From: Akkermansia muciniphila
GTDB lineage: Bacteria > Verrucomicrobiota > Verrucomicrobiia > Limisphaerales > UBA9464
Assembly: GCA_945883815.1 (NCBI GenBank)
Contig: CAMCYJ010000006.1
Span: 1-64,000 of the forward strand
Length of the DNA stretch: 64,000 bases
Reading direction: 5' to 3'
Of this stretch, positions 1-64,000 are shown piece by piece (position 1 is the stretch's first letter; each line of letters begins with the position of its first letter). Under the pieces are notes generated by a model. The model did not search any database. It saw nothing but the letters and a program-made list of their open reading frames with translations, and was not told the origin of the DNA. The translations under genes were made by a program, and so were the position numbers.

Positions 1-1029
1 TTGCGCATGATCAACGGCAACATCCGCGACATCCGCGACCACTCCGGCTACATTGATGCGCTGGGTAAGGAAGCCGCCGCCAAGGCCATCAATGACGCTC
101 AAATCAAGGTGGCCCAGGAGAATCAGCGGGGTTCCATCGGTCGTGCGGAAGCCGAGCGCGAGCAGGCCATCCGAGTGGCCAACGCGCAGGCTGAGGCCAA
201 GCGCGGCCAAAACACCGCCCAGGCGATGATCGCCAAGTCCGACGCCGACCTGGCCGCCGAGCAGGCCGAGGCTACTCGCCGTACCGAGGCCGCCCAACGG
301 GTTGCCGAGGCCCGCGCATTGGAAGAATCCTACCATGCGCAGCAGCAAGCCGAATTGGCCCGCGCCGCGCGCGAGAAGGCCGCCGCCCAAGCCGATCAAA
401 TCGTGAAGGCTGAGATCGAGCGCGAGCGGGTCCGAATCGACGCCGAGGCCAAGGCCGCTCAGACCGAGATTCTCCAGCGGGGCCAGTCCACCGCATACAT
501 GGTCCAAAAGCAGGCCGAGGCCGATGGTATCAAGCGCGTGGCCGAGGGTGAGGCCGATGGTATCCGGGCTCGATTGACCGCCGAAGCGACCGGCATCCAG
601 GCCAAGCTGACCGCTGAGGCCGAGGGCACGCGGGCGCTGCTCGACGCCAAGGCCCAAGGCTTCGAGAAGTTGCTCCGGGTGGCCGATGGCACCAACGGCG
701 CGACCCAGTTGCTGTTCGCCGAGAACATCGTCCGCATCGCGGAAATTCAGGCCGGCGCCATCAAGGGGTTGCAGTTCGATAAGGTCGTGGTGATGGGCGG
801 CGGTTCCGGTGGTAGCGGCCCAGGGCAATTCGTGCAGGACCTCTACAAGGGCGTGCTGCCCATCAATGAATTGGCCAAGAGCGTCGGACTGAGCCTTCCG
901 GCCTTCCTGGGCAGCAGCGGGTCGGACGTCGCGACCGGAACTCCGGCTCCTGCGGTCCCCGCTGCTTCGGCCGCTCCGGCGGTCGAGCCCAGGCCGCCGG
1001 TCATGAACCCCACGAAGCCCTCCGCCTGA
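1..1029 (+). CDS. Flotillin/SPFH-family protein, C-terminal part (5' end probably outside the window)
   Basis: ORF open to the window edge; long Ala/Glu-rich coiled coil with EADGI(R/K)-type repeats followed by a flotillin-like tail. Confidence 0.7.
   Translation: MRMINGNIRDIRDHSGYIDALGKEAAAKAINDAQIKVAQENQRGSIGRAEAEREQAIRVANAQAEAKRGQNTAQAMIAKSDADLAAEQAEATRRTEAAQRVAEARALEESYHAQQQAELARAAREKAAAQADQIVKAEIERERVRIDAEAKAAQTEILQRGQSTAYMVQKQAEADGIKRVAEGEADGIRARLTAEATGIQAKLTAEAEGTRALLDAKAQGFEKLLRVADGTNGATQLLFAENIVRIAEIQAGAIKGLQFDKVVVMGGGSGGSGPGQFVQDLYKGVLPINELAKSVGLSLPAFLGSSGSDVATGTPAPAVPAASAAPAVEPRPPVMNPTKPSA
514..678 (+). repeat. Five consecutive 11-residue (33 bp) coding repeats in the flotillin-like coiled coil
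   Basis: AEADGIKRVAE/GEADGIRARLT/AEATGIQAKLT/AEAEGTRALLD/AKAQGFEKLLR in the translated ORF. Confidence 0.75.
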
Positions 1030-1080
1030 GCGTGCCGTGTCCGCTGCAGGATTCATGTCGCCCCCGCCGGGGCCTGGTCG

Positions 1081-3795
1081 TCACGGCTTTGGGACCAGGT
1101 AGGACCGCGTCCAAGGGGGCGGTTTGGGGTGGGTACGCTCAGTCACGGACTCCTTCCACTGCTCGTCGGTGAGGCGCTCACCGAAGGGTCTGTTGAATTC
1201 GTACTGCGAGAACACCGGGCCGGCGAAGACCATGCGATCCGGGCCGTTGTCCACCGCGATCATGAGCAGGTTCACCCGGCCGATCCCTTCGTAGAGCACC
1301 GCACCCGGGTCCTGATCGGGTGCAGACGGCCCATCTGTGTGGACGTCGGCCACCAGGAAATCCGCGAAGACGCTGTCGTGGGTTAGCGGCAGTGGCTGGC
1401 CTGCGATCGGCACGGTCGTCGAAGGGGTGCCGTTGACATTTTTGCCCCAGTAAAACAGCCGGGGGTACCAGCCGGAGTAGTTGCGGATCCCGAAATAGCT
1501 GTCGAAGGTCCTTTGGATGACGTCCTTGAGAAAGGTCGCCTGCGCCAGCGAAAGCGGCTGCTGATTCAGTTCCGCCGTCGCGATGGCCTCCAGGGTGCCG
1601 CAGGTGTTGCTGAATTCCCGGAAAAATTCGGTCGGATTCGGCAGGATCATTTCACCCCGTTGCAGCCTGAACTGGTTGGGCAGGGCAAGGGTCTGGAGCG
1701 CGTCGGCCGTCTGTCGGGCCATGAGCCCCATCTCTCGGAAGAATTCGGGAACCGGTTCGACGAAACCGGCTGGATACTGGCAGAGGATTGGCGGTGTCAC
1801 CGACTGCTTGACGTAGAGCACCGATGCGTGACGGAGCTGGGTCCAGGAGGCCAGCTGGGTGTTCACCGTCTTCATGGCCCACGCGCGGGTTCGCATGGCT
1901 TCCGGGTATTCCGGGCCCGTGGTTGGAGCCGACAGCGAGCGCAGAACCTGGAGCCACCGGTCGTAAAGCGTCGATGTCCATGCCTCGGCGGGCCGCGCAT
2001 CGAGGGTCATGCGGACCGCGGCGAGGTTGCGCTGGTAGGGAAACCCGTCCCGGAAGGGCTCGCCGTCCGGACGCGTCATGTTGGCGACCAGTTCCGGAAC
2101 GACGTGGTTGTTGCCAAATACGGAGAACGCCACATCAAGGGAATAGGGTCGCCGGCGTCGGACCAGGCGGCGGGGGTTGGAACCAGGTTCCACGATCCGG
2201 TCCATGACCGTCTGTCCCAACGCCCAGCTGTCCACCGAGAACCGTTGTCCGAGGACGGTGAAGGACCGGGGCCATCGGACTTGGTCACCGCCCGCCCCGG
2301 CCAACAGCAGGTGCCCCCCCACGGCCTGGGTCCCCAGGGTACCGTCCTCGATCTTTCGGCGGAGGCGTTCCAGCGGGTCCCAGGAGGTCAATTCGACGAG
2401 ATTCGTCAACCGCTCGGCCGTCAGCAGGGCATCAAGCTGCCTGAAATCCATCGAGTCGGCAGGACCAAAGAAGGTGCTGACGAATCGATCCAAGGCCTCC
2501 CAGGTTTTCCTTTGCTTGGAACGTGTCAGCAGGTCGTTCAGCACCAAGGTCGTCCCGAGTTGGCGGTTGGAGGCATACTCGGGATTCCCGGCAACGCGGA
2601 GATCGACCCGGCCCAGCCACATCATCGCCTGGAAGTAGCGCTGAAGGGCCGGGGACTTTGTGTAGTGACCCCGGGGAATGAACTGGGAGAAGTCCACGAT
2701 CTCCCCGGTTTTCTGGGCGTCGAAGAATTGGTATCCGGAAGGTTTGGCCGCCTGGATCAGGCCAAGGGTTTCGTCGATGCGGCGGGTGACCCGATCGAGG
2801 CGGCGACGATCCCGCCACCAGCGCTCCGGGGCGTTCTCGAGGTCAAGTGGGTTGACTGGCCAGGCCTCCGGGACGAACTCCCCGGGCAGTGAGCACAGGC
2901 GCACCGCCACTCCCAGCAGATAGGCTGCGTCCTCGGTGCTCTCCTCCAGGAGCGTGGATTCCGCCTGGAGCCCGTTGCGCATCGCCAGCAACAGTTCACG
3001 CAGCCTGCCCCGGAGATGTCCTTCCTCGACCACCTCCAGGACCGCCGAGAACGAACGATACCAGGCATGAAGGATGGAATCGGTCGTGACGAACACCGGA
3101 AGGTCCCGTTCGAAGATCCCGTAATAAAGGTCGCCGAAGCTGTCTTCCGCCAACCGCTCGCTGACGACGAAGCCGTTGGTGCGGAACATCGCCAGTTCGT
3201 TGTTGGAAAGCTTCAGGCCGCGAAGCGAGACCGGCGGCGAGAACCAATAGGGGCCGTTCTTCACGAGGTCCTTTTGGAAATCCTGCCAGTAGAGGGATTG
3301 GGTCGGGTCCCAGGAGATGCCCGGAAGGTAGGCTGTCTTCGGGGTGAATCGGCTGGCGAAGTCGCCCACCGAGAAGTTGCCCAGGGCTTCGATCTGGTCG
3401 TCGAAGCTTGATTGGTATCCGAGGACCTCGGGACCGTCAGTGGCCGCGAACAAGGTTTCCCTCGAAGATACCCTGTAGAAGCCCTGGCTGTCAGGATCCT
3501 GGGCCATGATGATGTCGATCGTCTGGGGACCGCCCGGCACCCGTATTTTCTGTCCGACCGGACTCCAGCTCGACAGGTTGGGCGAGCGCATCAGACGCAA
3601 CTCCGTCGGGGTTGGCGACTGGAGGGCCCCACGTAGCCGTACCTCGACCAGCCTGTTGTCCGTGGGCTGCTTCAACTCGAGATCCAGGGGTTGGGCCGAA
3701 GCCATCCGGGCGATGACCAGCATCCCGGCGACCTTCGAGAATTGCCGGCGAAACCAGGTGGCCAGAGGTCCGAAGAAATTCAACTGCTTCGCCAT
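1081..3795 (-). CDS. DUF3160-type large secreted/periplasmic protein
   Basis: 904 aa ORF with YGIFERDLPVFVTTDSILHAWYRSF-type motif typical of DUF3160. Confidence 0.7.
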   Translation of the reverse strand: MAKQLNFFGPLATWFRRQFSKVAGMLVIARMASAQPLDLELKQPTDNRLVEVRLRGALQSPTPTELRLMRSPNLSSWSPVGQKIRVPGGPQTIDIIMAQDPDSQGFYRVSSRETLFAATDGPEVLGYQSSFDDQIEALGNFSVGDFASRFTPKTAYLPGISWDPTQSLYWQDFQKDLVKNGPYWFSPPVSLRGLKLSNNELAMFRTNGFVVSERLAEDSFGDLYYGIFERDLPVFVTTDSILHAWYRSFSAVLEVVEEGHLRGRLRELLLAMRNGLQAESTLLEESTEDAAYLLGVAVRLCSLPGEFVPEAWPVNPLDLENAPERWWRDRRRLDRVTRRIDETLGLIQAAKPSGYQFFDAQKTGEIVDFSQFIPRGHYTKSPALQRYFQAMMWLGRVDLRVAGNPEYASNRQLGTTLVLNDLLTRSKQRKTWEALDRFVSTFFGPADSMDFRQLDALLTAERLTNLVELTSWDPLERLRRKIEDGTLGTQAVGGHLLLAGAGGDQVRWPRSFTVLGQRFSVDSWALGQTVMDRIVEPGSNPRRLVRRRRPYSLDVAFSVFGNNHVVPELVANMTRPDGEPFRDGFPYQRNLAAVRMTLDARPAEAWTSTLYDRWLQVLRSLSAPTTGPEYPEAMRTRAWAMKTVNTQLASWTQLRHASVLYVKQSVTPPILCQYPAGFVEPVPEFFREMGLMARQTADALQTLALPNQFRLQRGEMILPNPTEFFREFSNTCGTLEAIATAELNQQPLSLAQATFLKDVIQRTFDSYFGIRNYSGWYPRLFYWGKNVNGTPSTTVPIAGQPLPLTHDSVFADFLVADVHTDGPSAPDQDPGAVLYEGIGRVNLLMIAVDNGPDRMVFAGPVFSQYEFNRPFGERLTDEQWKESVTERTHPKPPPWTRSYLVPKP

Positions 3796-3931
3796 TAGTA
3801 AACGCTGGAGAGGCGTCCAATCCGGTCAAGCCTGAATTCCGGTGCCATGCGAGGAACGGCGGCCATCGGTCGACGCCGAGGGGACCAGGCGGACGGAATC
3901 GGCCGCGCCAGGCCGGACTCAGGCGAACAAC

Positions 3932-3975
3932 CAGGCCGGAATCAGGCCGGAATCAGGCCGGAATCAGGCCGGAAT
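3932..3975. repeat. 11-bp tandem repeat, 4 exact copies of CAGGCCGGAAT
   Basis: Read directly: 3932-3942, 3943-3953, 3954-3964, 3965-3975; the last copy reaches the first base of the ileS stop codon (complement). Confidence 0.95.
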
Positions 3976-6803
3976 CAAGCCAGCGGGATCACGGCCTCGA
4001 CGCAGCGGGCGCACAGGGTCGGATGGGTCGGGTTGGCGCCGACGTCCGACTCCCAGTGCCAGCAGCGCTCGCACTTGGTGCGGCCGGCCTCGCCGGCGAC
4101 CTGCACGGTGATCCGTCGTTCGGTTCCCTCGGCCGCCGTCAGTGTGACGGCCGAGCAGTTGCACAGTTCCCGGAGGTCGGCCTCGTGCGAGGTCACCACG
4201 GCGTGCTCGGCCGCCGGCAGCACGAAGTGCAGGACCGCGTCGAGCCCCTTGCCCACAAGCTTGGCTTGGCGGGCTTTTTCGAGCTCGGGCAAGGCCGCCT
4301 CGCGCAGAGAGAACAGGGTGGCCCAGGCGGGTTCGGTCGGCACCGCGGCGGTGGCGGGATTCCAGAGACTCAAATGAACCGACTTCGTGGCCACTCCTGG
4401 GATTTGCTCCCAGGCCTCGTCGGCCGTGAAAGCCAGAATTGGAGCCAGGGCCTGGGTGAGTCGGGTCAGGATGCGGTGCAGGGCGGTTTGCGTGCTGCGG
4501 CGGCGGGCCGAGCCGGCCGGATCGGTGTAGAGCCGGTCCTTGACCACATCGTGGTACATGGCGCTGAGCTGCACGGCACAGAACTGCGAGACCAGTTGGT
4601 ACACGACGTGGAACTCGTAGGTGTCGTAGGCCTTCGCGACCGCGGCTTCCAGCGTGGCGAACTCGCCCAGGATCCACCGGTCGAGTCCGCTGAGTTGATC
4701 ATCGGCGACCGCCTGGGTCGCGGGATTGAAGTCGTACAAGTTGGAGAGCTGGTAGCGCAGGGTGTTGCGAATGAGGCGGTAGGTTTCACCGACCTTCTTG
4801 AGCCGCTCCTCGCTGACCACGATGTCGCTGCGGTAGTCTTGCGAGGCGACCCACAGGCGCACCACGTCACAACCGTAGTCCTTGATGTAGCGCTCCGCCG
4901 TCTGCGGCTTCTGGTAACCGCCCTGACCTTGCTTGGACTTGGAGATTTTCTCGCGGTCTTCGTCGACCATGAAGCCGTGGGTCAACACCGTCTTGAAGGG
5001 TGCGGCTCCATTGCCCGCCAGCGACAACAGCAAGGACGACTGGAACCAGCCCCTATGCTGATCGCTGCCTTCCAAATACACATCGGCCTGCCAACCGCCA
5101 TCCGAACCCCGGAGCTCGGGACGGCGCATGAGCACCGCGCGGCTGGAAGAACCGGAGTCGATCCAGACATCGAGGGTGTCCTGGCTCTTGCGGACGGCCT
5201 CCGGACCCGACCAGTCGGCCGGCCGGCAGCCGGCCCACAGCGCCTCGACCGGAGTGGCGAACCACACGTTGGAGCCCTCGCGCTCGATCCAGTCGGCGGC
5301 CTTGCGGACGATGCGCGCATCGAGGATGGGCTCACCCGCCGCATCGTAGAAGGCCGGGATGGGCACACCCCAAGTGCGTTGGCGCGAGATGCACCAGTCG
5401 GGCCGGGACTGCACGGCGCCCTGGATGCGGTTCTTGCCCCAATCCGGAATCCAGTTCACCGAATCAATGGCCGCCAGTGCCTGCTGCCGGAAGGGCAGGG
5501 CTCCTGGCGAGCTGCCGGTGTGGTCCACGCGGATGAACCATTGGTCGACGGCCCGGAAGATGATCGGTGACTTGGAGCGCCAGCAATGGGGATAGCTGTG
5601 CGAGTAGTCTTCGCGGCGCATCAGCGCTTCCTTCTCGGTCAGGAGCGCCAACACAGCCTCGTTGGCCTCCGACTTGCCAGCCTTGGCCAGGGTGGATTTG
5701 CCCACCAGAGACTCCGGCAGTTGCTGTTCGCGGGGCAGGTCGGCCGTGGGGGTCAGACGGCCTTCATCGTCCACCGGGCAGTAAATGGGCAATCCGACAC
5801 TCAGGCCCAATTGATAGTCGTCCATGCCGTGGCCCGGAGCGATGTGCACGAAGCCGGTGCCGGTGGAGTCATCGACGAAGTCGGCCGGGAACAACCGTCC
5901 GGTGCGCTCGCAGAAGGGGTGCTCGTATTGGAGCGATGCCAGCTCTTCGGCCTGGGCGGTGCGGATGATTTGATAGCCTTCCCACCCACACTTCTCGCTC
6001 AAGCTGGCCAAGAGCGAATTGGCCACGAGGTAGGTGTTCCCCTCGGCGAACACGTACGAGTAGAAGAACTTTGGATTGAAGGCCACGGCCAGGTTGGCGG
6101 GCAGAGTCCAAGGCGTGGTGGTCCAGACCACCACATACGTATTGGGCTCGCCGGCCAGACGGAGTCGGACGAACACGCTCTGGCTGATGTGGTCGGCGTA
6201 CTCGACCTCGGCCTCAGCCAAGGCCGTGCGGAAGGGAACGCTCCAGTAGACGGGCTTCTTGCCCCGGTACACGAATCCCTTTTCGACGAGGTCGGCAAAC
6301 TGGCGCAGTTCATCGGCTTCGTACTGCGGGGCGAGCGTCAGGTAGGGGTGGGCCCAATCGCCCAAGACACCGAGACGTTGGAACTGCTCGCGTTGCAGGT
6401 CGATGTACTTGCGGGCGTAGGCATCGCACGCGGTCCGGATGGTGGCCGCATCGGCCTCGGTCTTGCCTTGGGCGCGCAGTTCTTGAGTTACCTTCGATTC
6501 GATGGGCAGACCGTGGCAGTCCCAACCGGGGACATACGGGGTCTGGAATCCGCGCAGGGACTTCGACTTCAGGATCAAGTCCTTCAGGATCTTGTTCAGC
6601 GCGGTGCCGATGTGCACGTCGCCGTTGGCAAAGGGCGGGCCGTCGTGCAGCACGAACCGTGGCGACTCGGACCGGGCTGCCATCAGCTGCCCGTACAGGT
6701 CGGAGCCCTGCCACTGGGCCAGGCGTTGCGGTTCCCGCTGAACCAGGTTGGCCTGCATCGGAAACTCCGTGCGGGGCAGATTGAGGGAATTCTTGTAGTC
6801 CAT
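3975..6803 (-). CDS. ileS: Isoleucyl-tRNA synthetase
   Basis: HDGPPFANGDVHIGTALNKILKD (HIGH region), KISKSKQGQ (KMSKS-like), C-terminal zinc site CERCWHWE..LCARC; start reassigned to ATG at 6803 (MDYKNSLNLP). Confidence 0.97.
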   Translation of the reverse strand: MDYKNSLNLPRTEFPMQANLVQREPQRLAQWQGSDLYGQLMAARSESPRFVLHDGPPFANGDVHIGTALNKILKDLILKSKSLRGFQTPYVPGWDCHGLPIESKVTQELRAQGKTEADAATIRTACDAYARKYIDLQREQFQRLGVLGDWAHPYLTLAPQYEADELRQFADLVEKGFVYRGKKPVYWSVPFRTALAEAEVEYADHISQSVFVRLRLAGEPNTYVVVWTTTPWTLPANLAVAFNPKFFYSYVFAEGNTYLVANSLLASLSEKCGWEGYQIIRTAQAEELASLQYEHPFCERTGRLFPADFVDDSTGTGFVHIAPGHGMDDYQLGLSVGLPIYCPVDDEGRLTPTADLPREQQLPESLVGKSTLAKAGKSEANEAVLALLTEKEALMRREDYSHSYPHCWRSKSPIIFRAVDQWFIRVDHTGSSPGALPFRQQALAAIDSVNWIPDWGKNRIQGAVQSRPDWCISRQRTWGVPIPAFYDAAGEPILDARIVRKAADWIEREGSNVWFATPVEALWAGCRPADWSGPEAVRKSQDTLDVWIDSGSSSRAVLMRRPELRGSDGGWQADVYLEGSDQHRGWFQSSLLLSLAGNGAAPFKTVLTHGFMVDEDREKISKSKQGQGGYQKPQTAERYIKDYGCDVVRLWVASQDYRSDIVVSEERLKKVGETYRLIRNTLRYQLSNLYDFNPATQAVADDQLSGLDRWILGEFATLEAAVAKAYDTYEFHVVYQLVSQFCAVQLSAMYHDVVKDRLYTDPAGSARRRSTQTALHRILTRLTQALAPILAFTADEAWEQIPGVATKSVHLSLWNPATAAVPTEPAWATLFSLREAALPELEKARQAKLVGKGLDAVLHFVLPAAEHAVVTSHEADLRELCNCSAVTLTAAEGTERRITVQVAGEAGRTKCERCWHWESDVGANPTHPTLCARCVEAVIPLA

Positions 6804-7306
6804 CGCCGTTCCGTTCAAAGGCGTAAAGGCTATCGACTCGGCAAATCCCGGGCAAAGGGGAATCCGGCAATCTGGCGGCCTCCGGTCCACGGTTCATTGG
6901 GTCGTGACTGGAGGCCGTGAGCCGCATCCGGTGCAACGAAAGGATTGGGCGATTTCGAGGGCTCATACGGTTTTCGAGAGACCTTAACCACAGTATTCGG
7001 TCCCATGATGCCATGGTGGTAATCCATCCACGTGCTTGCCTTGGGGAAGAGTGGAATGCTTCTATCCGGTCCTGTGCTGACCGTCGTTGTGGGTTTTTCC
7101 AATCCCCCCAAGGCCGTCTGAGACTCCTGTATTGAAGTAAGGAGCTCTGGTGGTGTTTGGAGGGACGAAGCAGCGGCTCCAGTCGACGAAAACTCGATGG
7201 ATCCGCAGGAAACAGCGGGGGTGAGTGCAGAAATCAATCCAATGGGCGGAAGGAATCGGCCGAATGAATCGGTTCGAATCCATAGACGCCCAAAGAAAGC
7301 GGCCCG

Positions 7307-7942
7307 ATGTCGGACATTTTCCCGAGGTGGACCAACAAGATTCCGTTGATGGTCGGTGTGGCAGCAGCGGTTGTGCTGCCGACCGTCATCGCGGGGATCA
7401 CCTATTACTTCACCCCGAAGTACACCCGCGTGGGTTACCAGCCCAAGCAGCCGGTGGCGTTTTCCCACGCCATCCACTCCGATCAGCTGGGGATCGATTG
7501 CCGCTATTGCCATAGCGACGTCGACAAATCGTGGTTCTCCAACATCCCGGCTTCGGAGACGTGCATGCGCTGCCACTCCATCGTGGCCAAGGATTCCCCG
7601 AAGTTGAGCTTGGTTCGCGAGTCCTACTCCAGTGGCAAGCCCATTCCCTGGGTGCAAATCCACAAGACTCCCGACTACGTTTATTTCAACCACTCCGTCC
7701 ACGTCAACCGCGGCATTTCCTGTGTGAAATGCCACGGTGAGATCCAGAAAATGGACGAAGTGTACCATGCCAAGCCCCTCTCGATGGGCTTCTGTCTGGA
7801 GTGCCATCGGGAGCCCGAGAAGCACATCCGCCCGAATGATCTTGTGACCAAGCTCGATTGGAACGGTGAGTTCGACGGCAAGAAAGCCGTTCACGACTGG
7901 AAGGTCCAACCCGGCCAGAGCTGTTCCACCTGCCACCGCTGA
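7307..7942 (+). CDS. actA: Alternative Complex III subunit ActA, pentaheme cytochrome c
   Basis: Five CxxCH motifs (CRYCH, CMRCH, CVKCH, CLECH, CSTCH), N-terminal TM, first gene of an ActA-F-like operon. Confidence 0.88.
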   Translation: MSDIFPRWTNKIPLMVGVAAAVVLPTVIAGITYYFTPKYTRVGYQPKQPVAFSHAIHSDQLGIDCRYCHSDVDKSWFSNIPASETCMRCHSIVAKDSPKLSLVRESYSSGKPIPWVQIHKTPDYVYFNHSVHVNRGISCVKCHGEIQKMDEVYHAKPLSMGFCLECHREPEKHIRPNDLVTKLDWNGEFDGKKAVHDWKVQPGQSCSTCHR

Positions 7943-10900
7943 TGAAGACGATTCCCCCGATTTGCAACGAACCGGAAACCGGTCCGAAGTACTGGCGTTC
8001 CCTGGAGCAGTTGGCCGACCAACCTGACTTCCGTCAGTGGATGGAACGCGAGTTCCCCGCCGGTGCGAGCATCGCTCCCGATGGCGAAAGCCGCCGCGAC
8101 TGGATGAAGCTCATGTCTGCGAGCTTCCTCTTGGCGGGCTTGGGTGGCATGGCCACCGGTTGCCGTCGCCCGGAAGAGGAGTTGACCCCCTTCGCCAAGC
8201 AGCCTGAGGGCTACGTTTACGGCAAGGCCCAGCATTTCGCGACTTCCATGCCGCTGCGTGGCAGTGCGGTTGCGCTGACGGTGAAGTCCAGCGACGGTCG
8301 TCCGACCAAGATCGAAGGCAATGCCCTCGTTCCCGGAGCCAACGGCGGCACCGACGCGTTCGCTCAGGCTGCTGTCCTGAATTTGTACGATCCTGACCGC
8401 GCTCACCGGCACACCCGGGGCGGTAATGATGTCAAGATCGAGGCCGTGCGCGATGCGTTGGCCGAAGTAGCCAAGGCCGCGGCTGGCAATCAGGGTCAAG
8501 GTCTGGCGTTCCTCGTGGAGCGCTCCTCCTCGCCTTCCCGCGCCCGCCTTCAAAAGCTCGTTTCCGAGAAATACCCGAAAGCCACCTGGCACGCTTACGA
8601 GCCGGTTGATTTCAGCGGGACCGACGCCGCCTATTCTCAGGCCAGCGGCACTCCGGTGCACGCCGTGGTTCACCTCGAAAAGGCGCGCCGGATCTTGTCG
8701 CTCGACTGCGATTTCATTGGTTCCGAACAAGATGCTCATCGCAGCATCCGTGGTTTTGCTATGGGTCGTAAATCGGCCGACGAGGGCATGAACCGGCTCT
8801 ACGTGGTGGAGTCGATGATGTCTCTGACCGGTGGCAACGCCGACCATCGCCTCCGGGTGAAGCCCAGCGAGGTGGTCAAGGTGGCGGCGGCTGTTGCTGC
8901 CGAACTCGGGGTCTCCGGAGTTGCCTCTCCGTCGGGTGCCCACTCGGCTTGGGCCGCAGCCGTGGCCAAGGACCTCAAGGAAGCCGGCAAGGGTGCGGTG
9001 GTGGTGGCGGGTTATGCCCAGCCTCCGGCCGTGCACGCTCTCGCTGCAGCCATCAACTCGGTCTTGGGCGCCATTGGGTCCACGGTGACCTTGGTGCAAC
9101 CCATCGAACCGGCTGCTTCCGGCATTCAGGAGCTCGCCCCGCTGCTCAGCTCGGGCAAGGTGTCCACGCTGGTCATTCTGGGTGGCAATCCCGCCTACAA
9201 TGCTCCGGCTGATCTCCAGTTTGAAGCGGTCGCCAAGAAGGCCGGCTCGGTCATCCGACTCGGTTATTACGAAGACGAGACCGCGGCCTTGTCGACTTGG
9301 CACTTGGCTGGGACTCACTTCCTCGAATCGTGGGGTGATGCCCGCACCGCCGACGGCACCGTGGTGCCCGTCCAGCCGCTGGTTGAACCGCTCTTCGGCG
9401 GCCTGACCGAACTCGAAGTTCTGGCCCGCATTCTCGGTGAGTCCAAGGTGGCTCCGTATGACATCGTCCGCGAGACCCTCAAGGGTCTGGGCGTGGCCGA
9501 TGAAGCCGCTTGGAAGCGATTCTTGCACGATGGGTTCCTGACGGACAGCGCCTCGGCGGCCGTGTCCGCTTCGGTGAGTGCGTCGGCTGCAGCGTCTGCT
9601 CTCGCCGCCCACAAGCCCGTTTCCGGGGATATCGAAGTGGTGCTCCACCGCGACGGTTCGGTGGATGATGGTCGATTCTCCAACAACGGTTGGCTCCAGG
9701 AGATGCCGGACTCCATCACCAAGGTTACTTGGGATAACGTCGTCATGATGTCCCAGAAGACCGCCAAGTCTTTGGGCCTGCCCACCAAGCGTTCGGGCAA
9801 GATCCCCGAAGGCTTGAGCCCCGCCGAGGCGGCCGACGCCAAGGACGGTCAGTACGATCAGCCCGTGGTGAAGATCACCGTGGGTGGTCGCAGTGTCGAA
9901 GGCCCGGTCTGGATCCAGCCCGGTCTGGCCGATGGAACCGTCGCTCTGGCGCTGGGTTACGGACGCCGGGTCGTGGGTCGCGTGGGTCGTGGGGTGGGCT
10001 TCGATGCCTACAGTCTCTTCCAGTCGACCTCCCGCCATATTACGGCCGGCAAGGTGGAGAGGGTTTTCCGCAAGCATCGTTTGGCAGTGACCCAGGAACA
10101 CGGCCTCATGGAAGGTCGTCCGGTCATTCGCGAGGCGCACCTCGAGGAGTTCAAGGCGCATCCCAAGTTCGCCCAGAACATGGATCTCGAGGCGCATTTC
10201 CCGGGCTACGTTCCCTACAAGGAAGAGACCGACGGGCGCAACGCCGAGAAGCGTCCCCAAAACATTTACGAGCATCCCTACGATCAGAACCCGGAGACGG
10301 CCTCGAAAATTCATCAGTGGGGCATGGTCATCGACTTGCAAACGTGCGTGGGCTGTTCTGCCTGCGTGGTTGCCTGTCAGAGCGAGAACAACATCCCCAT
10401 CGTCGGCAAGGATCAGGTGGCCCGTGGCCGCGAGATGCTCTGGATGCGCATCGACCGCTACTACAGCCACAATCCGGATGCCGATGTGAACGCGGAGTTG
10501 GCTGCCGAGGATCCGCAAATGGCGGTCCAGCCGATGTTCTGCCAGCACTGCGAAGCGGCCCCCTGCGAAAGCGTCTGCCCGGTCAACGCGACGGTTCACG
10601 ACGAAGAGGGCATCAACGCCATGGCCTACAACCGCTGCATCGGCACGCGGTATTGCGCCAACAACTGTCCGTACAAGGTTCGTCGCTTCAACTGGTTCGA
10701 TTTCAACAAGCGCGAAAGCGACTACGGCGCTGCCCAAGATCAGCACTTGGTCAACACGGGCAATCTTTACAAGGGACCGCTCGGTGTGAACCGCAATGCG
10801 GCACCGGAGTGGGAGATCATCAAGTTGGTCAAGAATCCGGATGTCACGGTCCGCATGCGCGGTGTGATGGAGAAGTGCACGCTGTGCGTGCAGCGCATCC

Positions 10901-11292
10901 AGCAAGGCAAGATTGCCCAGAAGGTCAAGGCGGGTAACAGCGGTGACGTGGCGGTGCCGGATGGCGCGATCAAGACCGCCTGCCAACAGGCTTGCCCGGC
11001 CGACGCGATCGTGTTCGGCAACATGCTTGATGCGAACAGCGAAGTCGTAAAATCCAAGGCCAGCCCGCGGAATTACTCCGTCCTCGGCTTCCTCGACACT
11101 CGTCCCCGGGTCACGTACTTGGCGCGGGTCCGCAATCCGAACCCAGTGATCCTGGACCTCGAGAAGCGCAAGACCCCGGACAGCCAACGCGACTACGAGC
11201 GCTTCCGTCACGAGTCCCCATTTCAAGAACACTCACATGGTCACGATGCCTCGCATCAATCCGCGACTCCGGCGGGGAAAGGAGCGGTCTAA
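7942..11292 (+). CDS. actB: Alternative Complex III subunit ActB (molybdopterin oxidoreductase-like plus 4Fe-4S ferredoxin-like domain, TAT-like N-terminus)
   Basis: 1116 aa; [20 protein letters not shown] signal-like region; cysteine clusters [40 protein letters not shown]. Confidence 0.92.
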
Positions 11293-12722
11293 TGGCTAGC
11301 CCTGGAAAATCCGCCGCCGTCAAGGCGCCTGAACCGCCGGCCGAACTGGTCCGCGAGCCGTTGGTCCTCAACAACCGCTCCCTCGGTTGGATCACAAACG
11401 CCATCGCCGGCGTCTGTGAGAAGCCGATGCCCATCTGGTGGTGGCCCGCTTTCATCGTTTCGGTGGGCGGCATGCTCACCATGTTCTCGCTCATTGCCTA
11501 CCTGGTTTCCACCGGTGTCGGTGTGTGGGGTCTCAATCATCCGGCCGCTTGGGCGTGGGATATCACTAATTTCGTGTTCTGGATCGGTATCGGTCACGCC
11601 GGAACCCTGATCTCGGCGGTGCTCTTCCTGCTCCGTCAGAAGTGGCGCACGTCGGTGAATCGGGCGGCTGAAGCCATGACTATTTTCGCGGTGGCTTGCG
11701 CGGGCATTTTCCCCGTGTTCCACACCGGCCGTGTCTGGTTCGCGTTGCTCCCGGGTTATTTGTTCCCGGCACCGAATGCCAACGCGATATGGCCGCAGTT
11801 CCGTTCTCCGCTGTTGTGGGATGTGTTCGCGGTGTCCACCTACGGTACGGTTTCGTTGCTGTTCTGGTATGTTGGGCTCATCCCTGACTTGGCCACCTTG
11901 CGGGATCGTTCCAAGGGCCTGCTGCGCAAGTTCTTCTACGGCTTGTTCTCCTTGGGTTGGACCGGTTCCAACCGCCACTGGAGCAATTATGAAAAGGCCT
12001 ACCTGCTCTTGGCGGGCCTGAGCACACCGCTGGTGTTGTCGGTGCACTCCATCGTGTCGTTCGACTTCGCTGTTTCGGTGGTGCCCGGATGGCACACGAC
12101 CATCTTCCCGCCGTACTTCGTGGCTGGCGCGATTTTCTCAGGCTTCGGCATGGTGCTCACCTTGCTCATCCCGCTGCGCTCACTCTTCAAGCTTGAAGAC
12201 GTAATCACCCTTCGTCACGTGGAACTCATGTGCAAGGTGCTCCTGGCCACCGGTTCCATCGTCGGATACGCCTACGGCATGGAGTTCTTCATCGCCTGGT
12301 ACGGCGGTAGCCCTTACGAGCTCTACGCCTTCAAGAATCGCGCATTCGGTCCCTACTGGTGGAGCTACTGGGCCATGATTTCGTGCAACGTGATCAGCCC
12401 GCACTTCTTCTGGTTCAAGAAACTCCGCACCAGTGTGGTGTTCGTCTGGATCGTCTCGATCTTCGTGAACATCGGCATGTGGTTCGAGCGCTTCGTCATC
12501 ATCGTGACTTCGCTCCACCGCGACTATCTTCCGTCGAGCTGGGGTTACTTCACCCCGAGCTGGGTGGATGTGATGACCTTCGTTGGCAGCTTCGGCCTCT
12601 TCATGACGCTGTTCCTGCTGTTCATCCGCTTCCTGCCGGTCATCGCCATTAGCGAGGTCAAAGGCGTGACGCCTCAGGCTGATCCCCACCATCCGCTCGG
12701 TGGCGCCAAGGGACACCACTAA
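11292..12722 (+). CDS. actC: Alternative Complex III subunit ActC (NrfD/PsrC-like membrane protein)
   Basis: 476 aa multi-TM protein, NrfD-type, between ActB and ActD. Confidence 0.9.
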
Positions 12723-12737
12723 CCGAAAGCTTTGTCC

Positions 12738-13283
12738 ATGAGTTCCAATCGTTCCAAGCCGCACGGTCTTCTGGCCGAGTTCCACACGGCTGCGGATATT
12801 TTCGAGGCGGCGATGCGTTGCCGCGACGCCGGATTCACCCAGTGGGATGTGTATACTCCATTCCCGATCCACGGCATGGATGAAGCCATGGGGCTTCGCA
12901 AGTCGCCGGTCGGATGGTTCACCTTCTGCGGTGGTTTCACCGGTTTCTTCACCGGGATGACCATGATCTGGTACATGAACAAGTTCGACTACCCGTTGGT
13001 GGTCGGCGGCAAGCCCTTGTTCACGCCATTGTACGCGTTCCCGGTCAGCTACGAGATGACCATCTTGTTGAGTGCCTTCGGGACACTCTTCGGCATGTTC
13101 TTCCTGAACCAATTGCCCAAATTCTACAACCCGCTCTTCAAGAACGAGCGGTTCAAGAAATCGACGGACGACCGGTTCTTCATTTGCATTGAGGCAACCG
13201 ACCCGAAGTTTGGAACGGACGCGACCCGCACCTTCCTGACCGAAAAATGCCATGCTGCGGTCGTTGAACTCGTGGAGGACTGA
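12738..13283 (+). CDS. actD: Alternative Complex III subunit ActD (DUF3341)
   Basis: YTPFPIHGMDEAMGLRKSPVGWFTFCGG, typical DUF3341; operon position. Confidence 0.9.
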   Translation: MSSNRSKPHGLLAEFHTAADIFEAAMRCRDAGFTQWDVYTPFPIHGMDEAMGLRKSPVGWFTFCGGFTGFFTGMTMIWYMNKFDYPLVVGGKPLFTPLYAFPVSYEMTILLSAFGTLFGMFFLNQLPKFYNPLFKNERFKKSTDDRFFICIEATDPKFGTDATRTFLTEKCHAAVVELVED

Positions 13284-13907
13284 ATGCGCACCTTCCTGAA
13301 ATACTTCTTCACCGCCTACGTGCTGGCGGTTGCCCTCGTGGTCGGAATCGCCGGATTCCGCGGGTCCAAGAGCACCAAGCCGCCGCTGGAGGTGTTCCCC
13401 GACATGGATCGCCAGCCCAAGCTGCGCCCCCAGACCACCACCAAGTTCGCCGCCTGGGCCGATGGTCAGACTTCCCGCCCGCATCCCGCTGGTACTGTAT
13501 CCCGCGAATCCAATTGGGAAGACAACGCCTTCAACACCGGTCGCCAAGGTGGTACTGTGGTCGAAGTGATGCCCCTCGAGGTGACTGCTGCGGTGCTCAA
13601 GCGCGGACAGGAGCGTTACTCCATTTACTGCCAGCCTTGCCACGGTGTCCTCGGTGACGGCAAGGGGATCACCAGCAAGTACGGCATGGGCAACACGGCC
13701 AGCTTGCATCAAGAGCGTCTGATCAAGACCCCGGACGGAGACATCTTCAACACCATCGGCAACGGCAAGAACACGATGATGGGCTACGCCTCGGCGATCC
13801 CCGTAGCCGACCGCTGGGCCGTGGTGGCCTATGTCCGGACGCTGCAACTCAGCCGCCTCGCCGCGGAGTCTGAAATCCCGGCGGCGATTCTGCCCACCAT
13901 CAAGTAA
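13284..13907 (+). CDS. actE: Alternative Complex III subunit ActE, monoheme cytochrome c
   Basis: N-terminal hydrophobic helix, one CxxCH (CQPCHGVLGDGKG). Confidence 0.88.
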   Translation: MRTFLKYFFTAYVLAVALVVGIAGFRGSKSTKPPLEVFPDMDRQPKLRPQTTTKFAAWADGQTSRPHPAGTVSRESNWEDNAFNTGRQGGTVVEVMPLEVTAAVLKRGQERYSIYCQPCHGVLGDGKGITSKYGMGNTASLHQERLIKTPDGDIFNTIGNGKNTMMGYASAIPVADRWAVVAYVRTLQLSRLAAESEIPAAILPTIK

Positions 13908-13913
13908 GGATCC

Positions 13914-15221
13914 ATGAACGCAATTTCACGACAAACCAAGTCCTGGATGGCAGTGGCCGGGGTGGTGGCCGCCGGCGCCGTCGTCGGCCTCAGCATCCTC
14001 CCTGCCTTGGGCGCCGATGCCGGACACACAGCCCATGCGGCCCAAGAAGTGGCCCGCGGCGCGGCCAGCCATGGCGCAGCCGATCATGGCCATGCCGCCG
14101 TCTCGGTTTTTTCTCTCAAGCAAATCGCCCACAGTTACCTCACGGCCTACATGTTCTGCCTGAGCCTTTGCGTGGGTTCGCTGTTCCTCACCCTGGCGCA
14201 TCATTTATTTGATGCCGGTTGGTCGGCGTCCATCCGTCGGGTCACCGAAACCGTCGCCAGCCTGCTCTTTCCTTGGATGCTCATCCTGGCCTTGCCGATC
14301 ATCGTCTTCGCCTGGACGGGCAATCTTCACGCGTGGTTCAAGATCAACCCGGCGGACGATCATGCACTCGATGTCAAGAAGGTGCTCTTCAATCCGATGG
14401 CGTTCACCGTCTTGGTTCCGGTGTTGATCACGTTGCTGGGTCTCTTGGCCCGCCAAATTCGTGCGTGGTCCATTGCCCAAGACAAAGACGGTGCGGCTCA
14501 CTGGACGAGCAAGTCCCGAAAGCTGGCTGCCGGTGGCATCTTCTTCTTCGCCTTCGGAGTCACGCTGCTGTGCTTCCTCTTGATGAAGTCCTTGCAGCAT
14601 CAGTTCTTCAGCACGATGTACGGCGTTTACTACTTCGCCGGCAGCGTCTGGACCACGCTCATCACCTTGTATTTGCTCACGATGTGGTTGTCCCAACCGG
14701 GTCGCCCGCTCGAGAAGGTGTATTTCAAGCGCCAGCAGCAAGACCTTGGTGTGCTGTTCTTTGCCTTCACCGTTTTCTACGCCTACATCCACTTCTCGCA
14801 GTACTTCCTCATTTGGAATGCCGCCCTTCCGGAAGAAACCTTCTGGTACGTCCGCCGCGAGGTGGGTTCGTGGAAGTGGGTCGGCATGACCATTCTATTC
14901 GGACACTTCTTTGTGCCGTTCCTCATTCTGCTCAATCAGGACATCAAGCGGAACATGGCCGTGATGATTCCGGTGGGCGCATGGGCCTGGTTGATGCAGT
15001 ACGTCGACATGACCTACAACGTCATGCCGGTGCTGCACCCGGAGGGTTTGAAACTCACGCTGTGGGACCCGATTTTCTGGATCGGCATGTCCGTCGTGTT
15101 GGCTCGCCTGTTCTGGTCGGACTATCGCAAGAATCCGGCCTACCCCCTCAAGGATCCGCGGCTTCAGGAAGCCATTGTCCACCACGAAGTGCCGGCTCCC
15201 GGTGCTTCCGCTGCCCACTAA
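13914..15221 (+). CDS. actF: Alternative Complex III subunit ActF (quinol:cytochrome c oxidoreductase membrane subunit)
   Basis: 435 aa multi-TM protein immediately after ActE, ActF-like. Confidence 0.87.
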   Translation: MNAISRQTKSWMAVAGVVAAGAVVGLSILPALGADAGHTAHAAQEVARGAASHGAADHGHAAVSVFSLKQIAHSYLTAYMFCLSLCVGSLFLTLAHHLFDAGWSASIRRVTETVASLLFPWMLILALPIIVFAWTGNLHAWFKINPADDHALDVKKVLFNPMAFTVLVPVLITLLGLLARQIRAWSIAQDKDGAAHWTSKSRKLAAGGIFFFAFGVTLLCFLLMKSLQHQFFSTMYGVYYFAGSVWTTLITLYLLTMWLSQPGRPLEKVYFKRQQQDLGVLFFAFTVFYAYIHFSQYFLIWNAALPEETFWYVRREVGSWKWVGMTILFGHFFVPFLILLNQDIKRNMAVMIPVGAWAWLMQYVDMTYNVMPVLHPEGLKLTLWDPIFWIGMSVVLARLFWSDYRKNPAYPLKDPRLQEAIVHHEVPAPGASAAH

Positions 15222-15241
15222 AGCATTAGAAATCTCCTGAC

Positions 15242-15610
15242 ATGAGTTCCTCGAATTGCTGTTCCCCGACGTCGAAGACGATGCTCGCCTACTTGGTGGG
15301 CGGGGTGGGCTCGTTCCTGATCGTGGGTGCGTTGGCTTGGTTGGTGGTCCGTCAACCGGTGTCGCCCGTGGACGCCGAACGGGTGGGCCAACGGATCAAG
15401 TTCCGCACTGAGGTCGAAGCGGCCAGCTCACCCAAGGTGACCGGTTACGCCCTCGATACCGATGCTCTGGCCAAGGGCAACAAGGTTTATCACGTTCCCA
15501 TCGCCCGGGCCTTGGAGATCGCCGCCCAGGATTTCAAGGATCCGGCCGCCGGTCGTGCCAAGCTCATTCAGCGTTTGGAGGACAAATCAAAGCAGCAGTC
15601 CTTTGAGTGA
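15242..15610 (+). CDS. Uncharacterised single-TM protein at the ACIII-cbb3 junction
   Basis: 122 aa ORF with one N-terminal TM helix; collinear with the operon. Confidence 0.65.
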   Translation: MSSSNCCSPTSKTMLAYLVGGVGSFLIVGALAWLVVRQPVSPVDAERVGQRIKFRTEVEAASSPKVTGYALDTDALAKGNKVYHVPIARALEIAAQDFKDPAAGRAKLIQRLEDKSKQQSFE

Positions 15611-15614
15611 CCCC

Positions 15615-15803
15615 ATGTCGGTGATTGCCTTCATCTTGTTGGGAAGCGTGGTGCTGTTGCCAGCGGCCGGCTTGTTGGCGTTGCGTTGGGCAACGTCCAC
15701 GGGTCAGTTCCGTTGCCCGGATAAGGCAGCCCTGCTGCCGTTCGATGAAGTGGAGCCCGTGGGAATGGAAACCGACTGCATTTTGGGAGGAAACCGCCGT
15801 TGA
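15615..15803 (+). CDS. ccoS: CcoS-like cbb3 oxidase maturation protein
   Basis: 62 aa, N-terminal TM followed by ALRWATSTGQF, resembling the CcoS WAxxSGQ(F/Y) motif; directly upstream of CcoN. Confidence 0.65.
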   Translation: MSVIAFILLGSVVLLPAAGLLALRWATSTGQFRCPDKAALLPFDEVEPVGMETDCILGGNRR

Positions 15804-15805
15804 GC

Positions 15806-17326
15806 ATGATCAATCAGTCGCAAACGCTGCAGAACAAAACGCTGCGGGCTCTATTGCCGGGTGATGCCCTCACCGGTGGCGGTACCGAGGGCGGCAAGAA
15901 GGCGGCTCTGGCGGAAATCGATGCTTCCTGCCGAGTGCCGGTGCTTTTCTTCTTCCTGAGCGGTTTGGCGTGGCTTCTGGCCGGCACCGTTTTGGCGCTG
16001 GTGGCCAGCATCAAGCTCCATACCCCAGGTTTCCTGGCGGGCTGGGAGTGGCTCACCTTTGCCAATGTCCGTACGGCTCACCTCAACACGGTCGTCTACG
16101 GGTTCGCCTCGCAAATTTCTGTGGGCGTGACCATTTGGTTGATGTGCCGCTTGTGCCGCATCCCGCTGGTGGCTCCGGGTCTCATCACCGTGGCCAACTT
16201 GTTCTACAACCTCGGTGTCACCGTGGGTGTGGGCGGCATCCTCATCGGTGATTCCACGGCCATCGAGTGGTTGGAAATGCCCCGCTACGCCACCCCGATC
16301 TTGTTCGTCAGCTACGCACTGATCGCGGTCTGGACGATTGTCACCTTTCGCTTGCGGGCTGAGCGTCATTTGTACGTTTCCCAGTGGTACTTGTTGGCGG
16401 CCGTCCTCTGGTTCCCGTGGCTGTACGGAACTGCGCAGGTCATGCTGCTCATCGAGCCCGTCCGGGGCGTGGTTCAGGCGGCGGTGAATTGGTGGTTTGC
16501 GCACAACGTGCTCGGACTGTGGTTCACGCCCATTGGTCTGGCCTCCATTTACTACTTCATCCCGAAGGTCATTGGTCGTCCGATCCATAGCTACTACTTG
16601 AGTGTCCTGGGTTTCTGGTCGTTGGCCCTCTTCTACAACTGGAACGGCATGCACCATTTGGTCGGGGGTCCGCTTCCGGCCTGGATGATCACCGTGAGCA
16701 TTGTTGCCTCGGTCATGATGCTCATCCCCGTCATCACGGTGGCCATCAATCATCATTTCACGATGGTGGGTCATTTCGGGAAGCTGAAATACAGCCCCAC
16801 GTTGCGTTTCATGGTTTTCGGTGCGGTGTCCTACACCTTGGCCAGCCTTCAGGGTGTGGCTAGTGCGGTGCGCAGTATCAGCGAGGTGACCCACTTCACC
16901 CACCATACCATCGCCCACGCCCACCTGGGTATGTACGCCTTCTTCACCATGGTGATGTTCGGCGCGATGTACTACATCTTGCCGCGGATCACCCAGCGGG
17001 AATGGCCCTCCAACGGCCTGATCTCCCTGCACTTCTGGGGCGTTGCTTTGGGCATCGTTTTGTATGTGGTTCCGATGAGCATCATGGGTTTCATCCAGGG
17101 AACGATGCTCAATGACGCCGCCGTCCGCTTCCTCGATGTCGTTCAATTCACCCTGCCGTGGCTGAAGCTGCGGACCCTCGCGGGTCTGTTGTTGGCTGCC
17201 GGCCATGTGGCCTTTGTCATCAACGTCGGTTGGCTGCTGGTGCGGATGTTTGAACCCTACCGCAAGCCGGTGGTGAGCATCTTGACCGGTGAGGCTGAAA
17301 CGGTGGCCGCCGCCAAACTACCATGA
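15806..17326 (+). CDS. ccoN: cbb3-type cytochrome c oxidase subunit I
   Basis: Heme-copper oxidase multi-TM protein with WWFAHNVLGLWFTPIGLASIYYFIPK and HTIAHAHLGMYAFFTMVMFGAMYYILPR. Confidence 0.93.
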   Translation: MINQSQTLQNKTLRALLPGDALTGGGTEGGKKAALAEIDASCRVPVLFFFLSGLAWLLAGTVLALVASIKLHTPGFLAGWEWLTFANVRTAHLNTVVYGFASQISVGVTIWLMCRLCRIPLVAPGLITVANLFYNLGVTVGVGGILIGDSTAIEWLEMPRYATPILFVSYALIAVWTIVTFRLRAERHLYVSQWYLLAAVLWFPWLYGTAQVMLLIEPVRGVVQAAVNWWFAHNVLGLWFTPIGLASIYYFIPKVIGRPIHSYYLSVLGFWSLALFYNWNGMHHLVGGPLPAWMITVSIVASVMMLIPVITVAINHHFTMVGHFGKLKYSPTLRFMVFGAVSYTLASLQGVASAVRSISEVTHFTHHTIAHAHLGMYAFFTMVMFGAMYYILPRITQREWPSNGLISLHFWGVALGIVLYVVPMSIMGFIQGTMLNDAAVRFLDVVQFTLPWLKLRTLAGLLLAAGHVAFVINVGWLLVRMFEPYRKPVVSILTGEAETVAAAKLP

Positions 17327-17958
17327 GTTACGGACCGCTACTTTTTTTGGGAATCCTCTTCACTTTGGCGTCGAGCTGGGTGGGATTGGTTCTCCTTCCG
17401 CACCGTCAGATGGGGGCGTTGGGACAGCATACCGACACCAACACGGCGGCCATTTACCCGGCGGCCCGTTCGGGTGAGGCTCAACAAGGCGCTGAACACT
17501 ACCGTTCTCTCGGGTGTGTCTACTGCCATACCCAGCAAGTTCGGCCCGAAGGCTATGGCTCGGACATCGAGCGGGGATGGGGCCGTCGCCGGACGGTGAG
17601 TCGCGACTACATCCATGACAAGACGGTGATGCTCGGGACCATGCGCACCGGGCCCGACCTCACTAACATCGGGGAGCGTCAGGCCGATGCCGCTTGGCAC
17701 TATCGACATCTTTACAATCCGCAAATCACCAGCCCCGGCAGCATCATGCCGCCGCATGCGTTCCTGTTTGAAACGCAAGCCATCGGTCCGGCCGGTCGCT
17801 CCACCAATGCATTGGTTTTAGAAGGAACTTTTGCGCCGCCTGCGGGTCAGCAAGTGATCCCGACGCGCCGCGCCGACCAATTGGTGGCTTATTTGCGCAG
17901 CCTCAAGTCGTCCGGAGACCTGCCGGAAGCGCCGGTCAAGAAGGAGGAGGCCCAATGA
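17323..17958 (+). CDS. ccoO: cbb3-type cytochrome c oxidase subunit II
   Basis: YRSLGCVYCHTQQVRPEGYGSDIERGWGRRRTVSRDYIHDK..LGTMRTGPDLTNIG, CcoO signature; overlaps ccoN stop. Confidence 0.93.
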   Translation: MSYGPLLFLGILFTLASSWVGLVLLPHRQMGALGQHTDTNTAAIYPAARSGEAQQGAEHYRSLGCVYCHTQQVRPEGYGSDIERGWGRRRTVSRDYIHDKTVMLGTMRTGPDLTNIGERQADAAWHYRHLYNPQITSPGSIMPPHAFLFETQAIGPAGRSTNALVLEGTFAPPAGQQVIPTRRADQLVAYLRSLKSSGDLPEAPVKKEEAQ

Positions 17959-18776
17959 GCAATCCCCAGGAATCTCCCAACGCCTCCTCCTCGCGGTTGG
18001 ATCGTGGTGAAAACCACGACGTCACTGAGTTGCATGCGGCGGTTCTGCGCGAGAAGCCCGATCCGGTGGAAGGGTTTGAGCCGGTGAATCTCTGGGTGGT
18101 GGCCGGCATCGCCGGACTGCTTTTCTGGGGTGGTTCCTACCTGACCCAGTACAGCGGTCGCTTCGAGGCCATGGAGTTCTCGGAGTTTCCTCACGGCAAG
18201 CCGGTTCCTGTGGCCGCCGTGGCCGCCGATCCTCTGGCAGCCGTCAAGCGCGAGGGGATGATCGCATATAATGCAGTCTGCGCTTTGTGCCATGGTGAAG
18301 ATGGTGCAGGCAAGGCCGGCGTGGCGCCGACTCTGGCTGGCTCAGATTGGGTCAATGCCGATGGCCCCAATCGCTTGTTGCGCATCGTTCGGCACGGCCT
18401 CAAGGGCACGGTGAAGGTGAACAAAGATGTCACCTGGAACCCGGCTAACGACGCGGGCATTGTCATGGGTTCCCAGTGGGACGCCATTGGCGGGACCAAT
18501 GAGAAGTTGGCGGCGGTGCTCACTTACATCCGCTCGTCCTGGGGCAACACCGGGGCGGCCGTGACGCCTCAAATGGTGGCGGATGGGTTGGCGCCGGTGA
18601 AAGACCGGTCGGCCGATGCCAACTGGACTCAGGAAGAATTGCTTCAGGTTCCGGCCAGCGGGGCTGGGGCTCCGGCTGCTGCGGCTGCTGCCGCCACGCC
18701 CGACCAGCTCAAGGCTCAACTGCAGGCCCTTCCGGCCGAGCAGCGGCAGGCCCTCCTCAAGGAGTTGTCCAAGTGA
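17955..18776 (+). CDS. Cytochrome c protein in the CcoP position (one heme motif)
   Basis: Overlaps ccoO stop; TM helix; single CALCHGEDGAGKAG motif; Ala/Gln-rich C-terminal tail. Confidence 0.8.
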   Translation: MSNPQESPNASSSRLDRGENHDVTELHAAVLREKPDPVEGFEPVNLWVVAGIAGLLFWGGSYLTQYSGRFEAMEFSEFPHGKPVPVAAVAADPLAAVKREGMIAYNAVCALCHGEDGAGKAGVAPTLAGSDWVNADGPNRLLRIVRHGLKGTVKVNKDVTWNPANDAGIVMGSQWDAIGGTNEKLAAVLTYIRSSWGNTGAAVTPQMVADGLAPVKDRSADANWTQEELLQVPASGAGAPAAAAAAATPDQLKAQLQALPAEQRQALLKELSK

Positions 18777-18782
18777 GTGGGC

Positions 18783-18815
18783 GGGGGGCTGAACCGTTCG
18801 ACGGTTCGACCTCCC
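18783..18815 (+). terminator. Possible hairpin terminator after the ACIII-cbb3 operon
   Basis: GGGGGGCTGAACCG-TTCGA-CGGTTCGACCTCCC imperfect 14-bp stem just after the stop codon; no strong U-tract. Confidence 0.4.
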
Positions 18816-18939
18816 GGTTGTTTCGCCGCTGGATTCAGTCCGCGAGATGGGGGAGCTTTCTTCGGAGGACTATCCTAGGTTCAAGGTCAGGATTCACCTG
18901 GGGTTGCGGACGAACGCCCGAACTGTATTCTTTTGGCCT

Positions 18940-19293
18940 ATGAATGGTTGGAAGGTCTTCAGTTGGCCATGGGTTCTCGTCGGGCTCTTGTGCGCACTGG
19001 GGGTCGGCTGTGAGACCTACGGCAAGGCCGACTGGAAATCCCGGGTCGGTCACTATTCGTGGGATCAGGCGATCGAGGAATTGGGTCCGCCCGAATCCGA
19101 AGCCAAGATCTCCGATGGCTCTCGGGTAGCCAGTTGGGTAATTTCGCGGTCCCGGACTTACAGCACTGCCATTCGTGGACCCATGTTCTGGAATTGGAGC
19201 GGTCAGGACGTCACCACCACCGCCGAATCGCACCTGCTGCTCACCTTTACAGCCCAAGGCCAACTCAAGGCCTGGAAACGCATCTACAAATGA
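18940..19293 (+). CDS. Small hypothetical lipoprotein
   Basis: MNGWKVFSWPWVLVGLLCALGVGCET lipobox-like N-terminus; ATG at 18940. Confidence 0.7.
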   Translation: MNGWKVFSWPWVLVGLLCALGVGCETYGKADWKSRVGHYSWDQAIEELGPPESEAKISDGSRVASWVISRSRTYSTAIRGPMFWNWSGQDVTTTAESHLLLTFTAQGQLKAWKRIYK

Positions 19294-19631
19294 AACGCCT
19301 TCGCAATGATGCCGCCTCCGAGGTGGATCTCGGATGGATGGGAGCCCTCAATCGAGCCATCCGCTGGTGCCTGTTCATGGGCATCATCGGCTTCATTGTC
19401 GCCCAGTACTTGCCGCTCATTCGCAAAAACCAGGCGCTGCGAGAAAACGTGGCCCGTTGGGAGACCCAGCAAGCCCGCCTGACCGCACAGGCCAATGACA
19501 CCGCGGCGCGGTTGCAAAGCCTTCGTGAAGATCCCCGCACCGTGGAGCGTGCAGCCCGCGAGCGTCTGCAATTGGCCCGCACCAACGAGAGTGTGATCAA
19601 TTTCGTGACCCCGAATTCTTCGACCCGCTGA
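19290..19631 (+). CDS. FtsB/DivIC-like septum formation initiator protein
   Basis: Short protein with one TM followed by a coiled coil and REDPRTVERAARERLQLARTNE, typical of the DivIC family; ATG overlaps preceding gene end. Confidence 0.75.
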   Translation: MKRLRNDAASEVDLGWMGALNRAIRWCLFMGIIGFIVAQYLPLIRKNQALRENVARWETQQARLTAQANDTAARLQSLREDPRTVERAARERLQLARTNESVINFVTPNSSTR

Positions 19632-19644
19632 CCTGCTATTTTTT

Positions 19645-21603
19645 ATGAAATTGAATCCATTTTGGCTCAAGCGCCTGTGTAGGATGCTGATTGCCAGCGT
19701 GTCGCTCGGTACCTCCGTGCTCTCCGCAGATTCCGTGCTGCCGGTGTACGATGCGCTTTGTGCGGCGCCCAAGCTTCGGATGTCGCTCACGGGGGATGCC
19801 GATTCGATGGGTGTTCTGGAGGGGACTGAAGACCTCAATGGCGGTGAATGGCGTCCCTTGCTGCAGTTGGGGGCGATCTCCGGACACCATGAGTGGATGG
19901 ATCCCGAGAACCGGGCCCAGGCTCGCCGGTTCTACCGTCTGAACCGTTCTCCGCGGCCGCCGCTGCTGCCGCTCCCCAATTTCCGCCTGAACGATCACCG
20001 GGGGTTTTCCCACGAATTATTCCGCGAAGGCGATTCTCGCGCCGTGGTGCTGGTCTTCACCGATGCCCAGGGTCTGGATTCGCACTGGAAGCAACTGAAG
20101 CCGATTGTCGAGGCCCAGACCGCGGCGGGCGTCCAGTTCTGGATGGTCGATCCGATGGATGATCGCTCGACCCTGGCCGCGGCCGCCACCCAGGCTGGAG
20201 TGACCATTCCGGTGCTCCAAGACTCGGCACAACTGGTGGCCCGCTCCTACGGGGCGTCGGCTTCCGGCGAGGCTGTGGTGTTGGAAGCGGAGTCCTTGAC
20301 CACCGTGTACCGCGGCGCCATCGAAGATGCGGTGGAAGTGGCCACGGGGACCCCGGTTCGCCAAACCTATTTGGCCGATGCGCTCACCCGGTTCACCGCG
20401 GGCACGCGTCCGACCGTCGAATATGCCCGTCCGCAGGGCCAGCCCTGGCGGCATGAAGACTCCGGAGTGGCTTCGTATCGCAACGAAATCGCGCCGTTGC
20501 TTCAGGCCAAGTGCGTGACCTGCCATCGCCCGGGCGAGATCGGATCTTGGGGCATCACGAGCCATGCGGCCGTCCGTGCCAAGTCCGCGGCCATCCGAGC
20601 CAATGTCCTCGAAGGACTGATGCCGCCGTGGCATGCCGACCCCGCGCACGGAAAGTTCGAGAACGACTTCTCGCTAACCCCACAGCAGCAGGCTCGGTTG
20701 GTCGCCTGGTTGGATGCGGGTGCCCCGCGCGAGGCCGGGGTGGATCCTCTGGAGACCGTGCCCCCGGCGGCCGGTTTGTGGCCCATGGGGCAGCCGAATG
20801 TCGTCCTCAAGATCGCCACCCAGCAAATCAAAGCCACGGGGCAGATGCCCTACGCCTACTTGATGGTCACTAACACCCTCAAGACCAATGCCTGGTTGCG
20901 GGCGGCGGTCATCCGGCCGGGCAATCGCACCGTCGTGCACCATGCACTCATCTTCTACATCAAGCCGGGTTCCATTTTTCAAATGCTCGCGGATTTCCAG
21001 GCGATCCAAGGAGGGTTGAATGGGTTTTATGCCGGCTATGTGCCGGGCATGGACCAGCGCGAATACCCGGCTGGGACGGCCAAGTTTCTGCCGGCCGGTG
21101 GTACGTTTGTCTTCCAGATGCACTACACCCCCAACGGAAAAGCCACCACCGATGCCACCGAGATGGGGCTTTACTTGAGTTCAACTCCGCCGGCGATGGA
21201 ACTGAAGACCGGGGCGGCCAATTCGACGGTCATCGACATCCCGGCTGGCGCGCGCAATCACCGCATGGTGGCGGAGCGTTCCTTTGACAAAGCCGTCGAT
21301 ATCCACGAGTTGAGCCCGCACATGCATTTCCGCGGAGACTCCATGCGCTTTGAGGCGTTCCTGCCCGATGGTTCGTCGCAGGTCTTGCTCAATGTCCCCA
21401 AGTACGACTTCAACTGGCAGGCCTTGTATCGGCTGACGCAACCGGTTCGTCTTCCGGCGGGGAGCCGTATTCGGATTTCCGGTGGATTCGACAATTCCCG
21501 TTGGAACCCCTTCAACCCGGACGCCAAGTCGCGGGTGCGATTTGGTGAGCAGACCGACGACGAAATGTTCATCGGCTACATCAACTATTCCGAGGTGCCG
21601 TAG
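19645..21603 (+). CDS. Redoxin-like/cytochrome c/copper type II monooxygenase-like fusion protein
   Basis: N-terminal thioredoxin-like region, CVTCHRPGEIG heme motif, then VHHALIFY and QMHYTPNG, HELSPHMHFRG motifs. Confidence 0.72.
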   Translation: MKLNPFWLKRLCRMLIASVSLGTSVLSADSVLPVYDALCAAPKLRMSLTGDADSMGVLEGTEDLNGGEWRPLLQLGAISGHHEWMDPENRAQARRFYRLNRSPRPPLLPLPNFRLNDHRGFSHELFREGDSRAVVLVFTDAQGLDSHWKQLKPIVEAQTAAGVQFWMVDPMDDRSTLAAAATQAGVTIPVLQDSAQLVARSYGASASGEAVVLEAESLTTVYRGAIEDAVEVATGTPVRQTYLADALTRFTAGTRPTVEYARPQGQPWRHEDSGVASYRNEIAPLLQAKCVTCHRPGEIGSWGITSHAAVRAKSAAIRANVLEGLMPPWHADPAHGKFENDFSLTPQQQARLVAWLDAGAPREAGVDPLETVPPAAGLWPMGQPNVVLKIATQQIKATGQMPYAYLMVTNTLKTNAWLRAAVIRPGNRTVVHHALIFYIKPGSIFQMLADFQAIQGGLNGFYAGYVPGMDQREYPAGTAKFLPAGGTFVFQMHYTPNGKATTDATEMGLYLSSTPPAMELKTGAANSTVIDIPAGARNHRMVAERSFDKAVDIHELSPHMHFRGDSMRFEAFLPDGSSQVLLNVPKYDFNWQALYRLTQPVRLPAGSRIRISGGFDNSRWNPFNPDAKSRVRFGEQTDDEMFIGYINYSEVP

Positions 21604-21705
21604 ACTCCGTTCACCCGTGCGACGGCACGGTCCCGGTGTTGCGGTTCCGGGCTCATCGGCAGCCGGCCGGGCCGATTGAGCCGGCTTGTCGATGAGCGCC
21701 CAAAA

Positions 21706-23532
21706 TCAACGTGGGTGACCGGACTCCGGGGCTCCTTCGAACAGCGGCACGAGCTGCATGCCTGGCACTGTCACAAGACCGCGGTCGGTCAGGCGGATCT
21801 CCGGGATCACCGACAGGGGCAGGAGGTTGAATCCCATGTAGGGCAGGAGGCAGCCGGCTTCCTCCCAGACCTTCTTGAGGGCTGCTGTTTCTTGGGCCAC
21901 GTGGCCTGCGCGCTTGTCGGAGAGCAGGCCGGCGATGGGCATTTCCACCAAGGCCAATACCCGCCCGTCGCGCACCACACAAACGCCGCCCTGGCACTTC
22001 CGGAGCGTGTCCACGGCCAGGCGCATGTCGGCCTCGCTCTTGCCGGCGACGATGAGGTTGTGCGCGTCGTGCCCGACCGAACTGGCGACAGCACCGCCGC
22101 TGAGCCCGAAATCCTGCAACAGGCCGTAACCGACTCCGCCATTCTTCCCGTGCCGTTCCACCACGGTCAGGAAACACCATTCCGGATGGGCCGCCAGCGT
22201 GGTGGGCCAGTCGGCGGCGGGTGTGAAGGCCACCTTCTCGTGGAAGGTCAGAATGCCCGGCAAGGCCACTCGTAGAACGTGGGCGGTGCAGGGAGCCTGC
22301 GGCAGGTCGGGAATCAGGCGGACTCCATCGGCAATGTGGACCGTCTTGTAAGCGGCGGCTGGGTAGCGGTAGCGGTCGGACAAGGCCGCATCCAAGGCCG
22401 GGGTGACCTTGCCGGATTCGACCACGAGTTCCCCGCCGTACCAGGTGCTCTGCGGTTTCAGGTCATCATTCAGCAGCACCACGTCGGCGCGACGTCCCGG
22501 GGCCAGCCCGCCGAAGTCACCGTCCATGCCGTAGCGAGTGGCCGGGTGCAGCGACCCCATGCTCCAGGCGGTCACGGGAGCAATACCGGCCTTCACCGCC
22601 TCGCGCACGACCCAGTCGAGACCGAAGAGGAAGAGGTCATCGGCGTCGCGGTCGTCGGTGCACACGCACACCCGCTTGGGGCTGGCTCCAGCCCGGGTGA
22701 CGGCTTGGATGGCCAGCGGCAGGGAGTGCCACGGCGTCGCCGGATTGCCACCCCGCAAAAAGATCCACACGCCGGCCTCCAGGAAGTCGGAAGCGATGTC
22801 CGGATCGATGGACTCGTGGGTGTCGGTGATGCCGCTGGCGGCGCAGGCACTCACGAATTCCCGTCCGTAGATGTGCCCGCAGACCGGTTTGCCGCGCTTC
22901 AAGGCCGCCGCGAGGATTGCGTGGCTGCGCGGGTCACCCATGGCCACGTGCACGAAGTCCATCTTCTCGCCCAGCGCCGCGGCCTCGGGCCAACGGTCGA
23001 AGAGCGCGCCGATCTTCTCGGCGGTCAGGTCGCCCCCGGCGGTTTCGAACTGCGGACCGGTGGCCGGCACGGTGCTCGGAACCGTGAGGAAGATGTTCAG
23101 CGGGGCTCGCCGGGCGTCTTCCAACATCCACTCGATCCCCTCGGCGTCGCACACATTCCCGATCTCATGGCTGTCGCAGAAAATGGAGGTGACGCCGCTG
23201 AGCAGGGCCGCCTCGGCATAGGCGCAGGCCGTCATCATCGACGACTCGATGTGGATATGGGGATCGACCAAGCCGGGGGCCAAGATCCCGCCGCCTGCAT
23301 CGAAGAATCGGGCCCCGGAGTTTTTGGGGCAGGAGCCCGCGGGCTTCACAGCGGCGATGCGGCCGGCGCTGATCCAGATTTCCCGCTGGTCATGGATGCG
23401 CTCGGTGTAAGTCGAGAGTATCCGAGCCCCGGTGATCACCAGGTCCGGGGTCTGCCGCCCCATGGCCACTGCGGCCAGGCGTTGGGTCAGGGTATGCAGC
23501 GGGGCGACGGAGAAACGGGTCAGGGTGCTCAT
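21706..23532 (-). CDS. ade: Adenine deaminase
   Basis: [44 protein letters not shown]; amidohydrolase with adenine deaminase C-terminal domain features. Confidence 0.9.
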
Positions 23533-23662
23533 GCTGGGGGTGTGCCGCCGGGCACGGCCTCAGTCCTCAACCAGAAGGCCCCGCGAGTCAAGGGAGGGAG
23601 TGCCCGGGAACACCGAGGATTCGTGAGCCGGACGGGGATGCGGTGGATTCCGGGTCGGAGAG

Positions 23663-25192
23663 TCACAGGAAGCGACCGAGCTCGGCCCGGCCTGTGCAAC
23701 CGGCCCGCCGGGCTCGGATCAGCGCCGCTCCGAAGGCGACCCCCAGGGTGGTTGCCAGGCAGAACCCGGCCAGGGCGACGGTAAGCCGCCAGTCACCGCC
23801 CCAGTGACTTAGTCCCCAGAAGGACAGGGTAGCCGCCAATCCTGCCGAGAGTGCGGCACGGGACCACGAGGCCCTCAGTTTTGTCCAGAGAGGCTGGCCG
23901 CTGGCCTTGGCGAACTCGAAGTGCAGCGGCAGCAGCGTGCTGCCGGACGAACCGGCAATGAAGGCGAGGAGGATGCCCGTCGGTCCCAGCCACAGGCCGA
24001 GGGGCACACTGAAGGCCAGGCAGCAGGCCAGCTCGCGCCGCATCAGCCGGGCTAGCAAGTCCATGTGGCCGTGGCCGAACATCCAATAGCCCGGTTGCGA
24101 GGCGATGCCCGTAATCAGGTAACGCAGGGCGAAGAGCGAGGTGAGCAAGGTGCCTCCGGAGAAATCCTCAGTCTTGTAGTGGGCGATGAAGGCCGGAATG
24201 CAAACGGCCGACACGGCCATGGCCCCGCCCCAGAGCCATCCGTTGAAGCGCAGGACGCCATCGGCGATTATCTCGGCCTTTTGGGTCTTGGCCGCCAAGA
24301 TGGGCCAGACTGCCTCATCCGCGGATTGCAGGAGGAGCCGCAATTTGCTGAACAGATTGGCCACCACCAGGTACTGGCCGACGAGTTTTCCTTGGCACAG
24401 CCAAGCCACCAGAAGCGCATCGAGCGTGTAGACCAACAGCGTCCAGAATTGGAAGCGCATCAGGCCCGAGGAGTCGGGCCAGAGTTCCTTGAGTCGCGCG
24501 GAATCATCCGCACTCCAAGAGAAGTCCAGCAGGCGGAGCCCGGGTGCTGCAGCGCGGATCACAGGGATGGCCAAGGCGATGGCTGCAAGGCTCGGCAGGC
24601 TTTGGGAAAGCACAAAGGACCAGACCCCCAAGCCTATCCGGAAGCCCATCCACAGAATGCCGATCGACGCCCAAGCCATGAAGAGTTGCAGCATGAACAT
24701 CCGGCGCTGCTGGCCCAGACCGGTGAGCAATTGCAGGAAAGCTGATCCGAGAGCCACCACGCCGCTGACCGCGCCCAGCAGGGGGTAGAAGGCCCAAGGG
24801 AGGTGGAGCGATCGGGCATTGGGAGTGAGTGAGTAGGCGCAGAGGATGACCGTGCCCAGCACGGCCACGGCGGCGCAGAACCACGAATAGAGGCGCTGAC
24901 CGAACTGCAGCATCCGCACTGTTTCCTCATCCCGTGCGCGTCCGAGGATCCTCCGGTTGAGCGTGTTGCGGAATCCGCCGTCGAGGGCGGGCAGACTTCC
25001 CAAGACCAACAAGGCGGCGCTGATCAGCCCAAACAGCTCCACCGAATCGAACATCCGGATCGTCAGGAGCGACACCAGAGCCCAGGAAAGATAGGCTATC
25101 GCGCGCCAGAAAACGGTTTGGACAAAGAGGGAACCCAGCACTGCGGTGGACCCTATCAGTGGTGATTCGCGGCAGCCATTGCTGTCTTCCAT
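23663..25192 (-). CDS. Polysaccharide/oligosaccharide flippase-like multi-TM protein
   Basis: About 510 aa hydrophobic protein from MEDSNGCRESPLIGSTAVLGS; Wzx/MATE-like layout; upstream extension of the ORF looks non-coding. Confidence 0.65.
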   Translation of the reverse strand: MEDSNGCRESPLIGSTAVLGSLFVQTVFWRAIAYLSWALVSLLTIRMFDSVELFGLISAALLVLGSLPALDGGFRNTLNRRILGRARDEETVRMLQFGQRLYSWFCAAVAVLGTVILCAYSLTPNARSLHLPWAFYPLLGAVSGVVALGSAFLQLLTGLGQQRRMFMLQLFMAWASIGILWMGFRIGLGVWSFVLSQSLPSLAAIALAIPVIRAAAPGLRLLDFSWSADDSARLKELWPDSSGLMRFQFWTLLVYTLDALLVAWLCQGKLVGQYLVVANLFSKLRLLLQSADEAVWPILAAKTQKAEIIADGVLRFNGWLWGGAMAVSAVCIPAFIAHYKTEDFSGGTLLTSLFALRYLITGIASQPGYWMFGHGHMDLLARLMRRELACCLAFSVPLGLWLGPTGILLAFIAGSSGSTLLPLHFEFAKASGQPLWTKLRASWSRAALSAGLAATLSFWGLSHWGGDWRLTVALAGFCLATTLGVAFGAALIRARRAGCTGRAELGRFL

Positions 25193-25325
25193 GCTGGGCT
25201 GACCGTGAAGAAGCCTGGTGCGTTCAATTTCTGCCCTCGGCCGGGCCATGGATGGGCAATGGAGAACCCAGTCGCACCGAGCGAGACCTTGTCGGCAAGA
25301 GGAGGGGGGTGGTTGGACCGGTGTT

Positions 25326-25364
25326 GAGCTCGTGTTGGGCTCGTGTGGGCTCGTGTTGGGCTTG
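25326..25364. repeat. Short imperfect tandem repeat GGGCTCGTGT(T)G, about 3.5 copies
   Basis: gagctcgtgttgggctcgtgtgggctcgtgttgggcttg read directly in the divergent intergenic region. Confidence 0.8.
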
Positions 25365-25399
25365 CCTCGCCGGAGGCTCTCCGGTAGTCCCGTTGTCTC

Positions 25400-26374
25400 A
25401 TGACTGTCGATGCTTCGACTCCCGCTTCTTCCCAGCGTGGGCGCATCCTGGTCATTCGCGGAGGGGCCTTGGGCGATTTCATTGTCACGCTGCCCGTGTT
25501 GGCCGCACTGCGGAACCAGTTCCCCCACACTCGACTCGAGGTGTTGGCCTACCCGCAGGTGGCCACACTGGCCGTCCGCGCTGGCTTGGCGGACGCGGCG
25601 CACGCCATTGAATCGCGGCCTCTGGCTGGATTCTTTGCCCGCAACGGGGCGCTCGATCCAATGGAGTCGGAGCGCTTTGCCCGTTGCGATGTGATCTTCA
25701 GTTTTCTGTACGATCCGGATGAGCTCTTCCGCGACAACATCGCTCGCGTGACCTGCGCCCAGGTCATCCAAGGTCCCCACCGTCCGGAGGAGTCGACCGG
25801 AGTTCCCGCATCGGTCCAATTGCTCGCGCCCTTGGAACGTCTGGCGATCTTCGATGCCGACCCGGTGCCCCGCCTCCGCTGGGCCGGGATGGGGCCGGGT
25901 GTGGAAGGTTGGATCGCCCTGCACCCGGGCAGCGGCAGCGCTCGCAAGAATTGGCCGTTGGAGCGCTGGAAGGCTCTGGTCAGCCGTTGTGTGGCCCAGA
26001 CCCATTGGGGGTTGGTGCTCATCGGCGGCGAGGCCGAGGCCGAGGCCCTCGACAGCCTGGAGCGGTTGATTCCGCCGGCGCGACGTCAGGTTTTGAGAGG
26101 CCGTCCTCTGGAATCGGTGGCCGAACAACTCTCCCGTTGCCGGGGGTTTCTCGGGCATGATTCCGGGATCACCCACCTTGCGGCGGCTGTGGGGATTCCA
26201 TGCCTGGCCTTGTGGGGGCCTTCCAACGAGTCGGTCTGGAAGCCCGGTGGTCCCGGGGTTCAGACCGTGTCGCATCCCGGTGGATTGGCGGATCTCGGAC
26301 TCGATGCCGTTTGGCGCGCTGTTGCGGATCAATTCTCGCCCATCTTGAGCTCCTCCAGATGCGGTCCCCGATAG
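25400..26374 (+). CDS. Glycosyltransferase family 9 (ADP-heptose:LPS heptosyltransferase-like)
   Basis: ILVIRGGALGDFIVTLPVLAALRNQFPHTRLEVLAYP and CRGFLGHDSGITHLAAAVGIPCLALWGPS. Confidence 0.9.
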   Translation: MTVDASTPASSQRGRILVIRGGALGDFIVTLPVLAALRNQFPHTRLEVLAYPQVATLAVRAGLADAAHAIESRPLAGFFARNGALDPMESERFARCDVIFSFLYDPDELFRDNIARVTCAQVIQGPHRPEESTGVPASVQLLAPLERLAIFDADPVPRLRWAGMGPGVEGWIALHPGSGSARKNWPLERWKALVSRCVAQTHWGLVLIGGEAEAEALDSLERLIPPARRQVLRGRPLESVAEQLSRCRGFLGHDSGITHLAAAVGIPCLALWGPSNESVWKPGGPGVQTVSHPGGLADLGLDAVWRAVADQFSPILSSSRCGPR

Positions 26375-26678
26375 GGAGATTGTCCTCGAGGTTTTTCGAG
26401 CGACGTTGCCATGGAGTCTCAACTTGGCCCTCGATGCGGTGTTGGTTGAGGCGTGCCATTGCGGCCTTCGAGCCTGACTTGGGTCGGAATGGATTGTGGT
26501 GAAACTCTGAAAAACCCGTTGCAGATCCGCGGCAAAACAGGCTTTGTTCACGGCTCTGGTCGCCAGGCCCATGCCTCGACCAGTGGTTCGAGGTGCCGAG
26601 GTGCCTCGGCCGTGAGCCTGAATGCGGAAGATTCTGAAAGGAGTTTCCGCCAGGTCCGGGAAGGAGCTGAATTTTGAA

Positions 26679-26876
26679 GTGAGCGAAGTCAAACTGAAGA
26701 AGGGCGAGCCCGTGGATCGCGCGCTGCGCCGCCTGAAGAAGAAGGTGGACCGCGAGAACACTCTCCGTGACGTACGCATGAAGCGTCATTATGAGAAGCC
26801 CAGCGAAACCAAGCGTCGTAAGATGAAGGTTTCCAAGTTCTCTGCGATGCTGTCTGCCCGTTATGCCGACCTTTGA
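26679..26876 (+). CDS. rpsU: 30S ribosomal protein S21
   Basis: VSEVKLKKGEPVDRALRRLKKKVDRENTLRDVRMKRHYEKPSETKRRKMK; GTG start at 26679 chosen over the longer ORF. Confidence 0.9.
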   Translation: MSEVKLKKGEPVDRALRRLKKKVDRENTLRDVRMKRHYEKPSETKRRKMKVSKFSAMLSARYADL

Positions 26877-26923
26877 TGGTCGATGGCGAGGTGACGCGCT
26901 GTAAGGCGATTTGCATTAAACAG

Positions 26924-26965
26924 GGCCGAATGCTTTCCTTCGTGAACGCATTCGGCCTTTTTGTT
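26924..26965 (+). terminator. Rho-independent terminator downstream of rpsU
   Basis: Perfect 10-bp stem GGCCGAATGC (26924-26933) / GCATTCGGCC (26948-26957) followed by a T-rich run. Confidence 0.9.
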
Positions 26966-27015
26966 TCCGGACAGGAGTCTGGATCCCTGACTGTAGAGCC
27001 GAAGGACTTCACATC

Positions 27016-27954
27016 ATGTATTCTCTATCCACCTGCTGGAATTCGAGCCGCCATCAAGACGGAGGCGATATGCTGCGGGAGATCCGAGACCTCGGTTTCG
27101 AGTACGCCGAATTGAGCCACGGTGTCCGCGTCAGCCTGGTGCCAGGAATCATCGACGCCGTGGAAGCGGGCGTGATCAAGATCAGCACCCTGCACAATTT
27201 CTGCCCGCTGCCCATGGGCGTGAACCACGCCGCGCCGAATCTCTTCAAGTTCTCGGCCTCCGAAAAGCGGGAGCGCGACTTGGCCTGGAAGCACTCGATC
27301 AAGACCATCGAGACGGCCGAACGCCTCGGGGCCAAGTTGATCGTGCTGCACTCCGGTGCGGTTGATCTCTCTGGTTTCTTCGGAGATCCCCATTATCAAG
27401 ACAAGCTTGAGGCCCTCGCCGCGGCCGGAAAGCAGGACTCCCCCAAGTACGTCAAGCTACTGGCCGAGTTGGAGCAGCGTCGCGAAGCCCGCAAGGAGCA
27501 GCCCATGGAGTTGGCGGTCGACATGATCCGCCGATTGGCCGAGGTGGCGGGCGAGAAAAACCTCCTCTTGGGTATCGAGAATCGGGAATCCGTCGAAGAA
27601 ATCCCCTTCGACCACGACATGCTTTTCTTCCTCGACCAGTTGCCGGACAACGTCCGCTACTGGCATGACTGCGGACATGCCCAGATCAAGCACCAGATGG
27701 GTTTCATCGACCATCGCATGCACTTGGAGAGTTTGTCCGAGCGCTTGGGTGGTTTGCACATCCATGACGTGGTGCTCACGCCCGATGGAGCCCACGATCA
27801 TGCCCCTCCGGGTGCGGGTGTCATCGATTATGACGCCCTCAAGCCGTTCGTGGGCCCGGAGCATATCAAGGTGATAGAATTGAATCCCGGGGTGGCGCCG
27901 GAAGATGTCAGCAAGGGTCACGCCCATATCCGATCGGTCTGGGGGCCGGAGTAG
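27016..27954 (+). CDS. Sugar phosphate isomerase/epimerase (AP endonuclease 2-like TIM barrel)
   Basis: 312 aa; IRDLGFEYAELSHG, LIVLHSGAVD, WHDCGHAQIKHQM, LHIHDVV motifs. Confidence 0.8.
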   Translation: MYSLSTCWNSSRHQDGGDMLREIRDLGFEYAELSHGVRVSLVPGIIDAVEAGVIKISTLHNFCPLPMGVNHAAPNLFKFSASEKRERDLAWKHSIKTIETAERLGAKLIVLHSGAVDLSGFFGDPHYQDKLEALAAAGKQDSPKYVKLLAELEQRREARKEQPMELAVDMIRRLAEVAGEKNLLLGIENRESVEEIPFDHDMLFFLDQLPDNVRYWHDCGHAQIKHQMGFIDHRMHLESLSERLGGLHIHDVVLTPDGAHDHAPPGAGVIDYDALKPFVGPEHIKVIELNPGVAPEDVSKGHAHIRSVWGPE

Positions 27955-27959
27955 TTCGA

Positions 27960-29063
27960 ATGGCTTCCCGTCCCGAAAACTCCTCTCGAAGAACGCTGGT
28001 GCAATTAATTCGCCTGGCAGTTTGTGGACTGCTTTTGGCGGCCATCTTCCACAGAATCTTTTGCAACGAGGCGCAGATCGACCTCCTGGCCCAGGGCAAG
28101 CCCGAGGCTTGGAACACCATGGGGCGTTGGGAGCAGCGTCAATACGCGTGGACCCATAGCCCTGCGAAGCTTCTGGAGACGGCCCGGCGTTTGGATTCCG
28201 GGAGTCTGGGCCTGGCCTTTGGCCTCTGCGGTGCCCTGATTTTTCTGGGGGGGCTTCGTTGGCGGGAAGCCCTTCGGGTCCAGGGTCTGGAGTTGCCTCT
28301 GGGCGAGGTGACCCGGCTTTCGTTCGTGGCCCATTTCTTCAATGCCTTTCTGTTGGGATCCACCGGAGGGGATGTTTGGAAGGCCTATGCGGCCGCACGG
28401 AGCACCCATCACAAGAAGGCGGAAGCGGCGCTCACGGTCTTCGTGGACCGCCTGATTGGCATCCTGGCCTTGCTGGTGTTTGCCGTCTTCTTCGCCATTC
28501 CCAATGGCCCGCTCTTCCTGAGGTTTCGTAGCTATGACGGCGTTGGTCTGGCGATCTTTGGCATGATGGTCGTGGCGATGGTGTGTGCCGGTGCCGGGTT
28601 CTTTACGGACATTCTTTCTGAAGAGGGTCGTTTGAGCCGATGGATGAGCCGTTTCCCGCAAATGAAGGGCCCTTTGCGTGCCTTGGCTTCGTGCCGGCTG
28701 TTTGGACGCAATCCGAGATTTCTTTGGCGGAGCGCCTTGCTGTCGATCGCCATCAATTTGGCCATCGTGGGAACCTTTGCGGCGCTGGCTTCTGGGTTGG
28801 GATTGCAAATTCCTCGATGGAACTTGTGGTTTGTGGTGCCGGCGGTGGTGTGCTTGGCGGCGTTGCCGATTACCCCCAGTGGCCTCGGCGTCCGCGAGAA
28901 TCTCTTCTTCGCCTTGCTGGCGGTAGAATTTCCCGGGTTCGGCGTCACGCCGGCCGAGGCCCTGTCGTTGTCGTTGCTGGGCTACACGCTCAACTTGGCC
29001 TGGAGCGCCATCGGTGGGCTCGTGTACCTGACGGTCCGCAAGTACATCCCGCCGGAGTCCTAG
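27960..29063 (+). CDS. Lysylphosphatidylglycerol synthetase-like / UPF0104 TM protein
   Basis: Multi-TM; AHFFNAFLLGSTGGDVWKAYAAAR and LPITPSGLGVRENLFFALL are typical of this family. Confidence 0.8.
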   Translation: MASRPENSSRRTLVQLIRLAVCGLLLAAIFHRIFCNEAQIDLLAQGKPEAWNTMGRWEQRQYAWTHSPAKLLETARRLDSGSLGLAFGLCGALIFLGGLRWREALRVQGLELPLGEVTRLSFVAHFFNAFLLGSTGGDVWKAYAAARSTHHKKAEAALTVFVDRLIGILALLVFAVFFAIPNGPLFLRFRSYDGVGLAIFGMMVVAMVCAGAGFFTDILSEEGRLSRWMSRFPQMKGPLRALASCRLFGRNPRFLWRSALLSIAINLAIVGTFAALASGLGLQIPRWNLWFVVPAVVCLAALPITPSGLGVRENLFFALLAVEFPGFGVTPAEALSLSLLGYTLNLAWSAIGGLVYLTVRKYIPPES

Positions 29064-29116
29064 TCGGATTCGGAGTCGTGGCTTGCCGGATTGCCGCATG
29101 CGTCCAGACTGTCGAT

Positions 29117-30304
29117 ATGCGTTTCACAGTGGTGACAGTGGTTTCGGCGTTGGCCTGGATGGCCGCGGGCTGCGGCAAGGATGAGGTCCGGGTGTATCAG
29201 GCTCCTCAGGATGCCGCGCCGGTGGCCGCCGCCGATGCTCGGGGTGTCACGCCTCAAGATGCCTCGGTTTCCCCCGCTTCTGGCTCCGCGTCTTCTCGAT
29301 CTGCGACGGCCGAGGCCAGCGCTTCGGAACGGCCGGCCGTCCCGTGGACCGTGCCTGCTGGTTGGGAGGAAAAGCCCGCCTCCGGAATGCGCGTGGCCAG
29401 CTATGGCGTGAAGCGTCCGGATGGGCGATCGGCGGATATTTCGGTGGTGGCCATGGGCGGTGGTGCCGGGGGTGAGTTGGAAAACGTCAACCGCTGGCGC
29501 GACCAGATCGGGTTGGAGCCGGCGACCGAAGCGGACTTGGCTGGACTGCGTTCCATCATCCCGGCCGGCAATCGCCAGGTGGTGGTGTACGAGTTGGACG
29601 GCAAGAAGGCGGTGCTCGACGGCAAGTATGCCGCACGCACGCTGGCAGCCATCTTGCCCGCCGGTGAGATGACCGTGTTCTTCAAGATCACCGGCGAGAA
29701 TGCGCTGGTGGCCGAGCAGAAGCCCCAGTTCCTGGCGTGGTTGAAGTCGGTCGATACCGGCGGTGGCACCGGCGGCAGCGCCGAACCGGCGCCCGAAGCG
29801 TCTTCGGCAGCCCCAGCGGCCCCGGTGTCCGGTACAGCCTCGGCCGCTCCGGCGGGCTCAACTGCCTCGTCCGGTTCGGTCGCTGGCGGTGGGACCGATG
29901 GTCTCCCGAATTGGCAGGTGCCCTCCGGCTGGAAAGCCGCCGGCCCGAAGCCCATGCGCTTGGCGTCCTTTGAAATCCCAGATGCCGCCGGCAATGGCGA
30001 TGTGTCCATCAGCAAGCTCAACGGCGATGGCGGCGGGCTCCTGGCCAATGTGAACCGCTGGCGTGGCCAAGTGGGCTTGGCACCATTGGAAACCTCGGCC
30101 TTGGCTGCCAATTCGACGGCCTTGACCACGGCCGGTGGTGACAGCGGCACTTGGGTCGAATTGAAGGGCGCCGACAAAACCATCCTCGGAGCGATCGTCG
30201 CCCGGGACGGGGTTTCGTGGTTTTTCAAGATGACAGCGCCCTCCTCGGTCGCCGTCCAAAACCGCGAAGCCTTCGAGAAGTTCGTGCGCTCGGTTCGCTT
30301 CTAA
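29117..30304 (+). CDS. Hypothetical lipoprotein with two tandem copies of an uncharacterised domain
   Basis: MRFTVVTVVSALAWMAAGCGK; domain 1 PWTVPAGWEEKP...NVNRWRDQIGLEP..., domain 2 NWQVPSGWKAAG...NVNRWRGQVGLAP... Confidence 0.75.
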   Translation: MRFTVVTVVSALAWMAAGCGKDEVRVYQAPQDAAPVAAADARGVTPQDASVSPASGSASSRSATAEASASERPAVPWTVPAGWEEKPASGMRVASYGVKRPDGRSADISVVAMGGGAGGELENVNRWRDQIGLEPATEADLAGLRSIIPAGNRQVVVYELDGKKAVLDGKYAARTLAAILPAGEMTVFFKITGENALVAEQKPQFLAWLKSVDTGGGTGGSAEPAPEASSAAPAAPVSGTASAAPAGSTASSGSVAGGGTDGLPNWQVPSGWKAAGPKPMRLASFEIPDAAGNGDVSISKLNGDGGGLLANVNRWRGQVGLAPLETSALAANSTALTTAGGDSGTWVELKGADKTILGAIVARDGVSWFFKMTAPSSVAVQNREAFEKFVRSVRF

Positions 30305-30408
30305 TTGGGGGGTAAACCTCTCGTCTTTTCGAGAAACGAACGATTCCGGCGCACTTTCAAAGAATTGATTCAATCAAACCCGATCGGCCACCGTCCGAAC
30401 CTCTGTCC

Positions 30409-31581
30409 ATGCTTTCCAAGGTATTCCAGTTCCTGTCGTCCCTGCGCCTGACCGTGGTGCTGTTGGGATTGGGTGTCGCCGTGGTGTTCTTCGGGACCTT
30501 GGGCCAAACCAGCGATGGTCTTTACGTGGCCCAGGAGCGGTACTTCCGCAGTTGGTTCGCCTACTGGACGCCGCACGGATCGGCCTTCCCGGTGGTGCCG
30601 CTGCCCGGCGGATATCTGTTGGGAACGATGCTGGTCATCAACCTCATCGTGGCCCATTTCACCCGCTTCAAATGGACCTGGTCCAAGAGCGGCATCTTCC
30701 TGACACACATCGGCATCATCTTGCTGCTGCTGGGTCAACTGGCCACCGACATGTTGGCCCGCGAGAGCATCATGAGCTTCCGCGAGGGGGACACGCGGAA
30801 CTATTCCGAGTCGTCGATGGACTTCGAATTGGCCGTGCTCCGCAGTGCTGGCAGCAACACCCTCGACCAGGTGGTGGCCATCCCCGCCGTGCGCTTGAAG
30901 CCGGGGGCCGAACTGCGCCACGAGTTGCTGCCCTTTGCCATCCGGGTGAAGGAAGCCTATGAAAATGCCCGGATCCGCCTGCGCGCGCCGGTGATGGACT
31001 CCAATCGCCCGCCCGCGGCGACCCAAGGCGTGGGCGCCCGGATTGTCATCGATGAGCAACCGCCGACGCGCACCATGGATGCCCGCAATGTGCCGGCCGC
31101 GGTGATCGAGATTTCGGGGCCGTCGAGCCTGGGCACTTGGGCGATCTCCGGTGAACTCAAGCCCCAGACCGTCACTGTGGAGGGAACGGAGTGGCGCCTC
31201 GAGTACCGCCCGGTGCGCGATTACAAGCCCTTCGCGCTGACGTTGCTCAAGACCACCCACGAAACCTACCCAGGCACGGACATCCCGAAGAACTTCCAGA
31301 GTCGCGTGCGGTTGCGCAACACTGAGTCCCACGAAGACCGCGAGGTGGACATTTACATGAATTCACCGTTGCGGTACGGCGGCTACACCTTCTTCCAGTA
31401 TCAAATGGGCAAGGAGCAGTTGGCTGACGGCGGGCGTGGCACCAGTGCGTTGCAGGTGGTGCGCAACCCGTCGTGGGTCACCCCTTACCTCGGCTGCATT
31501 CTGGTGGGCGTGGGCCTGCTGGTTCAGTTCCTCATGCACCTCACGAAGTTCATCGCCCGGCGCAAGCCCCGGGCCGCCTGA
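30409..31581 (+). CDS. resB: ResB-like cytochrome c biogenesis protein
   Basis: Multi-TM ResB features: LRLTVVLLGLGVAVVFFGTLGQT, YMNSPLRYGGYTFFQYQ; adjacent to CcsA. Confidence 0.88.
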   Translation: MLSKVFQFLSSLRLTVVLLGLGVAVVFFGTLGQTSDGLYVAQERYFRSWFAYWTPHGSAFPVVPLPGGYLLGTMLVINLIVAHFTRFKWTWSKSGIFLTHIGIILLLLGQLATDMLARESIMSFREGDTRNYSESSMDFELAVLRSAGSNTLDQVVAIPAVRLKPGAELRHELLPFAIRVKEAYENARIRLRAPVMDSNRPPAATQGVGARIVIDEQPPTRTMDARNVPAAVIEISGPSSLGTWAISGELKPQTVTVEGTEWRLEYRPVRDYKPFALTLLKTTHETYPGTDIPKNFQSRVRLRNTESHEDREVDIYMNSPLRYGGYTFFQYQMGKEQLADGGRGTSALQVVRNPSWVTPYLGCILVGVGLLVQFLMHLTKFIARRKPRAA

Positions 31582-31629
31582 AACTCCATTGCTGGAAACG
31601 GATTCCTCTCAACGCGCACCGCCTGAACC

Positions 31630-33642
31630 ATGAAAAAACGCCTTCCCCTGATCATCACGGCGATCTTCGCACTTTGGATCCTGGGTGCCCTGATGCCCCG
31701 GCGTGACCCCGAGTACGCCTTTGGGGCGTTTGGCCGCCTGCCTGTGGTCTTCAATGGCCGCCTGCAGCCCCTGGATTCGCTGGCGCGCAATTCACTGACC
31801 CGCATTCGCGAAAAAGACACCGCCAACCTCGAACCGACCAAGGCATGGTACGAGCGGCCCAAGATCATCTCGGCCACCGAATGGTTGCTGACGCTCATGA
31901 CCCGGCCTGAGGCCGCTGACGGCTGGAAGGTCTTCCGTGTGGATCACCCGGAGCTCAAGGCGATGCTCAAGTTGCCCGAGCCCAACCCCGCAGCCGGCGA
32001 AGACGGCAAGCACTACGCATGGAACCAGTTCGGCGAGACAGGCCTCAAGCAAATCGAGGAAAGCGCCCGGAACATCCAGGAGACCAAGAAGGATTCGTCG
32101 CTCCGCAACGCCTTCGACAACGCCACCCTGGGGTTGTACGAGGCCATGACCCTGTACCTGCGCCTCAAGAACACGGTGCACCCGCAAGACACGGTTCGCT
32201 TTGCTGCGGAAATTGCTGACTATCAGAAGGCCATCCCGGCGGGCGTGAAGGCCTTCCAACAGCGGATGACAGGATCCGATGCGTTCGACACCAATGCGCT
32301 GACTGAGGTGTTTGGACATGCCGAGCGGTATTTCGTGACGCTGCGGGGCGAGCCGCCGCTATTGATCCCTCCGGCGAACGGGGGCGATTCCTTTGCCTGG
32401 CAGCGCATGGGCGAGGCCTTGCTGGAGCCGAGCTTCGGGGCGCCGTTGCTCAAGCACCTGATGCGCGTTCCCAAGGCCGAACTCCCGCCTGAAGCCGTCG
32501 CCGAGGGCATCCGAACGGCTGGCACCCGGCCGCTGTCGCCGGCGGTGGGACATTGGGCGGCGATGGCTGACGCCTTCCGCGCGAGTCAGGTCGCGGGCTT
32601 CAATACCGCGGTGGCCAGTTATCAGACTTACTTGGAGTCGCTTCGCCTGGGCAAGGCCCTGACCAAGTCTGCGCGCGAGCAGCTTTACAATGGCTTTGCG
32701 CCGTTCTCGAAGGCGGCCTCGCTGTACATTGTGGCCTTCCTCTTCGGCTGCGGGTTCTGGTTCAACTTCGCCGAATGGAGCCGCAAGACGTCTCTGCATC
32801 TGGTGCAGTTGGCCTTCGTGGTCCACACGCTGGGGCTCATCGCCCGGATGTGGCTCGAGGGACGTCCGCCGGTCACCAATCTCTACAGCTCGGCCATCTT
32901 CATCGGCTGGGGTGCGGTGGGCCTCGGGTTGATCCTCGAATCGTTCTGGAAAAACGCCATCGGGTTGGCAGTGGCCACCGTGATTGGTTTCTCCACCCAG
33001 ATCGTGGCCCACAACCTGGCCCTCGGAGGCGACACCATGGTGATGCTCCAAGCGGTGCTCGACACCAACTTCTGGCTGGCGACCCACGTGGTCATCGTGA
33101 CGCTGGGCTACGCAGCCACCTACGTCGCGGGCTTCTTGGCCATCTTGTACGTGGTGCTCGGATTCTTCACGAAGGTGATGACCGCCGACATGGGTAAGAG
33201 CCTCTCGCGCATGGTCTATGGCATCTTGTGCTTTGCCACGCTGTTCAGCTTCGTGGGTACCGTGCTGGGCGGCATTTGGGCCGATCAGTCGTGGGGGCGC
33301 TTTTGGGGCTGGGATCCCAAGGAAAACGGGGCCCTCATCATCGTGCTGTGGAATGCGCTCATCTTGCACGCCCGCTGGGGTGGCATGGTTCGGGAGCGCG
33401 GTATCATGAACCTGGCGATCTTCGGGAACATCGTCACCAGTTGGTCTTGGTTCGGTACCAACTTGCTGGGCGTGGGCCTCCACAGCTACGGCTTCATGAG
33501 TGGGGCCTTCACGGCGCTCATGGTGTTTGTGGGCAGCCAATGCGTGCTCATCGCGCTGGGGCTCATTCCGCAGGCCAATTGGCGGAGTTTTTCGGCGACC
33601 GCGAGCGGTGTAGCGAAGGCTCCGGCGGCGTCGGCGGCCTGA
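31630..33642 (+). CDS. ccsA: CcsA/ResC-type cytochrome c biogenesis protein
   Basis: WGxFWGWDPKE heme-handling motif (WGRFWGWDPKENGALIIVLWNALILHAR) plus multi-TM C-terminal half; long soluble N-terminal half. Confidence 0.92.
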   Translation: MKKRLPLIITAIFALWILGALMPRRDPEYAFGAFGRLPVVFNGRLQPLDSLARNSLTRIREKDTANLEPTKAWYERPKIISATEWLLTLMTRPEAADGWKVFRVDHPELKAMLKLPEPNPAAGEDGKHYAWNQFGETGLKQIEESARNIQETKKDSSLRNAFDNATLGLYEAMTLYLRLKNTVHPQDTVRFAAEIADYQKAIPAGVKAFQQRMTGSDAFDTNALTEVFGHAERYFVTLRGEPPLLIPPANGGDSFAWQRMGEALLEPSFGAPLLKHLMRVPKAELPPEAVAEGIRTAGTRPLSPAVGHWAAMADAFRASQVAGFNTAVASYQTYLESLRLGKALTKSAREQLYNGFAPFSKAASLYIVAFLFGCGFWFNFAEWSRKTSLHLVQLAFVVHTLGLIARMWLEGRPPVTNLYSSAIFIGWGAVGLGLILESFWKNAIGLAVATVIGFSTQIVAHNLALGGDTMVMLQAVLDTNFWLATHVVIVTLGYAATYVAGFLAILYVVLGFFTKVMTADMGKSLSRMVYGILCFATLFSFVGTVLGGIWADQSWGRFWGWDPKENGALIIVLWNALILHARWGGMVRERGIMNLAIFGNIVTSWSWFGTNLLGVGLHSYGFMSGAFTALMVFVGSQCVLIALGLIPQANWRSFSATASGVAKAPAASAA

Positions 33643-33664
33643 GTCGTGGAACCGCATTGAGAGC

Positions 33665-34150
33665 ATGGGCAACGCGATGACTGTCACCGAAACCTTGAAC
33701 CATTTGGGCATCGTCGTGCCGCCGGCACCGGGAGCGGTGGCCGCCTATGAGCCGTGGGTGCGTACCGGGCATTGGGTGTTCACTTCGGGGCAGTTGCCCT
33801 GGCGCGACGGCGTGATGGCTTACGCAGGCCGGCTCGGTGCCGAACTCACGGTGGAGCAGGGGTATCAAGCGGCCCGACAGTGCGCGCTCAACGCCTTGGC
33901 CCAGCTCCAGGCGGCTGCTGGCGGGGACATCAATCGGGTCCGTCGTTTGGTGCGCGTGGAAGGGTATGTTCACTGCGCCGCGGGATTCCGTGGGCATCCG
34001 CAAGTGCTCAATGGGGCGTCCGACCTCTTCAACGCGGTGTTCGGTGCCCGCGGGGCCCATGCCCGGTTGGCCATCGGGGTTTCCGACATGCCGCTGGATG
34101 CCGCCGTCCAGATTACGGTCACGGCCGAGGTCGACGAGCCTCCCCGGTAG
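33665..34150 (+). CDS. RidA/YjgF family protein
   Basis: WVFTSGQLPWRDG, QGYQAARQCALNALAQLQAAAG, GARGAHARLAIGVSDMPLDAAVQI. Confidence 0.85.
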   Translation: MGNAMTVTETLNHLGIVVPPAPGAVAAYEPWVRTGHWVFTSGQLPWRDGVMAYAGRLGAELTVEQGYQAARQCALNALAQLQAAAGGDINRVRRLVRVEGYVHCAAGFRGHPQVLNGASDLFNAVFGARGAHARLAIGVSDMPLDAAVQITVTAEVDEPPR

Positions 34151-34233
34151 AGGCGCCTTCGGCGGGGAATGGTCCGCAATGGTTCGCTGCTATTTCCAAC
34201 ATCGGGCCCTTGCGGGATCGATGGATCCATGGC

Positions 34234-35052
34234 TCAGGGCTGCAAGCGGGCCTGCTTCAATTCCACCAAACCGTCCTCCATCCCGGCGCAACGCACTTCG
34301 AAGGTCACGGTCTGGCCGGCTCCGAGGAGTTGCCACTTCGAGCGGTTGTTCTCGGCGATCAACGTCCGCCCGTCGCGGCGGGTGTGGAAGGCAGGAATCT
34401 TGTCGTCGATGCGCCATTCGCACACCGGTCGCACGGCGGGGTCTGGCGTTTCCAGGAAGACCCGGACATTGCGGCTGACGATGCCCCGCTCCATTCGCTC
34501 CACCACGCCCGTGATACGGAATGAGCGTTTTTGATACCGCGCATTGGCCGCCGGGGGATCGGAGCGGTAGTGATTCACCAGTTCCCAAACGCTGATGTCC
34601 TGAGCGGTGGTCACTGGCGGCAGTTGGGAGGCCGGGGCCGGAGGTACGAGGCCAGACCACCGCGCATTTTGGAGGGCTTCGAACACGGGCTTGGCCGCGG
34701 CCAAGAGCTGGGGAGCTGTCATCGGCTTGGCTTGGGTCGTGGCGGAATCGGATGTCGGACTCGCCGTAGCCGATGGGAGAAGGGGGGTGCCTCGCAGGCG
34801 GGAGTTTTCGAGCGTCAGTCGTTTCAAGGCCGACTCGGTGTCGAAACCTAGCCGTCGTCGCAGCGGTTCGGGCATCTCGAAGAAAAACAGATTCGTCCGC
34901 CCCCCGGAGTGTTGGAGTTCCAGGCGGTCTTCATCCAGACGCCGAACGGTCGCCTCGCGGAAGGTTCGGCCATCCAAGGTGACGACTTCTTCGGCCGTCA
35001 ACACAGGCATCAGCGAGGTCCAGGCGAGGAGTAAAGCGAGGGGGCGTTGCAT
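34234..35052 (-). CDS. Hypothetical secreted protein
   Basis: ORF with signal-like MQRPLALLLAWTSLMPVLTAEE N-terminus; SLA1-homology-like TLDGRTFREATVRRLDEDRLELQHSGG. Confidence 0.65.
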   Translation of the reverse strand: MQRPLALLLAWTSLMPVLTAEEVVTLDGRTFREATVRRLDEDRLELQHSGGRTNLFFFEMPEPLRRRLGFDTESALKRLTLENSRLRGTPLLPSATASPTSDSATTQAKPMTAPQLLAAAKPVFEALQNARWSGLVPPAPASQLPPVTTAQDISVWELVNHYRSDPPAANARYQKRSFRITGVVERMERGIVSRNVRVFLETPDPAVRPVCEWRIDDKIPAFHTRRDGRTLIAENNRSKWQLLGAGQTVTFEVRCAGMEDGLVELKQARLQP

Positions 35053-35354
35053 CGGGCCCAAGGCAACCGGAGGTCATCTCCGTCGTCAATTGCCTGCAAA
35101 GGGGCAGCGTTGCCGCAAGGTGGGCTTCAGGGGGGCGAAGGCAACCCCGGGGCATCGACATCAGCGCGGTTTGCTGACCACGCGGGCGCTGGCCCTCGGC
35201 CCGGGGTGGGTTGGTGGTGCCCTTGGGGCATTTTTTTGGCCTCTTTGAGTCTACCGCACCGTTCTTTTTTAATGATCAATAGACAATGGCCCTAAAGCAA
35301 TTATGCGAAATACGCTTGTTTGCAGGCAGCAGATAAACCTGTCATAAACTTGAA

Positions 35355-35801
35355 GTGAGTTTTTTTTCAGAGGAGCTGGCATCGCTAATTGACCGTGATT
35401 TCGAAGGGGGCCAACTGAAATTCGGTCGTTCTGTAGGGATCGATCAAAGCGTGGTGAGCCGACAATGCGCAGGGTTGTCGATGCCTGACCGTGCCACTGT
35501 CCATCGATTGGCTAGAGCGCTTCCCGAAACTCAGATGACTCCATTGGTAGTGGCCTACCTTCAAGACCTTTGCCCGTTGGAATTTCGGTCCAAAGTGGTG
35601 ATTCGAGCCAAATCGAAATTGGGTAAGACGGGATTCGATAGAAGCCTAAAAATTGATTTGGAAATGTTGACCGGGCGGCAGCGTGCCTTGATTCGCGAGT
35701 TTATGCGTATCGTCGCCATGGAACCCCAGGCGGTTTCATTTTTGGAGGCTTTGCTGAAATTCCTAGATCAAGACGAGTCGTCAAAAAGCACTTCAACTTG
35801 A
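35355..35801 (+). CDS. Small putative HTH (XRE-like) protein
   Basis: LKFGRSVGIDQSVVSRQCAGLSMPDRATVHRLARAL resembles a helix-turn-helix; AT-richer than surroundings; GTG start then TTTTTTTT. Confidence 0.6.
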   Translation: MSFFSEELASLIDRDFEGGQLKFGRSVGIDQSVVSRQCAGLSMPDRATVHRLARALPETQMTPLVVAYLQDLCPLEFRSKVVIRAKSKLGKTGFDRSLKIDLEMLTGRQRALIREFMRIVAMEPQAVSFLEALLKFLDQDESSKSTST

Positions 35802-35981
35802 AGCCGTAACCTATGTGGTTGTTGTTAAATCAATCTTGATTCAAGGGGTTTGGGTTGAGTTAGGCCTGCTAATTGGGCTTGAACATATCGAAAAGAGGGT
35901 AATGGTTGATCAGATTCCAGTCGTTCCCGGTCCCCTTTGCGAGGATCAAAAATTTTTCGGGGAGGATTGGAGTGCTCTGCC

Positions 35982-38105
35982 ATGCCGAATCCGACTTGGA
36001 ATTTCAGCAGCTCTCCCACCGGTGGCCTTTCTTGGTTGGAGTATTTGCGAGATCCAGATCGGTCTCGTGTCGCAGGCGATGGACCCACTGCCATCGTTCG
36101 GGCTCTGGTTGCCGGGTTGCCAGAGTCCACACTTCGGCTCATCGGATCCCCGGATTCATTGGTGGCGATCTTCGGATCTTTGGTGCACCCAACCAACAGT
36201 TTGTTGGATCCCACCGGAATGCGCCTTTCAGCAGCCTTCACGTGGAGCCGTGGAGAAGTGTTGGCTTCCATGGGCGGCATGTTGGTGCCGGTGGAAGAAT
36301 TGATGGTGGGAGCGCGTTCTCAGGCCCAGTCCGAGGCGGTCTTGCTGTTCCAGGTCGCCCGAGAGGCTTTTCTGGAGCGGCGCTTCAGAGAAAGTTTGGA
36401 GGTTCTGGGTCGAGCTCTGGACATTGGACCCAATCTGAACGTGGCCGGAAGGCTCGCTTGGCGGATCCACTTGCTTCGCGCTCTGGTGCTGCTCGGGTCC
36501 GACAACAATACGGATCCCCGGCTGATCAATCCGGCCGAGGCCGAGCAGTCTTTCCTCATGGCGGCGCGCCATGCCCGCAGCGAGTACCGTTTGGATGCGG
36601 CCCGTGCACTTCTGGGGGCCGGGTGGGCAGCCTATGTCCGTGACAATGGCGATCCGGATCGTCGGATGCGGGCCGCGGTGGGCTACACCGACGAGGCCCG
36701 TGATCTGGACGTGGATCTCGCGGAAGCCCAATTCCAATCGGCCAAATTCCGCGTGGCCCGAGGTGAGGTCGATCCGGCGTTGCATACACTTCGATGGCTG
36801 CCCCTCTCAGGCCGGATCCTGCTGCTCAAGGCGGCCGCGGATGGGGATTTTCAGCGACATGCCGGAAAGCTGGAGGCATTCCTCAGCACCTTGCGTGAGG
36901 AGCAATTGGCCAAGATCCAGTCTGAGGTGTCTCCGGTCGCTTCACGCATTCGGCAGTGGATGGGCGATTGCCCTGAATTGGCTGAAACTCCTGCCGCTCA
37001 ACGCGTGGTCGATTTGGCGGAACGCGCGCCAGATCGAGGGTTGCTCGACTTCCAGCGGTACTTCGAGCTCGGTTACTCGGAAGACCGTGACTTGCTGCGG
37101 GATTCTTTTTTTGAGGCGCGGCGGACGGTGATCAAAGAATGGACCGAAGAGGTGGCGGAATCGGGGCCAGCCGAAGAAGCAGGCCTGCCGGCGGCTAGCT
37201 CGAGCGAGTTGGCAGTGTTGTTGGAGGCGCCGGTGCAGCGCCGTGGTCCTGCCCGGGAGCACCTGCGCAGAGTGCACCATGTCGACCACGAGCAAGAGTA
37301 CCAGTTTCTCAACGGTCTGGGCGAGGTGATCACCACCTATCGGGGAACTGCAGGTTCACAAAAACAATTCCCGTTGCCGCCGGGGAGCACTGTCACGACT
37401 TTGGCAGCCCGCTGGATCCCGCCGGGGCGATTTCTCATGGGCAGTTCAATCCACGAACCGGATCGCGAGCCGGATGAGGGGCTGCATAGCGTCACCTTGC
37501 CTGACGGTTTTTTCTTTTCGGAGACACCGTGCACGCAAGCGCAGTGGTCTCTGCTTATGCCCTACAATCCCAGTGCGTTCCGGGGCTGGAATCGGCCCGT
37601 GGAACAAGTCAGTTGGGAGGAGGCTCGGGAGTTCGCTCGGAGATTGACCGATTTCCACCACCAATCGGCGCTCATCACCGCCGGCTGGCGCTGGGACCTG
37701 CCCACAGAGGCTCAGTGGGAGTACGCCTGTCGCGCCCGCAAATCCGAGATGTTCCATGGGCCGATCGATTCGGTGGCCTGGTATCAGATCAATTCCAATA
37801 GGCAGACCCATCCGGTGGGTGCTTTGCAACCCAACGCCTGGGGACTTCACGACATGCACGGCAATGTGGGCAAGTGGTGTCTCGACTGGTATAGCCAGTA
37901 TCCATTCGAGCCCTTGAACCATCCGGTTGGGCCTGTCTTCGGCACCTTCCGGGTCTATCGGGGCGGTGGTTGGAGTGATGCAGCTCGCTGCTGCCGATCG
38001 GCCTATCGGGGGCGCAGTGTCCCGGATTTCCGCAGCAGCAACATCGGTTTCAGCCTCGTTCTCTCGGGTGCTCTCAGTGAGGTGGAGGCGGCGCCCACTC
38101 ATTGA
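35982..38105 (+). CDS. Fusion protein: uncharacterised N-terminus, TPR-like helical middle, C-terminal formylglycine-generating-enzyme/SUMF1-fold domain
   Basis: C-terminus WIPPGRFLMGSS...WDLPTEAQWEYACRAR...GLHDMHGNVGKWCLDWY...YRGGGWSDAARCCRSAYRG...NIGFSLVL is characteristic of the FGE-sulfatase fold. Confidence 0.82.
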   Translation: MPNPTWNFSSSPTGGLSWLEYLRDPDRSRVAGDGPTAIVRALVAGLPESTLRLIGSPDSLVAIFGSLVHPTNSLLDPTGMRLSAAFTWSRGEVLASMGGMLVPVEELMVGARSQAQSEAVLLFQVAREAFLERRFRESLEVLGRALDIGPNLNVAGRLAWRIHLLRALVLLGSDNNTDPRLINPAEAEQSFLMAARHARSEYRLDAARALLGAGWAAYVRDNGDPDRRMRAAVGYTDEARDLDVDLAEAQFQSAKFRVARGEVDPALHTLRWLPLSGRILLLKAAADGDFQRHAGKLEAFLSTLREEQLAKIQSEVSPVASRIRQWMGDCPELAETPAAQRVVDLAERAPDRGLLDFQRYFELGYSEDRDLLRDSFFEARRTVIKEWTEEVAESGPAEEAGLPAASSSELAVLLEAPVQRRGPAREHLRRVHHVDHEQEYQFLNGLGEVITTYRGTAGSQKQFPLPPGSTVTTLAARWIPPGRFLMGSSIHEPDREPDEGLHSVTLPDGFFFSETPCTQAQWSLLMPYNPSAFRGWNRPVEQVSWEEAREFARRLTDFHHQSALITAGWRWDLPTEAQWEYACRARKSEMFHGPIDSVAWYQINSNRQTHPVGALQPNAWGLHDMHGNVGKWCLDWYSQYPFEPLNHPVGPVFGTFRVYRGGGWSDAARCCRSAYRGRSVPDFRSSNIGFSLVLSGALSEVEAAPTH

Positions 38106-39411
38106 GTTGGCGTTGGTTGGCTCCGGTGTCGCCCGTGGCATGAGTGCCGGAGGATTCGCTCGATCCGGAAGAATCCGTGGGGCTGTTGAGGTCGTTCGGA
38201 TCGGCCAATCCAAGCTGCTCGAGCACTTCCCCAATGAAATAGAGGGATCCGGTCACGGCGACGAAGGGTTCGCGGGCGACGGCGCGAAGGGCCTCTTCCA
38301 CGCTGGTGCAGGCGCGGACGGCCCTCCCGCACCGGGCCTCCTGAAGCGTCTGGCGGAGTTCTTCGGCTTGAACGGTGCGTGGGCTGGAGACCGGGGCGAT
38401 GACCAATCGGGAGGCGGCTGGAGCCAAGTGGGTGGCCATCTCGCGCCACGCCTTGTCGCGCAGCATGCCCAACACCATCACGGGGTGGCGGTCCGGGAAG
38501 TGGTCGGTCAGCGCCCGTCGGAAGGCGGCCACGCCATCCGCATTGTGGGCCCCATCGAGCAGCCAGGTTTGTTCGCCGCGTTGAAAGACTTGCATGCGGC
38601 CCGCCCATAGGGTGTGGGCCAGACCCTGGGTTAGGTGTTCGTCGGAGACCGGGAAGAAGGCGCGGAGTAGGCGGACGGTGACCACGGCCAGGGTGGCGTT
38701 CACGCGCTGATGCGGCCCGAGCAAAGAGACCGGCCAAGTCATTCGACTGACGGCGGCTGCGTCTACCACCACGCAATGGGAGTCGAGTTCCCGGGCCCGG
38801 TATTGGATCACGGCCAGAGCATCGGCCCGATCCACCGAGGTTAGGATCGGCACGCCAGGCTTGATGATGCCGGCTTTCTCGGCGGCGATTTCACCCACGG
38901 TGCCGCCCAGCACTTGCATGTGGTCCAATCCGATGGAGGTGATGACCGAGGCCAGCGGGGTGACGATGTTGGTCGCATCGAGCCGCCCGCCCAGCCCCGT
39001 CTCCCAGAGCACCACATCGACGGCCGCCTCGGCGAAGGCCATGAGGGCCACGACCGTGGTGAATTCGAAGAAGGTGGGAGTCAGGTCGGCGGGCATCCGC
39101 TGCCGCAGCTCTGAGACCAGACGGGCGAGTGTTTCTTCGGGCAACGGGTGTCGGCCCACCTGGATGCGCTCGCCGAAGCGCACGAGGTGGGGTGAGGTGT
39201 AAAGTCCGGTCCGGAACCCGGCCGCCCGGTACATGCTTTCGAGGAACGCGCAGGTTGAGCCTTTGCCATTGGTCCCAGCGACATGGATGAAGCGCAGGCG
39301 GTCTTGCGGATTGCCCACCGCCGCCGCCAGGCGCCGGGTGGAATCCAATCCGGGTTGGAACCCGAATTGGCTCAACTGGTGCAGGTAGGCGAGGGCCTCG
39401 GCCGGGTTCAC
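38074..39411 (-). CDS. folC: Bifunctional folylpolyglutamate/dihydrofolate synthase
   Basis: RLRFIHVAGTNGKGSTCAFLESMYRAAGFRTGLYTSPHLVRFGERI; LDGAHNADGV. Confidence 0.93.
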   Translation of the reverse strand: MNPAEALAYLHQLSQFGFQPGLDSTRRLAAAVGNPQDRLRFIHVAGTNGKGSTCAFLESMYRAAGFRTGLYTSPHLVRFGERIQVGRHPLPEETLARLVSELRQRMPADLTPTFFEFTTVVALMAFAEAAVDVVLWETGLGGRLDATNIVTPLASVITSIGLDHMQVLGGTVGEIAAEKAGIIKPGVPILTSVDRADALAVIQYRARELDSHCVVVDAAAVSRMTWPVSLLGPHQRVNATLAVVTVRLLRAFFPVSDEHLTQGLAHTLWAGRMQVFQRGEQTWLLDGAHNADGVAAFRRALTDHFPDRHPVMVLGMLRDKAWREMATHLAPAASRLVIAPVSSPRTVQAEELRQTLQEARCGRAVRACTSVEEALRAVAREPFVAVTGSLYFIGEVLEQLGLADPNDLNSPTDSSGSSESSGTHATGDTGANQRQLNEWAPPPPH

Positions 39412-39423
39412 GGGAAGCAGCGG

Positions 39424-40497
39424 TTACAAGTCGATCCAGGATCCGGTGGCGGCCGAGTGCAAGGCCGCGTCCATGACGGCCTGGGTTTGGGCGCCGTCAT
39501 GGAAGGTGACGCTGCAGGGGCGCTGTTCGCGGATAGCGTGGATGAATTCCACGGCCTGATCGTAGCGGAAGGACACCAGCGGATCGCCCACCCCCGGATC
39601 GCGCGGTGAACCGGGCCATACCCAGAATTCGCGGGGCACGGACAGGGGAGCCATGCCAGGTCCGCCGAGCTTGCCAAACTGCAGTTCGTTCCACTTGCCG
39701 GTGGTGAACTCGAAGCTGGCCTCGCTGCCGTTGATTTCCACGTAGTCGAGGCTGCGCCAGCTCTCGTTGCGGCCGCTGGCCAGCTTCGAGCTTTCCAGCA
39801 CGCCGGTGGCACCATTGTGGAAGTCGGCCAGGATGCCCACCCAGTCGTCGGTGTCGTTGGGCTTACCGTAGCGAATCGGGGTGAGGTTCTTGACGTGGGC
39901 CACCATGCGCTTCATGGGGCCGATCAGGTGATGGGCGAAATTGATGCGGTGGCTGAGCATGTCACCCAGTTCGCCCGTTCCGGCGAGTTTCTTGACCATG
40001 CGCCAACCCAGGTTGCGGGTGCCCCAGTCTTGCAGTCGGCAGGAGCGGTAATGACGAGGCTCGCCGAGATCACCCTGGTCGATGAGGTGGCGCAAGTAGC
40101 GCATGGCCGGCACGAAGCGGTAGGTGAAGGCCGTCATGTGGCGCACGCCCGCCGCGTCGGCGGCCCGGGCCATGGTGCGGGCTTCTTCGGCCGCCATGGC
40201 GATGGGCTTCTCGCAAAGGATGTGCTTGCCGGCCGCGATGGCGGCCATGGCGATGGGGAAGTGCAGGAAGTTGGGCGTGGCGATGATGATCGCGTGCACG
40301 TCGTCGCGGGCCAGCAGTTGGTGGTAGTCGGTGGTGGTGACGGTGCATCCGGTGGCCGCGCTGGCCCGTTGCAAGGTGCCGGCATCGCTGTCGCACAGGG
40401 CGGCGACGCGGACGTCGGGGCAAAGAGCCAGGCCGGGGAGGTGGTTCTGCAGAGTGATTCCGCCGCAGCCGATGATGCCGATTCCAAGGATGCTCAT
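39424..40497 (-). CDS. Gfo/Idh/MocA family oxidoreductase
   Basis: GIGIIGCGGITLQNHLPGL..., GKHILCEKPIAMAAEEARTM. Confidence 0.9.
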   Translation of the reverse strand: MSILGIGIIGCGGITLQNHLPGLALCPDVRVAALCDSDAGTLQRASAATGCTVTTTDYHQLLARDDVHAIIIATPNFLHFPIAMAAIAAGKHILCEKPIAMAAEEARTMARAADAAGVRHMTAFTYRFVPAMRYLRHLIDQGDLGEPRHYRSCRLQDWGTRNLGWRMVKKLAGTGELGDMLSHRINFAHHLIGPMKRMVAHVKNLTPIRYGKPNDTDDWVGILADFHNGATGVLESSKLASGRNESWRSLDYVEINGSEASFEFTTGKWNELQFGKLGGPGMAPLSVPREFWVWPGSPRDPGVGDPLVSFRYDQAVEFIHAIREQRPCSVTFHDGAQTQAVMDAALHSAATGSWIDL

Positions 40498-40639
40498 GTA
40501 CGTGGTGCCTCACGCTACCCGCGGAATCTCCGGAACCCAACCCTGAGATTCACCGGAGAGGTCCGGTCTCTGAACCGTGGGCTTGGCTGCGGGTGTGGGC
40601 GGTGACTATGCTCTTCGCACATCCCCGCTCCTCGAAGGC

Positions 40640-43600
40640 ATGAATCCTTGGCCCGTGCTCAGCCGTGCTTGCGTCCTGAATCCGTGGGGCGCTTGGGTTG
40701 TTTGGCTGATCTCCGGCTGGGTGACAGCGGCGCTCATGGCGGAGCAACCGTCGCGTCGAGTGGGTTTCCTGCGCCTCGAAGCCACCCAGACCGGCGTCAC
40801 CTTCTCCAACACCGTTCCCGCTGCACGACACCTCACCAACCAACTGCTGCTCGACGGGTCCGGGGTGACTGTCGCCGATGTGGATGGGGATGGACTCCTG
40901 GATGTGTTCTTCGGGGCCGCCGGTGGCCGTTCCTCGCTGTGGCGCAATCGGGGCGAGTGGCGCTTTGAGGACATCACCGACAAGGCCTTCCCGCAGCGAC
41001 TGGAATCTCTCGGCGGGGATGTGACGGGTGTGGCCGCCGCCGATGTGACCGGGGATGGCCGGCCCGATCTGGTCCTCAACACCCATGCCGATGGGGTGCG
41101 CATTTTGATCAATGACGGGCAGGGATCGTTTCGATTGCGCCCCTTTCCTCAGGTCTCTGCGCGCGGGGGGCATTCGCTGGCGTTGGCCGACGTGGATGGC
41201 GATGGCTGGATCGATTTGTATGTCTCCAACTACCGCCAGAAGGCCCTGATGGACATGCCCAATGCGCGGGCCACATTTCGGCGCGAGGGAGATCGAACCG
41301 TGGTGGCCACCATCGATGGCCGTCCAACTTCAGCGCCCGACCTGACCAATCGCTTTGAGGTCAACGGCTCCGGAGGCATCGAAGAACTCGGAGAACCCGA
41401 TGTCCTGTACCGGAATGATCGAGGCACCGGATGGGTGGCCGTGCCCTGGACCGAGGGCGCGTTCCTGGATGCCGCAGGCAAACCCCTTCCGCATCCTCCC
41501 TTCGAATGGGGATTGGCGGCCCAGTTCTGCGATCTCAATGGCGAAGGGAAGCCGGACTTGTACGTTTGCAATGATTTCCAGTCGCCCGATCGGATTTGGC
41601 TCAACGAGGGCGGTGGCGGGAAAGTGCGTTTCCGGGCCGCACCGCCGGCGATGGTGCGGCACACGAGTTTGTTTTCGATGGGGGTTGATTTCGCGGACCT
41701 CAATCAGGACGGCCGCTGGGACTTCACCGTGCTCGACATGCTTAGTCCCGACCCCGTGCGCCGGTTGACCTTGCTCGATGGGTCTCCCACGGTGGCCATC
41801 GATCCGGCCGATCCGTTGTCTCAAACCCAGCACGATGCCAACACGCTGTTCGTGCAGCGACCGGACGGTTCGTTTGCCGAGATGGCGGCGTTTACGGGCA
41901 TCACGGCGACGGATTGGTCGTGGACCCCGGCCTTCATGGATGTGGACTTGGATGGTTTTCCGGACTTGCTGGTGACCACCGGCCAGGAACGCGGTTCGCG
42001 GGACCTCGATATCGCCGAGCAACTGAAGGCTTACCGGCGGACCGGTTTGCGGACCGACGCCCAACTCTTTCGGGAACGCCAGCGCTTCCCGAGGTTGTCG
42101 GTGCCCTTGCGGGCCTTCCGAAACCGCGGCGCTTCCGGCATGGATCGCCTGCCGGTGATGGAGGATTCGAGCGCGGCCTGGGGCTTCGATTTCGACGGGG
42201 TCAGCCACGGTCTGGCTTTGGGCGACTTGGACAATGACGGCGATTTGGATGTGGTGGTGAACCACTTCAATGCCCCGGCCGGGATGTATCGCAATGAAGC
42301 CCAGAGCGGGAGGGTGTCGGTGGTGCTTCAGGGACAGGCTCCCAATGTGCAAGCGGTCGGTGCGGTGCTGCGCTTTGCCTGGACGGGCCGTTCAAATGGT
42401 GTGCCGGTGCAACTGGCGCAGGTCACGGCCGGGGGGCGATATCTTTCGGGCGATGCCCCGGGCAAGACCTTTGCAGCGCCGGGTGCGGGATCCGGTCGCT
42501 TGGAGGTGCGGTGGCCTTCTGGCCGGATCACGGTGCACGAGGGGATTTCTTCCGGTGGGCCGACCCTGAAGATTCAGGAACCGGCTTCGACGGCGACATC
42601 GGCCCCGCCAACGCTTTCGACTGCGCCAGTGCCGACGTTGTTCGGGAAGGCGGACGCCGCGCCCCCTGGGAATCGGTGGCGCTTCGAGGCTCGGTCTTGG
42701 GGTGGTGCCTCGGGACCGGCGGGCCCGGAGGCCTTTGCTTCGCAGCCCTCGCTGCCACGGCGTTGGTTGCGATTGGGCTCTGCCTTGGCCGTCCATCGCG
42801 GTTCCTCCCTTCCGCGGGGACTTTGGGTCGGGAGATCGGGTGCCCGCGGATTGCAATACCGGGTGCCACCCGCCGACGCCCCGGTGCGCGAGGTGAGCCC
42901 AGGTTCCACCGAGGTGATGCTCGTGCCCGGAGTGGAGGGCGTTCTGGCGGTGTCGCTGGGGGCCTCTGCGAGCGGATCCGGGACGGGCTCTACGGGGCGT
43001 GTCGATTGGGTCTCAAAGGCCTCCAGTCAGCGTCAGTTCATCACCTCGGGAAACTTCGCGGTGGCTGCGGTTTCGGGTGAATTGCAGGGGATGCCCGCCG
43101 AGATCTTTCTCGGCGGTGCCGCGGTACCGGGACAATTTCCCACGGCGTCACCCAGTCAATGGTTTCGCCGCGTGGGTGAAGAATACCGTTCGGTTTTGTC
43201 GGCCCCGTTGGGCCTGGTGTCGGGTGCGCGATTTCTCAACGGGCCGTCGGGTCCTGCGACGGAAATGGTGTGCGTGTCGGACTGGGGTTCTCCCCGCATG
43301 TTTCGTCGTCGTGGAGACACTTGGGAGGCCATGGATCCGATGGTGTCTGCGCCGGGCGACGCCGAGTCATCCCTGCCGCTGAGTCGCTGGACGGGTCAAT
43401 GGCAGCGACTCGAAGTCAGTGACCTGGACGGCGATGGGCAGGAAGACTTGATTCTGGGCAACTGGGGCCTCAACGGGTGGCAGTCGTTGATGGCGGGACC
43501 TCCGCGGTCGCCGGCCGGCCCGGTTCGGGAATTGCACCTCTTCCACGGGGCTTGGAACCAAGACGGTGTCACCGGGTGTCTGGAGGCTTACACAGCTCTC

Positions 43601-44131
43601 GACGGGCGCATCCTTCCCATGCGGGGCTTGCAAGAGATTGGGCCATTGTTTCCCGGCATCGCCGAGCGGTTCACCACCCATCGGGCTTACGCGCTGGCCA
43701 CCGTGGAGGCCATTCTGGAAGGCCTGCCCTCGGCCAAAGTTTCTGCGCGCTGGCTCAGCTCGCTGGTGCTGCTGCGCCGCGGTGAGGGGTTCGAGGCGCG
43801 CCCGTTGCCGGATGCCGCCCAATTGGGGCCAATCCGGGCCATCGCACCCGGTGATTTCAATGGCGACGGACGCCGTGACTTCTTCGTGGCCATGGGCTTC
43901 GCGGGTCATGGGTTCCGAGGGTCTCGCGATGATGCCGGCGAGGGCTTGTTCTTGTTCGGTCGGGGTGACGGAAGCTTCGAGTCGGTGCCTTCCGGCTCGC
44001 TGGGCTTCCGCTTGCTCGGAGAACCGCGCGATGTGGTGGCCGAAGATTGGAATGGGGACGGGGTGAGTGATCTGGTGGTCAGTGAAGCCGACGGGGGGCT
44101 CCAGTGGATCCAGAGTCGCAAGGCCGATTGA
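40640..44131 (+). CDS. FG-GAP/VCBS repeat and ASPIC/UnbV (CRTAC1-like) secreted protein
   Basis: Repeated DVDGDG(L/W)DxxF, DLNQDGRWD, DLDNDGDLDVVVN motifs; ASPIC/UnbV-like RLEVRWPSGRITVHEGI. Confidence 0.87.
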   Translation: MNPWPVLSRACVLNPWGAWVVWLISGWVTAALMAEQPSRRVGFLRLEATQTGVTFSNTVPAARHLTNQLLLDGSGVTVADVDGDGLLDVFFGAAGGRSSLWRNRGEWRFEDITDKAFPQRLESLGGDVTGVAAADVTGDGRPDLVLNTHADGVRILINDGQGSFRLRPFPQVSARGGHSLALADVDGDGWIDLYVSNYRQKALMDMPNARATFRREGDRTVVATIDGRPTSAPDLTNRFEVNGSGGIEELGEPDVLYRNDRGTGWVAVPWTEGAFLDAAGKPLPHPPFEWGLAAQFCDLNGEGKPDLYVCNDFQSPDRIWLNEGGGGKVRFRAAPPAMVRHTSLFSMGVDFADLNQDGRWDFTVLDMLSPDPVRRLTLLDGSPTVAIDPADPLSQTQHDANTLFVQRPDGSFAEMAAFTGITATDWSWTPAFMDVDLDGFPDLLVTTGQERGSRDLDIAEQLKAYRRTGLRTDAQLFRERQRFPRLSVPLRAFRNRGASGMDRLPVMEDSSAAWGFDFDGVSHGLALGDLDNDGDLDVVVNHFNAPAGMYRNEAQSGRVSVVLQGQAPNVQAVGAVLRFAWTGRSNGVPVQLAQVTAGGRYLSGDAPGKTFAAPGAGSGRLEVRWPSGRITVHEGISSGGPTLKIQEPASTATSAPPTLSTAPVPTLFGKADAAPPGNRWRFEARSWGGASGPAGPEAFASQPSLPRRWLRLGSALAVHRGSSLPRGLWVGRSGARGLQYRVPPADAPVREVSPGSTEVMLVPGVEGVLAVSLGASASGSGTGSTGRVDWVSKASSQRQFITSGNFAVAAVSGELQGMPAEIFLGGAAVPGQFPTASPSQWFRRVGEEYRSVLSAPLGLVSGARFLNGPSGPATEMVCVSDWGSPRMFRRRGDTWEAMDPMVSAPGDAESSLPLSRWTGQWQRLEVSDLDGDGQEDLILGNWGLNGWQSLMAGPPRSPAGPVRELHLFHGAWNQDGVTGCLEAYTALDGRILPMRGLQEIGPLFPGIAERFTTHRAYALATVEAILEGLPSAKVSARWLSSLVLLRRGEGFEARPLPDAAQLGPIRAIAPGDFNGDGRRDFFVAMGFAGHGFRGSRDDAGEGLFLFGRGDGSFESVPSGSLGFRLLGEPRDVVAEDWNGDGVSDLVVSEADGGLQWIQSRKAD

Positions 44132-44196
44132 CGCTCTGCAGGCGACCCGCCCACGACGGGGGAAGAGGGCGCGGGAACCTCAGCCCGGATTCCGTC

Positions 44197-45015
44197 TCAG
44201 AATACCGCGCCCAACCATTGACCGCGCCAAGCCGTGACCGCGTGGCCTAGGAGTCGAACCCGATCGCCCCGGAGTTCTACCCCCACGGTGCCTCCCCGGG
44301 CGCTGGCCTGAAAACCCGTCATCGCGGTGCGTCCGAGTCGATTGGACCAGTGGCAGGCCAGGGTGCAATGGGCCGATCCGGTGACCGGATCTTCGTCGAT
44401 CCCGACTGCGGGCGCGAAGAAGCGGCTGACAAAGTCGGCATCGGCATGGTCGGAGCGGGCCGTCACGATGACGCCGCGCACAGGAAACGCGGCGAGGGCT
44501 TTGAAGTCGGGCGTCAGGCGGCGGACCTCCTCGGCACTCGCCACTTCGACCAACAGGTCTTCACGGCTCCGCCCCACCCAGACGGCTGGGGCTCCCAGAG
44601 CCTCCAGAAGCCCTGGAGGCACGGGTGTTGCCTGGGCGGGCTGGGCCGGAAAATCCATGGCGATGCGGGCGTTCCCGGATGGACTGTCTTCGAGGCGGCA
44701 ATGGAGTGGGCCGCTGCGGGTTTCAAAGTACAGAGGCTGTGAGGCGGGCGCCTCTCCTGCTTCCCACAACGCGTGCGCCGTGGCGAGGGTGGCGTGGCCG
44801 CACAAGTCCACTTCGGCCTTGGGTGTGAACCAGCGGAGCCGCCAACGACCTTCGCTCAAGGGCACCGCAAAGGCCGTCTCGGACAAGTTGAGTTCGGCGG
44901 CGACCGATTGCATCCAGGCGGTGGTCGCGTCCAGGCCCGGAAGACACACGGCCGCAGGGTTGCCACGGAAGGCTTCCCGAGTGAATGCGTCCACGACGCA
45001 GAGGGGCAGGGGCAT
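44197..45015 (-). CDS. PhzF family (phenazine biosynthesis-like isomerase) protein
   Basis: VDAFTREAFRGNPAAVCLPG, SETAFAVP, RWFTPKAEVDLCGHATLATAHAL, DPVTGSAHCTLACHW. Confidence 0.92.
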   Translation of the reverse strand: MPLPLCVVDAFTREAFRGNPAAVCLPGLDATTAWMQSVAAELNLSETAFAVPLSEGRWRLRWFTPKAEVDLCGHATLATAHALWEAGEAPASQPLYFETRSGPLHCRLEDSPSGNARIAMDFPAQPAQATPVPPGLLEALGAPAVWVGRSREDLLVEVASAEEVRRLTPDFKALAAFPVRGVIVTARSDHADADFVSRFFAPAVGIDEDPVTGSAHCTLACHWSNRLGRTAMTGFQASARGGTVGVELRGDRVRLLGHAVTAWRGQWLGAVF

Positions 45016-45056
45016 GCGCCGAGGTTGTGTGCCGGAGTTGAGTTTCGGGCGTTGGC

Positions 45057-45079
45057 GTCTAGACGTGGGCGGTCTAGAC
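45057..45079. repeat. Two GTCTAGAC palindromes 15 bp apart
   Basis: GTCTAGAC at 45057-45064 and 45072-45079 between phzF-like start and moxR stop. Confidence 0.9.
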
Positions 45080-45087
45080 GTTGGCGT

Positions 45088-46074
45088 TTAGGGAACGGGC
45101 AGTTCGTCGAAGAGGCGCTGGACGATGTCTTCCGAGGTCTTCTCTTCGGCCTCGGCCTCGTAGGTCAAGGTGATCCGGTGACGCAGCACATCCATGCCAA
45201 TGCTCTTCACATCTTGCGGCGTCACATAACCGCGGCCACGGATGAAGGCGTGGGCTTTGGCCGCCAAGGTCAGCGCAATGGTGGCCCGCGGACTCGCACC
45301 CATTTGGATGAGGTCCTTGAGCTTCAGCTTGTAGGCCTCGGGATCGCGGGTCGCACACACCACGTCGACGATGTAGTCCTTCACCTTGTCATCGATGTAG
45401 AGCTCATTGATGACTTGCCGGGCCTTGAGAATGGTCTCCGGCTGGATGACCGGTTCCACGGTCGGATGTCCCGAGGTGCGCGCCATGAGGTCGAGGATCA
45501 GGCGTTCTTCTTCGCGGGACGGATAGCCCACCTTCAGCTTGAGCATGAAGCGGTCGACCTGCGCTTCAGGCAGCGTGTAGGTGCCCTCTTGTTCGATGGG
45601 GTTTTGGGTGGCCAGCACCAAGAACGGGTCGGGGAGCTTGTAGGTTTGGTCGCCTATGGTGACTTGTCGCTCCTGCATGGCTTCCAGCAGGGCCGACTGC
45701 ACCTTGGCCGGCGCGCGATTAATTTCGTCGGCGAGCACCAAATTGGCGAAGACCGGACCCTTGCGCGTGGTGAAGCCGCCGGCCGGGTTGTAGATTTGGG
45801 TTCCGACGACGTCGGCCGGGAGCATGTCGGGCGTGAACTGGAGCCGTGAGAACTTCACGTGCATGGCCGTGGCCAGCGTCTTGACCGAGAGGGTCTTGGC
45901 CAAGCCGGGTACGCCTTCGAGGAGCACGTGGCCGTTGGCCAAGAGTCCGATCACCAGGCGCTCGACGAGGTATTTCTGGCCGACGACGCAGCGGTTGATC
46001 TCCGTCATCAAGGTCGGCAGGAAGGCGCTGGCCTCCTGCACGGCAGCATTCAAGGCGGGCACTCCGGAATTCAT
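45088..46074 (-). CDS. MoxR-family AAA+ ATPase
   Basis: GHVLLEGVPGLAKTLSVKTLA (Walker A), LADEINRAPAKVQSALLEAMQE, ATQNPIEQEGTYTLPEAQ. Confidence 0.93.
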   Translation of the reverse strand: MNSGVPALNAAVQEASAFLPTLMTEINRCVVGQKYLVERLVIGLLANGHVLLEGVPGLAKTLSVKTLATAMHVKFSRLQFTPDMLPADVVGTQIYNPAGGFTTRKGPVFANLVLADEINRAPAKVQSALLEAMQERQVTIGDQTYKLPDPFLVLATQNPIEQEGTYTLPEAQVDRFMLKLKVGYPSREEERLILDLMARTSGHPTVEPVIQPETILKARQVINELYIDDKVKDYIVDVVCATRDPEAYKLKLKDLIQMGASPRATIALTLAAKAHAFIRGRGYVTPQDVKSIGMDVLRHRITLTYEAEAEEKTSEDIVQRLFDELPVP

Positions 46075-46247
46075 TGTCAGGATGGATGGCACAGTTGGCG
46101 GGTCGGGAGCAAGTCCGTCGGACTGATGCGCAAGCCGGGTGATGCCGTTTCTCAGAGGCCTGCCTGTTGAAAACCTCGAAACGACTGCCTGCGGGTTGCC
46201 AGCGTTTCGGGCGCGACCCGTGGGCGATCTCGGGCTTCAATGGGGCC

Positions 46248-46901
46248 ATGACGACGGTGTTCATCGCGACGGGCAATGCCCACAAGGTGGAGGAAATTCG
46301 GGCGGTCTTGGGTGGGGCGGGGCGGGTATTCCTATGCCAGCAAGATGCCCCGGTCCGGTTGGAGCCTGAGGAAAATGGCAGCACCTTCCGGGAGAATGCC
46401 CGCATCAAGGCGCTCACTTGGGCGACGTATTTGGCGATCGACGTTTGCAACATGGGGGTGCAGTGGGTGTTGGCGGATGATTCGGGTCTGGAAGTCGATG
46501 CCTTGAACGGAGCGCCCGGGGTTCACTCGGCCCGCTTCGCGGCGCTGGACTCGGGTCGCCCCGGCAACTCGCCTGATTCTGAGAACAACGCCAAACTCCT
46601 GCGCCTGATGGAGGGGATCATTCCGGAACGCCGGACCGCCCGCTTCCGCTGCGCCTTGGCCCTCACTCCGGTGCTGGCCGGCTTGGATGCCGCGGCCATG
46701 GCGGCTGGCACCCGCGATTTCGATGGAGTGTGTGAAGGTCGCCTGCTGGCTCAGCCCTCGGGAGCCGGAGGCTTTGGTTACGACCCACTCTTTGTGCCTC
46801 AGGGATGGGATCGTCCGTTTGCTGAACTGGGCGCCGAGGTGAAGAACCAACTCAGTCATCGGGCCCGGGCGCTGGCGGCCCTGAGTGCCGGGTGGGTCTA
46901 A
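46248..46901 (+). CDS. rdgB: RdgB/HAM1 family non-canonical purine NTP pyrophosphatase
   Basis: VFIATGNAHKVEEIRAVL, STFRENARIKA, LADDSGLEVDALNGAPGVHSARFA, GFGYDPLFVP; ATG at 46248. Confidence 0.93.
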   Translation: MTTVFIATGNAHKVEEIRAVLGGAGRVFLCQQDAPVRLEPEENGSTFRENARIKALTWATYLAIDVCNMGVQWVLADDSGLEVDALNGAPGVHSARFAALDSGRPGNSPDSENNAKLLRLMEGIIPERRTARFRCALALTPVLAGLDAAAMAAGTRDFDGVCEGRLLAQPSGAGGFGYDPLFVPQGWDRPFAELGAEVKNQLSHRARALAALSAGWV

Positions 46902-46919
46902 TCCGGAACGATCCCGGGA

Positions 46920-49115
46920 TCAGAATCCCAGGCGTGTTCCGATCTGGTAGGTCAGGAAGGCCAAGATCCAGGCCAGCGAGGTCATGTACACGGTTTGGAA
47001 GATCGGCCACTTCCAGGAGTTGGTCTCGCGGCGCACCACAGCCACGGTGCTCACGCACTGCATGGCGAAGACGTAGAAGACCATCAGGGTGATGCCGGTC
47101 AGGGGCGTGTACATGGCGCGGCCATCGGAGCGGCGCTCGGACTTCATCACCTCGGCCAGGCTGGCCGTGTTCTCGCCATCACCCCCGACGTTGTAGACCA
47201 CGGACAAGGTGCTTACGAACACCTCCCGGGCAGCGAAGGAAGTGACGATGCCGATGCCGATCTTCCAATCGAAACCCAACGGCTTGAGGGTGGGCTCGAT
47301 GGCCCGGCCCAACCGACCGGCGAAGGATTGCCGCAGTTTCTCGCCGGCTTCTTCGTGGTCCAGTTGCAGCCCGGTTTCGGTTTCCGCAGGGGTGGGTGGG
47401 TTGGAGACCGATTGTTTCCACTGGGCCCGGCGCTGGCTGAATTGTTCTTCGAGTTCGCTGGAGCGGGGGTAGGTGGCGAGGAACCACAGGAGGATATTGA
47501 TCCCCAGGATCACCGTGCCAGCGCGGCGCAGGAAGAGCTTGGAGCGGTCCCACATTTGCCGCAGCACCGCGCCGAGCATGGGGCGTTTGTAGGGCGGCAA
47601 TTCGAGGATGAGCATGGGCGGTTCGCCGCGAAGGAGGGTCTTCTTGAAGATCCAGGCCATGCCGAGCGCTCCGGCGATGCCGAGCAGGTACATCATCAGC
47701 AAGGTGAGTCCGGGCCAGCCGTTGCGCTGCGGGATGCAGGCGGCGATGAGCACCGTGTACACCGGAAGGCGGGCCGAGCAGCTCATGAGCGGCGCCACCA
47801 AGATCGTGGCCAAGCGATCCTGGCGGGTCTCAATGGTCCGGGTGGCCATGATGCCCGGAATGGCACAGGCGAACGACGAGAGCATGGGGATGAAGCTCTT
47901 GCCGTGCAGTCCGACCCGGCTCATCAGGCGGTCCATCAAGAAGGCGGCCCGGGACATGTAGCCGGTGTCTTCCAGTAGGCCGATGAAGAGGAAGAGCAGG
48001 CAGATCTGAGGCAGGAAAATCACCACCGACCCCACGCCGGCGATGGCTCCTCGGGTGATCAGGTCGTTGAGATCGCCCGGGGGCATGCTCGAGCCGACCC
48101 ATTGGGCCAAGGCGTCGACGGCCGCCTCAATGCCGTCCATGGGGTACTGCGCCAGCCAGAAGATGGACTGGAACATCAAGGCCATCACCGCCACGAAGAT
48201 GAGCAGTCCCCAGACGCGGTGGGTCACGACGCGGTCGATCCGGTCGGAGAGGAGTTCGCCCGGCGGGGCCGTCTCGCGGGTGACGTGCTGCTCAATGGCG
48301 AAGAGTCGGGCGTAGCGGGCTTCGATGGCGGCGCTGCGCCAGTCCACACCGGCCGCTTCGAGGCGTTGGCGAGCCAATTGGACTTGCTGGATCAGGGTCT
48401 CGGGATATCGCGGACTGCCCGTGCCTCCTTCTGTGCTGAGCGCTCGTTCATCGCTCAGGACGAGCAGTGCCTCGGCGGCGGCCAGACGGGATCGATGGGG
48501 AAAGTGGCCCTCGAGGGCGGTCTCGATGGCCTGGGCCTCGCGACCGAAGCCTTCGGGCAGTTCGTTGAACTCCCGGGGAATGACGTGGCGGGTTCCCGGC
48601 GTCTTGGCCTGGCTCCGCAGGGTTTGGCGGAGCACGTCCAGTCCTTCGCCCTCGCTTGCCACCATGGGAATCACCGGAACACCCAGCGCCTTGGACAAGG
48701 CCTCGGTGTCGATCTCATGCCCTTGATCGCGGGCGACGTCGATCATGTTGAGAACCAACAACGTCGGGTGTCCCAGTTCGATGACTTGGGTCGCGAAGTA
48801 GAGGTTGCGCTGGAGGTTGGAGGCATCGGCAACGATCACGACCAGATCCGGCGCGGGCACGTCGGCCACGCGTTGGAACAAGATGTCGCGGGCGATTTGC
48901 TCGTCGGGGGACTGCGGACTCAGGGAATAAGCTCCCGGGAGATCCAGAATGGTGACCGGATGGAGGGCGTCGGCTCCGGTGAGTACGCCTTCCTTGCGCT
49001 CCACCGTGACCCCGGCGTAGTTGCCGACGCGGGCCCTCAGGCCGGTCAGGGCATTGAACAGCGTGGTCTTGCCGCAGTTCGGGTTGCCGGTGAGGACGAC
49101 GGTGAAGGTCTTCAT
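46920..49115 (-). CDS. feoB: Ferrous iron transport protein B
   Basis: TVVLTGNPNCGKTTLFNALTGLRARVGNYAGVTVERKEG; DLPGAYSLSPQSPDE; multi-TM with nucleoside-recognition-like domains. Confidence 0.96.
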   Translation of the reverse strand: MKTFTVVLTGNPNCGKTTLFNALTGLRARVGNYAGVTVERKEGVLTGADALHPVTILDLPGAYSLSPQSPDEQIARDILFQRVADVPAPDLVVIVADASNLQRNLYFATQVIELGHPTLLVLNMIDVARDQGHEIDTEALSKALGVPVIPMVASEGEGLDVLRQTLRSQAKTPGTRHVIPREFNELPEGFGREAQAIETALEGHFPHRSRLAAAEALLVLSDERALSTEGGTGSPRYPETLIQQVQLARQRLEAAGVDWRSAAIEARYARLFAIEQHVTRETAPPGELLSDRIDRVVTHRVWGLLIFVAVMALMFQSIFWLAQYPMDGIEAAVDALAQWVGSSMPPGDLNDLITRGAIAGVGSVVIFLPQICLLFLFIGLLEDTGYMSRAAFLMDRLMSRVGLHGKSFIPMLSSFACAIPGIMATRTIETRQDRLATILVAPLMSCSARLPVYTVLIAACIPQRNGWPGLTLLMMYLLGIAGALGMAWIFKKTLLRGEPPMLILELPPYKRPMLGAVLRQMWDRSKLFLRRAGTVILGINILLWFLATYPRSSELEEQFSQRRAQWKQSVSNPPTPAETETGLQLDHEEAGEKLRQSFAGRLGRAIEPTLKPLGFDWKIGIGIVTSFAAREVFVSTLSVVYNVGGDGENTASLAEVMKSERRSDGRAMYTPLTGITLMVFYVFAMQCVSTVAVVRRETNSWKWPIFQTVYMTSLAWILAFLTYQIGTRLGF

Positions 49116-49119
49116 CGGT

Positions 49120-49341
49120 TCAGCGGACGAAGATTTTCTCGGCCTCCAATTTGCGGAGGGAGAGGTGGTAGTTCCGCAGCTTGATTTCGACGGGATCACC
49201 GAGCGGAGCAAAGCGCACCAGTTCCACTGGGGTGCCGGGAAGCAGTCCCATCTCCATCAGGCGGCCGCGCTGTTCTGGCGGGATGTCGATCCGGGCGACC
49301 ACCGCCCGTTCGCCGGGAGTCATTGTGGACAGTGGGCGCAT
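49120..49341 (-). CDS. feoA: FeoA-domain protein
   Basis: LSTMTPGERAVVARIDIPPEQRGRLMEMGLLPGTPVELVRFAPLGDPVEIKLRNYHLSLRKLEAEKIFV. Confidence 0.9.
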   Translation of the reverse strand: MRPLSTMTPGERAVVARIDIPPEQRGRLMEMGLLPGTPVELVRFAPLGDPVEIKLRNYHLSLRKLEAEKIFVR

Positions 49342-49390
49342 CGTGGCTAGGAGGCTAGGGATGGAACCTCCCCGAGGGCAAGGAGGGGGG

Positions 49391-49428
49391 TTGTCGGGAA
49401 CTTGTTGCCGATTGTCGGTGGGTTGCGG
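49391..49428 (-). promoter_or_regulatory. Candidate regulatory element upstream of feoA, copy 1
   Basis: ttgtcgggaacttgttgccgattgtcggtgggttgcgg; 26 of 38 positions identical to the element upstream of the second FeoA gene, about 50 nt from the start codon. Confidence 0.5.
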
Positions 49429-49493
49429 CTGCGATGGAGCCCTGAGACGGCCTGTGAGAACCGGACTCGGGTGCGCCAGTGCGGATTTCGCAA

Positions 49494-49811
49494 TCAGGCC
49501 GCCAGTCGCACAGGAGTCTTTGGACTCAGGGGATAGTTGAGGGGCTGGACCAAGATGGTCTCGGCCAGGCGTTCGCTCAACCCGAGTCGCGCATTGCAAA
49601 CCTGACAGAGAAGATTGTTGGCCAGGCTCAGCACCTTGATGCGCTGTTCTTCGCCGAATCCCATCTCGCGCAGCCGCCGATTCATGTCGGGTGAGGCGGT
49701 CAGTTGCTTGACGACCACCGTGGTGCCGGCACGCACGCGGTTCAATGGGCATACCGCCGGAGTCGCGCAGCGATCGGGAGCGCAATGGGGGACGGTACAA
49801 GCCTCGGACAT
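49494..49811 (-). CDS. FeoA-domain protein with Cys-rich N-terminal extension
   Basis: MSEACTVPHCAPDRCATPAVCPLNRVRAGTTVVVKQLTASPDMNRRLREMGFGEEQRIKVLS. Confidence 0.8.
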   Translation of the reverse strand: MSEACTVPHCAPDRCATPAVCPLNRVRAGTTVVVKQLTASPDMNRRLREMGFGEEQRIKVLSLANNLLCQVCNARLGLSERLAETILVQPLNYPLSPKTPVRLAA

Positions 49812-49857
49812 CGCTATCGAACCTACCGCCCCCTCTGGGGAGCGGCAAGGAACGGCA

Positions 49858-49895
49858 TTGTCGGAGACTTGCCCTGGGTTGTCGTGCGGTTGCAC
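49858..49895 (-). promoter_or_regulatory. Candidate regulatory element upstream of second FeoA gene, copy 2
   Basis: ttgtcggagacttgccctgggttgtcgtgcggttgcac, about 47 nt from the start codon. Confidence 0.5.
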
Positions 49896-49920
49896 TGGGG
49901 CAGTCGGGCCGTTGAGCGGC

Positions 49921-51009
49921 TCAAAGTCCGGCGATGGCGGTGTCGAGGATCTCGATCAAGGCGCCGATGGTCTCCGGGGTTTCGTCGCCCATGTTGGAGA
50001 TGCGGAAGGTGGTACCCTTGATCTTGCCGTAGCCGCCGTCGATGAGGATGCCGCGGTCTTTGATGCGCTTCTGGAAGGTGGCCACGTCGATGACACGTCC
50101 GCCGGGTTTGGCGCCGTTGTTGACGCAGACCAAGGTCTTGGATTCGAACCCGGCTTCCGGGAAGAGGGTGAATCCCTGACGGGTGGCCCAATCCTTGAGC
50201 ATTTGGTTGGTCTGGGTGTGCCGGGCGTAGCGGGCTTCCAGGCCTTCGGCAGAGAAGTCTCCCAGCTTGGACTCCAACGCGTAGATGAGTGAGATGGCCG
50301 GGGTGCTGGGGGTCATGTTCTCGAGCGCGTTCTTCTCGAACTCGAGGAGGTCGAAGTAGTAGCCGCGGGTCTTGATGGTGGCGGCCTTGGCGAGCGCGGC
50401 CGGTGAGGCGACGAAGACGGCGAGGCCGGGGGGCAGGGCGAAGGCTTTCTGGGTGCCGGCCAGGAGGATGTCGATGCCGAGGTCGTCGAAGCGGTGGGGC
50501 AAGGCGGTCAGGGAGCTGACGGCGTCGACGATGAACATCACGTCGGGGTACTTCTTCTTGAGGGCGGCGATCTCATCCAGCGGGCTCATGGTGCCGGTGC
50601 TGGTTTCGTTGTGGATGAGGGTGAGGGCGTCGAATTGGCCGGTGGCGAGGCGGGCGTCGATTTGTTCGGCGCGGATGGGGGAGCCCCAGGGGACTTGGAG
50701 AGCCTCGGCGTCTTTGCCGAGCTTCTTGGCGACGTCGAACCACTTGTCGGAGAAGGCTCCGCACATGCAGTTGAGGACCTTTTTGGTGCAGAGGTTGGTC
50801 AGTGCTCCCTCCATGACGCCCCAGGCGCTGGAGGTGGAGAGGTAGACGCGCTGTTGAGTGGAGAGCAGGGTTTGAAGCTGCGGCTGGATGCGGCCGTAGA
50901 GGTCTTTGAAGCCCTGACCTCGGTGCCCGATCATGGGCTGGGTCATGGCTTGAAAGGTCTTGGCGCTCACCTCAACGGGTCCAGGAATGTGCAACTTCAC
51001 GTGTGCCAT
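49921..51009 (-). CDS. Class V aminotransferase (alanine-glyoxylate/serine aminotransferase-like)
   Basis: HIPGPVEVSAKTFQAM, IGHRGQGFKDLY, LIHNETSTGTMSPLDEIA, FIVDAVSSLTALPH, GTQKAFALPPGLA. Confidence 0.9.
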   Translation of the reverse strand: MAHVKLHIPGPVEVSAKTFQAMTQPMIGHRGQGFKDLYGRIQPQLQTLLSTQQRVYLSTSSAWGVMEGALTNLCTKKVLNCMCGAFSDKWFDVAKKLGKDAEALQVPWGSPIRAEQIDARLATGQFDALTLIHNETSTGTMSPLDEIAALKKKYPDVMFIVDAVSSLTALPHRFDDLGIDILLAGTQKAFALPPGLAVFVASPAALAKAATIKTRGYYFDLLEFEKNALENMTPSTPAISLIYALESKLGDFSAEGLEARYARHTQTNQMLKDWATRQGFTLFPEAGFESKTLVCVNNGAKPGGRVIDVATFQKRIKDRGILIDGGYGKIKGTTFRISNMGDETPETIGALIEILDTAIAGL

Positions 51010-51094
51010 AATTAAGAGAAGTGGAGTTTCGGCTCAAAACCCGAGGATTCAAGGGCGCAGTTGTTGGGCGGTTGTTCGTGGGGTGCTTGGGTGG

Positions 51095-51353
51095 GCTCCG
51101 CGGGATCGGTCCTGCGCTCGCTGAGGAGGCTCTGGGAAGGATGGGCTTTCGCGCTGTGCGCGAGGGGTGTTGGTGTTCGCCTCCAAGGCTCGCTGCGGAC
51201 CGATCCCGCTCCGCTTGGCGTATTTGGCGCTCCGCGGGACCGGTCCTGCGCTCGCTGAGGAGGCTCGGGGAAGGAGGGGCTTTCGCGCTGCGCGCTGGGG
51301 ATTTTGTTGTTCGCCTCCAATGCTCGCTCCGGCCCGTTCCCGCTGCCGCTTCG
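51095..51353. repeat. Palindromic repeat array A (2 units of about 134 bp)
   Basis: Units starting GCTCCGCGGGA(T/C)CGGTCCTGCGCTCGCTGAGGAGGCT at 51095 and 51229; second unit diverges at its right end. Confidence 0.92.
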
Positions 51354-51387
51354 AGGGGTGTCCGCGCGCTGGGATAGGGGACAGGCT
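51345..51387. repeat. Direct repeat DR-1, left/3' flank of the VapBC-like pair
   Basis: gccgcttcgaggggtgtccgcgcgctgggataggggacaggct; 35 of 43 positions identical to 52344-52386. Confidence 0.8.
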
Positions 51388-51461
51388 AACACCGGGTAAT
51401 AAAACACCGGGTGATGAAGTCGTTGGTCCCGTGCAGGGGTTGGTCGGCTTTGATAAATGGA

Positions 51462-51935
51462 TCAGGAGGCGGTGGTTTCGATCAACTTGAGCCGGACTCC
51501 GGACGTTCCATAGCGGAGAAACCCTCGGTCAAGGGTCACCAGTTCGATGCCAGCGCAGCAGGCAAATGCCATGAGGTAGGCGTCCATCCAAAGTTTTGGA
51601 GAGGCGGCTTCTGATGCGGCAAAGTTCTTCCAAGCTGATTCCAAGCTGGGTGGTTCAGCCAGCCACACAACCTGTGGAAGTGATAGGATTTCTTGGGTTT
51701 TCGACCAAGCCTCCCGATTTGAAATGGGTAAGCTTCCGTAGGCTGCTTGAATCGTTGAAGTTGTGAGCAATCGCAGGACGCTGGTCTGTGTGGCCCTGCA
51801 AAAGGCAATCGGTTTGAGGGAGTCGGCTGCTTCAAAAAGGCCTCTAACCGATAGATGCGCGGGGTGCGTGGCGAAGGCCAAAGCAATCCAGACGCCGCTA
51901 TCAAGGAGTTGGGTGGAAGGATTCAATATCGGCAC
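51462..51935 (-). CDS. PIN-domain toxin (VapC-like)
   Basis: LLDSGVWIALAFATHPAH...KLWMDAYLMAFACCAGIELVTLDRGFLRY; conserved acidic D, D, D pattern of PIN domains; overlaps antitoxin gene. Confidence 0.85.
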   Translation of the reverse strand: MPILNPSTQLLDSGVWIALAFATHPAHLSVRGLFEAADSLKPIAFCRATQTSVLRLLTTSTIQAAYGSLPISNREAWSKTQEILSLPQVVWLAEPPSLESAWKNFAASEAASPKLWMDAYLMAFACCAGIELVTLDRGFLRYGTSGVRLKLIETTAS

Positions 51936-52200
51936 TGGATAGGGCTTGTTCTTCGAGGGCCTGAAGCTGAGTCAGGGTCATGTTCTTGGCCGGTGCAGCA
52001 GAGGATGTTGCAAAAAAAGGCAACGGTATCAGTCCACGCCGTCCCTGAATCTGGTTTTTGTCGGTGAACTGTGACGCGGAGTGGCCAAGACCTTTTCGGA
52101 GAAGGTCGGAGATGACGTCTTTCAGTTTTCTTCCCTCGTTTACAGCCATGAGTTTGATCTCGCGAACGAGGTCAGGTGGTAAATCAAGGGTTGTTTTCAC
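51901..52200 (-). CDS. VapB-like antitoxin
   Basis: VKTTLDLPPDLVREIKLMAVNEGRKLKDVISDLLRKGL resembles a ribbon-helix-helix antitoxin; GTG start at 52200 proposed; overlaps vapC-like start by 35 nt. Confidence 0.72.
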   Translation of the reverse strand: MKTTLDLPPDLVREIKLMAVNEGRKLKDVISDLLRKGLGHSASQFTDKNQIQGRRGLIPLPFFATSSAAPAKNMTLTQLQALEEQALSSADIESFHPTP

Positions 52201-52343
52201 TGATCCATTTTTATGTTTTTCCAGCTTTCTGTCAAATTTCAGCCTGAAACGCCTCCTTGGTTTGCCTGCTTCGGATGATCGACCGGCCACGGGCACTTCG
52301 TCATCGAGGGCGCCGCAGGAGGGGCCGACGTGCCCATGCGGCA

Positions 52344-52386
52344 GCCGCTTCGAGGTGCGCGCGCGGGTTGGAATTGGGGACAGGCT
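52344..52386. repeat. Direct repeat DR-2, right/5' flank of the VapBC-like pair
   Basis: gccgcttcgaggtgcgcgcgcgggttggaattggggacaggct, same orientation as DR-1. Confidence 0.8.
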
Positions 52387-52426
52387 GCCTGAGATTCTTT
52401 CTGGTCGTCTGAGTTGGCGGGTGCTG

Positions 52427-52844
52427 GCTCCGCGGGATCGGTCCTTCGCTCGCTGAGGAGGCTCGGGGGAGGAGGGGGTTTTCGCGCTGTGCGCGAGGGG
52501 CTTTGGTGATCGCCTCCAAGGCTCGCTGCGGACCGATCCCGCTCCGCTTGGCGTATTTGGGGGCGCTCCGCGGGATCGGTCCTGCGCTCGCTGAGGAAGC
52601 TCGAGGGAGGATTGGGGTTTCGCGCTTTGCGCGAGGGGCTTTGGTGATCGCTTCCAAGGCTCGCTGCGGACCGATCCCGCTCCGCTTGGCGTATTTGGGG
52701 CGCTCCGCGGGAACGGTCCTGCGCTCGCTGAGGAGGCTCGGGGGAGTAAGAGCTTTCGCGCGGGGCGCGGGGGGGTTTGTTGTTTGCCTCCAAGGCTCGC
52801 TACGGACCGATCCCGCTCCGCTTGGCGTATTTGGGGGACAGGCT
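52427..52844. repeat. Palindromic repeat array B (3 units of 137-138 bp) ending in GGGGACAGGCT
   Basis: Units start at 52427, 52565, 52702; outer stem in unit 1 GCGGGATCGGTCC (52432-52444)/GGACCGATCCCGC (52530-52542), inner stem TCGCGC-TGT-GCGCGA (52482-52496). Confidence 0.95.
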
Positions 52845-52884
52845 ACCTGGGTGGGGCCGGGGGACTGGGGGAATGGGGGAGGGG

Positions 52885-54714
52885 TTAGCTTCGGATGAAT
52901 TGGGCGTGCATCCGGGCGTAGATGCCCTCGTGGGCTATGAGGCTTTCGTGGGTGCCGCGTTCCACGATGCGGCCGTGGTCGAGCACCAAGATCAGGTCGG
53001 CGCCGCGGACGGTGCTGAGGCGGTGGGCGATGACCAGGCTGGTGCGGCGCTGAAACAAGGTGCGGAGGGCTTCCTGGATGAGGCGCTCGGTCTGGGTGTC
53101 CACGGCGCTGGTGGCTTCGTCGAAGATGAGGATCCGGGGCGCGGCAACCATGGCCCGGGTGATGGTGATGAGTTGCCGCTCGCCGGCACTGAAGTTCCCG
53201 CCCCGTTCGCGGACTTCGGTGGCGTAGCCGGCGGGCAGACGCTCGATGACGGAGTGGGTTCCCAAGGCTTTGGCGGCGGCGAGGACTTCTTCGTCGGTGG
53301 CTTCGGGGCGCCCGAACTTGAGGTTCTCCATCACGGTGCCGGTGAAGAGGAAGTTCTCCTGGGTGACCATGCCCAGTTGTTGGTGCAATGAGGCGAGCGT
53401 GTGGTCGGCGATGGCCAGTCCATCCACGCGAATTCGGCCCTCCTGGGGTTCATAGAAACGGGCCAGGAGGCTGATGATGCTGGTCTTGCCCGAGCCGGTG
53501 TGGCCCACGAGGGCGACGGTCGATCCGGCGGGTACGGAGAAGTGGACATCCTGAAGGATCCATCGGTCGGCGGGTGTGGTGTCGTAGCGGAAGCAGACGC
53601 CTTCGAAGGAAACTTCCCCGCGCACCAAAGGCAGGTCGGTGGCGGACGCGGAGTCTTTGACTTGGGGCTCGGTGTCGAGGAGGGCGAAGATGCGTTCGGC
53701 GCTGGCGGCGGCCGACAGGACGGCGTTGTAAAGGTCTCCCATCGATTGGATGGGGCCGAAGAACATTCCCAGATAAAGGACGAAGGCGGCGAGTCCGCCG
53801 ACAGTCATTCCGCCTTGCTGGACGCGCCATCCGCCGTAGCCGAGGACGATGGCTGTGGCGAAGCCAGACAAGAGCCCGACAGCGGGCATGTAGGTGTGGA
53901 AGACTCGCGCCGAAGCCACCCACCGCTCTGTGAAATCGGTTTGCAGGCTTCGGAATCTGCGGAGGTTTTCAGCCTCGCGGACGAAGGCCTGGACCACGCG
54001 GACGCCGGAAATGTTCTCGGCCATGGCGGCGATGAGGCGGGATTGGGTGCCTCGGAGGCTGCGGTAGGCCTCCCGTCCGCGGCGGTGGAACCAGTGGGTG
54101 ATCCAAACCAACAGGGGGAGGACCGAGCACACGGCCAAGCTCAGGCGCAGGTCGTATTGCACCATGAGCACGATGACGCCCAACAGGGTGACAAGGCTGG
54201 AGAGGGCCTGCCCGGCCCCCCAGGTGAGGACCCGGTCCAACGAATCGACATCGGAGTCAGCCCGCGCGATGATCCGTCCTTGGTGGGTTCGGTCGAAGTA
54301 GTTGAGCGAGAGGCGTTGGATGTGCTCAAAGACGGCCAGACGCAGGTCGTTCATGGCCCCTTGGCCGGTCTCGATGGAGGTGCGGACTTGAATGATGGTG
54401 AGACCCCATCCCAGTAGCAGGTTGGCCAAGTAGAGCCCGCTGAGGATGAGGATTTCGTGGGCGGCCGCGGATCCGCTGAGCGCTGTGGAGGCCCCGCCTG
54501 CGCCGACAACGGGGGCCAGTGCGTGGTCGATGCCGTGCTGGATGAGTCGTGGTCCGACGAGTGCGGACGCGGTGGCCAGGAGAGTGAGGGCGAGGTTGGT
54601 GTACAAGGACCGGCGATAGGGCCGGGTGTACGCGAAGAGCCGCTTGAGCAGTGAGCCGCGCAGGCTGCTCTGGGCGAATTCCTCGTCGAGGGCGATGTCG
54701 TCGTGGGTGGCCAT
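52885..54714 (-). CDS. ABC exporter (fused TM-NBD, MsbA/LmrA type)
   Basis: GHTGSGKTSIISLLARFYEPQEG (Walker A), NFSAGERQLITITRAMVAAPRILIFDEATSAVD; ATG at 54714 overlaps upstream stop (TGATG). Confidence 0.93.
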   Translation of the reverse strand: MATHDDIALDEEFAQSSLRGSLLKRLFAYTRPYRRSLYTNLALTLLATASALVGPRLIQHGIDHALAPVVGAGGASTALSGSAAAHEILILSGLYLANLLLGWGLTIIQVRTSIETGQGAMNDLRLAVFEHIQRLSLNYFDRTHQGRIIARADSDVDSLDRVLTWGAGQALSSLVTLLGVIVLMVQYDLRLSLAVCSVLPLLVWITHWFHRRGREAYRSLRGTQSRLIAAMAENISGVRVVQAFVREAENLRRFRSLQTDFTERWVASARVFHTYMPAVGLLSGFATAIVLGYGGWRVQQGGMTVGGLAAFVLYLGMFFGPIQSMGDLYNAVLSAAASAERIFALLDTEPQVKDSASATDLPLVRGEVSFEGVCFRYDTTPADRWILQDVHFSVPAGSTVALVGHTGSGKTSIISLLARFYEPQEGRIRVDGLAIADHTLASLHQQLGMVTQENFLFTGTVMENLKFGRPEATDEEVLAAAKALGTHSVIERLPAGYATEVRERGGNFSAGERQLITITRAMVAAPRILIFDEATSAVDTQTERLIQEALRTLFQRRTSLVIAHRLSTVRGADLILVLDHGRIVERGTHESLIAHEGIYARMHAQFIRS

Positions 54715-56567
54715 CAGTGCGCTGGGATCTGCGGTTCCGGCTTGGCGAACAATTCCTGGTACAGCGAGCAATCAGCCAGTAGGGACTCGTGCCGGCCTTG
54801 GGCCACCAGTTTGCCGTCTTGCAGGACAAGGATCTGATCTGCGGCGCAAATGGTCGCAGCCCGGTGGGCCACCAGGAAGGTGGTGCGACCGCGACACAGT
54901 TCCCGCATGGCTTCCCGGATCTCTTCTTCTGTGGAGGGATCTACGGCGCTGGTCGCGTCATCGAGAAGGACGATCCGGGGTTGGATGAGCAGGGCGCGGG
55001 CGATGGCGATGCGCTGACGTTGGCCGCCGCTGAGCGAAATACCGCGCTCTCCGATGACGGTGTCGTAACCCTGGGGTAGTTCGCGGATGAAACCGTCTGC
55101 CCGGGCCGCCCGGGCCGCTGCCTCGATCTCGTCCCGGGAAGCCTGGGGGCGTCCGAGGCTGATGTTCTCAGCCAGGGTCGCGCTGAAGAGAAAGGTCTCT
55201 TGGAAGACCATGCCGATGCTTTGGCGTAGAGTATCGCGGTCCCAGTCCCGGATGTCGATGTCATCCAGCAGAATGCGGCCGTGGGTCGGTTCGTAGAATC
55301 GGGCGATCAGGGCCAGCAGGGTGGATTTTCCAGATCCGGTTGGGCCAACGACAGCGACCGTGCTGCCCGCCGGGATGGTGAAGGACAGGCCTTCGAGCGC
55401 TTGGGTGCGAGCGTGCGTTGCTGCAGCCAGTCGATTCTCCGGGGGCTGCGGCTTGGTTTCATCGAGCACTCGGAGGGAAGGCTCGGAGACGTGCTGAAAG
55501 GCGACCTCCTCGAATGCGATGGCTCCTTGGATGGGGGCGATTCGTCCCGGCGGGCGTTGGGGCTCCGGGGAGGTTGGCGGGTCGAGCAATTCATTGACCC
55601 GCTGGGCGGCAGAACTGGAGTTCTGGAGGATGTTGGTGATTTGCCCGATCACGCCGATCCGCCCGCCGAGGGCCATTTGATACACCAGCACTTTCGCCAG
55701 ATCGCCCAGTGAGATCGAGCCTTGGAGGACTTCGCTGCCGCCCATCCACAGTGTCAAAGGCACGGCCAGGCCGAATAGGAATTGGGCAAAGGGGACCCGG
55801 GCGGCCCAGTAATTCACCGCCTCGGAGAGTTCCTTCAGAAACTCGGCCCGACGCGATCGGAACTTGGTGATTTCGGCCGATTCACGGGCAAAGGCTTTCA
55901 CCACCCGGACACCGGCGATGTTCTCCTGGATGACCGTGCTCATGGCGCCGTGCCGCTCATGGACGCGCCGCCATCGGGGCTGCAGTTGGGCGGCGAACCA
56001 GGCCATGGTGGCCACTGTGGGAACGAGGGCCAGCAAGGTCATCAGGCCAAGTCGTGGACTGGTGATAAAAATGAGCGACAGGGTTCCGATCAGACCGGCG
56101 GCGACATCCACGCCGAAGAGGAGGCACACGAAGAGCAAGTCTTGCAGGCGGCCCACATCGGTTCCGGCTCGGGAGATCAATTCACCGGTTCGAGCGTTGT
56201 CATGCCAGGCAAACGAGCGCCGTTGGAGCGAGTCGTACACGGCGGCCCGGATGTCACTCAGGGTCGTCTGGGCGGTTCGGTTGCGGATGGGTCCGAGCAC
56301 CAATCCGACCCCGGCTCGGAGAACCACTAGGCCGAGGAAGAAACTGACGGTTATCCCGAGCGACCACTCTGCGGATGCGCTTCCGAGAGCCGTGATGGTG
56401 GCCCCCAGAAACTGTGGTAGCGACAATTCGATGCCGATGTTGAGGAGTAGGAGTCCGATGGAAAGTGCGACCCAGCCCGGTCGCTTGCCCAGAAAGCCCA
56501 CGATGCGACGCACGGCCGCCACGGGGCGGATCGGTGGTGGCTGGAGGGATGGACTAGGTCGGGGCAT
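54714..56567 (-). CDS. ABC exporter (fused TM-NBD), partner of the downstream exporter
   Basis: GPTGSGKSTLLALIARFYEPTHGRI, SLSGGQRQRIAIARALLIQPRIVLLDDATSAVD; translationally coupled. Confidence 0.93.
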   Translation of the reverse strand: MPRPSPSLQPPPIRPVAAVRRIVGFLGKRPGWVALSIGLLLLNIGIELSLPQFLGATITALGSASAEWSLGITVSFFLGLVVLRAGVGLVLGPIRNRTAQTTLSDIRAAVYDSLQRRSFAWHDNARTGELISRAGTDVGRLQDLLFVCLLFGVDVAAGLIGTLSLIFITSPRLGLMTLLALVPTVATMAWFAAQLQPRWRRVHERHGAMSTVIQENIAGVRVVKAFARESAEITKFRSRRAEFLKELSEAVNYWAARVPFAQFLFGLAVPLTLWMGGSEVLQGSISLGDLAKVLVYQMALGGRIGVIGQITNILQNSSSAAQRVNELLDPPTSPEPQRPPGRIAPIQGAIAFEEVAFQHVSEPSLRVLDETKPQPPENRLAAATHARTQALEGLSFTIPAGSTVAVVGPTGSGKSTLLALIARFYEPTHGRILLDDIDIRDWDRDTLRQSIGMVFQETFLFSATLAENISLGRPQASRDEIEAAARAARADGFIRELPQGYDTVIGERGISLSGGQRQRIAIARALLIQPRIVLLDDATSAVDPSTEEEIREAMRELCRGRTTFLVAHRAATICAADQILVLQDGKLVAQGRHESLLADCSLYQELFAKPEPQIPAH

Positions 56568-56581
56568 GACCGGAGTGATCG

Positions 56582-57025
56582 TCAGTGTTGGGCGGTGGCC
56601 GATTGGCGAGCGAAGGTCTGGGCCGCAGTCATGAGGTTGCGGAGGGTTTTCTGGCGATTCTCTGCGAGCTGTTTTAGCAGACCCAACGAGTCGAAGGCGC
56701 TGAAATCCAGCGCGGCAATTTCGTCGGGAGTTCCACCGGAGGCCAACTCGGCGATGGCGCCGGCGAGGCACTTGAGGGTCATGGCGTCCGAGTCGGTCCG
56801 GAACCAGCATCGCCCATCCCGCCACTGGGCGATCCACCAAGTGCGCACCAGGCAGCCCGGCACCCGGTGAGCTTCTTGACGATCGGCTACCGGGAGTGGG
56901 GGGCGCAAACGGGCGGCTTCCACGAGGTGGGCCAGGCGCGTCTGCGGATCGTTCAAGGCCGCCAGTCGGGCGGACCAGTGCGCTAGGCGAAGGGACGGCG
57001 GCATCGGGTCGGTCGGTGCGGCCAT
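56582..57025 (-). CDS. sufE: SufE-like Fe-S/sulfur transfer protein
   Basis: HRVPGCLVRTWWIAQWRDGRCWFRTDSDAMTLKCLAGAIAELASGGTPDEI, SufE signature with conserved Cys; ATG at 57025. Confidence 0.82.
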   Translation of the reverse strand: MAAPTDPMPPSLRLAHWSARLAALNDPQTRLAHLVEAARLRPPLPVADRQEAHRVPGCLVRTWWIAQWRDGRCWFRTDSDAMTLKCLAGAIAELASGGTPDEIAALDFSAFDSLGLLKQLAENRQKTLRNLMTAAQTFARQSATAQH

Positions 57026-57033
57026 GGCCGGAT

Positions 57034-57813
57034 TCAGTTGAGGAAGGCTGTCAGCGGGCTGGTCGGGCTGGCTTGATCGAGGACCTCGCCGAGGCCGAGT
57101 TCGTAGGCGGTACGGCCTGCGGTAACGGCGTCGCGGAAGGCGATGGCCATGCGGGACGGGTCGGAGGCGACCGCGATGGCGGTGTTGACCAGCACGGCGT
57201 CGGCTCCCAGTTCCATGGCCTCGGCGGCGTGGCTGGGGGCTCCGATGCCGGCGTCCACTACGATAGGCACGGTGGCCTGCTCGATGATGATGCGCAGTTG
57301 GTCGCGGGTCTGGAGTCCTCGATGGGAACCGATGGGGGAGCCCAGGGGCATGACGGTGGCTGTGCCGATTTCCTGGAGGCGTTTGGCCAAGACCGGGTCG
57401 GCGTTGATGTAGGGAAGTACGATGAAGCCTTCGGCCACGAGCTGTTTGGCCGCTTCGAATGTCTCGACAGGATCGGGCAGCAGGTAGCGGGGGTCTGGGT
57501 GGATCTCGAGCTTGATCCACTTGGGCAAGCCCGCCGCTGCGGCCAATCGGGCGAGTCGGACCGCTTCCGCTGCGTTCATCGCTCCGCTGGTGTTGGGGAG
57601 GATGAGGTAGCGCTTGGGATCGATGAATTCGAGGATGTTGGCGAAGGGGTCTTTTTGGCCACTGAGGTCGACGCGGCGTAAGGCGACGGTGACCATCTGG
57701 GTTCCGCTGGCTTCCAAGGCACCGCGCATGGACTCCGGGGACGGGAACTTTCCGGTTCCGAGGAACAGACGGGAGTCAAAGGAACGACCGGCGATCAGCA
57801 GCGGTTTCGACAT
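57034..57813 (-). CDS. thiG: Thiazole synthase
   Basis: [85 protein letters not shown]. Confidence 0.95.
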
Positions 57814-57879
57814 GTGGCTGGGAATCTCTCAAAACCGTCGATGCATTGTAAAGCCGGTGCCCGAAAAGGCAGCTGGGGC

Positions 57880-58137
57880 GCTCCGCGGGATCGGTCCTAC
57901 GCTCGCTGAGGAGGCTCTGGGGAGGATGGGGCTTTCGCGCTGTGCGCGAGGGGCTTTGGTGATCGCCTCCAATGCTCGCTGCGGACCGATCCCGCTCCGC
58001 TGGGCGTACGGGGCGCTCCGCGGGATCGGTCCTGCGCTCGCAGGGAACGTGGGGACGGGTTGGGCTTTCGCGCTGGCGCGCGAGGGGGAACAGGGTGTGG
58101 ACGTTCCAATGCTCGCTCCGGACCGATTGGGCTCCGA
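57880..58137. repeat. Palindromic repeat array C (2 units of about 135 bp, second degenerate)
   Basis: Units start at 57880 and 58015 with GCTCCGCGGGATCGGTCC; same orientation as arrays A and B. Confidence 0.92.
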
Positions 58138-58140
58138 AGC

Positions 58141-58530
58141 TCAGGAGTAGGAACTCCAGGCCGAGCGCGCCACCGGAGCGTAGGAGCGGACTTGGCGGAG
58201 TTGGCGACTGGACCGATCCAGTTCCGCTTCCTCCGCCAAGGCTCGGCAACGGACTTGTGCGAGGGTTTCGCCGTTCTGGTTCTCAAGGTCGATCAGCGAC
58301 GCCACCTCACGGCGAAGTCGCTGTTCCACCTCGGGCCAATTGCCTCCCGTTGTGCTCAAGTGCTCCCGAGCGGCCTGAGTGAACAGAATAATCCGCCCCT
58401 GAAGTTCCATCTTGGCCCGCTGGCAAGAATTCACCCCAGACCAATCGGCACCGCGGATGGCATCGCCTTCGCGCACTGTCCAATCGCGCCACTCTTCATA
58501 GGTCTTGAACAAGTCGTTACACGCGCTCAT
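58141..58530 (-). CDS. Small hypothetical protein upstream-linked to fliS (possible flagellar chaperone)
   Basis: MSACNDLFKTYEEWRDWTVREGDAI...; helical, follows fliS on the same strand. Confidence 0.55.
   Translation of the reverse strand: MSACNDLFKTYEEWRDWTVREGDAIRGADWSGVNSCQRAKMELQGRIILFTQAAREHLSTTGGNWPEVEQRLRREVASLIDLENQNGETLAQVRCRALAEEAELDRSSRQLRQVRSYAPVARSAWSSYS
58191..58240. repeat. Nested palindrome inside the 3' end of the CDS, sharing core GGACCGATCC with the arrays
   Basis: CTTGGCGGAG (58191-58200)/CTCCGCCAAG (58231-58240) enclosing CTGGA-CCGA-TCCAG (58208-58221). Confidence 0.8.
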
Positions 58531-58643
58531 GTGAGTAGCTTTTGAGAAGTCATCCAACGAGATGGCTTCAGTTCAGGGGTTGGCCGGGTTGTGTTGGATC
58601 GACTGCTTGGGATCAAAGGTTGGTGGTCAACCATTGGTCGCCA

Positions 58644-59081
58644 TTAAGCGGCCTGGAGTTGGCGTTCTGCTTGGACATCCACGGTATTGGCCGAGTTGCC
58701 CGACAGCATCTCAGCCCAAGCTCCGCGGATCACCGAGAGCAGACGAATCACCGTTTGAACACCGGCAGGATCTTTCTGCAGGTTGCTCTGAGAGAGCTGC
58801 AGATCGTAGTAGTTGTAGAGACGCCGCATGGTGGCGGCGAACTCGCCTCCCTGCTCCATGTTGAGCGACATGTTCAACTCCCGGAGGATCTCCTGAGCCT
58901 TGAGGATGTTGTTGTTGATCGCGAGGTTGGAATCCAAGGGGTCGTCGAGGTCGAAGCCGATCAGCGCCTTGTCAAGGAAGCGCAGGGCTCCATCGAACAG
59001 CATTAGGACCAATTGTCCTGGCGTCGCGGTCTTCGTGGCGACTTGTCGGTAGGATTGCCAGGGATTAGCGTTGTATCTCAT
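58644..59081 (-). CDS. fliS: Flagellar export chaperone FliS
   Basis: YRQVATKTATPGQLVLMLFDGALRFLDKA...NNNILKAQEILRELNMSLNMEQGGEFAATMRRLYNYYDLQL. Confidence 0.93.
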   Translation of the reverse strand: MRYNANPWQSYRQVATKTATPGQLVLMLFDGALRFLDKALIGFDLDDPLDSNLAINNNILKAQEILRELNMSLNMEQGGEFAATMRRLYNYYDLQLSQSNLQKDPAGVQTVIRLLSVIRGAWAEMLSGNSANTVDVQAERQLQAA

Positions 59082-59255
59082 GGATGAATGAGTTGGGCGG
59101 AACGTATGGGAAAAGGTTTTTGAGACGCAGGGGCTTTGAGGTGCTTGGATTTTGAGGCCCAGGTATGCTCGATTCAGGATTCCCTAGAAGTGCTCGTTCT
59201 GGGAATGCGTGGCTAGCAACGGCTCGGACCAATTTGGTATTAGATCGGTATTACA

Positions 59256-59528
59256 TCAGAGGGCCATGGGGCCCTTCATTTTCACGGCCAGCAGATCGGA
59301 GAGCTGTCGAATGGTCTTGGTTGGAGGGTAGTCGACATTGTTCGCCAAATCTTTGGCGTTTCGGACTTTGTCCGGGCGGCTACTGGGCAGGTTGTCCAGA
59401 GCGCCTCGTAGGGCGTCAGTCTGGGAGAAGTCCTGATCATTGAGCGCCGGAGCAGTGGCTTCGCGGCGAGTCGTACTGCGCTGTACTTTCGACGTAGAGT
59501 CGAGGGTGCCTGTGCGTTGGATGTCCAT
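59256..59528 (-). CDS. flgM: FlgM-like anti-sigma-28 factor
   Basis: SSRPDKVRNAKDLANNVDYPPTKTIRQLSDLLAVKM resembles the FlgM C-terminal region; flagellar context. Confidence 0.65.
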   Translation of the reverse strand: MDIQRTGTLDSTSKVQRSTTRREATAPALNDQDFSQTDALRGALDNLPSSRPDKVRNAKDLANNVDYPPTKTIRQLSDLLAVKMKGPMAL

Positions 59529-59625
59529 GTTTTCTCACTTTCTAGGCAGGCGCGGTTGATTCCTGTTATCCCCCAAGTACCAACCACATCAGGGACATCG
59601 GTCGGTGACAAAAAAACTTGAGGCA

Positions 59626-60300
59626 TCATCGTTGGGGTAAGGTCTTCCAGACAGTTTGCGCAGTGTATCGACAGAAGCGGGAGGGAGAGCGCAGGTCGGC
59701 TTGCGGGTCAGCCAACTCCGGGGATCCGGTGTGATGACTTCTGAAGTAGTCGCGGGCCGATCGGGCGACCTCAGCTTGAGAGGCATCGAAGGTTTCATCG
59801 ACCGACCACAGGGTCCGTCCCTGATCGGCGGTGACCAGTCGCAGCTCCCACCCGATGGCCACTGGAGGGAACGGGCGATAACTGGCGATCTGGACAAAGA
59901 GCACGCCGTCGGCCGAATGGGCCGATTGGATCCGCGTCAGCAGGTCGGCGGGAAGGGTTTCTCCAGCCGAGAAGGAGTCCTTGCCAAATCCGCGGCGCAA
60001 TTCTTCCGGAGTGGCTTTGATGACCTCGAACCGGTGGATCTTTCGCAGCTCCTCCTCCAGGATTTGCGCCAGTTGGTTGCGGTGGTCGAGGGTTGCCAGG
60101 TCGGGGGTCGAGACGGTTACCGGCAACAGGACAACCCGTTGCAAGTCTGCTGGAAGGGACTCCACGGCGCGGTACACATTCTTGAGCTCGAAGCGTGCTC
60201 CGAGTTCAGGTAGCGACGGTTTGGGTGTCTGGCACCCTCCGAGGAGGATTCCCAGGGCCAGGAGCCAGAGGCGAGGCGGATTCAGGGTTTTCATGGGCAA
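59626..60300 (-). CDS. Hypothetical lipoprotein in the flagellar neighbourhood
   Basis: LWLLALGILLGGCQTPKP lipobox; VVLLPVTVST...QILEEELRKIHRFEVIKAT. Confidence 0.7.
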   Translation of the reverse strand: MPMKTLNPPRLWLLALGILLGGCQTPKPSLPELGARFELKNVYRAVESLPADLQRVVLLPVTVSTPDLATLDHRNQLAQILEEELRKIHRFEVIKATPEELRRGFGKDSFSAGETLPADLLTRIQSAHSADGVLFVQIASYRPFPPVAIGWELRLVTADQGRTLWSVDETFDASQAEVARSARDYFRSHHTGSPELADPQADLRSPSRFCRYTAQTVWKTLPQR

Positions 60301-60309
60301 TGGAACTGC

Positions 60310-63300
60310 TCAATTTTCTGGGCCGGATTCGGCGACCACCTGATCGATCAGACGAGCTGCCGAAGGCAGAGCCTGACGAAGCGTGCCGATTCGCTGGTGC
60401 AAGGCTTGGACCCAGCCGTCGAGACCCAGTTCCACCGACTGCCGGTAACGCCGGATGAGATCCTGGCTGACAGCCACTTCGCGGTCTGGCGGCAGGGCTG
60501 ACAGGGGCTCGCCAGCGAACAGGCGGCAAAGGATGAGGGCGCTGGAACTGGCAGCGTCGTTGGTCCGTGATACTTCGCTCCAGAGAGGTAGTGCCTCGTG
60601 GACATGCCCGTTGAGCAAGAGGGTCTCCGCCCGCTGCCGCTGCAAGTTGGGATTGTCGGGCAGGTGCTTGAGGGCCTCGCTGCTCCAGTCGAGGGCGAAC
60701 TCCAGGGTGTCGCGTTGGCGGAGCGAGAGGGCTCCTCCAGACTCCCAGACCTTGGCTTGCTTGGGGTTCTGCTGAATGCCCTCGTGCAGCAGGGTGAGGG
60801 CTGGGATGATTTGGCCCTCCTCTGCTTGGAAGGCAGCGAACTCCACCCGTGCCGCCTCGTTGAGAGGGTCGTCTTGAAGGGCTTGTTCGAAAGCCTTCCG
60901 TGCCTCGGCCTTGCGTCCGAGCTTTCGCAGTGCATGAGCCAGGCAGTGGGCCGGGGTTGCGCTTCGGATGTCGTGATGGATGGGAGTGAGGGCTGGTTGG
61001 TTGCGCAAGCTCAAGCATTGCTGGAGGTGGGTGACACAAGGTTCCCAGTTCTTGAGCGCCGAATGAGCCAGGCCCATGATGAAGTGCTGTGAGGCCGTGC
61101 GAGCCTTGGGGGCAATGGCTCGGTCGTTGAAAAGATTGATGACCTCCTGGTGGAGTTGGAGGGTCAACAAGTGCGAAGCGTACTGGGTGAGCAACACTTC
61201 CCTCAGCTCCGGTGGCGTCTGGGCGTAGGGTAGCTGCAGCATGGCCGTGTAGGCCTGCTGATAATAATCGATGCCATAGCCATTCTGGCCCGATCGCCAC
61301 AATTCCAGCCCCAGGTTCATGAGCAAGTTGACGTCGTTGGGGTATTCCTCGTTGGCTTGTTCCAGGAGGCGGATGTTCCGCTGGATCTTGTCCCGGCTTT
61401 TGACCACCTCGGCTTGATAGCCATGGTGGATGAGTTGTGCGTCGCCGAAGAGGTTCTCCATCGACCACTTCTCACGGTTCAGTTCGAGGCTGGCGTAAAC
61501 CTGTTCATGGATCCGGCTCACGTAGAACTGCTGGGGTGCATTGCGGAACAGGCGCGGCACTTGGCTGACACCGTCGCCTTCGCGACCGACGTCCACCAGG
61601 GGCAGCCGGTATGCGATCACGTTGGGTCGAGTCAGGAGCGCACGCAGCGCCGCGTGGTGCGCCGTGGAAACTTCTTCGTCGGCATCCAGGATCAAGACCC
61701 AGTCGCCACGGGCGTGCAGCAGGGCCGCATTGCGGGCAGCACTGAAGTCGTTGTCCCAGGCTCGGAAATGGACTTCGGCGCCGTGGTTGCGGGCGATTTC
61801 CACGGTCCGGTCGGTGGATCCGGTGTCCACCAGGATGAGTTGATCGGCCAGGCCGCGAATGGATTGGAGGCATCCGTCGAGGAATCTCTCCTCGTTCTTG
61901 GCGATGAGGCAGACCGACAGGCGTGGGGGTAAGCCCTCGCGCAATGGGGGCTCGCTCAATTCGGCCGTGGGTTTTTCAGCCCCACCGGCAATGCCGGAGA
62001 GTTGTCGCTTGGCGGGCTTCCAATTGGGTGCCAAAGCAACGGCTTTCTGGGCGCATCGCCGGGCCAGGGTTCGATGACCCGCGCTGACGGCCACCTCGCT
62101 CAGGAAGACCCAGCCTTCCGGGTGGAAGGGGCGTTCTTCGATGGCTGTGCAGGCAAGTCGCCAGGCGTCCGGTATGTTCTTGGATTTGAAGGCGTCCCGG
62201 GCGGCCAAGAGATCTCCCTGGAAGGAAACCTCGGGCAAGGTCAACGGACGCTCCGATCGGGCGAGGCGTGCCTTCTCTTCCATCCGGGCAGCGCGGCGGG
62301 TCACCAACTCCCGGGCAAAACGGGCGGCGGTTTGCGCGGCGTTTTTCCAGGTCCAATGGGCTGCCACATGCTCTGCGCCCTGCTGGGCCCGTTGCCGCCA
62401 CTGCGGCGCTTGCTCCACGGCTTTGCGGAGGGCCAGGCACAGGGCCTCTGGATCGGGGCTCAACCACCAGCCGCGATGGTCCAGTTTTAGGCCGCTCACT
62501 TCGTTGCCGACAAATTCTCGAGTGGCCGGGATGCGATGGACGAACTCATCAGTGGCGAAGTCGTCAGTCGACCCACCGCCGGTGCAAATCACGGGCAGCG
62601 CGCAGGCCATCGCTTCGAGCACCGGGAGCCCGAAGCCCTCGCCGCGGTACGGGTGCACCAGGCAGTCGCAGGCGGTGTAGAGCCCTGCCAGTTCGCGCTC
62701 GGGCAACTCCTCATCGAGATACACGATCTCCGGCGCTGTAGGGTCGGCCTGAGCCGCTTGGATCTGCTCGGACAGGGTCTGACCCTGGTAGGCCGATTTG
62801 CCGCCGAAGTCCTTGATCACCAAGCACACGTCGTCGGAGCGACGGAAGGTTTTCAGATAAGTCTCCAACAACAGGTCCGACCCCTTGCGAGCGATGGTTC
62901 CGCCGACAAAGAGGAACTTGAAGCGCTTGCTCGTGGCGATGGGGGTGGGGGCGGCCCCGGGATGATGAACCGCGGGATTGTAGCCGTTGGGCAGCACCCG
63001 GAGTTTTTCTCTCGGGATACCCGCCTGCAGGTACAAACTCCGGACGTAGCGGCTGGGGCACCAAATCTCATCCACAGCCTGCGCCTTCTCTGCCCACTCG
63101 GCGGGGATGGATCCGAATTCCCAAGGCTGGATGAGCACCCAGGCGCCGTGCTCCGGGCGACGCCAGTCCGGTGGCCAGGCGTGACGCAGGGTGATTGCGG
63201 TTTCCGAGGGGGAGCGCCGTTGAACTCGCTGGGCCCAGCCCTTTAGATCGGGTGAGACGAACTTGGCGGACGCTGCGTCCGTCGAGACGGCGACAGCCCG

Positions 63301-64000
63301 GAACCGGGGCTCTTGGTTGAGCCCGTGGATCAGGGAGCGGTTCACATGCGACAGGGAGCCCAGATCGAGGAAGGATCCCTCCAGCGACAGGGTGAGCGTG
63401 GTGTTAGGCGCTGCGTTGGGCCCTGCGAAAATGGGCGCGCTCGTTGCATCCGGCCCATGGAGATCGACCACCCGTGCCGGTGGCAATTGCGGTGAGATCA
63501 ACGAGCGCTCGATGGCTTGCAACCGATGGATTACCACATCGGCCACGGCCTCCCGGCTGTAATGGCGGGCCATGTGTTCGCGGGCCGCCTGGCCCTTGGC
63601 GCGGGCTTCTTCCGGATGGGTGAACACGCGGCGCATCAAGGTGCGCAGGTGGGACTCCGACGGATTGGCCCAGCGGTGTCCTTTGTAGTGCCAGAGCTCG
63701 GGTTCGAGACCCCGGGCTTCGACCAGTTCGTAGTCGAGCAGGTAGCTCGTCTCGTCCGACATGAACTCGGTATTGGCACTCCAATTTGTTGCGATGACCG
63801 GCCGCTCCATGAGCATGGCCTCGTGCTGAGGGCGTCCCCAGCCCTCGCCTCGGCTCGGAGCCACGTAGCAGTCGCAGGCGAGGTACAGGCCTGGCAATTG
63901 GTCGCTGGGCACCTGGTCGGCGATGAGTTCGATGCGGGGTAGCTTTTTCCCCTCCAATCCTAGCGATGCAGTGAACGTTCGGATCCGTTGCCAGATCGCC
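60310..64000 (-). CDS. Very large multi-domain glycosyltransferase (GT4-like x2, GT2-like, TPR); 5' end outside the window
   Basis: Two YxACDCxVxPxRGEGxGxPxxEAM GT4-like motifs, [39 protein letters not shown]2-like domain, C-terminal TPRs; frame stays open from the annotated TTG (63957) to 64000. Confidence 0.88.

Follow-up and report, generated by a model that had tools for sequence, protein, structure and literature searches.

A VapBC-family toxin-antitoxin pair in a REP-like repeat cluster between an aminotransferase and an ABC exporter gene

Introduction

The closest described relatives of the repeats in this study are the REPs and their Y1 transposases, known as RAYT or TnpA-REP. In the arrangement described for REP-associated transposases, inverted REPs surround the transposase gene, and a REP is defined by a GT(A/G)G head that precedes a palindrome (PMC2817692). 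Classes 2.6 and 3 lack this head (PMC6006769), as do the elements considered here. In some E. coli strains, a toxin-antitoxin (TA) operon replaces the REPtron locus (PMC6006769). The locus that we describe is comparable in that only some strains have a TA pair at a REP-type locus, but in E. coli the transposase locus itself has been replaced, whereas here the pair lies in a repeat cluster whose spacer contains no transposase gene.

The spacer lies in a 64,000-nucleotide stretch (the window) of a metagenome-assembled genome (MAG) of Akkermansia muciniphila. An original prediction, made from the letters of the DNA, had described a VapBC-like pair bracketed by palindrome arrays and by a 43-bp direct repeat, and had proposed that these form a mobile or recombination-prone cassette of about 1 kb. 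We find that the pair was probably gained into a REP-like cluster that already existed. The repeats resemble a landing site that tolerates insertion and a recombination edge more than they do the ends of a dedicated mobile cassette.

Results

The spacer separates a class V aminotransferase gene from an ABC exporter gene (Table 1). As predicted, a VapBC-like pair lies between two palindrome arrays, with two units in array A and three in array B. The segment that carries the pair (51388-52260) was also predicted to be AT-richer than its surroundings and indeed has 52.3% GC, against 62.7% for the window.

Table 1. Features of the spacer and its neighbourhood, in window coordinates
Feature	Position	Strand	Basis
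High-identity tract to G018/G003, right edge at spacer	38390..51050		Identity profile
Class V aminotransferase gene, left neighbour of spacer	49921..51009	-	PF00266; syntenic in genus
Array A, two hairpin units of ~136 nt	51092..51352	+	Unit matches; covarying stems
D1, tail of last array A unit plus GGGGACAGGCT (51377-51387)	51342..51387	+	Sequence comparison
VapC-like PIN-domain toxin gene	51462..51935	-	TIGR00028 and PF01850 matches above cut-off
Antitoxin gene, GTG start at 52200	51901..52200	-	Upstream of and overlapping toxin gene; conserved beside toxin
D2, ends in GGGGACAGGCT (52376-52386)	52341..52386	+	Sequence comparison
Array B, three hairpin units	52425..52836	+	Unit matches
Third GGGGACAGGCT, closes array B	52834..52844	+	Motif search
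ABC exporter gene, right neighbour of spacer	52885..54771	-	PF00664, PF00005; syntenic in genus

In profile searches, the toxin reaches 99.8 bits against TIGR00028 (cut-off 73.6) and 34 bits against PF01850 (cut-off 23.6); VapC43 (7vwo) is a distant solved relative. Asp12, Glu94, Asp118 and Asp136 are invariant in all four aligned toxins and, from knowledge of the family, are presumably the PIN active site. The antitoxin gene overlaps that of the toxin and is conserved together with it, at 57-59% identity in three congeners (G004, G006 and G012), which keep the two genes as a pair at 55-59% identity. The profile searches gave no curated family match above cut-off for the antitoxin, and PADLOC returned no defence match for the pair. 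A genome search found the toxin as a single copy, and it was not found in the closest relatives. Common to this module and to VapBC of the TIGR00028 VapC subfamily are a PIN toxin above cut-off, a small overlapping gene upstream and the conservation of both as a pair. It differs in that the antitoxin is without a curated family match, and its function is predicted from sequence. We take the pair to be an ordinary VapC, predicted to act as a ribonuclease, and its antitoxin.

The hairpin unit of the arrays, ~124 nt long, is matched 76 times in its own genome. Stems covary across 84 distinct units taken from this genome and its relatives, with a consensus folding score of -25, whereas column-shuffled alignments average -2.7 (sd 2.1). 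Single units folded as DNA gave a mixed outcome (z +2.2 and -1.9), so it is the covariation that argues for a conserved hairpin. The Rfam search of the window, hairpin units included, yielded no known RNA, and ARAGORN found no tRNA gene in it. The stretch before D2 (52280-52352) was considered as a divergent hairpin and rejected, its stability being no greater than that of shuffles. Hairpin units also occur at 57874-58136 of the window.

The direct repeat holds up as described: 51345-51387 and 52344-52386 are identical at 35 of 43 positions (37 of 46 when extended to 51342 and 52341), and 300 rough rounds of shuffling the flanks in 2-base blocks never exceeded 27 of 43. A whole-genome DNA search with the stretch around D2 matched D2 itself and D1 only. 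Motif search confirmed that GGGGACAGGCT ends both copies and recurs at the predicted third position (Table 1); these three sites, all on the + strand, are the only ones in the window. Genome-wide there are 70 copies, against 2 for the reversed control, and some lie inside genes. We do not count every GGGGACAGGCT as a repeat, since several sites look coding by eye, for instance in a W-G-Q-A repeat protein at C8. The 43-bp repeat is itself composite: a hairpin unit contributes its 3' tail on the left, and the dispersed motif forms the right end. The same junction in G003 has one comparable composite, in which GGGACAGGCT follows a unit tail. Rather than a special terminal structure, the direct repeat is a joint of the kind usual in such clusters.

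A Y1 (REP-associated) transposase family has GGGACAGGCT as its terminal motif. Where fragments of the transposase gene lie at contig ends, the sequence that they share begins at GGGACAGGCT and the DNA outside differs. Complete copies in relatives have the motif upstream and its inverse downstream, with GGGACAGGC before and GCCTGTCCC after the gene in G003, G005 and two G015 copies; the contig-end cases have the upstream motif only. PF01797 (Y1, IS200-like domain) is matched above cut-off in the genome studied, and the complete G005 copy scores 59.7 against the curated REP-transposase profile NF047646, below its cut-off of 80. AGGGACAGGCT occurs 89-212 times in ten genomes (the present one included), 25-38 times in three others and 0-9 times in six congeners. 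Of the genomes searched, only members of the first two groups yielded the transposase gene, either at ≥63% identity or as its exact N-terminal end at the edge of a contig. The transposase family probably spreads the GGGACAGGCT motif.

A Y1 gene, an inverted flanking motif and many dispersed copies that track the gene are shared with RAYT and TnpA-REP (PMC2817692, PMC6006769). The head differs, with GGGACAGGCT in the place of GT(A/G)G. Because this head is missing and NF047646 is matched only below cut-off, we call the elements REP-like and not canonical REPs.

Other dispersed sequences accompany this family. A second Y1-transposase family starts at AAAGTGACAGGTTC, another motif seen in related spacers. 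Contig ends C20 and C177 of G000 (L171, L172) carry the second Y1 family, with shared sequence that runs from AAAGTGACAGGTTCAAAG, a motif also dispersed in related spacers. GGGGTCGGTCCCACCTATTTACACAAAAGGGGACACTC and its variants are dispersed in the same spacer of G018, G003, G014, G010, G005 and G011, possibly as the end of a third element. In G001, AGGGACAGGCT stands in tandem at a spacing of ~20-25 nt, in up to 11 copies (C60:13958-14218, C25:84-197).

The spacer next to the aminotransferase gene is readable in ten genomes of the same genus, in nine of them (G003, G018, G014, G010, G005, G015, G011, G009 and G016) through to the ABC exporter. The comparison leaves aside G004, G012, G007, G008 and G020, which are more distant and do not have the exporter beside the aminotransferase. 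The TA pair is at none of the ten junctions, that of G001 being read up to its contig end. Hairpin units are present at the junction in G018, G003, G010, G005 and G011, and partial ones in G014 and G001; the G015 spacer measures ~150 bp and has one motif only. The insert at this junction is known from one genome. Since relatives have the junction without the pair, a lineage-specific gain is indicated, and since the cluster without the pair is widespread among them, the cluster is probably older than the insertion. This comparison, which the original prediction had put forward as a check, supports a recent, lineage-specific gain of the TA pair into an older repeat cluster. An empty site with a single repeat had also been anticipated. 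No junction among the relatives matches the D1/D2 boundary exactly with one copy of D, because the arrays at this spacer have turned over; they do so quickly between relatives and are too different for base-by-base alignment.

The identity profile switches at the spacer. Over ~12.6 kb, from ~38.39 to 51.0 kb, identity to G018 is 94-98% in most 1-kb windows, whereas 24 windows sampled from the rest of the genome give a median of 82%, all of them below 93%; over an independent 20 kb of contig C1, identity to G018 is 80-87%. On the other side of the spacer, to its right, G014 and G010 come closest, at ~85-92%, and G003 is down to 76-87%. The right edge of the tract would fall between 51.01 and 51.09 kb, and on the left the tract ends within a folC-like gene that has no repeats. 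The switch marks the spacer as a right edge, whether the tract was imported or the MAG was joined chimerically. Import by homologous recombination is likely, a chimeric join being the alternative, and a left edge within a gene free of repeats favours real recombination. The arrays here are closer to other arrays of their own genome than to those of G018 at the same site, which would put the import edge probably just left of array A, and not at the TA pair.

Discussion

Each component of this locus belongs to a known family, and the question is how they came together. We consider it likely that a VapBC-family TA pair entered a REP-like cluster that was already in place, with homologous or homology-assisted recombination at the repeats as the probable means. 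In this model, an older cluster of hairpin units mixed with GGGACAGGCT motifs would have lain between the aminotransferase and ABC exporter genes, in a spacer that may tolerate inserts. Incoming DNA would most likely have recombined with the cluster at its repeats. A direct repeat on both sides is what results if the TA pair stands where a direct-repeat array would have had a unit. That close relatives have repeats at the same place without the pair is why the repeats look like a landing site. Against this model, the array type suggests an import edge to the left of array A, and the route of the TA pair itself is one that we infer.

The original proposal stands as far as a recombination-prone place is concerned, given a TA-free site in relatives, a switch of ancestry at the spacer, a motif that belongs to a transposase family and a second array pair with TA-like cargo. 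The part that is not supported is a dedicated cassette moving between these direct repeats. Such a cassette would be non-autonomous, with GGGGACAGGCT, the TA pair and the tail excised and inserted in trans by the REP-associated Y1 transposase, and we regard it as quite improbable. It would account for the motif being the end of a Y1-transposase element, for the same composite standing on both sides of the pair and for the AbiEii-like cargo enclosed by the second array pair. However, no second copy of the TA pair or of D was found elsewhere in the genome, and the motifs are direct around the pair but inverted around the transposase genes. Relatives have arrays without cargo, and the TA homologues elsewhere are without the repeats: none of 36 loci has a GGGACAGGCT-type motif less than 1.5 kb from the homologous toxin, and three of them show a single loose 8-base match. 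The congeners with a homologous pair (G004, G006 and G012) have 0-2 motif copies per whole genome. The TA pair neither travels with the repeats nor is part of them, and its mobilisation by them is hypothetical. As far as a dedicated cassette goes, these loci and congeners are the kind of finding that the original prediction had named as arguing for a coincidental neighbourhood.

For the locus as a whole, we give little credence to coincidence, that is, to a TA pair that entered by unrelated illegitimate recombination while repeats spread or rearranged around it independently. The repeats and the TA family do have independent distributions, and the quick turnover of arrays at this spacer would fit. 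The same composite on both sides of the pair, at 35 of 43 positions and beyond all 300 rough shuffles, speaks against it. It also appears unlikely that the contig was misjoined at repeats during assembly, with the TA segment or the 12.6-kb tract derived from a different site or species. In favour of a misjoin, array units or transposase fragments stand at the ends of many contigs of this genome, exact stretches of up to 65 nt recur between array units and other loci, and ancestry changes at the spacer. Yet there is no exact repeat of 25 nt or longer between 51354 and 52446, the gene order on both sides matches a single 170-kb contig of G010, and the left edge of the tract is in folC, away from repeats. 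Gain of the pair into an older cluster remains the reading that we prefer.

In a broader context, the locus provides one example of a small accessory module entering intergenic space at a repeat cluster that doubles as a recombination edge. It also brings to light a dispersed motif, in a genus of Verrucomicrobiota, that is tied to a transposase family without the usual REP head. One may speculate that REP-like clusters of this non-canonical Y1 family are preferred entry points for TA modules in the genus, with the transposase or the repeats aiding capture. We hold this to be rather unlikely; if true, it would offer TA modules a concrete route of spread without a transposase of their own.

Two array-flanked TA-like cases allow no statistic and are suggestive. 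The search for other cargo between the repeats, which the original prediction had recommended, found D and the TA pair nowhere else and turned up one array pair with an AbiEii-like gene. Other array-bounded stretches hold ordinary genes, in a count of array-flanked cargo that is not exhaustive. This second direct-array pair lies in G000 at C14:6469-8916 (L207, 962-3430), its arrays 2 kb apart. G003 has the cargo as well, while in G009 the neighbour genes, ~150 bp from each other, have no arrays or cargo between them. The cargo comprises a nucleotidyltransferase gene of AbiEii-like type, which only just reaches the Pfam cut-off, and a short frame with a helix-turn-helix, which lies between two copies of ATGGGGTCAGAT (2590 and 2890).
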